Of a DNA stretch of 54,667 bases, positions 1 to 54,667 are shown piece after piece; within the stretch, counting starts at the first letter, position 1, and the number at the start of each line of letters is the position of its first letter. Source of the DNA: a virus. The stretch covers positions 1 through 54,667 of the IMG/VR virus record IMGVR_UViG_3300008113_008855, one strand, 5' to 3'. The notes beneath the pieces were generated by a model that ran no database searches, was not told the DNA's origin, and saw nothing but the letters and a program-made list of their open reading frames with translations. A program made the position numbers and the translations under genes.

Positions 1-1449
1 ACAACAAGCCCAACCGCTAAATTCCAAGTTGGTACACATTCTATAGGTGATGCTGGTAATGGAGATAATAGTGCGAATGTAAGAATTGGTGCAGCAAGTG
101 CGGGATCAAGAGTATATGGCATGACATTAGCCAATACTGCTACAGCTACACTTAGTAATGAATCTGCACTATCTTTTATAGTAGCTGGCAATTATTCAGC
201 AACTGGTATAATAAGTGCAGTATTACGAAACACCGGTAACGCAGCAACCGATCTTATCTTTACAAATTACAGTGGTGGTTTACAAGAAAGAATGCGTATT
301 TTATACGATGGTAATGTTGGTATAGGTACAAGTAGCCCTAAACAAAAATTAGATGTTAGTGGGGCTGGTGGAAAAATAGCTATTACAAATACAGGTACTA
401 CTGATTATTCTGAACTTGTATTTTATGAAGGTAATTCTGTAAAAGCTGATATTTGGGTAAACGGATCTGCACAAGCAACTTATGCAGGTGTAAATTCAAT
501 GAATATCTGGCAAGGTTCTAATGCCCCTATAGCATTTTATACCAACGGAACAAATGAAAAAATGCGTATTGCTGCTGATGGTAATGTTGGTATAGGTACA
601 ACAAGTCCCACTACAAAATTAGCCGTAAGTAATGGTACAACTATTGCGCAAGTTAATCCATATGATGGTGTAGCTTATTTTGGTACAGTTAATAGCTACC
701 CGATGGCACTATCAGTAAATAGTAGTGAAAAAGTTAGAATTACAAATGATGGCAATGTTGGCATAGGTACAACAATTCCCCTTTATAAATTGGATGTAAA
801 TGGTTCAGTCAATGCTAATAATATTAGAACTACTACTCAAATAGGCGGGACTACCGGTACAATCCAGTCTCTTGTCACTCCGGGCATATATTCAAACGGA
901 TCTTCTACTGGAAATGCAATTGCTATAAGTAGTAATACTACATTTGCAAATCAAGGCGCATGGGCCAATTTAGGATTACATCAAACAACAGCTAATGCAA
1001 ATGATCTAACAGCAAAAGTTTATCTGGCTATTGGAGGATGGTATCAAAATAGCGGAACTGGTCTTCCTGTTTATATCGGAGGTGGATATACATCAAACTC
1101 TTCTTCAGTTCTATCGGTAGTTCCTTCTGATACGGCTGGAAATGGAAACGTTGGTATAGGTACAACAAGCCCAACACAAAGATTACATGTTTTAATGACA
1201 GGTGGAAGTACAACCGCTCCTAACATAGTTGCAACATTTCAAGCTAATACTGCGACAACAATATTAGCCGGTGGTGGTACAGCAATAAAATTTGTTGGTG
1301 TTAGTAGTGGTGGTAATTTACAAAATTATGATCAAGGTATGATATCTACCTTGGGATATGCTGATAATAATCGACATGGTATGCAATTTTGGGTAAAACC
1401 AAATGCTAGTACCGTTTTAACTGTCGGACAAACTATAGCCCGCCGCTAA
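1..1449 (+). CDS. Tail fibre protein, 5'-truncated first segment
   Basis: The frame is open from the first base, so the protein starts outside the window; an internal ATG at 121 is probably not the start. The visible part carries copies of the fibre repeat MRI-x-DGNVGIGTTSP-x2-KL-x-V near 292, 562, 728 and 1126. This repeat is typical of trimeric phage tail-fibre shafts that bind host surfaces. Between the copies lie Gly-, Asn-, Ser- and Thr-rich beta-type sequences. The frame ends at a TAA at 1447-1449, inside what should be another repeat copy: the expected SPAAKLHIEG continues at once in another frame at about 1440. I read this as the first of three pieces of one gene ending at 2607. Family assignment is good; the exact receptor role is inferred. 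Confidence 0.8.
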   Translation, partial: TTSPTAKFQVGTHSIGDAGNGDNSANVRIGAASAGSRVYGMTLANTATATLSNESALSFIVAGNYSATGIISAVLRNTGNAATDLIFTNYSGGLQERMRILYDGNVGIGTSSPKQKLDVSGAGGKIAITNTGTTDYSELVFYEGNSVKADIWVNGSAQATYAGVNSMNIWQGSNAPIAFYTNGTNEKMRIAADGNVGIGTTSPTTKLAVSNGTTIAQVNPYDGVAYFGTVNSYPMALSVNSSEKVRITNDGNVGIGTTIPLYKLDVNGSVNANNIRTTTQIGGTTGTIQSLVTPGIYSNGSSTGNAIAISSNTTFANQGAWANLGLHQTTANANDLTAKVYLAIGGWYQNSGTGLPVYIGGGYTSNSSSVLSVVPSDTAGNGNVGIGTTSPTQRLHVLMTGGSTTAPNIVATFQANTATTILAGGGTAIKFVGVSSGGNLQNYDQGMISTLGYADNNRHGMQFWVKPNASTVLTVGQTIARR

Positions 1450-2200
1450 ATTACATATAGAAGGTAATGATATAAGACTAAATACTGAAGGAAGTTATGC
1501 TGAAAAATCTTTGTATTTTAGATATTCAGATAATGCAAAAATAATGTCAGATAGTTATTTGACATTTCTTACAAGCGGCACACCTGCTGAAAGAATGCGT
1601 ATTACCAGTGTTGGTAATGTGGGTATAGGTACAACTACAGTAAGAGGATTGTTACATGTAAGTGGTGATATTATAAGAGATACAAATCTACCATATTCAT
1701 GGGGTACATCTGCTCCGCACAGAACATTTGCGGGTGCGTATAGTTACGCAAATGGTGGAGTAAATGGTGTGGCTAGATATCTGTTGTTATGGCCACAAAT
1801 TACAAATGTTAACGGACAAAATGGTAGATTTGTAAATGCAAGATTGGTTGTATCCAGAGGAGCAACTCATGCTTATAATGATACTACAATAGGAGATGTA
1901 GTTGCATCCGCTGGATATAATTCTTCAGCAAACGTATATGCTTATACACCAATAGTTGGAGAAAAACTTTATTTTTATAATATCGTATATAATAGTGTAA
2001 CTTATTTAGCTATATCATTGCCAATTAGTGATTATCGCTGGGAATTAACTGGACACTATGGTATAGAAGAAATCGCATATTATAGTCCAACATTCGTATA
2101 TGCAAATACTAGTGGTGTTGGTACCATAACACAATTAACAGATTATACAAATGAATCTGTGATGGTAATTTAGGTATAGGTACAACAAGTCCTTCGCAAA
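292..2200 (+). repeat. Degenerate fibre repeat coding for DGNVGIGTTSP
   Basis: Copies of the DNA motif ggtaatgttggtataggtac, or close variants, occur at about 310, 580, 752, 1145, 1611 and 2163. A remnant of the motif (SPTAKFQV) opens the window at base 7, and a damaged copy sits at about 1425-1445. The spacing is irregular (about 170-570 bases), so these are protein shaft repeats separated by variable inserts and not a simple tandem array. Near-identical DNA copies give material for recombination between repeats. Confidence 0.75.
1439..2173 (+). CDS. Tail fibre protein, middle segment (shifted frame)
   Basis: This frame follows directly from the segment ending at 1449. Its first codons read PAAKLHIEG, the expected continuation of a GNVGIGTTSP repeat, so it belongs to the same gene and not to a new one. 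A TTG at 1511 is the first conventional start but has no ribosome-binding site. It holds one full repeat at about 1591-1640 (RMRI, then GNVGIGTT) and a non-repeat beta-rich region of about 170 residues that may be a globular fibre domain. It ends at a TAG at 2171-2173, again inside a repeat copy, while the frame opening at 2155 continues with DGNLGIGTTSP. It is probably not translated alone unless a real frameshift joins the pieces. Confidence 0.65.
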   Translation, partial: PAAKLHIEGNDIRLNTEGSYAEKSLYFRYSDNAKIMSDSYLTFLTSGTPAERMRITSVGNVGIGTTTVRGLLHVSGDIIRDTNLPYSWGTSAPHRTFAGAYSYANGGVNGVARYLLLWPQITNVNGQNGRFVNARLVVSRGATHAYNDTTIGDVVASAGYNSSANVYAYTPIVGEKLYFYNIVYNSVTYLAISLPISDYRWELTGHYGIEEIAYYSPTFVYANTSGVGTITQLTDYTNESVMVI

Positions 2201-2607
2201 AATTAGATGTAAATGGCACAATAAAAGCAACTTCTTATATTGGAGATTTCACTGGAAGATTAGTTAGAACAAGCACTACTCAAACAATCACAGGAAATAG
2301 TGCTTTAACAATAGATGTTGCTGCGGCATATATACATGTCATAACCGTGGCAGCATCAGGAGGTATATTTGGAATATCAAGCGTAACATATAATAATAGA
2401 AAAGCTAACCCAGAAGTAGATGAAATCATATTGATTTTTAAATGGCCAGCAAGCGGATCTGGATCGATAAATATTTCTAATACAATTGGCGACATACCTT
2501 TTAACTATGGCAAAGCCACAGTGACTCGTCTGACATCTTACAAAGGAACGTCAGGCTTTTGGATTGCAGAAACAGTTGCCTCAAATATAGACTATACAAA
2601 TTTATAA
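2155..2607 (+). CDS. Tail fibre protein, C-terminal segment
   Basis: This frame opens after a TGA at 2152 and begins with the end of a repeat copy (DGNLGIGTTSP, then KLDVNGT). It is the same frame as the first segment, so the two shifts cancel. After the repeat comes a Thr- and Ile-rich tail of about 120 residues ending IDYTNL. I do not see the Ser/Lys catalytic features of the S74 intramolecular chaperone that often ends such fibres. The C-terminus may be the tip or the trimerisation domain. The reading as one gene with the preceding pieces rests on repeat continuity; an internal ATG at 2347 is a less likely independent start. Confidence 0.65.
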   Translation: MCDGNLGIGTTSPSQKLDVNGTIKATSYIGDFTGRLVRTSTTQTITGNSALTIDVAAAYIHVITVAASGGIFGISSVTYNNRKANPEVDEIILIFKWPASGSGSINISNTIGDIPFNYGKATVTRLTSYKGTSGFWIAETVASNIDYTNL

Positions 2608-2675
2608 AATTTTTACAGTTTGTTGTAATTCTAAAATTTAATTCTGATGGAGCTATTCTTGTGTAATTAAAGTAT

Positions 2676-3197
2676 ATGAAGGTTGTTGATATAGCCCAAG
2701 AGATTTACTTTGACTTAAATAGTCCAAGTGATTTAAGTATTGCTGCCTTATCTTATTGGCTAAGATCTAATGTTGGCAAATTGAATAGTTTAGTTTTTGG
2801 AAACTTTTCCATTGACGCAAGCTATGAGATAGTTGATGGAGATAATAATAATGAAGAGATAGATATTAATGCTGCCGCCATCTTGAAAAAGATGTACATG
2901 ATAAATAGATATGCTGTTATTCTAAGATCAAAATTAACAGACCTTGGCACAGATGATGTTATAGAAGTAAAAGATCAAGACACTTCAGTAAGAAGAACAG
3001 ATAAAAATCAAACAATTCGAAGCATAACAGCAGAAAAGAAACAAGAAGAGGACGAATTAAGATATCTAATAAATGCTTATAGAGCTAAAAAATCTGCTCC
3101 AAAACAAGTTGTTGGAGACGACATTATACCTGGAAAATATCCAGAGTATAATCCGTCATTTACTTACAGCAGAACTTACGGCTATACAGCTTTTTAA
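2676..3197 (+). CDS. Unknown phage protein, possibly virion-associated
   Basis: The 173-residue protein begins MKVVDIAQEIYFDL and is acidic in the middle (DGDNNNEEIDIN). It has a predicted helical centre and a charged stretch (AEKKQEEDELRYLINAYRAKK) and ends in a Tyr/Phe-rich tail (PSFTYSRTYGYTAF). I do not recognise the family. It follows the fibre gene on the same strand by 68 bases with no terminator between, so a structural or adaptor role is plausible but only from position. No Shine-Dalgarno is visible; the start is the first ATG, after an AT-rich leader. Its stop codon overlaps the stop of the convergent gene on the other strand. Confidence 0.6.
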   Translation: MKVVDIAQEIYFDLNSPSDLSIAALSYWLRSNVGKLNSLVFGNFSIDASYEIVDGDNNNEEIDINAAAILKKMYMINRYAVILRSKLTDLGTDDVIEVKDQDTSVRRTDKNQTIRSITAEKKQEEDELRYLINAYRAKKSAPKQVVGDDIIPGKYPEYNPSFTYSRTYGYTAF

Positions 3198-3397
3198 AAA
3201 AAGTCTTCGCCGCTGTCTTTCTCTAGCTTTTCTATCTGAGAAATTTCGTAAGAGATGCGCTTTTTTAAAGCGTCAAGTTCAAGCAAGATTTTTTTGGCTT
3301 GCTTTTCAGACTTGCATTTTGTTAGTTTCTCCAGAAGCCTATCTGCTTCAGCAGAGTAAAAGTCGCAAGATTTTGAAATAAGATCTATGTCTTTCAT
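3194..3397 (-). CDS. Small coiled-coil protein of unknown function
   Basis: This 67-residue, highly charged protein has heptad-like spacing of Leu and Ile (LLEKLTKC, LLELDALKKRISYEISQIEKLEK) and is probably one long helix or coiled coil. No family is recognised. It is the last gene of the leftward block and converges with the rightward gene ending at 3197; the two stops overlap. The start codon lies only nine bases after a strong GAAA-loop hairpin (3407-3426), so no room exists for a normal ribosome-binding site. It could be read through from upstream, start from a processed mRNA, or begin elsewhere. Confidence 0.55.
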   Translation of the reverse strand: MKDIDLISKSCDFYSAEADRLLEKLTKCKSEKQAKKILLELDALKKRISYEISQIEKLEKDSGEDFF

Positions 3398-3406
3398 AAA
3401 AGAAAC

Positions 3407-3426
3407 GGGGGAGCTTTCGCTCCCCC
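3407..3426 (-). terminator. Strong hairpin terminator with GAAA loop
   Basis: An 8-base-pair perfect GC-rich stem (GGGGGAGC with GCTCCCCC) closes a GAAA tetraloop on the minus strand and is followed by GTTTCTTTT. It starts 8 bases after the stop of the 3434-3631 gene. The start codon of the next gene follows the T-rich tract directly. Confidence 0.8.
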
Positions 3427-3433
3427 TTGCAAT

Positions 3434-3631
3434 TCATCGAGTCTTGCGAGATGCTCGCTTGGCCATTGTCATGGTCTGCGGATCTGCTTGATTTGCGAAA
3501 CCAAAAGCGCTCTTAGCGATTCGCTTAGAATCAGAGCGGTATTGATTAATACGCACCAAACGCTCCACGTTGGTAACCGTTAGGCGACCATTACCAGACT
3601 CTTGAATTGTTACTGTATATGTCTTGCTCAT
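3434..3631 (-). CDS. Small basic protein of unknown function
   Basis: This 65-residue protein has a beta-type N-terminus (KTYTVTIQESGNGRLTVTNVERL) and an Arg/Lys-rich C-terminus ending KRASRKTR. The basic tail suggests nucleic-acid binding, but I recognise no family. It has its own promoter (TTGCCT, 16 bases, CATATT) with the -10 element only 9 bases before the ATG, and its own terminator 8 bases after the stop. It is therefore a self-contained transcription unit, which suggests regulated or high expression. Confidence 0.6.
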   Translation of the reverse strand: MSKTYTVTIQESGNGRLTVTNVERLVRINQYRSDSKRIAKSAFGFANQADPQTMTMAKRASRKTR

Positions 3632-3640
3632 AGCAAGAGT

Positions 3641-3668
3641 AATATGGTCTAGATTTTCCTATAGGCAA
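3641..3668 (-). promoter_or_regulatory. Promoter of the 3434-3631 gene
   Basis: On the minus strand, TTGCCT (3668-3663), a 16-base spacer and CATATT (3646-3641) are followed after 9 bases by the ATG. The two hexamers are identical to those of the promoter at 7064-7091. Transcription would start within about two bases of the start codon. Confidence 0.65.
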
Positions 3669-3669
3669 A

Positions 3670-4005
3670 TTATTTTATAGGAATAACGTTTACTTTTTCT
3701 TGCTCTTTTTTAGGAACAGTGATTTTTAAAACTCCATCTTCAAGACAAGCAATAGACTCTGAAACTACAGCAGAATTTGGCAACTTATACTCTGCTGAAA
3801 ACGGAGTCCTCTTGTTTCCTTGCTTTGGAGAAACAGTAACGCAAATAATGTTTCCTTTGGAAGTAACAGTTACTTCGTTCTTTGAAAAGCCCGGAACATC
3901 AAGTTCTAGAATGAATGACGTTTCCGTTTCTTTCCACATGTCTAATGTTAGATAGCTGTTTAGTTCTTTTTTCAATTGAGCTGGTGTCTTAAGTGTGTAG
4001 TACAT
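3670..4005 (-). CDS. Hsp20 / alpha-crystallin small heat-shock protein
   Basis: The 111-residue protein is almost entirely an alpha-crystallin domain. It shows the entry strand ELDVPGFSKNEVTV (about 34-47) and the diagnostic A-x-L-x-x-GVL block (ACLEDGVLKITVPK, 86-99), with a short C-terminal tail containing IPI (108-110), which is the I-x-I/V oligomerisation motif. Such proteins hold unfolding proteins as ATP-independent chaperones; phage copies are known, especially in cyanophages and T4-like phages, and may assist virion assembly. The N-terminal arm is short (about 28 residues). It lies between the dNMP kinase gene and a small basic gene, all leftward. No clear promoter or ribosome-binding site is visible just upstream. 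Confidence 0.9.
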   Translation of the reverse strand: MYYTLKTPAQLKKELNSYLTLDMWKETETSFILELDVPGFSKNEVTVTSKGNIICVTVSPKQGNKRTPFSAEYKLPNSAVVSESIACLEDGVLKITVPKKEQEKVNVIPIK

Positions 4006-4035
4006 AGGCGTCTCACTAAAGCAATGACCGTGCCG

Positions 4036-4722
4036 CTATATTTTCTTTAGATTTTCTAAGCTTTTTCGAAGCTTTTGAGACTTGCTGGGATTTTTTGTCT
4101 CACTGATTGTGTCGATGATGAGACGAAATAACTCTTCAACTGAAGCCTTGGAAAAATGGCTATTCTCAGGAGCAATAGGGGAGGTGTCTTGCCATTCAAT
4201 AATAAAGTCCGCAAGCTCTTCTAGCTTAGGGGTGTGGTAAGCTTCTTCGCTATTAACTGGAATAGAATAAAACTTTGCATGATTAAAGAGTTCGTGTATT
4301 TGATATTTCTTGACATGGATTAAAATTCCTTTATTCTTTTTAATCCAAGCTACCTCGTCATTTTCGTATTCGGCATGTCGGATATCTGGAATGCAAATTA
4401 TTCTATCAGTTTTAGCTTTGGGCAAAGCCTTTATTTTTTTATCTAGCTTATTTACCCAATGGGTGCCTTTAGACTCTTCGCGCTTCACCTTAGCATAAAA
4501 AACCAAGAAGTCTCTAATTACAGCCTTCTCTGTTCTTGAGCATGCAACTGGATTTATGTTATACATAGACAGCAAAGTTTCTCGGCACTCTTCCTTTAGC
4601 TCGTCTGCCAAAGCCATGCGCTCAAATTCAAAGCCTTTGCTTTCGAATAACTCTCTAAGCATATTACATAAAGAGTCTTTGCCGTCTCCTGCTAGTCCTG
4701 ATATTCCTATGATTTTTTTCAT
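4036..4722 (-). CDS. P-loop deoxynucleoside monophosphate kinase-like protein
   Basis: The protein begins KKIIGISGLAGDGKDS, a Walker A P-loop (G9 to S17) of the form found in T4 gp1-type dNMP kinases, which convert dNMPs to dNDPs for phage DNA synthesis. The length (228 residues) fits that family. A mid-protein stretch RIICIPDIRHAEYENDEV resembles the conserved region where these enzymes hold the nucleotide (DVRF-like: D-x-R). The C-terminus is Lys/Ser-rich. The ATG overlaps the TGA of the upstream HNH gene (ATGA), suggesting translational coupling. Together with the dUTPase and the RNR in the window it supports dNTP supply. Exact substrate range cannot be read from the sequence; a generic P-loop kinase is the alternative. 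Confidence 0.75.
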   Translation of the reverse strand: MKKIIGISGLAGDGKDSLCNMLRELFESKGFEFERMALADELKEECRETLLSMYNINPVACSRTEKAVIRDFLVFYAKVKREESKGTHWVNKLDKKIKALPKAKTDRIICIPDIRHAEYENDEVAWIKKNKGILIHVKKYQIHELFNHAKFYSIPVNSEEAYHTPKLEELADFIIEWQDTSPIAPENSHFSKASVEELFRLIIDTISETKNPSKSQKLRKSLENLKKI

Positions 4723-5330
4723 TTGATAAATAAATTCCAGTCTATATGATTGTTAAAATTGATATAATTATAAGCTAAAATTGGCTTCATTTCTTTTGGC
4801 TCTTTTATTAGTTTAAGGCCAGCCTCTTCTGGGGTTTTGTTTCCTTTTTTGGAGTTTATTTCTTTATGGCAAAGTACCATATTCTCCCAAGTGTTTGGGC
4901 CTCCTCTAGATTTTGGAAAAGGGTGGTCTATGTTTGCCTCTTCTGGCTTTAATTTTTTGCCGCTATATTGGCAAATTCCTTTGTCTCTTAGCCAGATGTT
5001 ATTTTTTGTTGGGCGAAATCTCTTTATAGGAACATCAGAATATCTAGAAGAAACAATAATAGTTGGGACTCTAATTGCTAATTTACTAGTCCTGATTTCT
5101 AGATCACATTGACGGATAGGAAGCTGAATCCAGTCTTCCCATTTTAAGGTTTGGATTTCTTGCACCTCATTGAAATCAAATGATTCATCTGCTTTTTGTT
5201 TATAGATAATATTTAAAGCAGAGCAGTGAGGGCTAACAAGTTCATTGAACGCTTCTCTAACAGATTTAACCCCAATGGGTTGCCAGAGCTTGTTCAAGCA
5301 AAGGCATATGATTTTATCCTCTATCCCCAT
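4719..5330 (-). CDS. HNH endonuclease
   Basis: The C-terminal half carries an HNH (McrA-like) nuclease core: C120 near the start, the ANIDHPFPKSRGG segment with D135-H136, then N150 and LCHKEINSKKGN. The first zinc pair is incomplete (C120 followed by SG where the second Cys is usual), so metal binding may differ. The N-terminal 100 residues (LNKLWQPIGVKSVREAF) match the leader seen in many stand-alone phage and bacterial HNH proteins. It could be a homing endonuclease or a DNA-processing enzyme; it interrupts no visible gene. Upstream is a TTGACT at 5364-5359 with a CATTAT 19 bases further on, a weak promoter candidate divergent from the 5372-5399 promoter. Confidence 0.85.
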   Translation of the reverse strand: MGIEDKIICLCLNKLWQPIGVKSVREAFNELVSPHCSALNIIYKQKADESFDFNEVQEIQTLKWEDWIQLPIRQCDLEIRTSKLAIRVPTIIVSSRYSDVPIKRFRPTKNNIWLRDKGICQYSGKKLKPEEANIDHPFPKSRGGPNTWENMVLCHKEINSKKGNKTPEEAGLKLIKEPKEMKPILAYNYINFNNHIDWNLFIK

Positions 5331-5371
5331 TTAATAATGAAGCATCTTAATGAAATAAAGTCAAGATTTTT

Positions 5372-5399
5372 TTGAAATTTTAAAGGCGCTCTTTACAAT
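5372..5399 (+). promoter_or_regulatory. Promoter of the 5407-5550 microgene
   Basis: TTGAAA (5372-5377), a 16-base spacer and TACAAT (5394-5399) are followed after 7 bases by ATG. It is the best sigma70-like -10 element of the set, and the predicted transcript would begin at or next to the start codon. Confidence 0.7.
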
Positions 5400-5406
5400 A
5401 AAGAGT

Positions 5407-5550
5407 ATGCCAAAGACAAACAAGAATACAAAGAAGAAGCCAGCCCCGAAGGCGGCAGCTAAGAAGACGCCAACTACCGGATCAGCAGGGTCAGCGGGAT
5501 CTGCGGGATCTAAGGGTTCGGCTGGATCAGCAGGAAAGACTAAGAAGTGA
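5407..5550 (+). CDS. Lys/Ala-rich 47-residue protein with Gly-Ser-Ala repeats
   Basis: The start MPKTNKNTKKKPAPKAAAKK resembles histone-H1-like basic tails. It is followed by a run of GSA triplets (GSAGSAGSAGSKGSAGSAG) and ends KTKK. There are no hydrophobic residues able to form a folded core, so the protein should be disordered and positively charged and may bind DNA, RNA or an acidic partner. It is the only rightward gene inside the 3.2-7.0 kb leftward block, with its own promoter (5372-5399) and terminator (5557-5584), which argues that it is real. The local GC content is higher than in its neighbours because of Ala, Gly and Pro codons. Function unknown. Confidence 0.75.
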   Translation: MPKTNKNTKKKPAPKAAAKKTPTTGSAGSAGSAGSKGSAGSAGKTKK

Positions 5551-5556
5551 AATCAA

Positions 5557-5584
5557 AGGCGCAATAAAATGCGCCTCTTTTTTT
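5557..5584 (+). terminator. Rho-independent terminator
   Basis: A 7-base-pair stem AGGCGCA / TGCGCCT with the loop ATAAAA is followed by C and seven T. It begins 7 bases after the stop of the microgene. Its T-tract overlaps the last codon of the leftward gene 5583-5783. Confidence 0.85.
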
Positions 5585-5783
5585 AATAAATTATAAAAGA
5601 CTCGTCCATAGAGTCTTCCCAATCAAGAGACTCAGAAGCCTTAGCTTTTCTCTTGAATTGGCTATAGCAAACAGCAATGCGCTGTTTTTGGTCAGGAAAT
5701 TCCTTTAGCATTGATGAATCTCCAGCGCATCTACTCACAAACTCTTTTTGTTTTTCGGTTTTTTTAGGACTCATTAGTGGCAT
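5583..5783 (-). CDS. Small conserved phage protein of unknown function
   Basis: The 66-residue protein holds the segment KQKEFVSRCAGDSSMLKEF, then PDQKQRIAVCYSQFKRK. It is a recurring phage motif: a charged EF-x-SRC block followed by a fixed F-P-x-x-K-Q-R-x-A-V-C-Y-S-Q block, found in many small tailed-phage proteins of unknown function. The C-terminus is acidic. A second Met four codons in (MSPKK) is an equally plausible start. It lies downstream of 5800-5979 with the same orientation and no terminator between. Confidence 0.7.
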   Translation of the reverse strand: MPLMSPKKTEKQKEFVSRCAGDSSMLKEFPDQKQRIAVCYSQFKRKAKASESLDWEDSMDESFIIY

Positions 5784-5799
5784 ATAGAAAATATTACAC

Positions 5800-5979
5800 T
5801 TAATCTACAGACCTTATATTAAAAATATCTACAGTCACCAAAGTCTCGCCGTTAGAAACAAGAAAAGTGTCCTCGTCTTTAACGTCTACAACTTCACCAA
5901 CCCATTCGAAATCGCTATCTAAGATCTTAATTGTTTTTCCAATCAGTCTTCTATTAGCTTGAATTTTTGCGTCGTTCAT
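5800..5979 (-). CDS. Small 59-residue protein, possible SH3-like fold
   Basis: This short gene has the start MNDAKIQANRRLIGKTIKIL and ends VDIFNIRSVD. Alternating hydrophobic strands with glycine turns (EWVGEVVDVKDEDTFLVSNGETLVTV) suggest a small beta-barrel of SH3/KOW type, but this is inference from pattern only. Its ATG overlaps the TGA of the upstream gene (AATGA), indicating translational coupling, which supports it being real. No function can be assigned. Confidence 0.65.
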   Translation of the reverse strand: MNDAKIQANRRLIGKTIKILDSDFEWVGEVVDVKDEDTFLVSNGETLVTVDIFNIRSVD

Positions 5980-6287
5980 TTTAGTTTAATTTTTTTATCA
6001 CTCTTTGAGAAAGACAAAAATACAGAAGTATAATTTTCGTTTTCACTAAAAATTCTGCCGAGAGTATCTAGCACATCTTGAGACATGCCAAGCATTTGAT
6101 CCATGTAAATTTTTTCCAGCTCTAAGCTTAGTCTCTTATTATCCTTCTTGCAGTCACAATCAACTACTGAAGTGTAGCAAAAATTAAGAAACTTTTGAAG
6201 TTGCTCGCTCTTTATTATCTCCTCAGGATGAGCGGCCAAAAGCTTACAGAATTGAAATACGTCTTTTATTTCAAGCGCTCTTTCCAT
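5976..6287 (-). CDS. Unknown 103-residue helical protein
   Basis: The protein begins MERALEIKDVFQFCKLLAAHPEE and appears all-helical. A cluster VVDCDCKKDNKR contains two nearby Cys residues but no full zinc motif. It is unrecognised. Its start overlaps the end of the membrane-protein gene (6271-6615) by 17 bases and its stop overlaps the start of the next gene, so it is in the middle of a tight leftward operon that begins with the dUTPase promoter at 7028-7055. Confidence 0.6.
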   Translation of the reverse strand: MERALEIKDVFQFCKLLAAHPEEIIKSEQLQKFLNFCYTSVVDCDCKKDNKRLSLELEKIYMDQMLGMSQDVLDTLGRIFSENENYTSVFLSFSKSDKKIKLK

Positions 6288-6615
6288 AAATTAAAATCTT
6301 ATACATAAGCAAGTAAAACCCATAAACAGCCAAGGGATTCTGTCTCCCTAAACTAACCGCTAAGCAACACCAAAATCCAAAACAATATGGACATGACATT
6401 AACCTAGTAATAAAATTATTGTTTCTTGTCTTTAAAAAATCAAAATAATTTACACCTGTTCCGTTAGAAAGCTTAAAACAAAAGTACTCCTCAAGTTTCA
6501 ATAGCCTATTTAGCTTGAAAAGCTTGCAATACTCAACGAGAGCTTCGGTATGATACAGGACATAAATCACTGCCGTTACCATTGAAGCCAAGCAAAGACT
6601 AGCCTGAATGTCCAT
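6271..6615 (-). CDS. DUF1360-like small membrane protein
   Basis: I choose the start MDIQASLCLASM at 6615; an upstream in-frame start at 6645 lies inside the dUTPase gene. The protein has an N-terminal hydrophobic segment (LCLASMVTAVIYVLY), the motif RLMSCPYCFGFWCCLAVSL, typical of DUF1360 membrane proteins (CPxC-x-GFW), and a last hydrophobic helix (VYGFYLLMYKILI). It probably sits in the host inner membrane late in infection; phage members have no proven role. The ATG overlaps the end of the dUTPase gene (GGACATTCAGGC is read in both frames), so translation is likely coupled. Confidence 0.7.
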   Translation of the reverse strand: MDIQASLCLASMVTAVIYVLYHTEALVEYCKLFKLNRLLKLEEYFCFKLSNGTGVNYFDFLKTRNNNFITRLMSCPYCFGFWCCLAVSLGRQNPLAVYGFYLLMYKILIYGKSA

Positions 6616-7021
6616 ATCCCTTATCTCCTCTCTTGGTTTCGGCAAGGTTTTCAGACTTTATCCAGTTAATATCGTGGCACTTTTCGATAATAATCTGAGC
6701 AATCTTGTCTCCTTTGTTTACCTCAAAGTCAATATTTAAATCTGTATTTAAAAGAATCACTCCAATGTCTCCTCTATAGTCAGCATCTATTACACCTGCC
6801 ATTACATCTATGCCGCTCTTGTATGCCAATCCAGAGCGCGGAGCAATCCTTCCATAGAAGCCAATTGGAATTGCTAACGAGATATTGGTTTTAATTAGCT
6901 TTCTTGATTGCCTAGAGACCGTTACGGTTTCTGCGGCATACAGATCGTATCCAGCAGAAGAGCCAGTAGCCTTTGTTGGCAAAACCGCTGAATCAGACAA
7001 AAACTTAATATGGATGTCCAT
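6599..7021 (-). CDS. dut: dUTPase (deoxyuridine 5'-triphosphate nucleotidohydrolase)
   Basis: All five motifs of the trimeric dUTPase are present in order: SAGYDL (22-27), APRSGLA (60-66), GVIDADYRGDIG (76-87) with the catalytic Asp, GDKIAQIII (104-112) and the C-terminal RGDKGYGHSG (131-140), which closes over the substrate. The length of 140 residues is normal. The enzyme converts dUTP to dUMP and keeps uracil out of phage DNA. It is the first gene of the leftward operon, directly behind the promoter at 7028-7055, whose -10 element ends six bases before the ATG. Confidence 0.96.
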   Translation of the reverse strand: MDIHIKFLSDSAVLPTKATGSSAGYDLYAAETVTVSRQSRKLIKTNISLAIPIGFYGRIAPRSGLAYKSGIDVMAGVIDADYRGDIGVILLNTDLNIDFEVNKGDKIAQIIIEKCHDINWIKSENLAETKRGDKGYGHSG

Positions 7022-7027
7022 AGCAGA

Positions 7028-7055
7028 ATTATGTAAATTTCTATATAAAAGTCAA
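7028..7055 (-). promoter_or_regulatory. Promoter of the dUTPase operon
   Basis: On the minus strand, TTGACT (7055-7050), a 16-base spacer and CATAAT (7033-7028) are followed after 6 bases by the dut ATG, so transcription should start on the start codon itself. It is divergent from the promoter at 7064-7091, with 8 bases between the two -35 boxes. Confidence 0.75.
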
Positions 7056-7063
7056 CTTAAAGT

Positions 7064-7091
7064 TTGCCTTTTTTTTATTAGCTATCATATT
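7064..7091 (+). promoter_or_regulatory. Promoter of the rightward block
   Basis: TTGCCT (7064-7069), a 16-base spacer and CATATT (7086-7091) are followed after 7 bases by the ATG at 7099. The hexamers are identical to those upstream of the 3434-3631 gene. This is the only promoter I can place at the head of the rightward block that begins at 7099. Confidence 0.65.
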
Positions 7092-7098
7092 TGTTAAT

Positions 7099-7506
7099 AT
7101 GACTATATTAGATGCATATCAAAATCTAAACGAATTCTTTAATGAGAACCAAGTCCTGAATCTGCGAAGAGACTTTAGAAAAGTTGTTTTGGTAACCGAT
7201 AGAGAAAACGACGATAAGGCTTCGGTTCTTTGTGCTTTGGCAGAGATGGAAAAGTCTGGAATCGTAAAGTCAACCACAATTGAAAATGAAGTTTATTGGG
7301 TTTTATTTAAACCTCTTGAAGCCTTTTCTCAAGATGTGGAGGTTAATTATTTGCTTGCAGCAGGTATCGCAAGTGTAATAAATAAAGTCTGCGAAGCTCT
7401 TAAGAATGATTCTGATAAATGTGATCCAAAAAATATCACGGAAAAAGATCTGAAGAATCTGATATTTATTGCATCTAAGGTCTCAGAGGAGAATCTTAAG
7501 AATTAG
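7099..7506 (+). CDS. Unknown 135-residue helical protein
   Basis: The protein begins MTILDAYQNLNEFFNENQVL. Its centre (DRENDDKASVLCALAEMEKSGIVKSTTIENEVYWVLFK) has the helix-helix-strand look of a winged-helix domain, with a short beta-hairpin wing, so DNA binding is possible but unproven. The C-terminal half is helical. It is the first gene of the rightward block, behind a strong promoter, and directly precedes the non-coding hairpin region and the sigma factor gene, so an early regulatory role would fit. Confidence 0.6.
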   Translation: MTILDAYQNLNEFFNENQVLNLRRDFRKVVLVTDRENDDKASVLCALAEMEKSGIVKSTTIENEVYWVLFKPLEAFSQDVEVNYLLAAGIASVINKVCEALKNDSDKCDPKNITEKDLKNLIFIASKVSEENLKN

Positions 7507-7539
7507 TTTGACTTTAAAGGAAAACGGTCAATCGTTCTT

Positions 7540-7966
7540 TGAATAGTTGCGCGGGAGGTAGCTTGAGCAAAACCATGCTCACTTAAAGATAGCATCTTTA
7601 TTTAAACTCGTAAGAGACAACAAGCCCGTAAAAAGACTACAGTGGTTGAGAGAAATCTCAGCGTTTGTTCGGGAGAAGCGGCGTCCTAAAAAGGCCACTG
7701 TATAAAACTGCTAGAAACTTATTCCTCTCAAATGGAAAAGGCGATGGCTGTGTCAAAAAATAAGTCACCCGCAAAACAACTATAGAAATAGCAAATCTCA
7801 GTTACTAGCTAAACGGACTATCTAAAGCCGGAGATGCGATGACTGATGTAGGTGAGATTTGGTTAAATAAACTGAAATATAAAAGTTTCAGTTGACCTGC
7901 TATTTCTTTAGCCAACTCAATGGAAAATTCAAAGGCGATGGCTGTTTCCGAAACACAAAGGAAACA
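7540..7966 (+). ncRNA. Candidate large structured RNA upstream of the sigma factor gene
   Basis: This 460-base stretch between genes has no long reading frame but many perfect helices. They are TGAGC/GCTCA (7564-7568, 7577-7581); TAAAGAT/ATCTTTA with a 3-base loop (7584-7590, 7594-7600); TACAGTGG/CCACTGTA (7638-7645, 7695-7702) enclosing TGAGA-GAAA-TCTCA (7647-7660); AGAAATAGC/GCTATTTCT (7784-7792, 7899-7907) enclosing CAAATCTCA/TGAGATTTG (7792-7800, 7853-7861) and AACTGAAA/TTTCAGTT (7870-7877, 7886-7893); and TGTTTCC/GGAAACA (7943-7949, 7960-7966). GCGGG/CCCGC (7551-7555, 7768-7772) may close the first domain. The arrangement is a multibranched RNA in two domains. I cannot match it to tmRNA, RNase P RNA or group I intron cores. 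It may be an independent RNA or the leader of the sigma gene. Confidence 0.6.
7732..7785 (+). CDS. Possible 17-residue peptide with the KAMAVS motif
   Basis: The frame reads MEKAMAVSKNKSPAKQL and stops. It lies just after the first hairpin domain of the candidate RNA. The core AAG GCG ATG GCT GTN TCN is shared with the second small frame at 7920, and the differences within the core are at third codon positions, which suggests but does not prove peptide coding. The two copies may instead be a conserved RNA element. Confidence 0.3.
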   Translation: MEKAMAVSKNKSPAKQL

Positions 7967-8003
7967 CCATGGAAAAAGTAAAAATTCAACACTCGGAGCT
8001 TGA
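7920..8003 (+). CDS. Possible 27-residue leader peptide overlapping the sigma gene
   Basis: The frame starts MENSKAMAVSETQRKHHG and ends GA, running 35 bases into the sigma factor gene in another frame. It follows the second hairpin domain in the same way as the frame at 7732 follows the first. If translated, ribosomes would pass through the hairpin at 7943-7966 that holds the AAAGGA site of the sigma gene, so it could control sigma synthesis. This is inference. Confidence 0.3.
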   Translation: MENSKAMAVSETQRKHHGKSKNSTLGA

Positions 8004-8574
8004 CCTTATATCAAAGGTTAAACTGGACAACTGCAACGATAGTTTCGGTGAGCTTTCTAAGCTCTACGACAACTTTTATTACTCCATCGCCCAAAAATAT
8101 TCTTCGACCTTAGTAAAGGCTGGGATGAACAAGGACGATATCAAATATGAGAAAGACTTCATTCTTTATAAAGCAGTTAAGTCTTTCGATGCGAAGCAGA
8201 AAACGAAGTTTTCAACTTGGTTCTGTAACTGCGTTAAATATCATTTCTTGAACTATATTAACTCCAACAAGAAGTACATGCTTGCTGAAGAAAACAAAAT
8301 AGACTTCTTTAATAACAAGGATATTTTAGTTTCTGTAGATAAGAATAATGATACTTACTCTTACCTGTTATCTCTACTCTCTTCTTTTAAGGACGAAAGA
8401 ATCAGGCAGGTTTATGAATTGAGATATTTTTCAGGAGGAGAGAAGCTTGCCACTTGGAATTCTATAGCCAAAAAGCTTGGAGTTAGCACTCAGACAGCTA
8501 TAAACTTGCACGAAAAGACAAGATCTTTTTTAAAAAATAAAGTCCAGAGCAAAAATTCTTGTGATTTTGTTTGA
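7969..8574 (+). CDS. RNA polymerase sigma factor (sigma-70 family)
   Basis: The 201-residue protein has a region 2 (about residues 25-100: LYDNFYYSIAQKYSSTL, then KAVKSFDAKQKTKFSTWFCNCVKYHFLNYI), the conserved polymerase-clamp and -10 recognition helices. A C-terminal region 4 helix-turn-helix (about 160-195: WNSIAKKLGVSTQTAINLHEKTRSFLK) recognises -35 DNA. It is small and lacks regions 1 and 3, as in alternative or phage sigma factors. It likely redirects host RNA polymerase to phage promoters, perhaps the TTGxxx-16-CATAnT set in this window. It is the rare gene here with a Shine-Dalgarno (AAAGGA, 7957-7962), and that site lies within a hairpin (7943-7966), so translation may be regulated. 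Confidence 0.85.
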   Translation: MEKVKIQHSELDLISKVKLDNCNDSFGELSKLYDNFYYSIAQKYSSTLVKAGMNKDDIKYEKDFILYKAVKSFDAKQKTKFSTWFCNCVKYHFLNYINSNKKYMLAEENKIDFFNNKDILVSVDKNNDTYSYLLSLLSSFKDERIRQVYELRYFSGGEKLATWNSIAKKLGVSTQTAINLHEKTRSFLKNKVQSKNSCDFV

Positions 8575-8598
8575 CAAATTTGTTTTTACGACCATACT
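8571..8598 (+). promoter_or_regulatory. Promoter of the DUF736-like gene
   Basis: TTGACA (8571-8576) overlaps the TGA stop of the sigma gene. A 16-base spacer and CATACT (8593-8598) follow, then 9 bases to the ATG at 8608. It has the consensus -35 and the same geometry as the other promoters in the window. Confidence 0.7.
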
Positions 8599-8607
8599 CA
8601 GTGGGTA

Positions 8608-8913
8608 ATGAACGATAATAAAAACGAAAATAACTGGACTCGCCGAGAAGTCGGTGCCTTGTGGACTAAACTCAGCAAGGATAAGAGTCAGAAGTACATG
8701 ACTGGACATATCCAAACCTCGTTGGAAGGAAAGATCGACATCGTGATTTTCTCCAATAAGGAAAAGAAGACAGATAAGGCTCCTGATTTTAGGATCTATT
8801 TGTCTGAAAAGAAAAATGATTCTGTCGCCTCAAGCGCGAATGTGAAGAGTGGGGCTTCGCAGAGCCGACCAAAGCCTCAAGAAGAGTCTTTGGAAGATGA
8901 GGGTGTTCTCTAA
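8608..8913 (+). CDS. DUF736-like small protein
   Basis: The 101-residue protein opens with a stretch of the form WTRREVGALWTKLSKD, then KYMTGHIQTSLEGKIDIVIFSNKEKK and APDFRIYLSEK. This resembles the DUF736 pattern (G-x-I, then F-x-N-x-x-K, then P-D-F-x-I), a small beta-sheet fold found in proteobacteria, plasmids and phages with no fixed function. After about residue 72 it becomes a Ser-, Pro- and Glu-rich tail ending LEDEGVL, which looks like the acidic tail of an SSB, so binding of single-stranded DNA or of a replication partner is possible. It has its own promoter and is followed by a strong terminator, so it is probably a separately expressed single gene. Confidence 0.6.
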   Translation: MNDNKNENNWTRREVGALWTKLSKDKSQKYMTGHIQTSLEGKIDIVIFSNKEKKTDKAPDFRIYLSEKKNDSVASSANVKSGASQSRPKPQEESLEDEGVL

Positions 8914-8944
8914 AAAGAACTAAAAAAGATAGAAAATCCTTTTC

Positions 8945-8974
8945 ACCTACCTATAACAATAGGTAGGTTTTTTT
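8945..8974 (+). terminator. Rho-independent terminator abutting the next start codon
   Basis: A perfect 10-base-pair stem ACCTACCTAT / ATAGGTAGGT with the loop AACA is followed by six T, and the ATG of the next gene is the very next base. It ends the DUF736-like unit. Confidence 0.85.
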
Positions 8975-10057
8975 ATGAATTTTTCTGTTCAGCTTCCTCT
9001 CAATAATCTTAGCTTTGGGCAAGTTAGTTACAATTTGCTATATGAATTTTTTAAGATGGGCCTAGAGCCTTGCTTATTTAAAGCTTCTGATCATCAAATA
9101 GACTATTCTGCTTATGATTTTGAACCAGAGTTTATTAGCTGGATTAATAATATTCACAACAAGTCTTTTACTAATCATAATAGAAGCATTCCTATTATTA
9201 GACTTTGGCATATAAATGACTCTTGGAGAACTTATTCTGATAAGCAAGTCTTGTTAACTTTCCATGAAACAGATGAGCTAACTGAAGCTGAAGTAAATAT
9301 AGCAAAGCACAGCAAACTTTGTGTAAGCTCTAAATTTTCTAAAGAAGTTTTTAAGAAGCACGGACTAGACGCTGAAGTTGTTAAGCTTGGATTTGACTCA
9401 AAGCATTTTAAAAAGTTAGATAAGGTTTATTTTGATGACGATAGAATTACATTTAATCTTTGTGGAAAGTTTGAGAAAAGAAAGCACCACGCTAAAATAG
9501 TAAAAACGTGGATTAAGAAGTTCGGAAGAAATAAAAAGTATTCTCTTCAGTGCGCTCTGCACAATATGTTTTATCAAGATCCTAACGAGCTTAAGCTTAT
9601 TTACAGCGATCTCCTTGATAATAGACAAGTATTTAATGTTTCGTTTTTGAATTTTATGCCAAAGAATTCTGTATATAATGACTACTTGAATTCTGGAGAT
9701 ATTATTATTGGAATGTCTGGAGGAGAGGGATGGGGCTTGCCAGAGTTCCAATCAGTAGCAATAGGAAAGCATGCTGTTATTTTAAATGCTACCTCTTATA
9801 AGGAGTGGGCCAATTCTGAAAATTCTATTCTTGTTAATCCTAATAATAAAACTGAAGTTTATGATGGCAAATTCTTTTCTAAAGGAGCGCCATTCAACCA
9901 AGGATCAATTTTTGATTTTAGCGAAGACGAATTTATCCACGGGTGCGAGCAAGCAATATCTAGGGTAGAAAAAGACAGAACAAATCACGAAGGGCTAAAG
10001 CTTCAAGATGAGTTTAAATATTCAGACCTAGCAAAACAATTACTATCAATGATTTAA
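8975..10057 (+). CDS. Glycosyltransferase, GT4-like (GT-B fold)
   Basis: The protein of 360 residues begins MNFSVQLPLNNLSFGQVSYNLL, the start seen in phage and bacterial GT4-type enzymes. Its C-terminal half carries the donor-binding region: FNLCGKFEKRKHHAKIVKTW (start of the second Rossmann domain), then GDIIIGMSGGEGWGLPEFQSVAIGKHAV, the E-x7-E-type motif where the sugar nucleotide phosphates bind (GWGLPEFQSVA). It transfers a sugar from an activated donor to an unknown acceptor in the cytoplasm. It opens the glycan island. The start codon directly follows a terminator, so how it is transcribed is unclear. Confidence 0.85.
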   Translation: MNFSVQLPLNNLSFGQVSYNLLYEFFKMGLEPCLFKASDHQIDYSAYDFEPEFISWINNIHNKSFTNHNRSIPIIRLWHINDSWRTYSDKQVLLTFHETDELTEAEVNIAKHSKLCVSSKFSKEVFKKHGLDAEVVKLGFDSKHFKKLDKVYFDDDRITFNLCGKFEKRKHHAKIVKTWIKKFGRNKKYSLQCALHNMFYQDPNELKLIYSDLLDNRQVFNVSFLNFMPKNSVYNDYLNSGDIIIGMSGGEGWGLPEFQSVAIGKHAVILNATSYKEWANSENSILVNPNNKTEVYDGKFFSKGAPFNQGSIFDFSEDEFIHGCEQAISRVEKDRTNHEGLKLQDEFKYSDLAKQLLSMI

Positions 10058-10058
10058 T

Positions 10059-10430
10059 ATGCCAATTTATCTTTTTAAAAATCCCAATAGTGGTAAAATT
10101 GTTTCTGTGTTTCAACTCATGAATGATGAGCATACTTATTCAGAAGGGAATATTAAGTATGAAAGAGTGTTTACTGTACCTAACGCAGCAATAGATTCTC
10201 AAATAGACCCTAATTCTTCCCAGCAGTTCGTTGAGAAGACTGGAAAAATGAAAGGCACACTTGGAGAAATTTGGGACTACTCTAAGGAAATGAGCGAAAA
10301 GAGATCCAAGGCCACGGGAACAGATCCAATTCGAGACAAGACCGAGGCGGCATACTCTAAGAAAAGAAGAGGCATGAAGTACAAGGAAAAGATAAGTGTT
10401 TCTGAAATGCCAAAGATTCAATTTGACTAA
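10059..10430 (+). CDS. FmdB-like small protein without zinc cysteines
   Basis: The 123-residue protein starts MPIYLFKNPNSGKIVSVFQLMNDEHTY, with the layout of the FmdB/zinc-ribbon regulatory family (MP-x-Y-x-F, glycine, then a hydrophobic run), but it has no cysteine where the family usually has CxxC pairs. The C-terminal half is strongly charged and basic (KEMSEKRSKATGTDPIRDK, KKRRGMKYKEK). Similar proteins occur in phages with no known role. It starts one base after the glycosyltransferase stop, with no ribosome-binding site. Its last codons and stop (TTTGACTAA) contain a TTGACT that could be a -35 box for the RNR gene. Confidence 0.5.
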   Translation: MPIYLFKNPNSGKIVSVFQLMNDEHTYSEGNIKYERVFTVPNAAIDSQIDPNSSQQFVEKTGKMKGTLGEIWDYSKEMSEKRSKATGTDPIRDKTEAAYSKKRRGMKYKEKISVSEMPKIQFD

Positions 10431-10470
10431 CTCCAAAAAGCTGGATTATTGTGTAACTCATCTTACCTTT

Positions 10471-12444
10471 ATGACTAAAACTCTCTCTAAGGACTTCGTA
10501 AATAAATATAAAAACAAACAACCAAACTGGGGCTTCAATGGCTTAGGATATATCGTATACAAGAGAACATACGCTCGTCTTAAGGAAGATGGAAATACCG
10601 AAGAGTGGTTCGAAACGGTAGAGCGTTGCGTAAATGGCGCTCAGAAAATTGGAGCCGGTTATACAGAAGAGGAAGCCGAAAGAATTTATGATTATGTTTT
10701 TAATCTTAAATGCAACTTTGCTGGCAGAATGCTTTGGCAGCTTGGCACTTCTACAGTAGACCGCTTCGGAGCAAATTCTCTTCTCAATTGCTGGGCTGTT
10801 GCAATGAGAGAGCCTAATGCATTTTTGTTCTTGTTTGAGAACTTGATGCTTGGAGGAGGAGTTGGATACAGCATTCGTCGAGAAGACGTCCATGAGCTTC
10901 CAAAAATTAAGAAAGGTGTAACGATTATTCATGAAGGAGTTAAAGACGCTGACTACATTGTTCCTGATAAACGCGAAGGTTGGGTTAATCTACTTTCGAA
11001 GGTGTTGGACGCTTTTTACGTCACAGGTAAATCATTTTCGTATTCGACTATTCTCATCAGAGGATACGGTGAGCCAATCAAGGGCTTTGGCGGAAAAGCT
11101 TCTGGCCCACAAATCCTTATTGACGGAATCGATAAGATCACAAAACTCTTTCAGTCGAGAGAAGGTAAAAAACTTCGTTCAATTGACGTTCTTGATATCT
11201 GTAACATTATTGGTAGTGTTGTTGTTGCTGGCAACGTTAGAAGGTCTGCTGAGATAGCTCTTGGAGATCCTGACGATATCCTTTATCTCCGTGCTAAGAA
11301 CTGGGGGACCGGGAATGTTCCCAACTGGAGAGCAATGAGCAATAACACTATCTATGCTGATAGTTATGATCATGTTCTTGAAGAGATCTGGAAGAATGGG
11401 TACGAAATAAATCCAGATAGCGGCTATGCCAACGGAGAGCCTTATGGCTTCTTCAACTTGCCATTGTCTCAAAAGTTTGGCCGCATTAAGGATGGCCCGA
11501 TCTCAGACAACGCAATGTATCCAACAAGTGCTGATGATTGCGAAATGACAAACCCATGCGCCGAGATCAGCCTTTCAAATTACGAGTGCTGCAATCTGTG
11601 CGAACTTTATCTTAACAACATTGAAAGCAAAGAAGAGCTTATCGACTGCTCTCAATTGCTTTATAAGACTCAAAAGGCTATAGCCTCTCTTCCGTTCATC
11701 CATGAGCAAACTAATAAGATCGTCCACAAGAATATGCGTCTTGGCCTTGGTGTTACTGGCGTTTGTCAGTCTCTACATAAGCTTGCTTGGCTTGATGATT
11801 GTTATGTTGCTTTGCGCGCTTTTGATAGGTCTTGGAGCAAGCTTCGTGGATGGCCTGAAAGTATTAAGCTCACGACTATTAAGCCTTCTGGCACACTAAG
11901 CCTTCTTGGCGGCGCAACCCCCGGAGTTCACCCAGCGTTTAGCGAGTATTACATGCGCACAGTTCGCATGTCTAGTTCTGATGGTCTAGTTCAAATCTGC
12001 AAGGATATGGGCTACCACGTTGAGTTCCTTGTTAATTTTGATGGAACTGAAAACCGAGACACTGTAGTTGTTTATTTCCCATGCAAGACTCCTGAAGGAT
12101 CTATTCTTGCTAAGGATATGGATGTATTGAAGCAGCTTGATATGGTTAAGAAGCTTCAAACTGACTGGTCTGATAATGCAGTTTCTGTTACTGCTTACTA
12201 TAAGCCTGAAGAGCTTGATTCTTTAAAGACTTGGCTAAAGGACAACTATGAGCATAATGTTAAGAGCGTTAGCTTCTTGTTGTTTAAGAATCACGGCTTC
12301 AAGCAAGCTCCATATCAAGAGATCGACGAAGAGACCTATTCTAGCGCAATAGCTAAAGTTAAGAATCTCTCTGCAATGTCCATTAACAGTTCAGAAATGC
12401 TAGACATGGCGGAGTGCTCTACGGGGGCTTGCCCAATTCGCTAA
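10471..12444 (+). CDS. Class II (B12-dependent) ribonucleoside-triphosphate reductase
   Basis: I choose the start MTKTLSKDF at 10471; an upstream in-frame start overlaps the previous gene. The 657-residue protein has the class II monomeric RNR signature: LLNCWAVA (first active-site Cys), NPCAEISLSNYECCNLCEL (thiyl-radical Cys and the second disulfide Cys), TTIKPSGTLSLLGGATPGVH (phosphate binding) and a C-terminal redox pair CSTGAC near the end. GNVRRSAEIALG and GEPYGFFNLPLSQKFGR are further family blocks. It needs adenosylcobalamin from the host and reduces ribonucleoside triphosphates for phage DNA synthesis. It stands alone among glycan genes, not with the replication cluster. Confidence 0.93.
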   Translation: MTKTLSKDFVNKYKNKQPNWGFNGLGYIVYKRTYARLKEDGNTEEWFETVERCVNGAQKIGAGYTEEEAERIYDYVFNLKCNFAGRMLWQLGTSTVDRFGANSLLNCWAVAMREPNAFLFLFENLMLGGGVGYSIRREDVHELPKIKKGVTIIHEGVKDADYIVPDKREGWVNLLSKVLDAFYVTGKSFSYSTILIRGYGEPIKGFGGKASGPQILIDGIDKITKLFQSREGKKLRSIDVLDICNIIGSVVVAGNVRRSAEIALGDPDDILYLRAKNWGTGNVPNWRAMSNNTIYADSYDHVLEEIWKNGYEINPDSGYANGEPYGFFNLPLSQKFGRIKDGPISDNAMYPTSADDCEMTNPCAEISLSNYECCNLCELYLNNIESKEELIDCSQLLYKTQKAIASLPFIHEQTNKIVHKNMRLGLGVTGVCQSLHKLAWLDDCYVALRAFDRSWSKLRGWPESIKLTTIKPSGTLSLLGGATPGVHPAFSEYYMRTVRMSSSDGLVQICKDMGYHVEFLVNFDGTENRDTVVVYFPCKTPEGSILAKDMDVLKQLDMVKKLQTDWSDNAVSVTAYYKPEELDSLKTWLKDNYEHNVKSVSFLLFKNHGFKQAPYQEIDEETYSSAIAKVKNLSAMSINSSEMLDMAECSTGACPIR

Positions 12445-12463
12445 TCACATAAATATTTACAAA

Positions 12464-12507
12464 ATTAGGGTCTAATTTTATGGAAATTTCCATAGTTAGG
12501 CCCTAAT
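12464..12507 (+). terminator. Long nested inverted repeat (possible terminator or RNA element)
   Basis: ATTAGGG (12464-12470) pairs with CCCTAAT (12501-12507), TCTAA with TTAGG (one wobble), and an inner palindrome TATGGAAATTTCCATA sits at the tip, giving a stem of about 20 base pairs with one small internal bulge. It lies between the RNR stop and the next ATG. No good T-tract follows on the plus strand, so it may be a processing or stability element, a binding site or a weak terminator. Confidence 0.6.
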
Positions 12508-12520
12508 ACATTTTAAACAT

Positions 12521-13306
12521 ATGAAATTTTACATCCGTGGCGGAATTGGTGATTTTTTGCAGTCTCTTTGGTTCGCTAGAAACTACTCTCATAAAGAGTA
12601 TGTAGTTCACACTCACTTTAAAAAAGCCAAAGAGTTCTATGATCATTTTGGAATTAAGAATACCTTTTTCTATCCATTCGATGATTTGAAAAGCCACGAT
12701 GCTCAAGTAGATAATATTGTTAAAGAGCAAGGCGAAAATTCGACCAAGAATATCCAAGAAACTCCAAGGGCTTTTTATTCTGGATTTGAATTTGGAGAAG
12801 AGGCAGATAAGGCTTCAGAAGCTTTAGTTAATTCATTTAAGGAAAAGAAGAATATAATTGGAATTCACCCATTCCGAAGCGGCTTTGCTCTTTCTGTTTA
12901 CGCAAGCTTTGATCTTCCAGCCAGAATTATTCCGATCTCCATAACAAAAGAGATAATTAATAATGACAACAATTATCTAATTTTTGGCTCGAAAGAAGAG
13001 CTTGCCAATTACGGACTACAAGAGTCTGATAATGTAAAGTTTGTTTCTTTTGATAATATTCTCCACAGCTTGAATACAGTTAAGCATTGTAGCAAGTTGA
13101 TTGGCGTAGATAGTTGCTTTAAGACAATGTCATCTATGCAAAAGATTTCTACCATTTGTTTGATTGGAGATTTCCCAGATCAGACAAGAGACGCTTTCTT
13201 TGTTGATCAATATGTTAACGATGGTTACATGAAGGTTATGAAGGTGAAGGATATTGTGGCTGAACACGATCAAGTCGTGTCTTTTATTAAAGAAAACTTA
13301 GCTTAA
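12521..13306 (+). CDS. Heptosyltransferase-like glycosyltransferase (GT9)
   Basis: The protein opens RGGIGDFLQSLWFAR (6-20), the GT9 start motif that follows the first strand, and continues with IGIHPFRSG (113-121, the heptosyltransferase nucleotide-binding strand), NYLIFGSKEE (151-160) and LIGVDSCFKTMSSM (193-206), the typical G-x-D-S end block. Enzymes of this family add heptose to lipopolysaccharide core on the cytoplasmic side of the inner membrane; here the donor and acceptor are unknown. The length (261) is shorter than the usual 320-350. Its stop overlaps the start of the next gene (TTAATGA). Confidence 0.75.
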   Translation: MKFYIRGGIGDFLQSLWFARNYSHKEYVVHTHFKKAKEFYDHFGIKNTFFYPFDDLKSHDAQVDNIVKEQGENSTKNIQETPRAFYSGFEFGEEADKASEALVNSFKEKKNIIGIHPFRSGFALSVYASFDLPARIIPISITKEIINNDNNYLIFGSKEELANYGLQESDNVKFVSFDNILHSLNTVKHCSKLIGVDSCFKTMSSMQKISTICLIGDFPDQTRDAFFVDQYVNDGYMKVMKVKDIVAEHDQVVSFIKENLA

Positions 13307-13983
13307 TGAAAACATTCTACGCTCATATAGATCTTGGAGATCTTATCTATTCATTATATTTTGCCAAGAGACTTGGCGTAGAAAACTACTTAATAGATTC
13401 TAAAAGAGGCATTTGCAAATTTAATGAAGCTAGTAAAAACTTCATAACGCCCCTAATAAAAAATCAAAGCTATATAAAGTCTGTAGAAGATTTTAATTAT
13501 CAGCCTTATGATTTTGATTACGGATCTCATCCAAAAAACTTAGAAGTAAAAATTGGTGACAATCTGACAGAGTACCACTCTTCAAAATTTGATATTGACT
13601 GGAAAACCGTGCAAGAGCCTTGGCTTCAAGCGAATCCTATTGATTTCGGAAAAAAGATCATCATAAATAGAACTCCTAGATATCAAAAAAATTATTACTT
13701 TTATCATGATTTTTTAAGACATGTTAACTTGAATGATTGTTTATTTGTTGGGCTTGAGGAAGAATGGAAAGAATTTTGTTATCTATTTAAGAAACCAATG
13801 GATTATTATAGCAGCACATCTTCCGCAGATCTTGCTTCTGTAATTAATGGGTGCGAAACTTTTCTTGGAAATCAATCTTTAGCTCTATCTATCGCCACGG
13901 GACTTGGTAAGCACTGCATTGTTGAAACTGGAGAATATTGTGCTAATTATATTTTTAATAGCAAGAGAATGATTTATTTTTAA
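13306..13983 (+). CDS. GT9-related protein, probable glycosyltransferase
   Basis: The 225-residue protein MKTFYAHIDLGDLIYSLYFAK keeps the spacing of the GT9 N-terminus (G-D-L-I-Y-S-L), and the C-terminus GCETFLGNQSLALSIATGLGKHCIVETG resembles the heptosyltransferase D-S-G-x-x-H-x-A end block, with NQS in place of DSG. KIIINRTPRYQKNYYFYHDF in the middle is the donor-side loop seen in related phage proteins. I call it a probable GT-B transferase or a transferase-like structural partner. It overlaps the gene before it by one base and is directly followed by the next gene. Confidence 0.55.
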   Translation: MKTFYAHIDLGDLIYSLYFAKRLGVENYLIDSKRGICKFNEASKNFITPLIKNQSYIKSVEDFNYQPYDFDYGSHPKNLEVKIGDNLTEYHSSKFDIDWKTVQEPWLQANPIDFGKKIIINRTPRYQKNYYFYHDFLRHVNLNDCLFVGLEEEWKEFCYLFKKPMDYYSSTSSADLASVINGCETFLGNQSLALSIATGLGKHCIVETGEYCANYIFNSKRMIYF

Positions 13984-14715
13984 ATGAAAATTGCGATCCT
14001 GAACATCTACACAAAGAACATAAAAGAGCTTGCTGTAATTACAGTAGAGTACAACAAGAGAAAGTATTGTGAAAAGCATAACTATGATTTAATTGTTCAA
14101 ACTGATAATTTTTCAATTCCACATCTTGGTTTTGAAAAGCTGGCAATGATCAAGCGCACACTTGAGACAGGAAAGTATGACTGGGTATACTGGTGCGGCT
14201 CGGACACAATGATAACAAACTACGATATCAAGATTGAAGATTTAATTGATAATAACTATTGCTTTATTCTTGCTTGTGATGTTTGGGATTGGAATGTTGA
14301 TTCTATGCTTTTTAAGAACGATAAAAGAAGCATAGATTTCTTAGAAAAAATAATCTCTAAGCACGATCAATATGTTGACGAAAATGGAAATGCCAGAAGC
14401 AATAATATAAAGCTAAAAGATGGCTGCACTATAGCTTGGGGAGAGCAGGCTGCAATCATTGAAGAATGCAAAGGCAAATTCTTTAGTCCAGAAATCAAAG
14501 AAGAGTACAAAGACTTTGTCAAAGAAGTCCCTCAGAAAACTATGAACTCTTATCTTTACGACTTGTATCCAACTCCATTCCATGCTAAAAAAATGGACTA
14601 TCAAGAAAGAAGAGGAGAGTGGTCTGATGGAGACTTTATAATGCACTGGCCCGGAACTAGAAATGAAATTCGCATTCGATTGGCTCTAAACTCAATTCAA
14701 CTCGTCAAAGAATAA
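13984..14715 (+). CDS. GT34-like glycosyltransferase (GMA12/MNN10 type)
   Basis: The sequence shows the fold of the galactosyl/mannosyltransferase family GT34: KHNYDLIVQTDNF (34-43), HLGFEKLAMIKRTLETGKYDWVYWCGSDTMITN (47-79), QAAIIEEC with a conserved Glu-Gln and the C-terminal DFIMHWPGTR, equivalent to the usual HFPG. The metal-binding D-x-D is altered: W-C-G-S-D-T stands where WxDxD is normal, so only the second Asp is kept. Activity may be reduced or metal use changed. It sits between the GT9 pair and the sugar-biosynthesis genes, with adjacent stops and starts. Confidence 0.75.
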   Translation: MKIAILNIYTKNIKELAVITVEYNKRKYCEKHNYDLIVQTDNFSIPHLGFEKLAMIKRTLETGKYDWVYWCGSDTMITNYDIKIEDLIDNNYCFILACDVWDWNVDSMLFKNDKRSIDFLEKIISKHDQYVDENGNARSNNIKLKDGCTIAWGEQAAIIEECKGKFFSPEIKEEYKDFVKEVPQKTMNSYLYDLYPTPFHAKKMDYQERRGEWSDGDFIMHWPGTRNEIRIRLALNSIQLVKE

Positions 14716-14716
14716 C

Positions 14717-16027
14717 ATGCAAGAAATTCTAAATCTAATCAAAGAATACGCAGACTCTAATCTTACTAAAAAGAAATGGGAGGCTGGAAAAGATTGGGTT
14801 CAATATGGTGGCCCATACTTTTCATCAGCAGAGTACACCGCAGCAGTTAAGTCTCTTCTTGGCGGCTGGATTGTAATGTCTGAAGATTCATTATCTTTTG
14901 AGAATGTGTTTCCAAAACATCTTGGCAAGGAATACGGCATTCTTACTAATAGCGGCAGTAGCTCTAATTTAATTATGATGTCAGCAATGACATCTAAGAG
15001 GCTCTATAATTTTCCTAAAGGCACAAAAGTCATTACTCCAATCGCAGGATTTCCTACTACAATTAATCCTATATTTCAGGTAGGCTTTGAACCTGTGTTC
15101 GTTGATATTGATTTGGACACTTTAAACTTGAATCTTGATCAAGTTGAAGAACAAGCAAAGAAAGGAGCCAAGATTATAACTTTCGCTCATGTGCTTGGCA
15201 ATCCTCCAAATATGGATCGCTTGATGCAGATCATTAAGGACAACAATCTTGTTCTTTTGGAAGACTGCTGCGATGCTCTTGGTTGCACATATAAAGGACA
15301 AGTTCTTGGAAGCTTTGGAGAATTTGCTAGTTGCAGTTTCTATCCCGCTCATCACATGACAATGGGAGAGGGAGGATTTGTAGCTTGCAATACTAGACTT
15401 CAAGAAGTTGTAGCTAGAAGCTTCAGAGAGTGGGGTCGTGGATGTTATTGCGTAGGCAAGAAGGCTAATCTTCTCAAGAACGGAACCTGCAATAAGAGAT
15501 TCCATAATTGGCTCCCATCTATACCAGATGAAATTTTTGATCATAAATATGTCTATGATGAAATTGGTTATAATTTAAAGCCAATAGAACTTCAGGCTTC
15601 TATCGGTCTTGAACAAATCAAAAAGCTTCCTGAGATCCATAACAGGAGAAAAGAAAACCATGCCTTGCTAACCAATGCATTTAAGAAGTATGAAGAATTT
15701 TTCCATATTCCAGTAGCTACCCCAAATTCTGATCCTAGCTGGTTCGCGTTTGCTGTTACGCTAAAAGACTCATCACCATTCAAGAGGAGACGAATCGTAG
15801 ACTTCTTTGAAACCAACAAAGTTCAAACTAGACCATACTTTGCTGGCAACATAATGCTTCAGCCAGCTTACGAAGGTTATATTAGTCAAGAAGAGGTTAT
15901 TAAGAACTATCCAGTAGCAAGAAAAGTAACCTCAGATACATTCTTCTTGGGGACAAGCCCAGTTATTTCGATTCAGCAAATCCAATACATTGAAGAAAAA
16001 CTTGATTTATTTATTGGTAGTTTGTAA
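14717..16027 (+). CDS. rfbH: RfbH-type 3-dehydrase (CDP-4-keto-6-deoxyglucose 3-dehydrase)
   Basis: This is a PLP-fold enzyme of the DegT/DnrJ/EryC1/StrS family, but the catalytic lysine is replaced by histidine: SFYPAHHMTMGEGG (207-220) has His212 where aminotransferases have Lys. This is the hallmark of E1/RfbH, which removes the 3-hydroxyl of a 4-keto-6-deoxyhexose using PMP and a [2Fe-2S] cluster. The cluster ligands are visible: Cys185, then Cys243 after exactly 57 residues, then Cys245; the fourth, Cys258, follows after 12 residues where seven is usual. It needs an E3-type reductase, which I do not see nearby; the LdpA-like Fe-S protein at 19432 is a candidate electron carrier, by inference. 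The length (436) is normal. Confidence 0.9.
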   Translation: MQEILNLIKEYADSNLTKKKWEAGKDWVQYGGPYFSSAEYTAAVKSLLGGWIVMSEDSLSFENVFPKHLGKEYGILTNSGSSSNLIMMSAMTSKRLYNFPKGTKVITPIAGFPTTINPIFQVGFEPVFVDIDLDTLNLNLDQVEEQAKKGAKIITFAHVLGNPPNMDRLMQIIKDNNLVLLEDCCDALGCTYKGQVLGSFGEFASCSFYPAHHMTMGEGGFVACNTRLQEVVARSFREWGRGCYCVGKKANLLKNGTCNKRFHNWLPSIPDEIFDHKYVYDEIGYNLKPIELQASIGLEQIKKLPEIHNRRKENHALLTNAFKKYEEFFHIPVATPNSDPSWFAFAVTLKDSSPFKRRRIVDFFETNKVQTRPYFAGNIMLQPAYEGYISQEEVIKNYPVARKVTSDTFFLGTSPVISIQQIQYIEEKLDLFIGSL

Positions 16028-16038
16028 TATATTTTATC

Positions 16039-16884
16039 ATGTCTAAGGTAGTTTATATCACTGGATGCTTGGGCCTTATTGGCTCCTATCTCACTAGAGC
16101 TTGCTTAAAGCAAAATTATTATGTTATAGGAGTAGATAAAATTACCTACGCTGCAAGACCAGATCTTTTAAATGAATTTCTTGCATATGAGAAGTTTAAA
16201 TTTGAAGAGCAAGATATTTGCGATATAAGCAGACTTGTAGATTGTGATTACTTTATTAACGTTGCAGCAGAAACTCATGTAGATAACTCTATTAGAAAGA
16301 GTGATGACTTTATTAAGTCTAATATTAATGGAGTTCATAATATTCTTGAACTTATTAAAGGATACAAGAAGGAAGGAATAATTACCCCTACTCTTTTGCA
16401 CTTTAGCACCGATGAAGTTTACGGAGATATTTCTAATGGAGAGCATATTGAGACCGATCTATTAAAACCAAGCAATCCATACGCCGCAACCAAAGCCGCA
16501 GCAGATCAACTAACTCTTAATAGAAAGATTCCTCTTCATAATCAAGGAAGCCCATTCAGAAACTGGCTCCACGCAAAAGATACCGCAGAAGGAGTGCTGT
16601 CTATAATCAACAGTGGAGTAAAGAATGAAATATTTAATATTGCTGGAGGATTTGAGCAAAGTAATATCGTAACAGTCGAGAAGATTATAGCTGAATATTT
16701 TGGCAAACTTCCTTCTGATTATACCGATAAGTATCTTGATCTATCCGTCTCTAGAGAAGGGCAAGATGTAAGATATGCTCTAAATGATAATAAATTAAGA
16801 TCTTTAGGGTGGAAACCAAAGTGCAAATTTGATGATGAGTTAAAAGACATAGTTAAATATTACAAAAATAATTTCGTGTGGTAA
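16039..16884 (+). CDS. NAD-dependent 4,6-dehydratase-like enzyme with a central deletion
   Basis: The protein opens VVYITGCLGLIGSYLTRA (Rossmann G-x2-G-x2-G), has HFSTDEVYGD (about residues 117-127, the dehydratase T-D-E) and PSNPYAATKAAAD, which supplies the Y-x3-K pair. RNWLHAKDTAEG follows almost at once. In RmlB-type enzymes about 40 residues normally lie between ADQL and NRKIPLH (the region with RPTNNYGP and EKLIP), but here only TL is left. Total length is 281 where about 320-350 is usual. The enzyme therefore keeps its NAD and catalytic sites but lacks most of the sugar-nucleotide-binding segment. It is either inactive or altered, or the deletion is an assembly error. Expected substrate: dTDP- or CDP-glucose. 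Confidence 0.8.
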   Translation: MSKVVYITGCLGLIGSYLTRACLKQNYYVIGVDKITYAARPDLLNEFLAYEKFKFEEQDICDISRLVDCDYFINVAAETHVDNSIRKSDDFIKSNINGVHNILELIKGYKKEGIITPTLLHFSTDEVYGDISNGEHIETDLLKPSNPYAATKAAADQLTLNRKIPLHNQGSPFRNWLHAKDTAEGVLSIINSGVKNEIFNIAGGFEQSNIVTVEKIIAEYFGKLPSDYTDKYLDLSVSREGQDVRYALNDNKLRSLGWKPKCKFDDELKDIVKYYKNNFVW

Positions 16885-16915
16885 ACTAGCTTTTTAACAT
16901 TTACAATATTAAATT

Positions 16916-18679
16916 ATGACAAAGATTAGAGTCTCTGATTATATTGCCAACTTTTTAGAAAGCAAAGGCATAAAATACGCATTTGAAGTTCCCGGTGGTG
17001 GAGCAATGTTTTTAAATGACTCTATTGCAAAAAGCAACATTAAACCTATTTTTTGCCATCACGAACAGGCTTGTGCTATGGCTGCCGTTGGTTATACAAA
17101 ATTAACCAATGAAACATCTTTAGTAGTTTGTACCTCTGGGTGCGCTGGAACAAATGTTATTACAGGATTATTAGACGCATGGCAAGACAGCCATAAATTA
17201 ATAGTAATATCCGGACAAGTAAATAAAAAAGATACAACTTATTTAAAAAATGTTCCACTAAGAAAACTAGGTATACAAGAAGTAAATATAGTAAAAATTA
17301 TCAGCTCTATAACCAAGTATTCTACTATGGTTGAAGACGCTAATAATATTGCTTATGAGCTAGAAAAGGCATACCATATATGCACAACTGGCCGTCATGG
17401 ACCCGTTTGGATAGACGTTCCACTAGATATCCAGTCCGCTTATATAAATTTAGAAGACCTAAATCATTTTAATATTCCAGAAGTTGTTGTTGGTAGCAAA
17501 GAATCTGAGGTATTTAAAAAATACTTGTCGGAATCAAAAAGACCTATAATAATTGCTGGCAATGGAATATATTTGTCCAACTCTAAAAACGAATTTAAAA
17601 ATTTTATTGAACAATATCAAATTCCAGTAGCATGCACATTTTTAGGTATAGATATACTAGAAGAAGAGCATCCTCTTTATGTTGGCAGAATAGGGCTCAA
17701 AGGAACTAGAGCTGGTAATTTTGCCGTTGCTAATTCTGATTTAGTAATATCTATCGGAAGCTCTCTTAATATTCCTACTACTGGTTTTCAATATCATTTA
17801 TTCGCTAGAGAAGCTAAGATAATAGCGATTGACATTGATACTAACGAGCACTCAAAAAACACTGTAAAAATAAATGAAATAATAAATGAAGATATTTCTA
17901 ATTTTATATCTTCTAATATGCGTTTGGAATACAGATGCCCATCAACTTGGGTAGAAAAATGTCAACATTGGAAAAACAAATGGAATACATTCGATAGAAA
18001 AGATATAGATTTATTGAATATGTATTCTTTCTCTAAGAAGTTAGGAGAAATTACAAAAGAAAGCAAGTCAATTGTTGTCACGGATGCCGGATCTGCTAAT
18101 TATGTGCTATGTCAAACTCTTATTAATAGCAGACTAATACTTCCTGCTGCTCAAGGAGAAATGGGGTTTATGATTCCAGCCTGCGTTGGAATTAGTCTTG
18201 GAGCAAAAAATGAAAATGTAATAGGCGTAACTGGAGAAGGATCTTTTCAATTTAATATCCAAGAGCTTCAAACTATAGTTCAAAACAAACTTCCTATAAA
18301 AATGTTTATTTTGAACAATGGCGGTTATTTGTGCATAAGAAACACTCAAATAAAATTCTTTAATAAAAATTTCTCTGGCGTAGACGCAAGCTCAGGGGTT
18401 TCTTTTCCAGATCCAGAAAAAATCGCATATGCATATGGAATACCTTTTAAGAGAATATCTAACATAGAAGAATTGCATCAAAATTTAAAATCAATAATAG
18501 AATATAATGGAGCATATTTGTGCGAAATAATGTGCCCATCTGATGAAGAAGTTTATCCTACATCAGCAACAATGAAAACAGAAGATGGAAAATTAGTATC
18601 TCAACCATTAGAAAACATGTCTCCATTCTTATCTAAAGAAGAGTTTGAGAAAGAAATGATAGTCAAAATTCACAAATAA
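16916..18679 (+). CDS. Thiamine diphosphate enzyme of the acetolactate synthase family
   Basis: The 587-residue protein has the three domains of the family: the N-terminal PYR domain with the catalytic Glu50 in CHHEQACAMAAVGY, a middle domain, and a C-terminal PP domain with GEGSFQFNIQELQ followed by IKMFILNNGGY (about 440-470), the G-x-G-...-NN metal/TPP motif. It transfers an acyl group from a 2-keto acid. Behind an RfbH-type dehydrase this recalls YerE, which adds an acetyl unit to a 4-keto-3,6-dideoxy sugar to make a branched-chain sugar (yersiniose). That role is inferred from neighbourhood. It is not an obvious biosynthetic acetolactate synthase because no regulatory subunit or other isoleucine/valine genes are present. 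Confidence 0.8.
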   Translation: MTKIRVSDYIANFLESKGIKYAFEVPGGGAMFLNDSIAKSNIKPIFCHHEQACAMAAVGYTKLTNETSLVVCTSGCAGTNVITGLLDAWQDSHKLIVISGQVNKKDTTYLKNVPLRKLGIQEVNIVKIISSITKYSTMVEDANNIAYELEKAYHICTTGRHGPVWIDVPLDIQSAYINLEDLNHFNIPEVVVGSKESEVFKKYLSESKRPIIIAGNGIYLSNSKNEFKNFIEQYQIPVACTFLGIDILEEEHPLYVGRIGLKGTRAGNFAVANSDLVISIGSSLNIPTTGFQYHLFAREAKIIAIDIDTNEHSKNTVKINEIINEDISNFISSNMRLEYRCPSTWVEKCQHWKNKWNTFDRKDIDLLNMYSFSKKLGEITKESKSIVVTDAGSANYVLCQTLINSRLILPAAQGEMGFMIPACVGISLGAKNENVIGVTGEGSFQFNIQELQTIVQNKLPIKMFILNNGGYLCIRNTQIKFFNKNFSGVDASSGVSFPDPEKIAYAYGIPFKRISNIEELHQNLKSIIEYNGAYLCEIMCPSDEEVYPTSATMKTEDGKLVSQPLENMSPFLSKEEFEKEMIVKIHK

Positions 18680-18680
18680 T

Positions 18681-19430
18681 ATGAAAAATTTAATTGAAAA
18701 TTTACAAAATTTATCTATCTCACGCAATGTCATTGGAATTAAACAGTCTTTTGAAGATGAAGGCGTTTCTACCGAAGATGTAATTCTAGCAAGAAGAATT
18801 ACAGATAAGTGCGAGCTTCAAAGCTTTGTCAAAATAGGAGGGTGCGAAGCTAAGTCTGATTTAAATAAATGTATCAAGATCGGGATTGATAATATCATAG
18901 CTCCAATGGTAGAGTCTGAGTTTTCTTTATCTAAATTTATAAATATCACAAATGATCATTCCAGTTTAATAAATAGATTTATAGTGGTAGAAACTAAAAC
19001 AGCATATCAAAATATAGATGAGCTTTTAAGTTTAGCGAAGAACAGTTTAAATGGAATAATTGTTGGCAGATCAGATTTTTCTAAATCTTATAACTTAAAT
19101 AAATCTGAATGCGATAGCGATTTTATTTTTGAAAAAGTAAAAGATATTTTTACAAAATGCAAAAAAGAAAAACTCCAAACAACTTTGGGAGGAAACATTT
19201 CCGCAAAAAGCGTCAAGTTTATAAAAGAAATGTATTTTAATTCTTTACTTGACAAAATCGAAACCAGAAACATAGTAGTAAAGTTGAATCAATCTAACGT
19301 TTCTGACCTAGATAACACCATTCAAGAAATCCTTAAATTTGAAATTGAATGGACTCAATTCAAAAGAAACAAACTGTTTTCCTCCTTAGGGGAGCTAGAT
19401 AGTAGAATCAAAATATTAAATAATCGATAA
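18681..19430 (+). CDS. HpcH/HpaI aldolase / citrate-lyase-beta-like protein
   Basis: The 249-residue protein shows a TIM-barrel of the HpcH/HpaI type: FVKIGGCEAKSDLNKCIKIG, then NIIAPMVES, FIVVETKTAYQNIDELL (the E-T-x-x-A-x-x-N metal-binding block) and GIIVGRSDFSKSY (the G-x-x-D loop). These enzymes cleave or form C-C bonds between pyruvate and aldehydes with a divalent metal. Lys/Asn-rich codons dominate. It starts one base after the TPP enzyme and two bases before the LdpA-like gene, so the three are one transcriptional unit. Together they may build or cleave a carbon-branched sugar or its 2-keto acid donor; the exact reaction is unknown. Confidence 0.7.
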   Translation: MKNLIENLQNLSISRNVIGIKQSFEDEGVSTEDVILARRITDKCELQSFVKIGGCEAKSDLNKCIKIGIDNIIAPMVESEFSLSKFINITNDHSSLINRFIVVETKTAYQNIDELLSLAKNSLNGIIVGRSDFSKSYNLNKSECDSDFIFEKVKDIFTKCKKEKLQTTLGGNISAKSVKFIKEMYFNSLLDKIETRNIVVKLNQSNVSDLDNTIQEILKFEIEWTQFKRNKLFSSLGELDSRIKILNNR

Positions 19431-19431
19431 A

Positions 19432-20589
19432 ATGAAAACACGATTCGAAACATTGCAAAGTATTGTTCATAAAGAACAGTGTTTTAAAATGATATGCGGA
19501 GCTGGAAATGAAGATAGAAATCATGTAAAAAAACTAGCTTTTGTTTACACTTTAGCTGGAACAAAAATTTTAGATGTATCAGCAAATGTTGAGGTTGTAA
19601 AGGCCGCAATGGAAGGCATTGATCTAGCTTATGATTACGCTCATAAATTAAATACTACAATAGAGCATAGACCATATATTATGGTAAGCGTCGGTATGCC
19701 AGGAGACCCTCATGTTAGAAAGTCATTTATAAATCAAGACAAATGTATTGCATGTACTTTATGCATTCCAATTTGCCCAACCGACGCTATCCCTAAAGAC
19801 TTTACTAAGAATTTAGATTTTTTTAAGAAACTTAATGGATCGTTTGACGTAGAGGATCAGTCAAAAGAAATTGTAATAAAAGATCTATGTATTGGATGCG
19901 GTAAATGCAGCAGCATCTGTCCAAAATCTGATATCATATCATATAGACACAACGCAAGAGAAGTTAATGAATTACTGCCAAAATGCATGAATGCAGGAGC
20001 AGAACTATTCGAGCTTCATGCTGGCGTTGGTGAAGACGATATCACTCTCCAAGAGTGGAAGCTTATCAATGAAATAAATACAAACAATTATAATTCAATG
20101 TGTCTAGATAGATTAAATCTTGGCAATTTGCGACTAGAACATCGAATTCAAGAAGCTAAAAAGATTTCAGGAAATAGGCTAATGATTCAAGCTGACGGCT
20201 ATCCAATGAGCGGTGGAGAAGACGATTATAATACAACCCTTCAAGCTGTCTCATGCGCCGATGTTGTAAATAAAAAATTCAACATGAGAATCGATAAAAA
20301 GCGAGGACTAGATAAATTAGGAAAGCCAAAGATATCATCTAAAAAAATCTATAAAGATATAAATGATAATGATAATATTCCTATTCTTATATCTGGAGGA
20401 ACCAACTCATTCAGTAAAGAACTAGCTGAAAAAGCTGGAGTAAGAATAAATGGCGTGTCTATAGGAACATTTGCAAGAGACCTTATCGAAGAGTTTATTG
20501 TTTCTAATGATTTCTATAATAACGATGAGCTAATAAATTTAGCATATTTAAATGCTAAAGAACTAATCACCAAAAGCAACAAAGCATAA
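19432..20589 (+). CDS. LdpA-like protein with two [4Fe-4S] clusters
   Basis: The N-terminus (FKMICGAGNEDRNHVKKLAFVYTLAGTKILDVSANVEVVKAA, then PYIMVSVGMPGDPHVRKSF) matches the pattern of the cyanobacterial circadian-input protein LdpA, which senses redox state. Two ferredoxin motifs follow: C105-x2-C108-x2-C111-x3-C115 and C153-x2-C156-x2-C159-x3-C163. The remaining 220 residues (AGAELFELHAGVGEDD, LMIQADGYPMSGG, IPILISGGTNSFSKELA) look like a TIM-barrel tail. In a sugar cluster an electron-transfer or radical-supporting role for the dehydrase seems more likely than circadian signalling, but that is inference. Homologues outside cyanobacteria exist; the assignment rests on motif layout. Confidence 0.65.
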   Translation: MKTRFETLQSIVHKEQCFKMICGAGNEDRNHVKKLAFVYTLAGTKILDVSANVEVVKAAMEGIDLAYDYAHKLNTTIEHRPYIMVSVGMPGDPHVRKSFINQDKCIACTLCIPICPTDAIPKDFTKNLDFFKKLNGSFDVEDQSKEIVIKDLCIGCGKCSSICPKSDIISYRHNAREVNELLPKCMNAGAELFELHAGVGEDDITLQEWKLINEINTNNYNSMCLDRLNLGNLRLEHRIQEAKKISGNRLMIQADGYPMSGGEDDYNTTLQAVSCADVVNKKFNMRIDKKRGLDKLGKPKISSKKIYKDINDNDNIPILISGGTNSFSKELAEKAGVRINGVSIGTFARDLIEEFIVSNDFYNNDELINLAYLNAKELITKSNKA

Positions 20590-20592
20590 AAC

Positions 20593-20973
20593 ATGAAACA
20601 ACTAACGATAGCTGTAGACTTTGACGGAACATTATGCGAATACGCATTTCCTAATATAGGAAATCAAACCGATCAGCAAAAGCAACTTTTAAATCTTTTG
20701 ATCAGCCTGAAGCAAAAAGGTCACTATTTGATACTATGGACAAATCGAGGAGACAATGAAAAATTAAAATGCTTAAGCGAAGCAATTGAATGGTGCAAGC
20801 AACAAGGCTTAGAATTCGATCAAATTAATAAAAACAATCCAGAAAGAGAAGCTAAAAAGCTTTCTGGATATAGCCCTAAAATTTTAGCAGATTACTATAT
20901 AGACGACAAAGCTCTTGAGTTCGGAAACGAAGCTGCAAGGTTTAGAAGCTTAAGTTTTCTATCTTCTCTATGA
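20593..20973 (+). CDS. HAD-superfamily hydrolase
   Basis: The 126-residue protein has the HAD nucleophile motif VDFDGTL (8-14), the second motif ILWTNRG (about 47-53, Thr) and a distal acidic pair ADYYIDDKALEF. There is no cap domain, as in small C0-type phosphatases such as 5'(3')-nucleotidases and sugar phosphatases. In this operon it probably removes a phosphate from a sugar or nucleotide intermediate. It ends with an ATGA overlap with the next gene. Confidence 0.85.
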   Translation: MKQLTIAVDFDGTLCEYAFPNIGNQTDQQKQLLNLLISLKQKGHYLILWTNRGDNEKLKCLSEAIEWCKQQGLEFDQINKNNPEREAKKLSGYSPKILADYYIDDKALEFGNEAARFRSLSFLSSL

Positions 20974-21740
20974 AAATTTTAATTACTGGGTCAAACGGTT
21001 ATGTAGCGAAAGCGCTTATTGAGTCTTTAAGTAAAAAACATTCAATTACTTGTTTATCTAGGATGGAAGCAGATTTAACATCTCTAGAAGAGGTTAATTA
21101 TTTTTTTAATAAACATTCAATTTTTGATGTTGTAATACATACCGCAATAACTGGAGGAAGAAGGACAAAGCCTGAAGATGGCGAAACTACAGATCAGAAC
21201 ATAAAGATGTATTATAATCTTTTAGAAAATAGAAATAGTTTTCGCAGATTTATTTCATTTGGATCTGGTGCAGAACTTCTAGCCTTAAACACGCCTTATG
21301 GTATAAGCAAAAGACTTATAGCAGACTCAATGAAGTATAAGGACAAATTTACTAACATTAGAATATTCGGTTGTTTTGATCATAATGAAGCAAACGATAG
21401 GTTTATAAAAGGAAATATAATCCGTTATATAAATAAAGAGCCCATTCAAATATACGAAAACAAACAGATGGACTTCTTCTTCATGGAAGATTTGATTTCT
21501 ATTGTTGAATATTGCCTAGCTCAAGAAAATCCTCCTAAAGAAGTAAACTGCTCATACAAAGAAAAATACTCTCTTTATCAAATTGCTGAAATAATAAATT
21601 GCCTAGGAAACCATAATGTACCTATATCCTCAAACAATTCTTTTGGAAAAGATTACATTGGAGAATTTAATTTACCGATCTCATATCTTGGACTAGAGAA
21701 AGGTATCAGGTCGGTTTATAATAAACTATCTAACTCATGA
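20970..21740 (+). CDS. NAD-dependent epimerase/dehydratase (extended SDR)
   Basis: The protein begins MKILITGSNGYVAKAL with the nucleotide-binding G-x2-G motif and has the catalytic Y-x3-K (PYGISK, about 110-115) and a serine block FISFGSGAE. The length (256) is short but complete for atypical SDRs in O-antigen operons. Likely substrate is a nucleotide-activated 4-keto sugar, reduced or epimerised. It lacks a clear ribosome-binding site; the start overlaps the stop of the HAD gene and its own stop overlaps the next start (ATGA). Confidence 0.8.
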   Translation: MKILITGSNGYVAKALIESLSKKHSITCLSRMEADLTSLEEVNYFFNKHSIFDVVIHTAITGGRRTKPEDGETTDQNIKMYYNLLENRNSFRRFISFGSGAELLALNTPYGISKRLIADSMKYKDKFTNIRIFGCFDHNEANDRFIKGNIIRYINKEPIQIYENKQMDFFFMEDLISIVEYCLAQENPPKEVNCSYKEKYSLYQIAEIINCLGNHNVPISSNNSFGKDYIGEFNLPISYLGLEKGIRSVYNKLSNS

Positions 21741-22630
21741 ATTCCGAAAGCAAGAAAAGATACGCCATACGAAGACATCTCTCTGGAGATGGTCTTGGGT
21801 CCAAAATGGGCAACTATGCGATTCTTTATGCTATTCATTTAGGAACAGGATTAATACCAGCTTATCTTAGCGACGAGTCTAATGATGCTTTTGATTTCTT
21901 TAATAAAGATAAAAACAATGTTTTAGATATCAAACAAGCTTTTCCAAATGTAAAAAAAGTATTTGAAAAAATAAATTTTTCAGAACACAAATGGGAACAC
22001 GTTAATACTGGTGTAATGCCATTAGAAAATATTATATACAGCATAATAGTAAATAGAAAATTTGGGCAATTTCCAAATTTTAGTTTTGAATGGTTTCAAA
22101 GGTACGATCAATGGTATGCTTTCAGAAGAGAAGTCACAGAGCTGTTTACTTTTAATTCAGATTTAATAAATAAAGCAAAATCCAATCTCCCAAACATAAA
22201 TAAAAAAATAGTGGGCGTTTCATTCAGAAACGAATATAAGAAATTTAATAGCACTGGAGGTCATAGTAAATTAGGAATTGATTATTATCGCAAAGCTTTT
22301 AGTTGCTTTCCTAAGGAAGATTATTGCTTTCTTATATTTGCAGATTTTTTTGAACAATGCCCAGAAGTTTTAGATCAATTATCTGGTGAGTACGATATAA
22401 TGTATACAAAAGAAAACATGTCTAGCGCAGAAGGCATGGCTACCCTTTCTCTTTGTGATAGCATTATTAATTCTAATAGTTCTTTTAGTTTTTGGGCTTC
22501 GTTTTTAAATAAAAATATAAACAAAAAAATCATTGCCCCAAATTACTTTTTACATCCTAGCCACGCTGGAGCAGGTCTTTTAAACCACAGATGGTTTCCT
22601 AGTGAATGGACTGGATTAAACGAAGTATAA
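21737..22630 (+). CDS. GT11-type (alpha-1,2-fucosyltransferase-like) glycosyltransferase
   Basis: The 297-residue protein shows the GT11 layout: an N-terminal GLGSKMGNYAILYAI (nucleotide-binding glycine loop), VGVSFRNEYKK in place of the usual V-x-H-x-R-x-G-D-Y, HSKLGIDYYRKAF and the C-terminal SSAEGMATLSLCDSIINSNSSFSFWASFLN, close to the family block SLCDHFIIANSSFSWWGAWL. GT11 enzymes add fucose from GDP-fucose to galactose. The Gmd-like gene at 23553, the enzyme that starts GDP-fucose synthesis, is broken, so the donor may come from the host. Donor and acceptor are inferred. Confidence 0.75.
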   Translation: MNSESKKRYAIRRHLSGDGLGSKMGNYAILYAIHLGTGLIPAYLSDESNDAFDFFNKDKNNVLDIKQAFPNVKKVFEKINFSEHKWEHVNTGVMPLENIIYSIIVNRKFGQFPNFSFEWFQRYDQWYAFRREVTELFTFNSDLINKAKSNLPNINKKIVGVSFRNEYKKFNSTGGHSKLGIDYYRKAFSCFPKEDYCFLIFADFFEQCPEVLDQLSGEYDIMYTKENMSSAEGMATLSLCDSIINSNSSFSFWASFLNKNINKKIIAPNYFLHPSHAGAGLLNHRWFPSEWTGLNEV

Positions 22631-22632
22631 TT

Positions 22633-23541
22633 ATGACATACGAAGCTTTCATGTTCTTCCAAGAGAACGACCTTCTTGAGGTAAAATTAAATCAACACTG
22701 GAATTTCATAGATAAATTTATTATCGTCGAAGCTGGAGAAACTCACACTGGTATAAAAAAGGATCTTATATTTGATCACGAAAGATTCAAAAAATACTCA
22801 GATAAAATCATATACAGATCATTCAATTCATTTGCAGAACTATATGATATTTATCCCAATATAGTCTCTGGACATATATACAAAACGGTTAAAGCTCAGC
22901 CACATCTTGCCTTAAATGACTGGATGAGAGACGCTATTCAAGCCGAATATCTAACAGTTGTATTATTAGAGCAGCAACCAAAAGATTCAGACATTATTCT
23001 TTTCTCCTGTCTGGACGAAATATTAAATGAAGAAGCCTTTTCAGAGGCTCATAAAATTTTTTCAGAAAGTAAAACTTACAATCTTTATTCTCATCTTCAA
23101 CGTAAATATATTACAACCTCTTGCGATTTTGCTCCCACTTTTGGATTTGATGTAGACATGTACGCTTATAAGCTGAATCTATATAGCAAAAAAAGTGCTA
23201 TTGGATGCATGACTTTATTTTCTAATTTAAACAAAATTAAACACACAGAACTTAGATATTATGCTTTAAGTACTCACGATCCGATTAAAAATGCTGGATG
23301 GCACTTTACATTCTTAGATGACACAAGAGGAGAAAAAGCCCTGAAAAAATACAAAAGCTGGGCTCACTCAAGAGATAGCGGTCATAATGTTTCTTATTTT
23401 GATATTGAAACTCCATTAGAAGCCGAAAAAAGAGTCATTTCCGAATACAATACTCAGGTAGTAGAAATATCTTCAAAGACTCACCCCAAATGGCTCATTG
23501 ACAACATCTCTAAATATTCTAGTTACATTTATTCTGCTTGA
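22633..23541 (+). CDS. GT17-type glycosyltransferase
   Basis: I choose the ATG at 22633 (MTYEAFMFFQENDLLEVKL), a start that fits the family YDxFxFFNELDLLEIRL; an in-frame ATG at 22606 overlaps the previous gene. THTGIKKDLIF follows, and NAGWHFTFLDD near residue 225 matches the C-terminal block of beta-1,4-N-acetylglucosaminyltransferases. The usual SDLDEIP metal-binding block reads ILFSCLDEIL: the first Asp is Cys, so metal binding may be impaired. Products with this fold add GlcNAc-like sugars to glycans; the acceptor is unknown. Confidence 0.8.
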   Translation: MTYEAFMFFQENDLLEVKLNQHWNFIDKFIIVEAGETHTGIKKDLIFDHERFKKYSDKIIYRSFNSFAELYDIYPNIVSGHIYKTVKAQPHLALNDWMRDAIQAEYLTVVLLEQQPKDSDIILFSCLDEILNEEAFSEAHKIFSESKTYNLYSHLQRKYITTSCDFAPTFGFDVDMYAYKLNLYSKKSAIGCMTLFSNLNKIKHTELRYYALSTHDPIKNAGWHFTFLDDTRGEKALKKYKSWAHSRDSGHNVSYFDIETPLEAEKRVISEYNTQVVEISSKTHPKWLIDNISKYSSYIYSA

Positions 23542-23552
23542 TTATAATTAGT

Positions 23553-23732
23553 ATGAAAAAGATTCTGATAACTGGTATTCTCGGGCAAGATGGCGCTAAC
23601 ATGGCGGAATACTTACTTAAGAATACTGACTGCCTAATCTATGGCATGATGCGTAGAAGCTCGAATCCAAATTTTATTAATTGTCAGTCATGGATGCAGT
23701 TGGGAAATGCCGTTGCAGACGCTAGACGTTAA
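23553..23732 (+). pseudogene. gmd: Gmd (GDP-mannose 4,6-dehydratase), N-terminal fragment
   Basis: The frame opens KKILITGILGQDGANMAEYLL, the Gmd start with the Rossmann GxxGQDG motif, then RRSSNPNFIN and runs into stop after CQSWMQLGNAVADARR. In intact enzymes about 45 residues separate RRSSNPN from the FAAQS block. Here the segment after NPNFIN is missing and the frame is shifted, so this fragment cannot by itself encode an active protein. The remaining 260 codons continue in another frame from the ATG at 23707. Confidence 0.75.
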
Positions 23733-24492
23733 TGCAAACGGAGTTCTTAGATGCTTAGAGGCCATCAGAAAACTAAAGCCTGCTTGCAGATTCTATTCCG
23801 CTGGCTCAAGCGAAGAATTCGGAGACGTTGAATATTTCCCTCAGGATATTAAGCATCCAATAAGACCAAGAAGCCCATATGGCGCATCAAAAGCTTCAGC
23901 TAGGCACATTGTTAAAGTTTATAGAGAGTCTTATAATCTATATGCTGTTCACGGTATTTTATTTAACCATGAAGGCACGAAAAGAGGAGAAGAATTTGTA
24001 ACTCGTAAAATTACCAAAGGAGTAGCTCGAATTAAGAAAGCTATAGACAGCAATCAAGTATTTACCCCAATTGAATTAGGTAATCTAGACTCTAAAAGAG
24101 ACTGGTCAGATTCAGAAGACTTTGTTGATGGGGTATGGAAAATGCTAAATCAAGAAAAGCCCAAGGACTATGTTCTTTCTAGCGATGAGACCCATTCGAT
24201 CAGGGAGTTCGTAGAGAAGGCATTTAAATTTGCTGGAATAAATGGAGCTTGGCATGGGCAAGGACTAACCGAAGAGTACAGCGTTACAACCGAGTACGCT
24301 TTAAAAAATGAGCCTATCTCATCTATCTTAGTTAAAATAAATCCTAAATTTTACAGACCAGCAGAGGTTGATCTTCTCTTGGGCAATTCTGAGCCAGCTA
24401 GGGAAGAACTCAAGTGGGCTCCAAAAACTTCATTTAATGCCCTTGTCAAAAAAATGGTTGAAAATGACATTCGCCTCTTGACTGGGGCGTGA
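23707..24492 (+). CDS. gmd: Gmd (GDP-mannose 4,6-dehydratase), C-terminal part in another frame
   Basis: The frame reads SWEMPLQTLDVNANGVLRCLEAIRKL just upstream and from its ATG, then FYSAGSSEEFGD (Ser/Glu catalytic block), SPYGASKASARH (Y-x3-K), GILFNHEGTKRGEEFVTRKIT and YFRPAEVDLLLGN-type C-terminus: a full GMD core after the deletion. Normally the enzyme turns GDP-mannose into GDP-4-keto-6-deoxymannose, the first step to GDP-fucose. Translation from 23707 would give a protein without the NAD-binding N-terminus, so it is probably inactive. Either the phage gene is decayed, or bases are missing from the assembly. Confidence 0.7.
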   Translation: MPLQTLDVNANGVLRCLEAIRKLKPACRFYSAGSSEEFGDVEYFPQDIKHPIRPRSPYGASKASARHIVKVYRESYNLYAVHGILFNHEGTKRGEEFVTRKITKGVARIKKAIDSNQVFTPIELGNLDSKRDWSDSEDFVDGVWKMLNQEKPKDYVLSSDETHSIREFVEKAFKFAGINGAWHGQGLTEEYSVTTEYALKNEPISSILVKINPKFYRPAEVDLLLGNSEPAREELKWAPKTSFNALVKKMVENDIRLLTGA

Positions 24493-24510
24493 AGGCGTCC
24501 ATATTGGACC

Positions 24511-24867
24511 GTGCCTCCGGGTCCAAAAAAACCTAGAAAATTAAGCAACCACCAGTTGCTAGTTATGGCTTTTTTAAATGAGCCAAATAAATGTAACTGG
24601 CCCAACGAGATGCGGGTTGCTGGCAAACTAATCAAGCAGTACGGGTTTGATTTTTTAATTAATCTAAAGGGAAGAACTAAGCTTATTTCTCTAACTTGGT
24701 TTCTTGGGGAGAATGGCAAAAAGTTTCTTAACGATATCAAAAAATACCAGTCTCTTTCTTTTGAAAAAGAAAAGATTGAACTAGAAGATAAGCCAGTAGC
24801 TCCTCCTACAGAAGTAACCAAAAAACCAAAGTCAGTAAAAGAGTTTTTAAATTTATTCAATAAATAA
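24511..24867 (+). CDS. Unknown protein upstream of the recombinase gene
   Basis: The frame starts with GTG (read as Met) and encodes PPGPKKPRKLSNHQLLVMAFLNEPNKCNW. Helices dominate the middle (AGKLIKQYGFDFLINL), and a Pro/Lys/Glu-rich linker (PVAPPTEVTKKPKSVKEF) leads to a short tail, FLNLFNK. It is unrecognised. It ends one base before the ATG of the RecA-like gene and begins 19 bases after the glycan island, so it opens the replication and recombination module and may act with the recombinase. The nearby GGACC/GGTCC inverted repeat is weak. Confidence 0.5.
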   Translation: MPPGPKKPRKLSNHQLLVMAFLNEPNKCNWPNEMRVAGKLIKQYGFDFLINLKGRTKLISLTWFLGENGKKFLNDIKKYQSLSFEKEKIELEDKPVAPPTEVTKKPKSVKEFLNLFNK

Positions 24868-24868
24868 T

Positions 24869-25981
24869 ATGGCAAGACCAAAGAAAGAAATAATCGAAAG
24901 TGAAGAGCCCCAATCAAACGACAAGCTTAGGGTTCTAGATAGCATCTTAAAGACTAATAAAGACCACCATTATGCTTACGATAATAATATTGATTATGTT
25001 GTAAGTAGTGGCAGCCTAACTCTTGATATTGAGATGGGCGGAGGTATTCATCCCGGCATCGTTCGCTCCTCTGGAATTACCGAGGGCGGAAAGACAAGCA
25101 ATGCCTTGTCATTTGCTCGTAACTTCCAAACTCTGCATCCTGAAAAGGGCTGCATTATTTACATCAAGTCAGAAGGTCGTCTTAGCGAGAATATGGTTTC
25201 CCGTTCTGGCGTGAACACTGATCCTAGCAAGTGGCGCGTAATTCCTACAAATGATTACGAATTTGTGACAGATACCATGCGAGAGCTTATCAAAAACAAT
25301 GATGATGGAAATATTTATTTCTTCATAATTGATAGCTTGGATGCGTTGGTTCCAAGAAACGACTTGGCAAAATCAGCAACTGAGGCCAATAAGACCGCTG
25401 GAGCAGCATTGCTTACGGCTGATCTTCTTCGCAAGATGGCAGCGGCATTCTCTTCCAGAGGTCATATTTGCTTTCTTATCTCTCAGGTAAGGTCTTCCAT
25501 CAAGATCAATCCTTATGAAAAGGGCGATCCCAAGGTTACCAATGCAAGCGGCGGAAACGCTGCTTTGCACTATTCAGATTGGATCTTAGAATTCCAACAA
25601 CGCTGGAATAAAGATTTTATTTACGCTAACGCCAAAGGCGAGGGCAATCCTGTAGGGCATTGGTGTAAGATTGTCTTCAAGAAAACTCCTAACGAAAAAT
25701 CCGGCAGAGAAGTACGCTATCCAATTAAATATGGCAGAACCAATGGTTCAAGCGTTTGGATTGAGTATGAGATTGTTGACCAGCTTCTAGCTTGGGAGTT
25801 CGCTCACGCTAAGGGCGCTTGGATCACCATCACTGACGAGCTAATCAAGGAACTGGCTGACAATAATCTTGAGCTTCCAAAGCAGCATCAGGGAGAAGCT
25901 AATCTAAAGAACTTCTTGGAAGAGCATCCCGATATTACTAAGTATCTATTTAATAAGTTTATTAGCGTCCTCAAGAAATGA
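24869..25981 (+). CDS. RecA/UvsX-like recombinase
   Basis: The 370-residue protein contains the RecA core: a Walker A GITEGGKTS (69-77), a Walker B-type IYFFIIDSLDAL (about 147-158), GHICFLISQVRSS (the loop with Gln that links ATP state to DNA binding) and NASGGNAALHYSDWILE. The length and the C-terminal acidic segment fit phage RecA/UvsX proteins, which coat single-stranded DNA and drive strand exchange for repair and recombination-dependent replication. Its stop overlaps the start of the next gene (ATGA), typical of the whole module. Confidence 0.9.
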   Translation: MARPKKEIIESEEPQSNDKLRVLDSILKTNKDHHYAYDNNIDYVVSSGSLTLDIEMGGGIHPGIVRSSGITEGGKTSNALSFARNFQTLHPEKGCIIYIKSEGRLSENMVSRSGVNTDPSKWRVIPTNDYEFVTDTMRELIKNNDDGNIYFFIIDSLDALVPRNDLAKSATEANKTAGAALLTADLLRKMAAAFSSRGHICFLISQVRSSIKINPYEKGDPKVTNASGGNAALHYSDWILEFQQRWNKDFIYANAKGEGNPVGHWCKIVFKKTPNEKSGREVRYPIKYGRTNGSSVWIEYEIVDQLLAWEFAHAKGAWITITDELIKELADNNLELPKQHQGEANLKNFLEEHPDITKYLFNKFISVLKK

Positions 25982-26394
25982 AACTCTTTAATATATATGG
26001 TAAAATTGTAAATAAGAATGTCTCTGAATATCTTATTGATTGGGATGCTAGTTCTCGTTCTAAAATACAATTTAAAACCAAGCAATTCCTTAAGAATTAC
26101 TGGAAGAACCATATAGTCTACGAAGAATTTCCCGTCTTTGGATCCCTGTTAAAAGTTGACATTATCAACGCAACGCGCAAGATTGCTGTGGAAGTTCATG
26201 GTCCGCAGCACTCTTCTTACAACAAATTCTTTCATGGCGAATCTAGATTGAATTATCTTAAATCAATCAAAAGAGATGTCGCAAAAGAAAATTGGCTTAC
26301 CTTGAACAAATTTGTCCTGATTGAAATATATCATGACGAAGTAGACTCCCTGAACGCAAGCTTCTTTAAAGAAAAACATAATATCATTCTCTGA
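25978..26394 (+). CDS. PD-(D/E)XK endonuclease-like protein
   Basis: The protein has the compact core of a restriction-like nuclease: E49/E50 in VYEEFPV, D61 in KVDIINATRKI and EVH (72-74) in AVEVHGPQHSSY, the D...E-x-K/H signature with His in place of Lys, followed by a helix with KRDVAKENW. VSR-like and phage recombination nucleases have this layout. Between the recombinase and helicase genes it may resolve or process recombination intermediates. Its partners and cutting specificity cannot be read from the sequence. The start overlaps the RecA-like stop and its stop overlaps the helicase start. Confidence 0.75.
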   Translation: MKLFNIYGKIVNKNVSEYLIDWDASSRSKIQFKTKQFLKNYWKNHIVYEEFPVFGSLLKVDIINATRKIAVEVHGPQHSSYNKFFHGESRLNYLKSIKRDVAKENWLTLNKFVLIEIYHDEVDSLNASFFKEKHNIIL

Positions 26395-27857
26395 TGTCGA
26401 TCTACTCCTTACAGCTAGAAAAATATCTCCTATCTGCCCTAATTAAGCATCAAGATGCTTTTGCAGATATAGAGAGCTTTATTACCGAAAACGATTTCGT
26501 CAATGATGTCCATTATACCATCTTTTGTGTATATAAGGACACATATAACAAGGGCGAGACTATTGATAAAGTTCTAATAGCCCAGAAAGCAAAAAATCTC
26601 GGCATCACATTTAAAGATCAATCTGTTGATGTATTTAATTATGTTAATAGTATTTGTCTTATTCCTACGACTAAGGGCGGGCTAATTGATGCTGCTAAAG
26701 AGCTTCTTAAATTTAGAGTAAGGAGAGAGCTAGAAGAGACTGGCGAGGAGATTAAGAAGTTCGCACATTCTTGTGCCGAAAAAGAGCTTGAGGAGATTAT
26801 TACTGAAAGCGATCAGATCTACAATAAAAATATATCCCCATATACTCATAACAGTAATAAGCCTGAAGATATTACTGCTAATACAATTGAGATTATTGAG
26901 GAGCGCGGTAATAATCCAATCAAAGAAACTGGCCTTGAAACTCCATATCCAAACTTCAACAGGTTATATGGTGGCGTAAGACCCGGAAATCTATACGCTT
27001 GGGTTAGCCGACCAAAGCATGGTAAATCTACAATCTTGAATGATCTGGCTATCAAGACTACAACTATTAATCCTGGTTGTAAAGCCCTTGTTCTTGATAC
27101 CGAAATGTCTACTCAAGATATGAAGTTTCGAGTTGCTTCTTCTATAACTCAAATTCCCGTTTGGTATCTAGAAACTGGCAACTGGAAAAAAAGCCCAAAT
27201 TTATACAAACTTTTCCAAGAAAAGAAAAGTGAAATCTTAAAGATCCAAAACCAAGTAGATCATGTTCAGGTTTCTGGAAAGCCAATCCACGAAGTAATAT
27301 CTATTATTAAGAGATGGTATTTTGCAAAGGTGGGCCGTGGCAACCCATGTGTTGTTATTTATGACTACATCAAGCTCACTGGAGAGTCTGATAAGAATAA
27401 GCAAGAGTATCAGTTGATTGGAGATAAGGTAAACTCTTTGAAAGAGCTATGCTCAGAACTTAATATTCCAATTCTAACAGCTTGCCAATTAAACCGCAGC
27501 GCAGAGAACGGAGTTGACGATAGTAGCGCTATTTCTCAATCTGACCGCTTGCAATGGTTCGCTTCATTTGTAGGCATCTTTCGCAGAAAGACTGTAGAGG
27601 AGATTGCTGACGATGGAGAAGAGTTTGGTTCCCATAAACTTATTCCTCTTGCGACAAGATTCCAAGGCAAAGATTCCGCTGGTCATCACGATCTAGTTAG
27701 AATCAAAGAAGGCAAGAAAATAAAATATGCCCCAAATTATGTAAGCTTTAATATTCTGAACTTCAATGTAGAAGAGAAGGGAACTCTAGAAGATATTATT
27801 TCTGCTAGAGCTTTGCGACCTGAGTTGGATGATTCTGGAGATGGCGAAATTCTATGA
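26394..27857 (+). CDS. dnaB: Replicative DNA helicase (DnaB family)
   Basis: The protein has an N-terminal helical DnaB domain (MSIYSLQLEKYLLSALIKHQD) and, from about residue 180, the RecA-fold motor: GVRPGNLYAWVSRPKHGKST (Walker A about 204-211), CKALVLDTEMSTQDM (H1a Glu), VVIYDYIKLT (Walker B) and ILTACQLNRSAENG (H3). The length (487) is normal. It unwinds duplex DNA 5' to 3' ahead of the polymerase. Its stop overlaps the primase start (ATGA), so the two are coupled, as expected for partners. Confidence 0.93.
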   Translation: MSIYSLQLEKYLLSALIKHQDAFADIESFITENDFVNDVHYTIFCVYKDTYNKGETIDKVLIAQKAKNLGITFKDQSVDVFNYVNSICLIPTTKGGLIDAAKELLKFRVRRELEETGEEIKKFAHSCAEKELEEIITESDQIYNKNISPYTHNSNKPEDITANTIEIIEERGNNPIKETGLETPYPNFNRLYGGVRPGNLYAWVSRPKHGKSTILNDLAIKTTTINPGCKALVLDTEMSTQDMKFRVASSITQIPVWYLETGNWKKSPNLYKLFQEKKSEILKIQNQVDHVQVSGKPIHEVISIIKRWYFAKVGRGNPCVVIYDYIKLTGESDKNKQEYQLIGDKVNSLKELCSELNIPILTACQLNRSAENGVDDSSAISQSDRLQWFASFVGIFRRKTVEEIADDGEEFGSHKLIPLATRFQGKDSAGHHDLVRIKEGKKIKYAPNYVSFNILNFNVEEKGTLEDIISARALRPELDDSGDGEIL

Positions 27858-28501
27858 ACGACTGCGAATCTGTTAGGAGGATTCTTCAAGACATTGGGTA
27901 TGTATTAACGGATAATGGTAGAGAGTTTAGAGCTAAACCTCTTTATCGAGACTCCGATAACGATAGCGTACTCAGGATATGGAAGAATTCTGGGCAATGG
28001 GTAGACTTTAAAGAAAATAAGAGCGGCTCTTTGGAAGAGCTTATTCGACTCACTTTAAAGTTAAAATCCATAGAAGAAGCCAAACAATGGATAGGCGCTA
28101 AAGGCATTTCGGTAAGCAATGAGGAAATTGAAAAGCCTAGAGCAATCACAAAGCAGATCCAATATTTTGAAAAGTCTCTGCTGCTTAAGCTTACAAAAAA
28201 TGACGACTACTGGAACAATAGAGGAATCTCGTCTTCCACATTAGCTCCATTTAATGGCGGAGTCGCTACCACTGGCAAGATGTATAATAGATACACATTT
28301 CCAGTTTTTGATAACAAAGACAATATCATAGGCTTTTCGGGAAGAGATGTCGCTCCACTTTCTCTAGAGGGCCGCCCAAAATGGAAACATATTGGAGACA
28401 AGAAAGAGTGGGTTTATCCATTAAAAGTTAATCTCGAAGATATCAAAAAATGCAAAAAGATAATTCTTCTAGAAAGTATTGGAGACATGCTTGCTTCTTA
28501 A
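27854..28501 (+). CDS. dnaG: DnaG-type primase, 5' part of a broken gene
   Basis: The frame has a primase N-terminus without the usual CHC2 zinc finger (VRRILQDIGYVL, then FKENKSGSLEELIRL), a catalytic-core start (YWNNRGISSSTLAPFNGG, then YTFPVFDNKDNIIGFSGRDV) and the first Toprim motif KKIILLESIGDMLA, equivalent to V-x-E-G-x-x-D-x-x-A. It stops at 28501, just where the second Toprim strand should begin. The end of the gene is found in another frame to 28613. Most of the Toprim acidic centre (D-x-D) is absent, so the encoded product should be inactive unless the deletion is an assembly error. Confidence 0.8.
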   Translation: MNDCESVRRILQDIGYVLTDNGREFRAKPLYRDSDNDSVLRIWKNSGQWVDFKENKSGSLEELIRLTLKLKSIEEAKQWIGAKGISVSNEEIEKPRAITKQIQYFEKSLLLKLTKNDDYWNNRGISSSTLAPFNGGVATTGKMYNRYTFPVFDNKDNIIGFSGRDVAPLSLEGRPKWKHIGDKKEWVYPLKVNLEDIKKCKKIILLESIGDMLAS

Positions 28502-28613
28502 TTATTTTGATCGCAGTCAGATTTCCATTAATCTTCCTGTAGGAGCAAAAGATTTTGGAGATTTAAATTTGTCTGATAAGAATAAAATACAAGAGTGGTA
28601 TAAAACAACATGA
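28494..28613 (+). pseudogene. Primase C-terminal remnant in another frame
   Basis: The frame reads LLNYFDRSQISINLPVGAKD, then FGDLNLSDKNKIQEWYKTT and ends in a TGA that overlaps the ATG of the nuclease gene (ATGA). PVGAKDFGDL is the familiar end of phage DnaG-type primases, so this is the missing 3' end, separated from 27854-28501 by a deletion with a frame change. The preserved coupling to the next gene suggests a recent event or an assembly gap. Confidence 0.7.
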
Positions 28614-29560
28614 GCACGACCAAAGAAAAAGTAAAGCTTAGCGCAAGCAAAATTAAGACTATCGAAAGCTGTAGCTGGCTATACTACTCCAAATATATTC
28701 TTAAGTATCCTGATATTTCTAATTCTGGAGCTTCAAGAGGAACTATCTGTCACTTAATTTTTGAGCTTCTTCTCACAGATAGACACAAGAAGTATTTTGA
28801 AGACTTATGTTCTGGAAAAGCTGGAGTAATAAAAAACCCTGCAATCCATAGACTCATCCTAAAGAATGCCAAAAAATTAAAAGTAGATGATGAAGAAAAT
28901 CTAGATCTAATCTACAACATGATTCAGACCGGCTTGCAAAGTGACTTCTTTTGCCAAGGAGCACTTTTAGTTGAAGCTGAATCTGAGTTTAAACTAGAGG
29001 AAGAGAATTATATCATTAATGGCTTTATTGACAAGCTCGCCAAGTTTGGAGATGACAATTATAAAATTTACGACTATAAGTCTAGTAAAGGAAAATTCTC
29101 TAAGGAAGAGATAGATTTTAATCTTCAGAACTTGATGTATTCTTTGGCGATCTTCAAAACCAAAAAGCACATTCCTGACGTTTGCTTTATCTTTCTAAAG
29201 TTTAAGAAACAGCCTCTTCAAGAGGCCCCAAAACCCACAGAAGAGCAGCTTAATGGATTCAAAGAGTATCTGTCTTATGTGGCTGGATATATTTCTGAAT
29301 TTGACGAGAAGAAATCCATTGAAAATCTAGCCGCTAGTTCTCCGAAAAAGAAATGGATGTGCGGAAGCGATGTTCAGGGTAAATGGATTTGCCCATCTAG
29401 ACTTCCAGCCAGCTATTACATGGGCTACGATAAAAATGATAAATTTATCAAGTCTTCTTTAAATAGAGAGTCCTTATTCGAAGATAAAAACATAGCTCTA
29501 ATAAATAAAGTAGATTATAAGGGCTGTCCATTCTGGCGTAAAGATGATCCAACTTTTTGA
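28610..29560 (+). CDS. Cas4/RecB-like PD-(D/E)XK nuclease with Fe-S cysteines
   Basis: The protein starts with KLSASKIKTIESCSWLYYSKY (Cys21) and has His48 in GTICHLIFE, Asp141 in GFIDKL, D155-Y-K157 in IYDYKSSK and the Q-x3-Y box (Q173, Y177). The C-terminus adds CGSDVQGKWICPSR and DYKGCPFW, the three further cysteines of a RecB/Cas4-type [4Fe-4S] cluster. Such enzymes are exonucleases that process DNA ends; in phages they support recombination and replication. Its start overlaps the primase stop and its stop is 33 bases before the PHP gene. Confidence 0.8.
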   Translation: MSTTKEKVKLSASKIKTIESCSWLYYSKYILKYPDISNSGASRGTICHLIFELLLTDRHKKYFEDLCSGKAGVIKNPAIHRLILKNAKKLKVDDEENLDLIYNMIQTGLQSDFFCQGALLVEAESEFKLEEENYIINGFIDKLAKFGDDNYKIYDYKSSKGKFSKEEIDFNLQNLMYSLAIFKTKKHIPDVCFIFLKFKKQPLQEAPKPTEEQLNGFKEYLSYVAGYISEFDEKKSIENLAASSPKKKWMCGSDVQGKWICPSRLPASYYMGYDKNDKFIKSSLNRESLFEDKNIALINKVDYKGCPFWRKDDPTF

Positions 29561-29593
29561 TTGACTTCTCTTTCGGATGAAGCATGATAGCGT

Positions 29594-30361
29594 ATGGAGT
29601 ATTCAGCCATACCGCTTTTTAAATCTCATTATAGCCTTGGCAAGTCCATCTTGACGCTTGCTAAGGCTGGCTCAAGCGAGGCCGATGAGCCAAGCTCAAT
29701 AATAGACATAGCAAAAAAGCTGAATCTAGAGAATCTACATCTAGTAGATGATTCCATCTCAGGATTTCTAGAAGCTTATAAGTCTTGTGAAGATGCCAAA
29801 TTGAATTTAAGATTTGGCCTTCGTTTAACTGTCTGCGACGACATAGATAACAAGACAGCCGAATCAAGAGAAAAAGAACACAAGGTTATAATATACATCT
29901 TGAATACTGATGGCTATTATGATCTCATTAAGATTTCTACTCTTGCAAGCATTCAGGGCTTTTATTATTATCCAAGAATAGATTGCAAAAATTTAAAGAA
30001 GCTATGGAATGATAAAAATTTGCACCTTTGCGTTCCATTTTATGACTCTTATGTTTTTAAGAATAATTTAAGCTATAGTATATGTGTGCCTGATTTTAGC
30101 TTTTGCAATCCAACTTATTTCGTAGAAGATAATAATCTGCCCTTTGATGAAATTCTTAAATCGAAAGTCGAAGAAATCACCACAGATAAACAGCCAGCAG
30201 TCAAAACACAGTCTGTATATTATGAAAATAAAGAAGACTTCTTGGCTTACCTTACCTTCCGATGCATCTCGGAGAGAACGACGCTAAACAAACCTAACCT
30301 AGAACACTGCTCTTCAAACGAATTTTGCGCTGAGTCATTCAAGGAAAAATATGGAAAATGA
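29594..30361 (+). CDS. PHP-domain protein: split N-terminal part of Pol III alpha
   Basis: The 255-residue protein begins PLFKSHYSLGKSIL, a degenerate form of the PHP start H-x-H-S-x-x-D (only one His is kept), and continues with IIDIAKKLNLENLHLVDDS, LNLRFGLRLTVCDD and VIIYILNTDGYYDLIKISTLA, matching the DnaE N-terminus. It ends ENKEDFLAYLTFRCISERTTLNKP, the region that in DnaE leads directly to the palm. The rest of the polymerase is encoded at 30986 after the exonuclease gene. The degenerate metal site suggests a structural role. It overlaps the next gene by 11 bases. Confidence 0.75.
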   Translation: MEYSAIPLFKSHYSLGKSILTLAKAGSSEADEPSSIIDIAKKLNLENLHLVDDSISGFLEAYKSCEDAKLNLRFGLRLTVCDDIDNKTAESREKEHKVIIYILNTDGYYDLIKISTLASIQGFYYYPRIDCKNLKKLWNDKNLHLCVPFYDSYVFKNNLSYSICVPDFSFCNPTYFVEDNNLPFDEILKSKVEEITTDKQPAVKTQSVYYENKEDFLAYLTFRCISERTTLNKPNLEHCSSNEFCAESFKEKYGK

Positions 30362-30989
30362 ACTACTAAGATTCGACAAGTCTAAAAAGCTTGTCTTTAT
30401 CGATTGCGAGACGTTAAATCTCTGCCTTAACTTCTGCCAGAATCTTCCTTGGCAGATTGCAATGTTGAATACTGTCGGTGGTAAAAAAATTGATGAGCGA
30501 GATTTCTTGATTAAATGGGAAACTAATCTTAAGATATCAGAAGATGCCAGACGAATCACAAGATACCCTGAACAACTTATCCAAACAACTGGCAAGAAAT
30601 TTGACGATATCTTTGATACTGTTAGGGATTGGCTTGACTCTGCTGACTACATTGTTGGTCACAATATTCTTGGCTTCGATCTCTACCTTATAAAAGAGAT
30701 GTATTTGCTCAAAGGATTGCGAGCAAGTCATTTGGTTAATAAAATACTAGACACTAATTGCTTGGCTAAAGGAATCAAATATGGAATCCCCAAGATGCCA
30801 AAAGAGTCTTTAATTGAATACCAATATAAGCTTTTACATACCTATAAAAAAGGAATCAAAACTAATTTAACCGCGCTTGGCAAAGACTACAGCATTGATC
30901 ATGATTACGACAATCTTCACAATGCTATCGTAGACTTAGAACTTAACCTTAAGGTTTGGAATAAAATTAAATTTCAAGTGGAAATATGA
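30351..30989 (+). CDS. DnaQ-like 3'-5' exonuclease (DEDDh)
   Basis: All four acidic residues of the DEDDh family are visible: D18 and E20 in VFIDCETL, the aspartate of VGHNILGFDLYL (about 113) and H and D in HDYDNLHNAIVDLEL (about 185-196). The length is 212. This proofreading nuclease lies between the PHP and polymerase parts of the Pol III alpha homologue, as if the exonuclease domain of a PolC-like chain had become its own gene. It overlaps the PHP gene by 11 bases and the polymerase gene by 4 (ATGA). Confidence 0.85.
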   Translation: MENELLRFDKSKKLVFIDCETLNLCLNFCQNLPWQIAMLNTVGGKKIDERDFLIKWETNLKISEDARRITRYPEQLIQTTGKKFDDIFDTVRDWLDSADYIVGHNILGFDLYLIKEMYLLKGLRASHLVNKILDTNCLAKGIKYGIPKMPKESLIEYQYKLLHTYKKGIKTNLTALGKDYSIDHDYDNLHNAIVDLELNLKVWNKIKFQVEI

Positions 30990-33553
30990 AAGACTTTAAT
31001 TCTCTTTTCTCAAATATGAAGCTGCCATTGTATGGCGTAAGACTTCCTGAATTCAATATCGAGAGCCGCTTGAAGAAGCAGTATGGCCTTAAAGAGGACT
31101 CTTCTAACTATGATTTCTTGATGCAGGTGTGCAGAGCAAATTTCAAGAAGCTTAAAATTGCAAAAGAGGATTTCCCAAAATATTCAGAAAGAGTAAAATA
31201 TGAACTTGAGACCATTAAAGAACTTGGATTTCTTGACTATATTCTTTTGGTTTGGACTGTTATTAACTACTGTAACGAAAATTCCATACCTGTCGGTCTT
31301 GGGCGCGGTTCTGCTGCTGGTAGTCTTATTCTTTATTTGTTGGGAGTTACTAAAGTAGACCCAATTAAGTACGAACTATTCTTCGAGCGCTTCATCTCCA
31401 AGATTCGAGCCAAGAAGCAAGTAGTTGACGGCATCACTTATCTTGATGGGTCTTTGATGTGCGACGTAGATATTGATATCTGCTACTACAATCGGCCAAA
31501 GGTTATTAAATTTTTGGAGCAGTTGTTCGCAGGAAGAACATCTAAGATTCTTACTTTGACAACTTTGAGCGGCAAATTGCTGATCAAAGAGTGCGGAAAG
31601 ATCATTGATGAAAAGCCTGAAACAGAAATGAATGATGTTAGCTCTTTGATTCCAAAGACTTTCGGTCAGGTCATGGATCTTAAAGAGGCTTATGGTGAAG
31701 TTGAGCAGCTTAAGAATTGGTGTGACGAAAATCCAAGATCCTATAAAACTGCTCTAAAGCTCAGAAATCTAATCAAGAATAAGAGCGTTCATGCATCTGG
31801 AATGATGCTTTCATACTATCCAATAGAACAAAGCTGCCCCACTGAACTTACCACAGACAAAGAACAGGTGTCTAGTTATGACATGAACTGGGCTTCTATC
31901 TCTAATGTTAAGCTTGATCTACTCGGATTGCGCAGCGTGTCTATCGTTGATAGAGTTTGTAAGCTAGTTGGCATTAAAGTCGATGATCTTAATTTTAATG
32001 ATCCATTCATTTATCAGCAACTTCAAGATCTGAGAACTCCTCATGGATGCTTCCAGATTGAAGCTGATACTAACTTCAAAGTTTGCAAAAAGGTAAAACC
32101 AAGAAACCTAGAGGAATTAAGTGGCGTTCTAGCTCTTGCTCGACCGGGAGCTTTGGAGTTCGTTGATCAATATGCTAATTTTACAACTAACAACCACTAC
32201 GAAGGAATCCATGAGTTCTTTGACTCTGTGCTTAGCGGCAGTGGTGGCGTTGCATTGTATCAGGAGCAGTTGATGAAAATGTCCAACAAGATTGGCTTTA
32301 CTCTTGATGAAGCAGAAGTGCTGCGCCGAATCGTTGGTAAAAAGAAAGTCGAAGAGGTTAAAAAGTGGCAAGAAAAGATTGCTGAAAAGATCAAAGAAAA
32401 CAAATTAGCTCCAGAAATTGGAGACATTCTTTGGCGCATTCTTGAAAATTCAGCCAACTATTCATTCAACAAGTCTCACTCAATGAGCTATGCTGCTCTT
32501 GCGGCTTGTACTGTTTATCTTAAATTTAGACATCCTAAGGAGTTTTTCTTGGCTTTGCTTGAGATGACCAAGCACGAACCAGCGCCGCTAGAAGAAATCT
32601 CAAAGATCCAGAAAGAGCTTCGCCACTTTGGGATTACTTTGCTTGGTCCTCATATATTAAAATCAGATACAGATTTTTCTATTCAAGGAAATAACATTAG
32701 ATTTGGATTGTCTTCTATTAAGGGCATCTCTGAAAAGACGATGGACAAATTGAAGAACTTTAAATCAGATCAATCTAATAAATTTGAAGTATTTCAAGCT
32801 GCTAAGGAAGTTGGTATTTCTATTGGTGTTTTGTCTGCTCTGATTCAGGCTGGAGCATTGGATGGCTTCTCTACCTCTAGAAGTCGAGTCGTTCTTGAGG
32901 CTCAGCTTTGGAACGTCTTAACAGACAAGGAAAAAGTATTGAGTATGGAACATGGCCCAGATCAAGACTACGACTTGCTAAAGACTGTCAAGAAACTATC
33001 AGAAACAAAAAATGAAAACGGCAAGTTCCTTATTAAGGAAACTCGCCTAGAAACAATTAAAAAGAAATACGATCCATATCTAAAGATCTATCAGCAAAAT
33101 AATAAATCAGAAAGCTTTGCCAACTGGTTCTATGAAAATAAATTACTTGGCTATAGTTATGATAAGTCTTTGAACGCCATCTTCTCCCAAAAGATGCCAA
33201 ATCTAATATCTACTTCTAGAGCTATGGAATCTTCTGAAAACCAGATGGTTTACATAGTCGGCAAGGTAGAAGAAGCTTCTGAATGGACATCTAAAAACGA
33301 GAAAAAAACCAGAGTATTTAAGATGATCGTTTCTGACGAATTTGGATCTATTCCAGTTCTTACTTTCAACGATAAGATTGATTTTAATAAATCATCGAAT
33401 AATGAAAAGCTTCCTGAAAAAGACGACATAGTTATCGTTAAAGGAGTTAAAAAGAAAGACTGCCTTTTTGGCGATACCATTGGAATTCAAACCTTAAAAA
33501 TTTACACAAAACTGTCCGAATTAAAAGAAAAAAATCTTGACAATCAAGAGTAA
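30986..33553 (+). CDS. DNA polymerase III alpha, palm-fingers part (PHP domain encoded separately)
   Basis: The 855-residue protein contains the C-family polymerase core: LGFLDYILLVWTVINY, VGLGRGSAAGSLILYLLGVT (fingers-palm glycine loop, about 103-120), CDVDIDI (catalytic aspartates, about 159-165), then LLGLRSVSIVDRVC, VLALARPGALEFVDQY and YSFNKSHSMSYAALAACTVYLK, ending in an OB-fold (QMVYIVGKVEEASEW, VPVLTF-like). The N-terminal PHP domain is encoded at 29594-30361, with the exonuclease between. No beta-clamp-binding motif was searched in detail. It replicates the phage genome together with the DnaB-type helicase. Confidence 0.92.
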   Translation: MKDFNSLFSNMKLPLYGVRLPEFNIESRLKKQYGLKEDSSNYDFLMQVCRANFKKLKIAKEDFPKYSERVKYELETIKELGFLDYILLVWTVINYCNENSIPVGLGRGSAAGSLILYLLGVTKVDPIKYELFFERFISKIRAKKQVVDGITYLDGSLMCDVDIDICYYNRPKVIKFLEQLFAGRTSKILTLTTLSGKLLIKECGKIIDEKPETEMNDVSSLIPKTFGQVMDLKEAYGEVEQLKNWCDENPRSYKTALKLRNLIKNKSVHASGMMLSYYPIEQSCPTELTTDKEQVSSYDMNWASISNVKLDLLGLRSVSIVDRVCKLVGIKVDDLNFNDPFIYQQLQDLRTPHGCFQIEADTNFKVCKKVKPRNLEELSGVLALARPGALEFVDQYANFTTNNHYEGIHEFFDSVLSGSGGVALYQEQLMKMSNKIGFTLDEAEVLRRIVGKKKVEEVKKWQEKIAEKIKENKLAPEIGDILWRILENSANYSFNKSHSMSYAALAACTVYLKFRHPKEFFLALLEMTKHEPAPLEEISKIQKELRHFGITLLGPHILKSDTDFSIQGNNIRFGLSSIKGISEKTMDKLKNFKSDQSNKFEVFQAAKEVGISIGVLSALIQAGALDGFSTSRSRVVLEAQLWNVLTDKEKVLSMEHGPDQDYDLLKTVKKLSETKNENGKFLIKETRLETIKKKYDPYLKIYQQNNKSESFANWFYENKLLGYSYDKSLNAIFSQKMPNLISTSRAMESSENQMVYIVGKVEEASEWTSKNEKKTRVFKMIVSDEFGSIPVLTFNDKIDFNKSSNNEKLPEKDDIVIVKGVKKKDCLFGDTIGIQTLKIYTKLSELKEKNLDNQE

Positions 33554-33572
33554 AAAATCAATCATATAACGT

Positions 33573-34148
33573 ATGCTTCAATTCTACAAACCAAATTCCA
33601 AGAACACCGGCTGTGGTTGCTCCTTTAAGTATTCTGCCAAGGACGACTGTATTTTCGTAAACATGATTAAGCAAGCTAGTTGGGACGAGCAGACAAAGCG
33701 AGGCTCGTTCGCTGGCAACGCTCAAAACCCAAAGGCTTCATGCTCTCTGAAGCTTAGCCTGACAGAGGCTGCTGATATCATCTCTGCTGTCCGCCGTAAC
33801 GGAGACATTTCTGCGTTCCACGACTCCGCAAAGCAAGTTACCAGAATTAAGTTCTCTCCTTATGTTCGCCCAACTAAGGATGACCCAAGTAAGACCGCTC
33901 AAGTAGGTTATTCCTTCTCAGTGTCGAAGGAGAGCAAGGAGAACGCGCAAGACAAGACTTCTTTCTTGATTGGTTTTACTTTTGGCGAAGGAACTCGCCT
34001 TGAGTCTTTCCTATGCTTTGCTCTAGCGAAAAGTTTTGAAAAGGCTTCGCTTGAGCAAGATAATAGATCAGCCGCTACTCCTCAAGCAGCCCCTCCAAAG
34101 AAGGAGGAGGCTCCTAAGCAGGAGTCGTCGGATGAAGATCTATGGTGA
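33573..34148 (+). CDS. Putative single-stranded DNA-binding protein
   Basis: The 191-residue protein has a beta-rich N-terminal part with CGCSFKYSAKDDCIFVNMIKQASWDE, a central stretch FSPYVRPTKDD and a Pro/Ala-rich linker (TPQAAPPKKEEAPKQ) leading to an acidic tail SSDEDLW that ends in an aromatic residue, as in bacterial SSB tails that recruit partners. Position directly after the polymerase supports the role. There is no OB-fold signature I can identify, so the assignment depends on tail and context. Its stop overlaps the next start (ATGGTGA). Confidence 0.65.
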   Translation: MLQFYKPNSKNTGCGCSFKYSAKDDCIFVNMIKQASWDEQTKRGSFAGNAQNPKASCSLKLSLTEAADIISAVRRNGDISAFHDSAKQVTRIKFSPYVRPTKDDPSKTAQVGYSFSVSKESKENAQDKTSFLIGFTFGEGTRLESFLCFALAKSFEKASLEQDNRSAATPQAAPPKKEEAPKQESSDEDLW

Positions 34149-36007
34149 GAAAAAAGAAATTAGTATTTCACAGCGATTTTGCCCTTTCTAAGACTGGCTT
34201 TGGTAGAAATACCAAGGCCATTCTTTCTTATTTATTTAATACTGGAAAGTACGAAATCGTCTCTATTGCTGGCGGAATATCAAAAGCTCACCCAGAGCTA
34301 GAGAGAACTCCTTGGAAAAGCGTAGGCGTAGTTCCTATGACTGGCCAAGAACAAATAGATTGCAATAGCTCGCCAGATAAAACTAGGCTTTATGCTTATG
34401 GAGCCTATGAAGTAGACTCTGTAATTAAACAAGAAAAACCCGATGTTTATATTACTGCTCAGGATTTTTGGGGAGTTGATTTCGCAATCTCTAAACCTTG
34501 GTTCAACGGTATAACTTCAGCTATTTGGACCACTCTTGATTCTTTGCCTTTGCTGCCATCAGCAGTTAAAGAAGCCCCTAATGTTAAAAACTATTGGGTC
34601 TGGTCAAATTTTGCTGAGAAAGAAATGCATAAGCTTGGGCATAGCCATGTAAAAACAGTTCATGGATGCATTGAGGTGGCAGATTTTAAACCTCTACCCC
34701 CAGAAGAAAAAGAATCTTTAAGAGAAAAGAATGGCATCTCTAAAGATGAATTTATTATTGGCTTTGTATTTAGAAATCAGCTAAGAAAGTCTGTTCCAAA
34801 TTTACTTCAAGGCTTTAAGATTTTTAAAGATAGTAACCCAAAAATCAACGCCAAATTATTACTGCACACTAATTGGCAAGAGGGCTGGAATATTTTAAAG
34901 CTCTGCAAAGAAGCGGAAGTAGACAACTCAGATATTCTTACTACTTATGTTTGCAAGTCTTGCAGAGGATATGAAGTAAAAAATTTCTCAGGACCAGAAG
35001 TTAATTGCTCTTATTGCAAGACTAATAGTTCTTGCGTCACTACTGGAGTCTCTTATGGCGTAAACGAGAAACAACTAAATGAGATATATAATTGCATGGA
35101 TGTGTATTGCCATCCATTCACAAGCGGAGGACAAGAGATTCCAATTCAAGAAGCCAAATTAGCTGGATTAATTACTCTTGTTACTAATTATAGTTGCGGC
35201 GCAGAGATGTGTTGCCCAGAAGCTCACTCGTATGCGCTAGACTGGAGCGAGTATAGAGAGTTTGGAACTGAGTTTATTAAAGCTTCAACAAGTCCTCAAT
35301 CTATAGCTGAGAAACTGCAAATAGTTTATAGCATGCCTATTGATCAGAGGATTAAAAAAGGTAGACTAGCAAGAAAATGGGCTATAGATAATTTTTCCAC
35401 AGAAAGCATTGGCGGCAAAATAGAGAAGTTTATCGACTCCGCTCCATTCGCTGAGCATAGAGACGAGCCGCCTCCAGCTCCTGCTGTAAATCCAGAAGCA
35501 GAGATTCCAGACATTAAAGATAGAGTTTTGTGGCTAAAAGCTCTTTATGATAAAATTCTAGGCAGAAAAACTAGTGAAGAGGACGAAGGTTTACTCCACT
35601 GGGTTAATAAGCTTGATGGTGGAATGTCTAGGCAAACGGTTGAGTCTTTCTTTAGGTCTACCGCAAAACAAGAACTGGCTAAATTTAAACCCACCACTTT
35701 TGAAGACATCTTTGGTGACTCTAAGAAAGGTGACAGAATACTAGTAGTAATTAACTCTGCAAAAGAAAATGTATTCCTAGCTACTAAAATCATAAGAGGA
35801 ATCAAAAAGAAATATCCAGAAAAACTAGTCTTTATATTTACAAACAAAGACGCCTCTGAAATTTTTATGGGCAATAGCGATGTTTCAGATGTTCTAGTTC
35901 AAGGTAAAGAGTTTAGAAATCCTGAATTTTTAAAGGATAATTTCTATGAATGCTATTCTTTAGATGAGTTTTCTATCAATAATAATCATTCAGTTTTCCT
36001 CAAATGA
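34142..36007 (+). CDS. Multidomain glycosyltransferase (GT4-like with zinc ribbon and DUF4214)
   Basis: The 621-residue protein begins KLVFHSDFALSKTGFGRNTKAILSYL, the GT-B N-terminus, with FVFRNQLRKSVPNLLQGFKIF starting the second domain and GGQEIPIQEAKLAGLITLVTNYSCGAEM (about 325-355) the donor-binding block. A zinc ribbon (CKSCRGYEV, then NCSYC, about 270-293) is inserted in the second domain. After a Pro-rich linker there is a DUF4214-like segment (about 460-508: ALYDKILGRKTSEEDEGLLHW, VNKLDGGMSRQTVESFF), resembling phycobilisome-linker-type repeats, and last a short GT9-like N-terminal fold (DRILVVINSAKENVFLATK). The order suggests a fusion that docks a transferase to a protein partner. 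Confidence 0.75.
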   Translation: MVRKKKLVFHSDFALSKTGFGRNTKAILSYLFNTGKYEIVSIAGGISKAHPELERTPWKSVGVVPMTGQEQIDCNSSPDKTRLYAYGAYEVDSVIKQEKPDVYITAQDFWGVDFAISKPWFNGITSAIWTTLDSLPLLPSAVKEAPNVKNYWVWSNFAEKEMHKLGHSHVKTVHGCIEVADFKPLPPEEKESLREKNGISKDEFIIGFVFRNQLRKSVPNLLQGFKIFKDSNPKINAKLLLHTNWQEGWNILKLCKEAEVDNSDILTTYVCKSCRGYEVKNFSGPEVNCSYCKTNSSCVTTGVSYGVNEKQLNEIYNCMDVYCHPFTSGGQEIPIQEAKLAGLITLVTNYSCGAEMCCPEAHSYALDWSEYREFGTEFIKASTSPQSIAEKLQIVYSMPIDQRIKKGRLARKWAIDNFSTESIGGKIEKFIDSAPFAEHRDEPPPAPAVNPEAEIPDIKDRVLWLKALYDKILGRKTSEEDEGLLHWVNKLDGGMSRQTVESFFRSTAKQELAKFKPTTFEDIFGDSKKGDRILVVINSAKENVFLATKIIRGIKKKYPEKLVFIFTNKDASEIFMGNSDVSDVLVQGKEFRNPEFLKDNFYECYSLDEFSINNNHSVFLK

Positions 36008-37164
36008 ATTTATTAAAATCTTTCTCGGCTACAACTTGTATAACTCCTGAAAAAGGATATATTTATGACAGGTTTTTTCCTCTTCCATTCTCAGATTACA
36101 TTGTTTTAAACACTCAGAATGAAGACCAAAACTCTAATTATGTTTTTTGGAATAGAACAATTCAGCTTATTACTCCATTCTTAGAAGAGAAAAATATTAA
36201 AATCATTCAATTCATAGAAGATAAGAAGTTCCAATTTGATCACATAGTAGTAGACAAAACTGTATCTATAAGCGAAAAAGCTTACCTATTAAAGCGAGCA
36301 AAATTCTTCTGCGGAAGTTCAAAGCTTTATTCTTTGATATGCTCAGAGTATGGAGTGGATCAGTGTTTCTTAAAGTATGATTATACTCTAGACAATTGTT
36401 TGGTATCTGAAGATCAGATTATTCATTCTAACAGCACCAGAAAGGGCTTCTCCAATCCAGTAGGTAATTTCATTAATAATATTAGGCCAGAAGAAGTTGC
36501 TTTATTTATATTGAAGAAAATTTTTCCATGCCTTGATTTTAAATTTGATAAGACTATTTGTATTGGCAAAATATTTGCCGTTCCTTCTATAGACCTTATT
36601 CCCGACTGCAACTTTAAAATACCTCAAACTCAAGTTAATAATGAAGTAATAATCAGAATGGACAAGTTCTTTTCTGAAGAGAATTTATATGCTCAGCTAA
36701 TTAATACTCCATGTTCTATTGTTACTAATAGAACTATCAATAAAGACATCCTATCAGGAATGAAGAAAAGAATAAAAAAACTTTTTTTCAAAGTAGAAAA
36801 AGGCTCTGACTCTTCTTTTCTGGCGACCTTAGATAGTTTAAATATTAGCTACGATATCATGACAAATCTTGGCGCAGAAGATTTGAGCCAAGAAAAGATT
36901 AAATATCTTCATTATAAAAAAGTCAATAGACTGAACTTGTTGGACATTAGCTTTCTAGATGGACTAGATAAATCTAAAGTATACTATAAAACAAATAAAA
37001 TCATAATTAAATCTGGCAAAACTTATGCAAGTAGGTGGCACCTAAAGCACGACATATCATCCAAAGATATAAGAAATACTGATTTCAAATTGCCAGACGA
37101 GTTAGACGACTCTTTCCGAGAAGAAGCTGATGGCTTTTATTTCTTGACTTCGGAAGAAATCTAA
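36004..37164 (+). CDS. Unknown protein, possibly glycosyltransferase-related
   Basis: The 386-residue protein starts MNLLKSFSATTCITPEKGYIYDRFFPLPFSDYIVL. An N-terminal segment (FWNRTIQLITPFLEEKNIKIIQFIEDKKFQFDH, then KAYLLKRAKFFCGSSKLYSLICSEYG) has the look of a GT-B C-terminal half in which FFCGSSKLYSLICSEYG replaces the GT9 D-S-G block, continuing the GT9-like end of the gene before. The last 200 residues are unrecognised. The start overlaps the stop of the multidomain transferase (ATGA), and the two may form one functional pair. Confidence 0.45.
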   Translation: MNLLKSFSATTCITPEKGYIYDRFFPLPFSDYIVLNTQNEDQNSNYVFWNRTIQLITPFLEEKNIKIIQFIEDKKFQFDHIVVDKTVSISEKAYLLKRAKFFCGSSKLYSLICSEYGVDQCFLKYDYTLDNCLVSEDQIIHSNSTRKGFSNPVGNFINNIRPEEVALFILKKIFPCLDFKFDKTICIGKIFAVPSIDLIPDCNFKIPQTQVNNEVIIRMDKFFSEENLYAQLINTPCSIVTNRTINKDILSGMKKRIKKLFFKVEKGSDSSFLATLDSLNISYDIMTNLGAEDLSQEKIKYLHYKKVNRLNLLDISFLDGLDKSKVYYKTNKIIIKSGKTYASRWHLKHDISSKDIRNTDFKLPDELDDSFREEADGFYFLTSEEI

Positions 37165-37178
37165 GCATAATTCAATGC

Positions 37179-37886
37179 ATGAGTTCTACTCCTCCAAAAT
37201 CATTTAAGAGAAATGAATTTGGTCTTCTTGAAGACCCTCCTGTTCCTTACGTTTTTAATGACGATGGAACTGTAAATTGGCGAAAGATGATTCGCCCTGA
37301 GTTCCTTGTGCCTAACAAGCAGAAGACTCAAGAGACTGATATTACTAAGTTGGAAGATAAGGATCTTCTAATTCTTCTTGGCGGCATTAAGGAGCTTGCT
37401 CAAATCCGAGGATTTACTTGCGTATCTTACGATGTTCCTGAGGCTGGTCCGCACTATGTAATTGCTTCTTGTTACATTAACTGGATTGGCAATTATGAGA
37501 CTAATAACGAGCAGGTGTCTTTTCAAGCTCTAGCTGATGCATCTATTGAAAACACTCAAAGTTTCGCAAAGATGTTCCTAGCTGCCACCGCTGAGAACAG
37601 GTCTTTCGTTCGATGCGTTCGTAATTTCCTAAAAATCAACATTGTTGGTCAAGAGGAAATCGGATCTAAGGCGTTGCCAGAAGATCTTGGCGTTGAGAAC
37701 CCGCTTTCTCCTACGGCAGTTCTATCTAACCTAATGAGAGAAAAGGGCATTTCTTTCGATGATGTAAAGCGCCGCCTTATTAAGGATAAGCTCGACAAGG
37801 CTGATGAAATGACATCTCTTGCTGAGATTCCAAAGCCCAAGATCTTTGAATTGATCGACAGGATCAAAAAGACTCCCGGTAAGTAA
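37179..37886 (+). CDS. Conserved unknown, possible single-strand annealing protein
   Basis: The 235-residue protein has a core of the form LLILLGGIKELAQIRGFTCVSYDV, GPHYVIASCYINWIGNYE, LADASIENTQSFAKMFLAATAENRSFVRCVRNFLKINIVGQEEIG. The strand-strand-helix pattern with a conserved Ala-Asp...Glu-Asn-Arg...Arg-Asn-Phe run faintly recalls Rad52-type annealing proteins, where a helix with regularly spaced Arg and Phe binds DNA, but this is a weak inference. The C-terminus is basic and helical (LIKDKLDKADEMTSL), ending KTPGK. It closes the rightward module; its stop directly touches the stop of the convergent gene. Confidence 0.45.
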   Translation: MSSTPPKSFKRNEFGLLEDPPVPYVFNDDGTVNWRKMIRPEFLVPNKQKTQETDITKLEDKDLLILLGGIKELAQIRGFTCVSYDVPEAGPHYVIASCYINWIGNYETNNEQVSFQALADASIENTQSFAKMFLAATAENRSFVRCVRNFLKINIVGQEEIGSKALPEDLGVENPLSPTAVLSNLMREKGISFDDVKRRLIKDKLDKADEMTSLAEIPKPKIFELIDRIKKTPGK

Positions 37887-38156
37887 TTACCACTTTCCTG
37901 CTGGACAGCTTTCAAAATCTAATTTTACTTTAATAGTAACAAAGCATCCACACAGTTCGCATCTGCCGCTTTGCTTGCAAAGCTTTGGGCATTTGTTGCA
38001 AATAGATAACCTCTTTTCCGCGCTATCCGGATTAGAGGTTATTTTTTCATTATTTATTATTGCTGAAGCGGCTTTCTTTGATGAAGAGACAAGGCTATTT
38101 TTAATTTTTAAACCTTCCTTCATTAAACTGGAAAACGAAAGATCGTTTTGACTCAT
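37887..38156 (-). CDS. Small zinc-binding protein
   Basis: The 89-residue protein has a charged, Ser-rich N-terminus and a cysteine-rich end: ICNKCPKLCKQSGRCELCGCFVTIK and CPAGKW, seven or more Cys in the last 40 residues arranged C-x2-C...C-x2-C-x-C. This layout occurs in small phage and bacterial zinc proteins of unknown function. It is the last gene of the leftward virion block and overlaps the 38153-41629 gene by four bases (ATGA), so expression is coupled to it. Confidence 0.75.
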   Translation of the reverse strand: MSQNDLSFSSLMKEGLKIKNSLVSSSKKAASAIINNEKITSNPDSAEKRLSICNKCPKLCKQSGRCELCGCFVTIKVKLDFESCPAGKW

Positions 38157-41100
38157 ATCTTAATTGTACTAGGATAGAAGTTAGAATATCTAAAATCTAA
38201 TGTAGTGCTAGAAGAAGTCCCGCAAGTTTCAGAGCAAAAAACCTGATATGTATTTTTTATTCCATTTGGCAAAGCCAAAGCTGAAGCTGTTCCACTAGCA
38301 GACTCAGACAATCTTCCTCCTGTATAAAATCTAAAATTCCTTGTTTGAGTTGGTACGTCTATTGGAACATTTGTATTTGCTGGTATGGCTCTTGGATAAG
38401 CGTCTCCGAAAACTCCATTGCAACTAATAAATCCCACCCCGCCCTCTTGATATGGCTCGTAAGAAGAGCAAGAGTAAGTCAATTTTGTTTCTATTGCTAA
38501 GAATTTTTTCTTTAGACTTCTAACAAAAGATGCTGGCAAAGCTTTTTCCATCCAAGGGTGTACAAAAGGATTGAATGACATAGAATCTGAATACTCTGTA
38601 GATCTAATATAAACTCCTTGCCCACCGGTTACTTTTTGAGGGATATCCTGATTCTTTAAGTCTACTCTATTTACTGATCTACCAGCTGATACTCCAATGA
38701 TAGAATTAACTGGTAAATAATAGCTATATTTGCCAGGAGAAGAAACCTTATCTCCACCTGTGCTAAAATTAATAATCTTGTTTTTATCTGGCTCTTCATC
38801 TTTTAGGTAGTATTCATTAAATTGCCTTTCAAAATCAATCGCCCAAACCATTGGGAGAATGACTCTTGCTTCATTTAGATTATTTATTCCATCTACCAAT
38901 CTGTTGAAAAAGCTATTGGCTCTTGGTAACATGTTCGGAAGAGTTCCGTAAGCTGGCGCTCCATCAGCCCTCGACTCAAGAGGCAGCAACGTTAACCAAG
39001 GAGGCGCAGCGGCAGTGTCATAGATTGAGATTGCAGCGCTCGCATCTGTATAAACGTCTAGATTGCTCAAAGAGAAGGTTTGACCGCTCTTGGTGGTAGA
39101 TATGAAATTTTCATTTAATACCGTTGCATCAGATCCCTCTATTATTGATGATGAGCTGTTTACCGAGCTAGGAACGCTAGAGTCTTCAATCTCTGGCGTG
39201 GCAGCGTCAGTATCTTCATTATATATAGAAACGTTTTCTAATGGATTGTTGTATTTATCTGCGTAGAGCTTAGAAATTTGATACCAAAATGGATCAAGTT
39301 TAAGCATTGACGTTTCGTCTTCTGGATTTATATTAGTGTTTATGTAAGTTGATGCTGATCCAGAGTTGGCGTTTGTTTGTTCGGCGGCATTTTGCTGAGC
39401 TATATTATTTCTTGATAAGTAATCTTGTAGCACTTTAGCTTCTTGATCGTCTAGCGCGGCATCATTAGATCCAACTTGATTTAATGGCTTGCCGCCGTAT
39501 AGAGAAGCTTTTAGTTTGCTAAATGAGCTATTGATTGGTTTTAAAAACTCAGGAATATCGGTTCTTTTTGTTGATACAATCTTATATGAAGATTTTATAA
39601 TTGGAGTTAGATCGCTAAATGTTTGAATCCTTTTATCTGATTCGGTTTTAAACATTGAGTACCCATAGCCAGGATCAATGATTTTAATTCCTGATATCTT
39701 TCCGTATTCATTTAATACAACCTCTGCTTTTGCAGGCTTACCATTAGAATCTATATTAGGATCAGGAAGCTGAACCTTTGGAGCAATCAAAAACACTTCA
39801 TCAGGCTTAACTGGCAAATCAATGTAAGTTATTGTGCCTTCTCTAATTGGATCTGTGTAGAAAGCTTTTGATTCAGAAGTTAATTTATATAATGTTTTAA
39901 GTGTTTGAGTTATTGTGGCTGAGCCTTGATTATCTATAGCCAAATAAGTCATTCCTTCTATTTTATCGAACTCTTTAAACCCCCTATCTGGCAATCTGAT
40001 TCCTCTCAAAGCGTAATCATCTAAGTTAAAAGAAATTGTATTATCAGCCGCATTTCTTGATGTTGATCCTATAAACTCATCATAAACAAGATAATTCCAA
40101 GTAGGAGGCAGCAGCATCTTATCGAAAGAATATTCAACTGATCTATACGCAGTAGTGCAAGTTACATTGTGCTTTTCTATTTGTATTTTAAGATTTGCTG
40201 TTTTATTATCTAGGTTAGAGATTTTATCAAATAGATTTAAATAAGCTTGATTTACAGACGATCTCTTGAGCCTCAAAACAAATTTATCTTCATCTATATT
40301 ATAGTTTTCATTGTTTCCAAGCTTTAATGATGTAGCACTTAGAATAGTTCTGTAAACTGACCCATCATAGTATTGTACCGATACTTGTAAATCTGTTGTT
40401 AAAACACTAGCAGTAGCATTAAAAAGACTATAGTTATAAAAATCTTCTACTATTTTCCAAAACAAGATAACATCAGTAGTTAGCCCGCTTTGGTCTTTAA
40501 TTATATTAATGCATGGCAAGATTTCTGACACGCAAGCTGGATAAACGAATCCTTTATAGTTGTTAGATATAGAATTCTTTGGAGTTGCTTCGTACTGGAA
40601 TCCAGTAAAATATTCTCCACCTACAAATAGATTTACAATGAACTCTTGATCGGATGTCTTACCTTTGAATTTATCAAAATCTGAAAACAAGTGAGCAAAA
40701 GAGTGCTCGATCTTCTCGGTTGTTGAGCCTCTAACTGCCGTTATATTTTCTGCTTGTTTGTAAGTTTCTGAAATTTTTGCTTTTATTTCGTATCTTAATG
40801 CTGCTGGCTGCTTTTGATTTATTGTTAGATCTGGAACTGTGCCGCTTGGGTTCGCTACTCCTTCTAAGCCTAAAGCGTCAAAGAACAAAAATCTTTCTTT
40901 GCTAAAGTAATCCCCAAGCCCAGTGGCCGTGGTTTTAACTAGAAAGAAAATGGCAGATCCTATAGATGGGACATTAATTTTGATTTTATTGAAGATTATT
41001 GAATATCCAGAAACATCTTTATTATCATCTAGGATTTCAGTTACAGATGACGATCCTATATCTAAAGTTATTGGGGTCCAGCTTGGCGCTATTTCATTCT

Positions 41101-41629
41101 TATATAAAAGCTGTATTGATGTTACTAGTTTAAAATCAAAGTCTTGAATCTTATCTAAAACTATCTTTCCTTTTACTATGTTGAATGAATTAGATTCCCT
41201 TTCGATAGAGAATCCAGAAGTTTCATTATAAATCGCTCCAACCGCTGGAGATTTATTTTTAGAGTTATAGATTATTTGAGGATCTGAAGTGACTACAGTT
41301 GATATTGAGTTTGTTGCTCTAACTGAAATTTTTGTAGAGTAAGTTCTATCTAAAGCGACCTTATAATTCTGCTCTGATAATTCAGTAACATCATATATAA
41401 AAGGATCCCCAAAATTATCATAAGTTCCATAAGTTATATTTTTTTCTACCCTTTGAACTATCAATTCGATTTTTACAGCATTGCTTACTTCCCAATAAGC
41501 AAATATTTCACTTAGTGTTGAGGCTTCGCTAAGATCTACCTTAAAAAGCAATTTAACTACAGGATCAGAAGTAGAGCCCTGATCATTGCCATCTTGAAAT
41601 ATAGGAATTGTTCCTTGAGCTATTGGCAT
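38153..41629 (-). CDS. Large virion-type protein (1158 residues)
   Basis: The protein begins MPIAQGTIPIFQDGNDQGST and is rich in Ser, Thr, Asn and Tyr, with alternating strands and no transmembrane segment or enzyme motif. The N-terminal half reads like Ig- or fibronectin-type beta-sandwiches (VKIELIVQRVEKNI, VALDRTYSTKISVRATNS). A long polar linker (AQQNAAEQTNANSGSASTY) divides it, and the C-terminal third contains a Cys-rich segment (CSSYEPY, then ISCNG and FCSETCG). Such traits are typical of phage tail, baseplate or fibre-like proteins. Which part of the virion it forms cannot be told. Confidence 0.6.
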   Translation of the reverse strand: MPIAQGTIPIFQDGNDQGSTSDPVVKLLFKVDLSEASTLSEIFAYWEVSNAVKIELIVQRVEKNITYGTYDNFGDPFIYDVTELSEQNYKVALDRTYSTKISVRATNSISTVVTSDPQIIYNSKNKSPAVGAIYNETSGFSIERESNSFNIVKGKIVLDKIQDFDFKLVTSIQLLYKNEIAPSWTPITLDIGSSSVTEILDDNKDVSGYSIIFNKIKINVPSIGSAIFFLVKTTATGLGDYFSKERFLFFDALGLEGVANPSGTVPDLTINQKQPAALRYEIKAKISETYKQAENITAVRGSTTEKIEHSFAHLFSDFDKFKGKTSDQEFIVNLFVGGEYFTGFQYEATPKNSISNNYKGFVYPACVSEILPCINIIKDQSGLTTDVILFWKIVEDFYNYSLFNATASVLTTDLQVSVQYYDGSVYRTILSATSLKLGNNENYNIDEDKFVLRLKRSSVNQAYLNLFDKISNLDNKTANLKIQIEKHNVTCTTAYRSVEYSFDKMLLPPTWNYLVYDEFIGSTSRNAADNTISFNLDDYALRGIRLPDRGFKEFDKIEGMTYLAIDNQGSATITQTLKTLYKLTSESKAFYTDPIREGTITYIDLPVKPDEVFLIAPKVQLPDPNIDSNGKPAKAEVVLNEYGKISGIKIIDPGYGYSMFKTESDKRIQTFSDLTPIIKSSYKIVSTKRTDIPEFLKPINSSFSKLKASLYGGKPLNQVGSNDAALDDQEAKVLQDYLSRNNIAQQNAAEQTNANSGSASTYINTNINPEDETSMLKLDPFWYQISKLYADKYNNPLENVSIYNEDTDAATPEIEDSSVPSSVNSSSSIIEGSDATVLNENFISTTKSGQTFSLSNLDVYTDASAAISIYDTAAAPPWLTLLPLESRADGAPAYGTLPNMLPRANSFFNRLVDGINNLNEARVILPMVWAIDFERQFNEYYLKDEEPDKNKIINFSTGGDKVSSPGKYSYYLPVNSIIGVSAGRSVNRVDLKNQDIPQKVTGGQGVYIRSTEYSDSMSFNPFVHPWMEKALPASFVRSLKKKFLAIETKLTYSCSSYEPYQEGGVGFISCNGVFGDAYPRAIPANTNVPIDVPTQTRNFRFYTGGRLSESASGTASALALPNGIKNTYQVFCSETCGTSSSTTLDFRYSNFYPSTIKI

Positions 41630-41631
41630 AA

Positions 41632-43386
41632 TTAAATTTGATATAAGGGTATATAGTTTACATTTACAGTTATTTCATTTTCAGAAAAATCTGTGTCAGC
41701 CGAAATTAAAAGAGAATAAACATAATCACTCACCTTAGAGAATGTTACACCATTTACCTCTGCGTTTACATCAAAAAAACCTGCTACTCCAAAAGTCAAA
41801 GAAGCAGCATCTACTTGTATGTATTTTGGATAATCTACAGTATTGACTATTGATCCATTAATGTCTTTTAGCTGCAATTTGGCATAAAGCTTCTGACCTT
41901 TTTTTAATTTGTCGGCGGCAGTTGTAAGAGCCAAATCGCTATAAAACTTAACTATAGCAGGCTCTTCAGCAGATAATCTTAGAGGAAAAGAGTAGGAAGA
42001 ACTTGTTAATGTTGCTTTTCTTATGGTTTCTACGCCAGAAGAAGCTGACAAACTTGTTGCTGTTATCCTTATGCTTATAGATGAAGCTTTCGATACATTT
42101 AAATTATCAACAGTAACCGTTTGGCTATCTGTGCTTGTTGAGTAAGAAGTTCTGGTATATAGAGAATCTATAATGTTGCCACTTTGATCTATTATTTCGT
42201 AAAGTATTTGTTCCGCTCCGGAGTATGAATATGAAAAAGTAACCGAAGCAGAACCAGCATCAGAGAATAAAACTGAATCTATAGTTGAACTAGAAACAGC
42301 AGGCGTTGTAGTATAAGTCGTTTTAAAATAGAAAGGAAAGATAAACTCTGTGCCATCTTGAAGTATTACTGCTATATTTACTTTTCCATACTCATCCAAT
42401 GCAGCATACAATTCATCTATAGTTAAGATATAAAAACTTGAAGAAGCCAATTCTACAGCATCATAAGACCCTACTCGTATGAATAGAGTGCCGCTAAAAG
42501 TATAGTTAAGTCTAAATCTAAAGTCTGTAGTCGTAGTTGAAGCTCTATAATAATAGTAAGTTAAAGAAGCTCCCTGAGCGAAATTGTTTCCAGAAATTTC
42601 ATTTAATAAAGCCCCATTAGCATCATAAAAAACTGACGCAGATATTCCTCTATACAATCTAAATTGTAAAGTGTCTATAGTTATATTCTTCTTGATTTCT
42701 ATAGAAGCTGAAGCTGCAAAAATACCAGAAGCCTCCGTATCTAAATCGTAAAAGTAATTTCTTACTTCGACATGTAAAGTTCCATACTTTCCTACTGTAG
42801 AGATTGTAGATATTTGATTTGTCCCATCAGCAGAATCTGTAATAGCCTGAGTAAAAGATTCTCCGCCTTCAAAGTAATATATGATAGAAGTTCCATAGTC
42901 AGAAATTACTTGAACTTTATCGTTATCTAAAAGATTTAGTTTAACAACAGGAATCTTTATTGTTGGTCTAAAATCTACCAAATAATCTGTTGTATCAGAA
43001 CCATTATCTGCTTGAAATTTATAAGAAAAAGTAAACGATTGGTTTCCATAAGAAGAGTCAAAATTATAAGCGAAATAATTTGAAGTCTTTAGTGTTTGAT
43101 TTTGATACCTCTGAGTTGTCGTTTTCACAGGAGCTGAGCCAACTAAAATTTCTGTTGAGCCATCTGGCTTTATGTACTTAACATAAGAGAAATTATAAGC
43201 ATAAACATTTAACACATTAGCTAAATTAGGCAAATCTTTATACAAGAAAACCTCATCTGAATTTACATTATCTATTCTAACAAAAGCAACCTTAGTAATT
43301 CCAGAGCATAATTGATCGTCAGCAAGCTTAACTATTGAGCCTCCAGAATATTGGATCATGATGTTTCCACCAAGATCACACGCCAT
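41632..43386 (-). CDS. Virion-type beta-rich protein (584 residues)
   Basis: Most of the sequence is short strands with Ser, Tyr, Thr and Asp and no recognisable enzyme motif. Repeated segments such as GSASVTFSYSYSGAEQILYEI, VSKASSISIRITATSL and KFYSDLALTTAADKLKKGQKLY have the look of Ig-like or fibronectin-like modules, common in phage surface or tail proteins. The start overlaps the previous gene by 11 bases and ends three bases before the 38153-41629 gene, so it belongs to the same operon. Function unknown. Confidence 0.6.
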   Translation of the reverse strand: MACDLGGNIMIQYSGGSIVKLADDQLCSGITKVAFVRIDNVNSDEVFLYKDLPNLANVLNVYAYNFSYVKYIKPDGSTEILVGSAPVKTTTQRYQNQTLKTSNYFAYNFDSSYGNQSFTFSYKFQADNGSDTTDYLVDFRPTIKIPVVKLNLLDNDKVQVISDYGTSIIYYFEGGESFTQAITDSADGTNQISTISTVGKYGTLHVEVRNYFYDLDTEASGIFAASASIEIKKNITIDTLQFRLYRGISASVFYDANGALLNEISGNNFAQGASLTYYYYRASTTTTDFRFRLNYTFSGTLFIRVGSYDAVELASSSFYILTIDELYAALDEYGKVNIAVILQDGTEFIFPFYFKTTYTTTPAVSSSTIDSVLFSDAGSASVTFSYSYSGAEQILYEIIDQSGNIIDSLYTRTSYSTSTDSQTVTVDNLNVSKASSISIRITATSLSASSGVETIRKATLTSSSYSFPLRLSAEEPAIVKFYSDLALTTAADKLKKGQKLYAKLQLKDINGSIVNTVDYPKYIQVDAASLTFGVAGFFDVNAEVNGVTFSKVSDYVYSLLISADTDFSENEITVNVNYIPLYQI

Positions 43387-44209
43387 TGTATTTAATGGTA
43401 AAGTAGGGGTAAAAAATCTTATTTAATTGAAGCGAAAAAGCTGTTGAAAACGAAGTGACAGAAGTAAAATCTTGAGCATATTGATACTCATTAGATATAT
43501 TTCTTAGTATAAGGATGTAGGTAGAATAATAGTATTGATTAGTAGAAAAATTAAAATTCTTAACAACATAAACATAAACCTTACATTTATAAAAGCTGGT
43601 TAATATTTTTTCGCTTATATCCGAGTAACTAGAACCGTCATAGTCCCAAGGGTAAGCTTCCGTAGTTACTTGAGACAATTGAACAAAAGATTTTGAAATA
43701 AAAATCCCATCGTATTCTCTTACTTCAGCGTAAACGCTATTTGCCCTATCGTCAGTGAAAGTATTTGACCCATCCACACCAAATGTTATTGTGTCTAAGG
43801 ATTCTTTTCCTGCGTTATAGATTTTAAAGTTTCCTATTAGATCGCTCGTATTTATTGTGCCGCCGCTTGATATGGAAACGCAGCTTTTCTGGCTAGTATT
43901 TCTATATCTAGATAATATATATAGATCCTTAAAGTCTGATTTTAATTGTTGTAGACTATACTTAAAAGCTTGATTTGTTTCTGCTGTGCTGCTTAAATTT
44001 AAAGACTCTAATATAATGTTGAAGTAAAAATTCTTGATGTCACTGTTATTCAACATGTTAGTTGAATTAAACTCATCAGCATTGTAGATATCCTTAATGT
44101 AAGCTGTTTTTATTTCAGTATCTATATTGGTATTCTTTTCAGCGATTGGAGTAACGCTTAAAGAATTAATACCGTCGAAAATATTGACAAAAAATAATTT
44201 ACTGCTCAT
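43376..44209 (-). CDS. Virion-type protein (277 residues)
   Basis: The protein starts MSSKLFFVNIFDGINSLSVTP. Its N-terminal part is helical with ALQQ-like segments (FKYSLQQLKSDFKDLYILSRY) and the C-terminal part is rich in Tyr and beta strands (YSTYILILRNISNEYQYAQD), ending FTIKYNGV. No family is recognised. It lies one base downstream of the 2157-residue gene and overlaps the next by 11 bases, so a structural role is inferred from its place in the virion operon. Confidence 0.55.
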   Translation of the reverse strand: MSSKLFFVNIFDGINSLSVTPIAEKNTNIDTEIKTAYIKDIYNADEFNSTNMLNNSDIKNFYFNIILESLNLSSTAETNQAFKYSLQQLKSDFKDLYILSRYRNTSQKSCVSISSGGTINTSDLIGNFKIYNAGKESLDTITFGVDGSNTFTDDRANSVYAEVREYDGIFISKSFVQLSQVTTEAYPWDYDGSSYSDISEKILTSFYKCKVYVYVVKNFNFSTNQYYYSTYILILRNISNEYQYAQDFTSVTSFSTAFSLQLNKIFYPYFTIKYNGV

Positions 44210-44210
44210 A

Positions 44211-47200
44211 TTAGATGCTTTCGTTTAGTAGTTTCACCGTGGGGTCAAAAGAGAAATCTTCTACAGATATTTCTGGCTTAGTCTTAAGTTTTTCTACAGT
44301 AATAGTTACTTCAAAACTAGAATTTCTAACTTGGCTTGGAGATTTTGTAGAAGTTTGCAACAAAGCCTCTCTATTAATAGCGTTCAACTGGAATGGGCCA
44401 TCTGAATAAATGAAATCTTCCTTTCCGTATTCGGCTATAATATTTCTTCTTAACTTGCCTCTTTGAGCTGGAGTTAAATTGTAATCAAAACCCATAGACA
44501 CTTCGCCAGTGTCACTCATTTGTGTTTTCGGTTGTAAGGCGGAATAAAAATCATAATGATAGTTAGAAACTGGAGACCTTAAGCTGTTCTTTTTCATTGT
44601 GCATTTTACAAATGACAGCTCTTTGGTTTGAGAGTCCTCTGTTTGAGTTATCTTGACTTCAGAGTTCGCGCTTACAGATGTAACTTGCCAAATATCCTTA
44701 TTGAAATTAGGCTCCAACCAAAATGCATTTTGATTTTCAGGGATCCAACACAGTGCGGCTGGAACTCCAAATTTAGTAGATAAAGAATCGCTAATCTTAG
44801 AGAAAATTAATTCCTTGAACTTGCCTAAAGGATCTAAATTTTCGCCTTCTATAACCTCAGAGCTATCTACGTCTGTTTCATTGATTGGCTCATAAGAAAC
44901 ATCAAAACCATTGGGAATTTCTCTTACAACCTTATAAACTCTAACATAATTTGGGAAGTCCACCTCATACCAAGAAGATTTTCCTCCAATGAATGTTTGT
45001 CCATTATAGTATTTTTTATTCATATACCTAACAGATCCAAAGTTTGCTGTATTAATATCTTCTCCTAAGCTTAAGTTGTAAAACAATCCTTCATTTATAT
45101 CAACCACATATTCTACGCCCTCTGTTATTCCCGGTAGCGTATAATAGTTGTCTACTGGATCAAAGAACAAAAACTTATAGATAGTTTCATGACCAGTTCC
45201 AACCTCATAAGCTACCATGTTAGTTGGGCAATCGGAAGGGATATCTTGACCATAATAATAGTCTTGCAAATTTAAATAAACAGACTCCTCTTGCCCAGTC
45301 TTAGAGAATAAAGTCAAATAAGAAATCTGCTCAATAAAATCTAAATTGTTTATTGGCAAAATCTTTTGTTGTTGTTTGATATTTAAGACTAGACTTACTT
45401 CTCTTTGAGTGGATACGATTGTCTTAGGATTGAATACAGAGTAAAACTCATCTCTGCTCTTTGCTTTCTTTAGATATTTATATCCGCTCGAATTTACAAC
45501 AAGAACTGTATTGCGATATAGTATTAGATTTCCAGCGGATCTCTTTACGAAAATATTTTCGCTTGTATTGTTTACTAGGAAAGAATTTCCTGCCGCTGGA
45601 GTTAAATCTATAAAATTATTATTATTTGAAAAAATGAAATGCCCAGCTGTTGTTATATTATAGAATGGTTTTAGTAATAATATTTGTTGTCTATTGTCTA
45701 GAGAAGAGAAGTTTCCTATAGTGGATAAATCATAAATTCGCCCAGTATTTAAGTAATCAGATGATAAAGAATATGCGCTTGTTAAAGTTTCTCCCTGATT
45801 AGTTTGCAAAAAGTAATTTTTATCAAAATAACAAACTTCAGCATTTGTAGCTGTTAGTGTTAGCAAGCAATTCTTAACCTGAGAGACTTGCTGGTCGTTA
45901 TCTAAAAAGGCCGTTGAGCTTATAGTGACATCTCTTACTACATCAATAAATAGTTTTGTGTTGTTTTTTTGGATATAGTTTTTATTAGAATCTCTGTAAG
46001 ATATATAAAATTTGCCTCTTTGATGAGTCTCGCAGTATTTGAATACAATAACAGAAGTGTTTTTTATTTCCACCATTCTAGTTGGCAATAAACTTAATTG
46101 AATATCGCCTATAACTAAAAACATATCTCTAATTGTATTATTAAAGATGAAAAATGAAGAACTCCTTTGCTCCGCATTTTTTATGTTTAAAGTATAGTTA
46201 TCAAAAACATAATCGCTTTCATTTCTTACTGAAGAACCGTAAATAAACAATCTAGAATCAGGATCATAATCTTCCAAATCTTTTATATCTAGTATAGCAT
46301 TATTAGGAAAGGCTACCTCTACCCAAGCGTAAGAATTATTTACTAACTGAGATTTTAATAAAGCAAAATATAAAGTTGATTGAGCTGAAGTACGATAGTT
46401 TAGCTTTAGATATGCGTCTTTAGATGGGCTTGGGAACTTAAGTGTCGCTCTCTGCTGAATTTTATCCTGATCTGCATCTTTAATCTCTAAAAGCTCTGTC
46501 TCAATAAAGTCTGTGCTTCCATTATACTGCAAACTAGTAATATTGAAAAGCGCGCCATCAAAAGACACTTTATTTAAATATCCTAGCGAAGAAGATAAGC
46601 TTGCTTGAATAGATCCATCTTTAATTAACTTGATTGGATAACTGCAAGAATTGTAAAGATAGAAATTTTGGAACTGTTTATTCTTGAAACTGTTTAAGTT
46701 AATTTCAAAAGTATCAATATTCGGCAAATATATGAACTCATTTCCATCTGTGACGTTAGCGCAGCTTTGATCTGTAACGCCAGTTATATTATTTAAAACT
46801 GGATAACAATTTTGCACTACTGGGACATTAGATGTCTGCTTTTGCCATTCGTAAACGCTGCCATTCAAAACTACAGAAAATACAGCAACAGCATTTAAAG
46901 ATGTTAAATCAGTATTACTGCCTGTATTTGAATAGTTGTAAATTTGATTTGCTGCTGAGGCATTGTTAGTTACGAGATTTATAAATACAAATTTTTTACC
47001 TAATAATAATTGCCCAAGAGAACTTTGCTGTTCATTATTAGTTATAGTAACAGATAGATTAGGCAAATAGAAAGACGATGTTTCTCTATAGAACGGAATC
47101 ATTGTTACATCTTCTAAATCTGATATATTTATAGCCCCAGATCTTCCTTCAAATAATAAACCAAGATCTAGCTTAGATCTTTCTATATAAACTGCTTTAC

Positions 47201-50200
47201 TTGGCGGTTTTTGGAAAGAAATAAATTTATTACCCCAAACTTGACCTAAAGTTAAAACTGTAGAATTGCATAGCGTATACAGATAAAAATCATTCAAAAC
47301 ATAAAGATTTGCATCTTCTAATGTTATGCCTGGACCTTTTCTCCCAAAGCAGAAAATAGTAGCTTCTCCTGCTATTGCATTATTTGTATTTGCATCAACA
47401 GTTAAATCGGTAGAAGAGTCTACTATAGCATAAGATATAGAGTTATTTAATATAGCAGCAGTTTTTTCTTCACCATTTGCGTCTGGCAAAAATGCACTTA
47501 AAATTGAAGAAGCTATTGTCGTTGACCCAGATCCATCCCACAAATCTTTGAATGGATGATTAGCGTCTGTTTCTAAGTATTGATTTTGGAAAAGAATTTG
47601 CAGCGGTTTATTTTGCAATGAACCATCCGTTGAAATGTTATAAGCTGCGACAGACCAAACTCCTGCTATGAACGAAATCGTAATTTTAGAATTTGGATTT
47701 AAAGTAGTGATTGTTGAGTTGGTGGATATTAATTTAATATCTATTGGCTTAGAGCTTAAATTATTAAATATATATTTATTACTGGTATCAAATGGCTTTG
47801 GAAAAATTATTTGGCTAACATCAGTAGCAAAAACCACATCGTAAAAATACGAAGATCCACTTTGATAATCAACTTCTACTTGCTGCTGAGATTGACTTAT
47901 GAAAAACTCAGAAGAATTGTATACTGGAAAAACATTTAAATCGTCATCTAAAATTCTATTCTTATACAAATTTACAGTTCCAGTTTGCACTAATATTGAA
48001 TCATAAGCGAAATTAACGCATAAATGAGAGTCCTTAAGTTCAGATAATTTTTTTAAACCGTTATCTTCCAAATCAGAATTCAAAATTATGGAATCTCCTT
48101 GAGAAGCATTTATAGATAACAATCCATCTGGAGTGTCTCCAGCGTCAAAATCGAAATCAAAACTTCTTCCAGATAATGTTCTATTTGGGTATATCTCATC
48201 AAAAGAAAAGAGTTTCAATTGTCTATCTGTGGCTGTTAATATCTTTCCACTATATCTACCTTTTCTTGCGTACAAATCTGAAATTGTAAAATTAGCAAGA
48301 TCTTGATCTTTAATATAAAAGACATTAAATTCATGATTTACTAAATCATTATCAGTATAACCATTAGAAGAAGATATTGGTTCTCTAAAGAAAGATGTTA
48401 AATTTGTTTTATCTGCCTCGACGATATCAACTGTTGGAACCTTATCAGATGCTTCTTTCTTGAATAATCTAAGCACTCTAGAGTTGGCTCCGACTAAATC
48501 ATTTTCAATTAAATTAGATCCTGCGACTGTTACTTGATCTATTTGGTTTTGCAAAAATCTATTCTTACAAAGCAAGAAAGTATTCTTCCCAGCAAAAGAA
48601 CTTACAGAAGGAACAGCAATCTTCGTTCCGCAAAACTTTAGATTCAATATATTTATGTCTGATGGATCAACTAAATGCGTAGCGGGAGTTATAGAGAAAC
48701 CTAAATGACTCAAAGGATTTGCTACTTTTGAAATCAAAGCTCTACCGCTTCCTTTCTGCAATACAGCCTTTGCGACCTCTCCTGTCCCCAAAGAGAATAC
48801 GTTTTGTGTTAGATTTTTCTTGAATATAACGTCCGAATTAGATTTATTTACAAAATAAACAAAAGCGTTAGACTTCAATGCCGATTCAATATAACCAATG
48901 TCTATTTCTACCCCATTAGTTTTTATTACGATCATCTGCTCTCTTGTGTCAGTGATCACTGTAGAGAAATCGTTAGAAGGATAAAGAATTGAATAAGTGA
49001 TGCCGTCTGTTGTTTTCTTTACTGTTAACTTAAAATCTTGAGATCCCCTTGGTAATACTGTTTGCTCAGATCCATTAACTATCTTGAGATTTAAAGCTCT
49101 AGAAACAGAATCGTCTTTTATAAAAAAGTAAACCTTGTCTTGACCGACTGCAGACGTAGGTCTAAAGTTAGAAATATTAATATCAGTATCATCTTTTAAT
49201 ACAAAGATGCTTTCTGATTCGGCTTCAGCTCCTTTAATAAATATTTTTATTGAATCAAAGTATTTTTTCTTAGTCGCTGTTGGAGGAGTGAGGGGAGATG
49301 TTTGGCCGTTCCAATTTACAAAATAGAAAGAGTCTCCGTCCAAATCAATATCTCCATTTACAGACAACTTGTCGTTAGAAAAATTATAAACTGGAAGATT
49401 CGTGTAGTCTTTGGTTTGCAATTCTAGAAGCTCGTAGTTTAAATTAACAAGACTATCTTTGCTTGATATGAAAGATGTTTGAACCTGAACATTAGAGTAA
49501 GAAATAGAAGCTGATATCGTTGGGGAATATGTAGATCCATTCCAGCCATTATTGAAATTTAATTTTCTTGTTTCATTTGCTGGGATGCTTATGTTGGTTG
49601 TTCCATAGTCTATTTGTATGGAAGAGCTTGAGTCATTAACTATAGTAGCGCTAAAAGAAATAAGAGTAGAGCTTGAGAAGTCGGCAGTATTTATATTTGC
49701 CCCAGCAGTTAAATATAAAATTTCTCCTGACAGTAAGTTAGCTTGGCTAGTTGGCAAGCTAGATAAAGCAGAGACTGATTTAGTTGGATAATTTGCTACG
49801 ATAGCTACGTTATTAGCTGGTATATTTGTTGTGCTAGAATCTGTATCAGTTAAAACGCATTGAACAGCCCCAGTGTTTGCTACATAAAATTCCAAATCAT
49901 TAAAAGCATTAGTTATTGTAGCATTCTTACCATCTGATATAAAATAGTATCCATTATAATTTGAATTGATATTGAAATCTGCAATCTTAGCCTCTGGATT
50001 ATTGAAATTTATTAAAGGAGAATATGTTACATTGGATACTGTATTGAATCCTTGCGTTGAGTTTACATTTTCAATAACATTCACTTGAAGCTGCCCGCCG
50101 TCTTCGTTTCCAATCTTTGCTCCATTAAAAACATCCGAAACATTAACAGACGCTTCGTTCGTGCGCGGGAGCGCGCCAGAGGCGACAATGTTATAATATC

Positions 50201-50684
50201 CCGTACCATTAATTGGGTAAGTTTTTAATCCTTTATTAAAGGACTGCTGCTTAACGCTAGGAATAACGTAACTTACAGTCTTGCTCTGAGTTTCTGTTCC
50301 TATCAATTTGTAATTATTATCGTAATCTACCTGATATATATTATAATATTGAGATTGATTATCCCATGTCAAATTAACCTGAACTGGCAAAAAGTTTGTC
50401 TTGCGATAGATGTCTACCGATTCAGACGGAGATATTAGTTTTTGATATTTAAATATTCTAAACTCATAATCGTTATCATCTAGGAATCTGCTAATATTAG
50501 AAACAAACCCAACCATAGACAAATAATTTGGATTAAATAAGTCCTCTAGCTTGTAAAAATATGGACTCAAAAACGAAGAAATAGCCTGAATCTTTTTGTT
50601 TCCTAATTCAGAAACAGTTTCCATTTCTTTCCACTCGCCATTTTTTAATCTATATTGCAGTTTATATTCCCATCCTGTATTCAA
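44211..50684 (-). CDS. Giant virion protein (2157 residues) with degenerate beta repeats
   Basis: This protein, almost 12 percent of the window, is rich in Asn, Ser, Thr and Tyr and has no enzyme motif. A loose repeat with a strand ending in N-x-(S/T), a hydrophobic strand, an L-x-P or LPRG-type turn and a strand ending near W recurs at roughly residues 266, 531, 611, 971, 1343, 1515 and 1705 (for example VNNTSENIFVKRSAGN and YIFNNLSSKPIDIKLISTN). This resembles the fibre-shaft and collar modules that bind carbohydrate or pack into trimeric stems. The extreme length suggests a tail-fibre, spike or baseplate component. It overlaps the next gene by 23 bases. Confidence 0.65.
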   Translation of the reverse strand: MNTGWEYKLQYRLKNGEWKEMETVSELGNKKIQAISSFLSPYFYKLEDLFNPNYLSMVGFVSNISRFLDDNDYEFRIFKYQKLISPSESVDIYRKTNFLPVQVNLTWDNQSQYYNIYQVDYDNNYKLIGTETQSKTVSYVIPSVKQQSFNKGLKTYPINGTGYYNIVASGALPRTNEASVNVSDVFNGAKIGNEDGGQLQVNVIENVNSTQGFNTVSNVTYSPLINFNNPEAKIADFNINSNYNGYYFISDGKNATITNAFNDLEFYVANTGAVQCVLTDTDSSTTNIPANNVAIVANYPTKSVSALSSLPTSQANLLSGEILYLTAGANINTADFSSSTLISFSATIVNDSSSSIQIDYGTTNISIPANETRKLNFNNGWNGSTYSPTISASISYSNVQVQTSFISSKDSLVNLNYELLELQTKDYTNLPVYNFSNDKLSVNGDIDLDGDSFYFVNWNGQTSPLTPPTATKKKYFDSIKIFIKGAEAESESIFVLKDDTDINISNFRPTSAVGQDKVYFFIKDDSVSRALNLKIVNGSEQTVLPRGSQDFKLTVKKTTDGITYSILYPSNDFSTVITDTREQMIVIKTNGVEIDIGYIESALKSNAFVYFVNKSNSDVIFKKNLTQNVFSLGTGEVAKAVLQKGSGRALISKVANPLSHLGFSITPATHLVDPSDINILNLKFCGTKIAVPSVSSFAGKNTFLLCKNRFLQNQIDQVTVAGSNLIENDLVGANSRVLRLFKKEASDKVPTVDIVEADKTNLTSFFREPISSSNGYTDNDLVNHEFNVFYIKDQDLANFTISDLYARKGRYSGKILTATDRQLKLFSFDEIYPNRTLSGRSFDFDFDAGDTPDGLLSINASQGDSIILNSDLEDNGLKKLSELKDSHLCVNFAYDSILVQTGTVNLYKNRILDDDLNVFPVYNSSEFFISQSQQQVEVDYQSGSSYFYDVVFATDVSQIIFPKPFDTSNKYIFNNLSSKPIDIKLISTNSTITTLNPNSKITISFIAGVWSVAAYNISTDGSLQNKPLQILFQNQYLETDANHPFKDLWDGSGSTTIASSILSAFLPDANGEEKTAAILNNSISYAIVDSSTDLTVDANTNNAIAGEATIFCFGRKGPGITLEDANLYVLNDFYLYTLCNSTVLTLGQVWGNKFISFQKPPSKAVYIERSKLDLGLLFEGRSGAINISDLEDVTMIPFYRETSSFYLPNLSVTITNNEQQSSLGQLLLGKKFVFINLVTNNASAANQIYNYSNTGSNTDLTSLNAVAVFSVVLNGSVYEWQKQTSNVPVVQNCYPVLNNITGVTDQSCANVTDGNEFIYLPNIDTFEINLNSFKNKQFQNFYLYNSCSYPIKLIKDGSIQASLSSSLGYLNKVSFDGALFNITSLQYNGSTDFIETELLEIKDADQDKIQQRATLKFPSPSKDAYLKLNYRTSAQSTLYFALLKSQLVNNSYAWVEVAFPNNAILDIKDLEDYDPDSRLFIYGSSVRNESDYVFDNYTLNIKNAEQRSSSFFIFNNTIRDMFLVIGDIQLSLLPTRMVEIKNTSVIVFKYCETHQRGKFYISYRDSNKNYIQKNNTKLFIDVVRDVTISSTAFLDNDQQVSQVKNCLLTLTATNAEVCYFDKNYFLQTNQGETLTSAYSLSSDYLNTGRIYDLSTIGNFSSLDNRQQILLLKPFYNITTAGHFIFSNNNNFIDLTPAAGNSFLVNNTSENIFVKRSAGNLILYRNTVLVVNSSGYKYLKKAKSRDEFYSVFNPKTIVSTQREVSLVLNIKQQQKILPINNLDFIEQISYLTLFSKTGQEESVYLNLQDYYYGQDIPSDCPTNMVAYEVGTGHETIYKFLFFDPVDNYYTLPGITEGVEYVVDINEGLFYNLSLGEDINTANFGSVRYMNKKYYNGQTFIGGKSSWYEVDFPNYVRVYKVVREIPNGFDVSYEPINETDVDSSEVIEGENLDPLGKFKELIFSKISDSLSTKFGVPAALCWIPENQNAFWLEPNFNKDIWQVTSVSANSEVKITQTEDSQTKELSFVKCTMKKNSLRSPVSNYHYDFYSALQPKTQMSDTGEVSMGFDYNLTPAQRGKLRRNIIAEYGKEDFIYSDGPFQLNAINREALLQTSTKSPSQVRNSSFEVTITVEKLKTKPEISVEDFSFDPTVKLLNESI

Positions 50685-53673
50685 CTCGATAGAGTAAGGA
50701 AATCTTTAAAGTATTATTTAATGCGCCATCAGCAAAAGCATTAATATTACTAGAATCAACAGGAACACCTTCGTAATTTTTAGAAGTAGAAGGGCCATTA
50801 GGAAATGTAATTAAGTTTTCTGCAACTGCCTTGGCCTCTTCTGGAGAGTCTTGAAAAAATCTAGGAATAACCAATCCGAAAACATTATCCGCTCCATAGT
50901 TGTCGTCGTTTATTGGGTTTTGCTTATTAGTATACCAAGGTATAGACTTGTTATCATCGCTTGTGAGGATCTTTGCCTCGTAATTATATTTTTGTAAATT
51001 GAAAAATACTTTAGCTTGGTTCACCATTTGACCGTTAGAGTCAACTATGGTAGTATCTATTGCTCTATAAGAATTGACATCGTCTTGTTTAACGTAAGTC
51101 TTTTGGCCAAATGCTTTTTTATTAAACTTTAAAACTACAGCGTTTGTTTTGTTTACAGCCGCTACATCATTAGCTTTAACATTTCCTTTTACAAAAGTAA
51201 GCTCATCAGTTGTAGAATCATAACCATACAAATGATATCCATAGTTTTGCTCATCTTGATTGGCTATAGAAATAGTTGCATTGTTTAGACCATTCCAAGC
51301 CGAGTAAGAGGAAAGCTTTTGGTAAGTGAAAGCGTCTCCAGTTACATATTCTAGTCTATAAAGTTGAGACTGATCTAAAGTAATGTCTCTAGAATAGACA
51401 GTCCCGTAATTTTCTCCTGTAGCATAGCTTAGTATTTGATTTGCCGCAGCATCTTTGTATGGCGAGAAAGAAGCGAATGTTACGCTCTCTTGATAATCTT
51501 TTGCGTTAAAGAAAAATCTAGACATCTGATTACTTGCAGCAAAATCAGTATCAAAAGTTTGAACAGCGTAAAGCTTATCTTTATTTTCGGACTGTAACTC
51601 AAAATCGCCAGTTACTCCAGTTATTGGATTTATAACATTATTGAATAAACCAATTTGATCAGTATCAAAATCTTCAACATATATTTCTCTCTCTACATAA
51701 ATTAATGCGCCCTTATCTTTCCCAGCAGAAGCAAACTCTCCCATGCCTACTCCAACCCTGCCTAGGGCCGTGCTTAAAGCGTTTTTCAATGCGATCTGCC
51801 TTGCCTCTACGGAGTCAGTTGGGAAGATGTCACATGAGAATAAATAGTTTTTGTTATAATAATAATTGATTGCTGAAGACCAGATGTCTTTATCTGTGAA
51901 CTTTTCTTTTGATATTACGCCATCGCTAGGAATATTTGTAGCTTGACCATTTAAAAGATAAACATCTTCTACATATGGCATATTAGCAAAAGTGGCAGAA
52001 TCTCCTACGCATAGACCAGTTTCTTTTATGAAGATGCCATTGCAAGTTGAGTTTATAACTGTTCTTGTTGTCTCGTTCGGCCCCTCTTCTATGTAGTATC
52101 CTAATTGCCCATATTGATCGCCATAGAAAAGATAATTAGTATTTAAGTTATAAGATACCAATGGATTCGCCACATACTCTTCTCCAGAATTTATATAGTT
52201 AGAAAAATACTCTTTATCAACAGTCTCCTTTGGCAAAGGTAAAATTGGCAGAATAAATCTTTGCAGTATAGGGTTCTCATTTTGAGAATTTAAATCTCGG
52301 ATCTCTAAATCATCCACTGTTCTTCTTGTGATTGTCTCGTCTGTGCCGTCTTCAGGTCCAGATAGTGGCTCATCTGTAAGCAGATCGTTTATTATTTTTT
52401 GCCTATTTTCTATGTCTTGTCTTAGATTGGTTGCGAATTTATCTTCATCACCATAATCAATATTAGCGGCATTTTCTTGAGCTACTTCTTCGTTGTAAAT
52501 TAACTCATCAGCGTTTGCCAAATTCAATAAATCATTAGAGTTATATTTTGTAGACTGAATAACTCTTGGATAAACTCCTGAGTTTATTGCTATATCAATA
52601 ACTGTTTTAGGTGACCCATCTTCTATTTGAATTCCTGTTAAAACATAGCCTACGACATCTTCTTTTACTATAGAAGAGAATCTATCTAGGTTAAATGATA
52701 CCTTATAAATCTCTGAGTAATTATCTACAGTCAACAACTTAAAGCTAAAACAATCTATGTCATTTTCGTCTGTTATTCGAGATAGCTGAATCCCAGTTAT
52801 AGAGGAGTCGTTTATTGGTCTATTAATAAATTGACCATTTTCTAAATTTTCAAATACTCTTTGTGGGAATATAAATTTAGCTGTCTGCTCGAAGTTGTAA
52901 TTGACTAAAGAATCAGCAAACCCAGAAACCTCATCCTTATAAGCAGAATAGTCTATAATGATTTTGCCATCTGTAGTTGTTGTCGGCGAAAAGTAAGATC
53001 CAAGTGGATCGCTCTTTCTAGAAATTCTGTATCTTATATCCGCTCCGTTTTCGACTTGAGTTGGCAATTCAAAAGCAGAAATATTTTGCTCTACCGAGTT
53101 GTCCTTATTATCGTAAAGGAACTTGTATCTTGTAGTTACTTCATTAGAGTAGCCTGAGTATTGAGAGTCAGAATATCCATATTCTAGATCGGTTCCATTC
53201 GCTTGAACTGATATATTTGTTGCAATCCAATCTTCTCCAGATACGCTTAAAATTTTGCTGTCATTATATAAAGATTTTACTAAGCCAGTCACTTCGTTCT
53301 TCCTGTATACTTTTCCTGCGAAATCCATATCTGGCATTATAACCAACGGCTTGTAGCCAGAAACGAATGTGTCTGTTATATCTGCGATTATTTCAGTAAA
53401 TTCCTCAGATCCTTTTTGCCCAGAAGTAATAAAGAATCTTACATTAGAATATTCCCCATCGTAGTTGAATATAGATAGCTTTTTATTTACTACAGAGTAA
53501 TCTATGGAAGTAAAATCTTGTATTACTGGCTTAGGATATGAATATCCATTTAAGCTATGATTAACATTCTCGAAAACACTAACCCAAAGCCCGAAAACAT
53601 CCTTATCAAAATCTAAAGTTTTACCAGTCAAAACTCCGCTAAGGAATTGTTTATTTTCGGTTAATGCGCTCAT
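50662..53673 (-). CDS. Virion-type protein (1003 residues)
   Basis: The protein begins MSALTENKQFLSGVLTGKTLDFDKDVFGLWVSVFENV. Polar strands, short helices and no enzyme motif dominate. Acidic and Tyr-rich segments (DEDKFATNLRQDIENRQKIINDLL, YFSNYINSGEEYVANPL) alternate with Gly-rich turns. GRVGVGMGEFASAGKDKG stands out as a Gly-rich linker. Its position next to the very large beta-rich gene suggests a baseplate or tail partner. No family is recognised. Confidence 0.55.
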   Translation of the reverse strand: MSALTENKQFLSGVLTGKTLDFDKDVFGLWVSVFENVNHSLNGYSYPKPVIQDFTSIDYSVVNKKLSIFNYDGEYSNVRFFITSGQKGSEEFTEIIADITDTFVSGYKPLVIMPDMDFAGKVYRKNEVTGLVKSLYNDSKILSVSGEDWIATNISVQANGTDLEYGYSDSQYSGYSNEVTTRYKFLYDNKDNSVEQNISAFELPTQVENGADIRYRISRKSDPLGSYFSPTTTTDGKIIIDYSAYKDEVSGFADSLVNYNFEQTAKFIFPQRVFENLENGQFINRPINDSSITGIQLSRITDENDIDCFSFKLLTVDNYSEIYKVSFNLDRFSSIVKEDVVGYVLTGIQIEDGSPKTVIDIAINSGVYPRVIQSTKYNSNDLLNLANADELIYNEEVAQENAANIDYGDEDKFATNLRQDIENRQKIINDLLTDEPLSGPEDGTDETITRRTVDDLEIRDLNSQNENPILQRFILPILPLPKETVDKEYFSNYINSGEEYVANPLVSYNLNTNYLFYGDQYGQLGYYIEEGPNETTRTVINSTCNGIFIKETGLCVGDSATFANMPYVEDVYLLNGQATNIPSDGVISKEKFTDKDIWSSAINYYYNKNYLFSCDIFPTDSVEARQIALKNALSTALGRVGVGMGEFASAGKDKGALIYVEREIYVEDFDTDQIGLFNNVINPITGVTGDFELQSENKDKLYAVQTFDTDFAASNQMSRFFFNAKDYQESVTFASFSPYKDAAANQILSYATGENYGTVYSRDITLDQSQLYRLEYVTGDAFTYQKLSSYSAWNGLNNATISIANQDEQNYGYHLYGYDSTTDELTFVKGNVKANDVAAVNKTNAVVLKFNKKAFGQKTYVKQDDVNSYRAIDTTIVDSNGQMVNQAKVFFNLQKYNYEAKILTSDDNKSIPWYTNKQNPINDDNYGADNVFGLVIPRFFQDSPEEAKAVAENLITFPNGPSTSKNYEGVPVDSSNINAFADGALNNTLKISLLYRVEYRMGI

Positions 53674-53674
53674 A

Positions 53675-54667
53675 TTATTGTTTTATACTAGCACTTGGTG
53701 GGATTGGTATATAATTACTAGTTGAAATATCATAAGATTTTCTCATGAGGTCTTCAAATAAATAATCCCCAACCGCAGAGTCGTAGCCCCCAACGTAATC
53801 AATTCCAGTTTCATTCTCTGAAACTATCCTCTGCACATCTTCAGGAGACAACTCAGTGCTATTGTTCACAAATCCATTACACATTGCTCTAAGATAATAC
53901 TCCATTTGGGTATAGTGATCTGAATACATTACTGTATCAGCAGATACTTTAGGTATCAATTTAACGAAATAGAATCTTGGATAACAGCATCCAAATGGTC
54001 TTTGTTTGGTCCAAAATTGCCTATTATCTAAAGAAACGTCTCCAACTATGTTTCTTGGGCATGATCTATTAGCTATTGTATGTAAAACATAATCAATAAC
54101 AGCAGACTCATCTGTTCTGAATTGAAAAGCATTCGCCTTATTAATAAAATCCGCTAAATTTTCACTTACTTTTCCCTTGAATGACGGCACTGCTCCGTTA
54201 ACTTTAGATGCAGTAAGGCGAGTATTTAATGTAACTTTTATAACCTCACAATTAGGATCAAATGGATTAACTCTAACTGCTGATTCTATAGAATATGGAG
54301 ACTTGTAAATTGGACAGCTAGAAGCAAAATTTAAAGCGTAATTTGGATCAGCGGATCCAGACTTTGATAGGTCTGTGTTCGCCCCTTCTATGTATGTATA
54401 TCCTGGAGGAGCTTCAACTACTAATGGAATATCATTAGGCTTCCAAGTAACATTAGCTAAATGCTTCTTTACATTTTTAGATGTGCCTCTGTTATACTCT
54501 AGAGAATCGCTTGCTGTTAAACATCTTCCATTTAGCGCCCCCATAATGTCGCCATACATTGCTGGCTTCCAAGCTGAGCTGTTAGACCAGTGATAAAGAT
54601 TATAAGACATGAACATAGTCCATTCATTGCTTACATTACCATTAGAGTATTGAAGATTTTTATTATC
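53675..54667 (-). CDS. Virion-type protein, 5'-truncated at the window edge
   Basis: The frame is open to the right edge; an internal ATG (MFMSYNLYHW) at 54616 is not necessarily the start. The visible 330 residues show Cys at several places (SCPIY, CEVIK, SCPRN, GCCYPR) and a beta-rich polar composition, with a conserved-looking segment LDNRQFWTKQRPFGCCYPRFYFVKLIP. The C-terminal end (YIPIPPSASIKQ) is Pro-rich. The gene is the first visible cistron of the leftward virion operon; the transcription start lies outside the window. No family is recognised. Confidence 0.55.
   Translation of the reverse strand, partial: DNKNLQYSNGNVSNEWTMFMSYNLYHWSNSSAWKPAMYGDIMGALNGRCLTASDSLEYNRGTSKNVKKHLANVTWKPNDIPLVVEAPPGYTYIEGANTDLSKSGSADPNYALNFASSCPIYKSPYSIESAVRVNPFDPNCEVIKVTLNTRLTASKVNGAVPSFKGKVSENLADFINKANAFQFRTDESAVIDYVLHTIANRSCPRNIVGDVSLDNRQFWTKQRPFGCCYPRFYFVKLIPKVSADTVMYSDHYTQMEYYLRAMCNGFVNNSTELSPEDVQRIVSENETGIDYVGGYDSAVGDYLFEDLMRKSYDISTSNYIPIPPSASIKQ

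Follow-up and report, generated by a model that had tools for sequence, protein, structure and literature searches.

A phage-borne operon proposed to make C4-branched deoxysugars with a YerE-like TPP enzyme and an aldolase-like protein

The window, i.e. the whole stretch of DNA that was analysed, is a viral sequence of 54,667 nucleotides (IMG/VR record IMGVR_UViG_3300008113_008855, positions 1 to 54,667). An earlier model-made reading of its letters (the original prediction) had placed genes for an RfbH-type dehydrase, a 4,6-dehydratase-like protein, a TPP enzyme, an aldolase-like protein (ALD) and an LdpA-like Fe-S protein in one operon. All five were found at these places, on one strand and with gaps of 1-31 bp. 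Two further members of the set, a HAD phosphatase-like gene and an SDR gene, had been missed. The genes of the operon are as follows.

13984..14715, + strand: GT34-like glycosyltransferase (PF05637), same operon
14717..16027, + strand: RfbH, CDP-4-keto-6-deoxyglucose 3-dehydrase-like, PMP/[2Fe-2S] (NF011936, His212, Cys set, PDB 3bcx/3bb8)
16039..16884, + strand: NDP-sugar 4,6-dehydratase, RmlB-like (TIGR01181), with a 38-residue internal deletion relative to the copy in contig L002
16916..18679, + strand: YerE-like TPP-dependent carboligase (PDB match JanthE 8rph, trees, Arg to Pro, Mg-motif GEG)
18681..19430, + strand: ALD, PEP/pyruvate-domain aldolase-like (HpaI/pyruvate kinase fold, invariant E104 and D132, gene context)
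19432..20589, + strand: LdpA-like TIM barrel with two [4Fe-4S] motifs, putative accessory protein (LdpA similarity, Cys motifs)
20593..20973, + strand: HAD phosphatase-like, BT0820-like (NF046079, 89 bits, under the cut-off of 165)
20970..21740, + strand: SDR (Pfam Epimerase), recurrently adjoining the TPP enzyme gene in relatives
21737..22630, + strand: GT11-like glycosyltransferase (PF01531), same operon
22606..23541, + strand: GT17-like glycosyltransferase (PF04724), same operon
23553..24492, + strand: GDP-mannose 4,6-dehydratase, GMD (gmd, 271 bits), split by a deletion at 23691

RfbH passed the curated NCBIfam equivalog model NF011936 (449 bits, cut-off 423), and its nearest solved structures were 3bcx and 3bb8, both CDP-4-keto-6-deoxyglucose 3-dehydrase entries. 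His212, within PAHH, replaces the PLP-binding Lys and aligns with the His of 3bcx and the Lys of 3bb8. The cysteines follow the pattern C185-x57-C243-x-C245-x12-C258, in which the gap before the fourth Cys (258) is five longer than the 7 residues that we take to be the E1 spacing. The predicted RfbH-type dehydrase, with His212 and the C-x57-C-x-C arrangement, was thus borne out. The 4,6-dehydratase-like gene that had been predicted beside it is present, but it is internally deleted in the window. The intact copy in L002, a sister contig (IMGVR_UViG_3300008107_008959), scored 292 bits against TIGR01181 (dTDP-glucose 4,6-dehydratase), under the cut-off of 365, and failed TIGR02622 (CDP-glucose 4,6-dehydratase, RfbG) with 63 bits against a cut-off of 278. 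Known RfbH enzymes act on CDP-sugars, and the mismatch with a dehydratase of the dTDP-glucose type was counted against the main reading given below. No gene for RfbF (glucose-1-P cytidylyltransferase) or RfbI (E3 reductase) was found among the window operon genes scanned. Many cellular relatives do carry RfbF/RfbG-like genes, and the RfbF and RfbI functions may be supplied by the host.

The TPP enzyme has three TPP-enzyme Pfam domains and is labeled acetolactate synthase by annotation tools. Its top match among PDB sequences was 8rph (360 bits), which is JanthE, a YerE-like enzyme (PMC12188165); AHAS reached 242 bits, every AHAS being more than 100 bits lower than JanthE. In two trees, which included JanthE as the sole characterised YerE-like member, the window enzyme was placed with JanthE and was split 100/100 from E. 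coli IlvB/IlvI, so the phylogeny proposed with the original prediction gave no grouping with anabolic acetolactate synthases. An Arg conserved in AHAS (R in IlvB, IlvI, 5ahk and Gcl), presumably the residue recognising the second 2-oxo acid, is Pro in JanthE and in 8/8 phage enzymes including that of the window. The curated AHAS model was also failed (best NCBIfam match 357 bits, cut-off 538). As a YerE-like enzyme it would be expected to attach an acyl anion to a ketone, presumably that of a 4-ketosugar. The separation from acetolactate synthases supports the predicted pairing of RfbH with a YerE-like TPP enzyme in a branched 3,6-dideoxy-sugar pathway.

For ALD, the description as an HpcH/HpaI aldolase-like protein held for the predicted fold and less well for the sequence. 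The predicted structure (pLDDT 92) has the HpaI and pyruvate kinase fold (Foldseek E 6e-9, TM 0.62), whereas the match to Pfam HpcH_HpaI was partial and weak (31.3 bits, cut-off 25) and none of the PDB sequences matched below E=0.2. ALD resembles proven aldolases only remotely, and no relation to KdsA appeared in the family searches run. Across 151 relatives, K21, E25, E27, K51, E56, E78, E104, R130, D132, E194 and R196 are invariant; E104 and D132 are likely metal ligands, as judged from the alignment. Lys51 (VKIGG), aligned by eye, falls where HpaI has VRP (the R70 site). The protein has conserved motifs of its own (GxKxxxExEG, KxGGxEA and GRxD) and is a distinct, widespread family with a predicted HpaI-like fold. 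Fold and gene partners point to a phosphorylated 3-deoxy-2-ulosonate as the probable product.

The company of ALD was surveyed in 151 loci (72 viral, 79 cellular), collected mainly through ALD similarity. A core set of RfbH, SDR, TPP enzyme and ALD recurs across many phyla of bacteria and archaea, as well as in dozens of phages; this recurrence indicates that the aldolase belongs to the pathway. The combination, which had matched no pathway familiar to the earlier reader, is therefore not unique to the window phage, and it is the addition of the LdpA-like gene to the TPP set that looks specific to viruses in the sample. ALD was accompanied by the TPP enzyme in 112 loci and by a CMP-ulosonate transferase in 20, with both in 0. 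Among the TPP loci, a dehydroquinate-synthase-like cyclase was present in 52 and a phosphatase in 42, with both in a single locus that has two ALD genes (L186). Counted on the same strand, the numbers for TPP enzyme, CMP-transferase and both were 108/20/0, and those for cyclase, phosphatase and both were 48/43/0; Fisher tests on such partner counts ignore shared ancestry, for which the switches of partner labels in the ALD tree (at least 10) correct in part. The cyclases tested had as top match TIGR04425, 'AroB-related putative sugar phosphate phospholyase (cyclizing)', at or under the cut-off, and the examined AroB charged residues were kept in 51/51. On the basis of the phosphatase/cyclase alternation across loci, we suggest that the HAD phosphatase-like protein dephosphorylates the ALD product. 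In two loci (L053 and L063), the ALD and TPP genes are separated by a KDG-kinase-like gene. For the SDR, we propose a role as reductase of the branch ketone (YerF-like) or of another pathway ketone.

The LdpA-like protein is similar to cyanobacterial LdpA over its full length (142 bits), though the curated cut-off of 450 was not reached. It contains the motif CX2CX2CX3CP twice, and all eight Cys are invariant across 13 relatives; this agrees with the LdpA-like Fe-S protein of the original prediction. In the predicted model, the Fe-S insert was poor (mean pLDDT 73) and the top matches were generic TIM-barrel enzymes (TM about 0.3-0.4). A general role as electron donor to RfbH was rejected, because the LdpA-like gene also accompanies ALD in loci without RfbH. 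It was joined to the TPP set in 13/72 viral and 0/79 cellular ALD loci, and this addition looks phage-specific within the sample. In a search for a cellular source, the gene was found in 0/399 genomes from the phylum of a Nitrosovibrio (G007), in 1/396 from the phylum of a Flavobacteriales genome (G003) and in 1/251 from that of a Chloroflexi genome (G001), each a previously known carrier, and in 3/247 from the order of a Pelagibacteraceae genome (G004), all previously known carriers. The Flavobacteriales carrier (L024) matches phage contigs L014/L015 in gene order; it is probably a contig of viral origin within a MAG. A search of 50,697 phage records gave LdpA-like matches that were weak at best, and none for ALD or for the operon DNA. 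Its TPP matches were set aside, having at most 32% identity, with the annotated ones being host-type acetolactate synthases.

The reading that we favour, with modest confidence, is a deoxysugar pathway that creates a branch at C4, in a variation on the yersiniose/erwiniose route: a keto acid made by ALD would be coupled to the RfbH product. The 4,6-dehydratase would give an NDP-4-keto-6-deoxyhexose, from which RfbH, as expected of its family, would strip the C3 hydroxyl to leave an NDP-3,6-dideoxy-4-ketohexose. ALD would join pyruvate or PEP to a phosphorylated short sugar aldehyde, giving the phosphorylated 3-deoxy-2-ulosonate, a 4-hydroxy-2-oxo acid, and the HAD enzyme would take off the phosphate before or after coupling. 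The TPP enzyme, whose YerE-like subgroup is given by the trees, would decarboxylate the keto acid and transfer the acyl anion to the C4 ketone, producing a tertiary alcohol that bears a polyhydroxyacyl branch. The SDR would then reduce a ketone, and the glycosyltransferases of the operon would put the sugar into a glycan. The LdpA-like Fe-S protein, encoded mainly by phages, may be an optional accessory to the ALD-HAD branch. In relatives with the dehydroquinate-synthase-like cyclase in place of the phosphatase, the branch would be cyclised, and in loci without the TPP enzyme the ALD product would go to the CMP-ulosonate transferase instead. A wider proposal is put forward tentatively, at somewhat less than even chances: that the ALD proteins, as a widespread family of ulosonate-making aldolases, supply YerE-like enzymes with the donor for 4-C-polyhydroxyacyl sugars (cyclitol-bearing with the dehydroquinate-synthase-like gene). 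Such chemistry would span many bacterial phyla and dozens of phages, and in some phages, this one included, an LdpA-family Fe-S enzyme, itself mainly phage-borne, would contribute one more step. This would be undescribed sugar chemistry.

The TPP enzyme could instead take pyruvate and add a two-carbon branch, as in plain yersiniose synthesis, while ALD, the LdpA-like protein and the HAD enzyme make up an ulosonic-acid module of their own within the operon. Pyruvate is the donor of YpYerE (PMC12247030), and a close relative (L020) has RfbH, dehydratase, TPP enzyme (84% identical), LdpA, HAD and SDR with ALD absent. Moreover, the ALD-LdpA-HAD trio is also found without the TPP enzyme, adjoining a CMP-ulosonate transferase or KdsB. 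However, the TPP enzyme accompanies ALD in 112/151 loci of many phyla, mostly without the LdpA-like gene, and a separate ulosonate module would need a CMP-transferase, which 0 TPP loci have. We consider this arrangement unlikely.

A genuine HpaI-type aldolase gene adjoins ALD in six phages, each time with a TPP enzyme of the JanthE-like type, and HpaI rather than ALD may therefore be the pyruvate aldolase there. It also occurs in three loci (L022, L125 and L127) with the order ALD-LdpA-HAD-HpaI and then KdsB (above cut-off). These neighbours, and the strong divergence of ALD from HpaI, are compatible with ALD (with the LdpA-like and HAD proteins) making an aldehyde or other precursor, while a true HpaI of phage or host makes the keto-acid donor. 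Against this, ALD occurs without HpaI in most TPP loci, and the HpaI gene is absent from the window and from 10/10 listed TPP loci of the non-JanthE-like type. Such a division of labor appears distinctly improbable.

Compared with L002, which is 99.4-100% identical in each aligned block, the window lacks 114 bp at position 16511 (dehydratase of 281 residues vs 319) and has two other clean deletions, at 23691 (GMD, whose listed ORF begins at 23707) and 28494. With two of the three lying in sugar genes, the window copy might be decaying and yield no product. Yet L002 keeps these genes whole, including GMD, and the deletions look like assembly errors because their lengths are 114-172 bp and their flanks perfect; the dehydratase deletion is probably an assembly artefact, and decay is very improbable. 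Least credible of all is a phage acetolactate synthase serving branched-chain amino acids as auxiliary metabolism: the name is that of the best curated models (under cut-off, as given above), and a karst-lake virus study, in which viral ilvB/G/I are placed under valine/leucine/isoleucine synthesis, pairs them with rfbG (PMC8226683), but the trees, the replacement of Arg by Pro, the sugar genes constantly adjoining the TPP enzyme gene, and neighbours seen that include neither the small regulatory subunit nor another ilv gene all argue against it.

With the C4-branching pathway, a phage sugar operon becomes a pathway with named steps. The predicted products have open-chain or cyclised C4 branches, possible in bacterial O-antigens and phage-infected cells. 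Viral 'ilvB' genes classed as amino-acid metabolism (e.g. PMC8226683) may be branched-sugar enzymes. Many new TPP enzymes that probably add to ketones, together with their probable donor-making aldolases, also become available for biocatalysis. On the gene combination, the literature found consisted only of reviews of YerE-like enzymes; a published survey of 200 YerE-like clusters may already mention the aldolase link.

The proposed pathway shares with that of yersiniose A, with YerE of Yersinia pseudotuberculosis, an RfbH-type dehydrase, a YerE-like TPP enzyme with a 3,6-dideoxy-4-ketohexose as its acceptor, and an SDR; YerE takes pyruvate, whereas the window operon lies in a phage and has an aldolase, a phosphatase and an LdpA-like protein. 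We know of no aldolase, phosphatase or LdpA-like gene in the YerE cluster. The LdpA of the cyanobacterial clock is matched in full-length similarity and in the two [4Fe-4S] motifs, while the LdpA-like protein scores less than 1/3 of the cut-off and lies in phage sugar operons, where no clock genes were seen. ALD has the fold of the HpcH/HpaI pyruvate aldolases and the positions of the likely metal ligands Glu104/Asp132, but its sequence similarity to them is marginal and its motifs are its own. In loci without the TPP enzyme, the order of chemistry proposed for ALD, HAD and CMP-transferase is that of KdsA-KdsC-KdsB in the Kdo pathway; ALD, however, showed no KdsA kinship in the family searches, and the TPP enzyme would decarboxylate the keto acid rather than activate it. 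JanthE of Janthinobacterium is the nearest solved relative of the window TPP enzyme and likewise has Pro for the AHAS Arg, but its Mg-motif is CDG where the window enzyme has GEG, and the JanthE-like clade proper includes phage enzymes of the L003 type and excludes that of the window. The erwiniose and caryophyllose systems (ErwE, MMAR_2332) resemble the proposed pathway in having a TPP enzyme that favours 4-hydroxy-2-oxo acids, which are aldolase-type products and the donors of ErwE rather than pyruvate (PMC12247030); these systems are cellular, while the window operon is phage-borne.

The five genes originally predicted to form a phage pathway for a branched or 3,6-dideoxy sugar lie head to tail inside a longer sugar operon, which spans 12521 to about 24492 in the window:

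14717..16027 (+), RfbH
16039..16884 (+), 4,6-dehydratase
16916..18679 (+), YerE-like carboligase (TPP enzyme)
18681..19430 (+), HpcH/HpaI aldolase-like gene (ALD)
19432..20589 (+), LdpA-like gene

The same operon adds a HAD phosphatase-like gene, an SDR, a GDP-mannose 4,6-dehydratase and GT34-, GT11- and GT17-like glycosyltransferases. A B12-dependent (class II) ribonucleotide reductase (10396-12444) lies immediately upstream. The window, a virus record of 54,667 bases, also has genes for phage replication (UvsX-like recombinase, DnaB-like helicase, DNA polymerase, exonucleases) and others that resemble tail-fibre genes. Proteins of 2157, 1003 and 1158 residues (44211-50684, 50662-53673, 38153-41629 (minus strand)) had no Pfam match, and the 1003-residue protein had no PHROG match either. 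The RfbH assignment held: the protein passed the curated model, and His212 and C185-x57-C243-x-C245 were found. Its fourth Cys is Cys258, with a gap of 12 residues from C245; the corresponding gap in the studied E1 enzyme is 7.

The main scans collected loci by their similarity to ALD (80 from GTDB genomes, 80 + 16 from viral contigs) and so did not select for partner genes; a few additional loci came in via LdpA similarity. After duplicate removal, 151 loci were compared (72 viral, 79 cellular). The TPP enzyme was present in 112 and a CMP-ulosonate transferase (PseF-like, family f12) in 20, and both in 0/151. Some of the other 19 loci carry further transferases of this sort that the probe missed, KdsB in L022, L125 and L127 and a PseF-like one in L144. 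Among the TPP loci, 52 carried a dehydroquinate-synthase-like gene (cyclase), and HAD-type phosphatases, of four sorts, were present in 42. The two occurred together in one TPP locus, L186, where each of the two ALD genes has a partner of its own. The tested cyclases best matched TIGR04425, 'AroB-related putative sugar phosphate phospholyase (cyclizing)', with scores no higher than its cut-off. By the probes used, 17 TPP loci had neither gene; among these, a HAD-like gene adjoins ALD in L091, and a 2-dehydro-3-deoxygluconokinase (KDG-kinase)-like gene lies between ALD and TPP in the methanogen loci L053 and L063. The order in these Methanobacteriaceae, RfbF-RfbG-RfbH-ALD-KDG-kinase-like-TPP, is an archaeal version of the pathway. 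A phage cassette of RfbH, dehydratase, ALD, SDR, cyclase, TPP enzyme and SDR is shared by over 20 separate viral contigs (L109-L188, e.g. L169:7962-12120). Mapped on the ALD tree, the cyclase label switches 16 times, and well-supported branches require at least 10 of these switches; the CMP-transferase label switches 4 times. The alternation of partners therefore does not go back to a single ancient event. L005, whose ALD belongs to the same clade as the window's, carries the CMP-transferase, and its sister loci the TPP enzyme.

In a 66-row tree, a 100/100 branch separated E. coli IlvB, IlvI, Gcl and PDB 5ahk from all other rows, and JanthE fell on the side of the window's TPP enzyme, which the original prediction had likened to YerE; JanthE was the one characterised YerE-like enzyme in the tree. 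A second tree, with the two longest rows (Gcl, 5ahk) dropped and the sample changed, gave the identical split at 100/100. An Arg common to IlvB, IlvI, 5ahk and Gcl, which in acetolactate synthase recognises the second 2-oxo acid, is Pro in JanthE and in 8/8 phage enzymes compared, including the window's. It was kept in 50 of 61 locus TPP enzymes, essentially the cellular ones, therefore Arg-to-Pro alone does not define the YerE-like group. The window enzyme has the motif GEG, most have GDG, and JanthE has CDG. The top PDB match was 8rph at 360 bits, which is JanthE, a YerE-like enzyme (PMC12188165); the best acetolactate synthase reached 242 bits. An auxiliary-gene table assigns a viral 'ilvB/ilvG/ilvI' beside rfbG to branched-chain amino acid synthesis (PMC8226683), and this gene may be a YerE-like sugar enzyme.

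ALD showed marginal sequence similarity to HpaI. The best matches of its AlphaFold model (pLDDT 92) were HpaI aldolases and pyruvate kinases, and two residues aligned with the metal ligands of both, Glu104 and Asp132, are invariant across the 151 relatives, as are many further charged residues. These model matches and invariant residues suggest a conserved, probably catalytic family with a pyruvate/PEP-binding fold; we infer that its activity is that of an aldolase.

If the ALD product, or what derives from it, carries phosphate, a phosphatase and a phosphate-eliminating cyclase would be natural alternatives; if the product is a 2-ulosonic acid, so would a CMP-ulosonate transferase and a TPP enzyme that decarboxylates. 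The neighbouring KDG-kinase-like and KdsB genes agree with this. The YerE-like ErwE is reported to use 4-hydroxy-2-oxo acids, not pyruvate, as donor (PMC12247030). Given the partner alternations, these neighbours and the ErwE preference, we propose that ALD would form a phosphorylated 3-deoxy-2-ulosonate, which the YerE-like enzyme would decarboxylate, coupling the remainder to the RfbH product at C4. HAD would take off the phosphate in the window, to leave an open-chain branch; a carbocycle is likely in cyclase loci. The cyclases retain all dehydroquinate synthase residues looked at, among them those that bind the carboxylate end of its substrate, so cyclisation may come ahead of decarboxylation.

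The LdpA-like protein is a TIM barrel with two complete [4Fe-4S] motifs. Its gene adjoins ALD and the HAD gene in 13 loci with the TPP enzyme, only viral ones in this sample, and in 9 with the CMP-transferase; 4 more have neither by the probes used, three of them with KdsB. Among the 151 loci it was never found with an ALD whose sole partner is a cyclase, and other loci of like layout, e.g. L008, lack it. From this co-occurrence pattern, it would add an optional step to the open-chain branch. One contig in a Flavobacteriales MAG (L024) shares its gene order with phage contigs L014/L015; it probably comes from a phage and was binned with the bacterial genome. LdpA is described as a redox sensor of unresolved mechanism (PMC13421787), and we speculate that a metabolic relative may inform that mechanism.

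Some points stand against the proposal. ALD is absent, with no remnant, from L020, whose TPP enzyme is 84% identical to the window's. In six phages an HpaI-type aldolase gene lies between the TPP enzyme and ALD, and the donor there may come from HpaI; all six have the TPP type grouping with JanthE (support 100/98-99), and the gene was found in 0/10 loci listed with other TPP types. The window dehydratase does not fit either, being of the dTDP-glucose type, where cellular relatives instead have the RfbF-RfbG pair.

Relative to the sister contig IMGVR_UViG_3300008107_008959 (99.4-100% identity in each aligned block), three stretches are absent from the window:

16511, 114 bp, in the dehydratase gene
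23691, about 122 bp, in the GDP-mannose dehydratase gene
near 28494, about 172 bp

The first shortens the dehydratase from 319 residues to 281; the second removes the start of the GDP-mannose dehydratase. Perfect flanks and similar sizes suggest that all three may be assembly errors.

Branched 3,6-dideoxysugars and YerE-like enzymes are already known, and the yersiniose cluster is not known to contain an aldolase, phosphatase or LdpA-like gene. In the literature searched, no description was found of the aldolase family tied to YerE-like enzymes, the alternative cyclase, the LdpA-like step or phage carriage.
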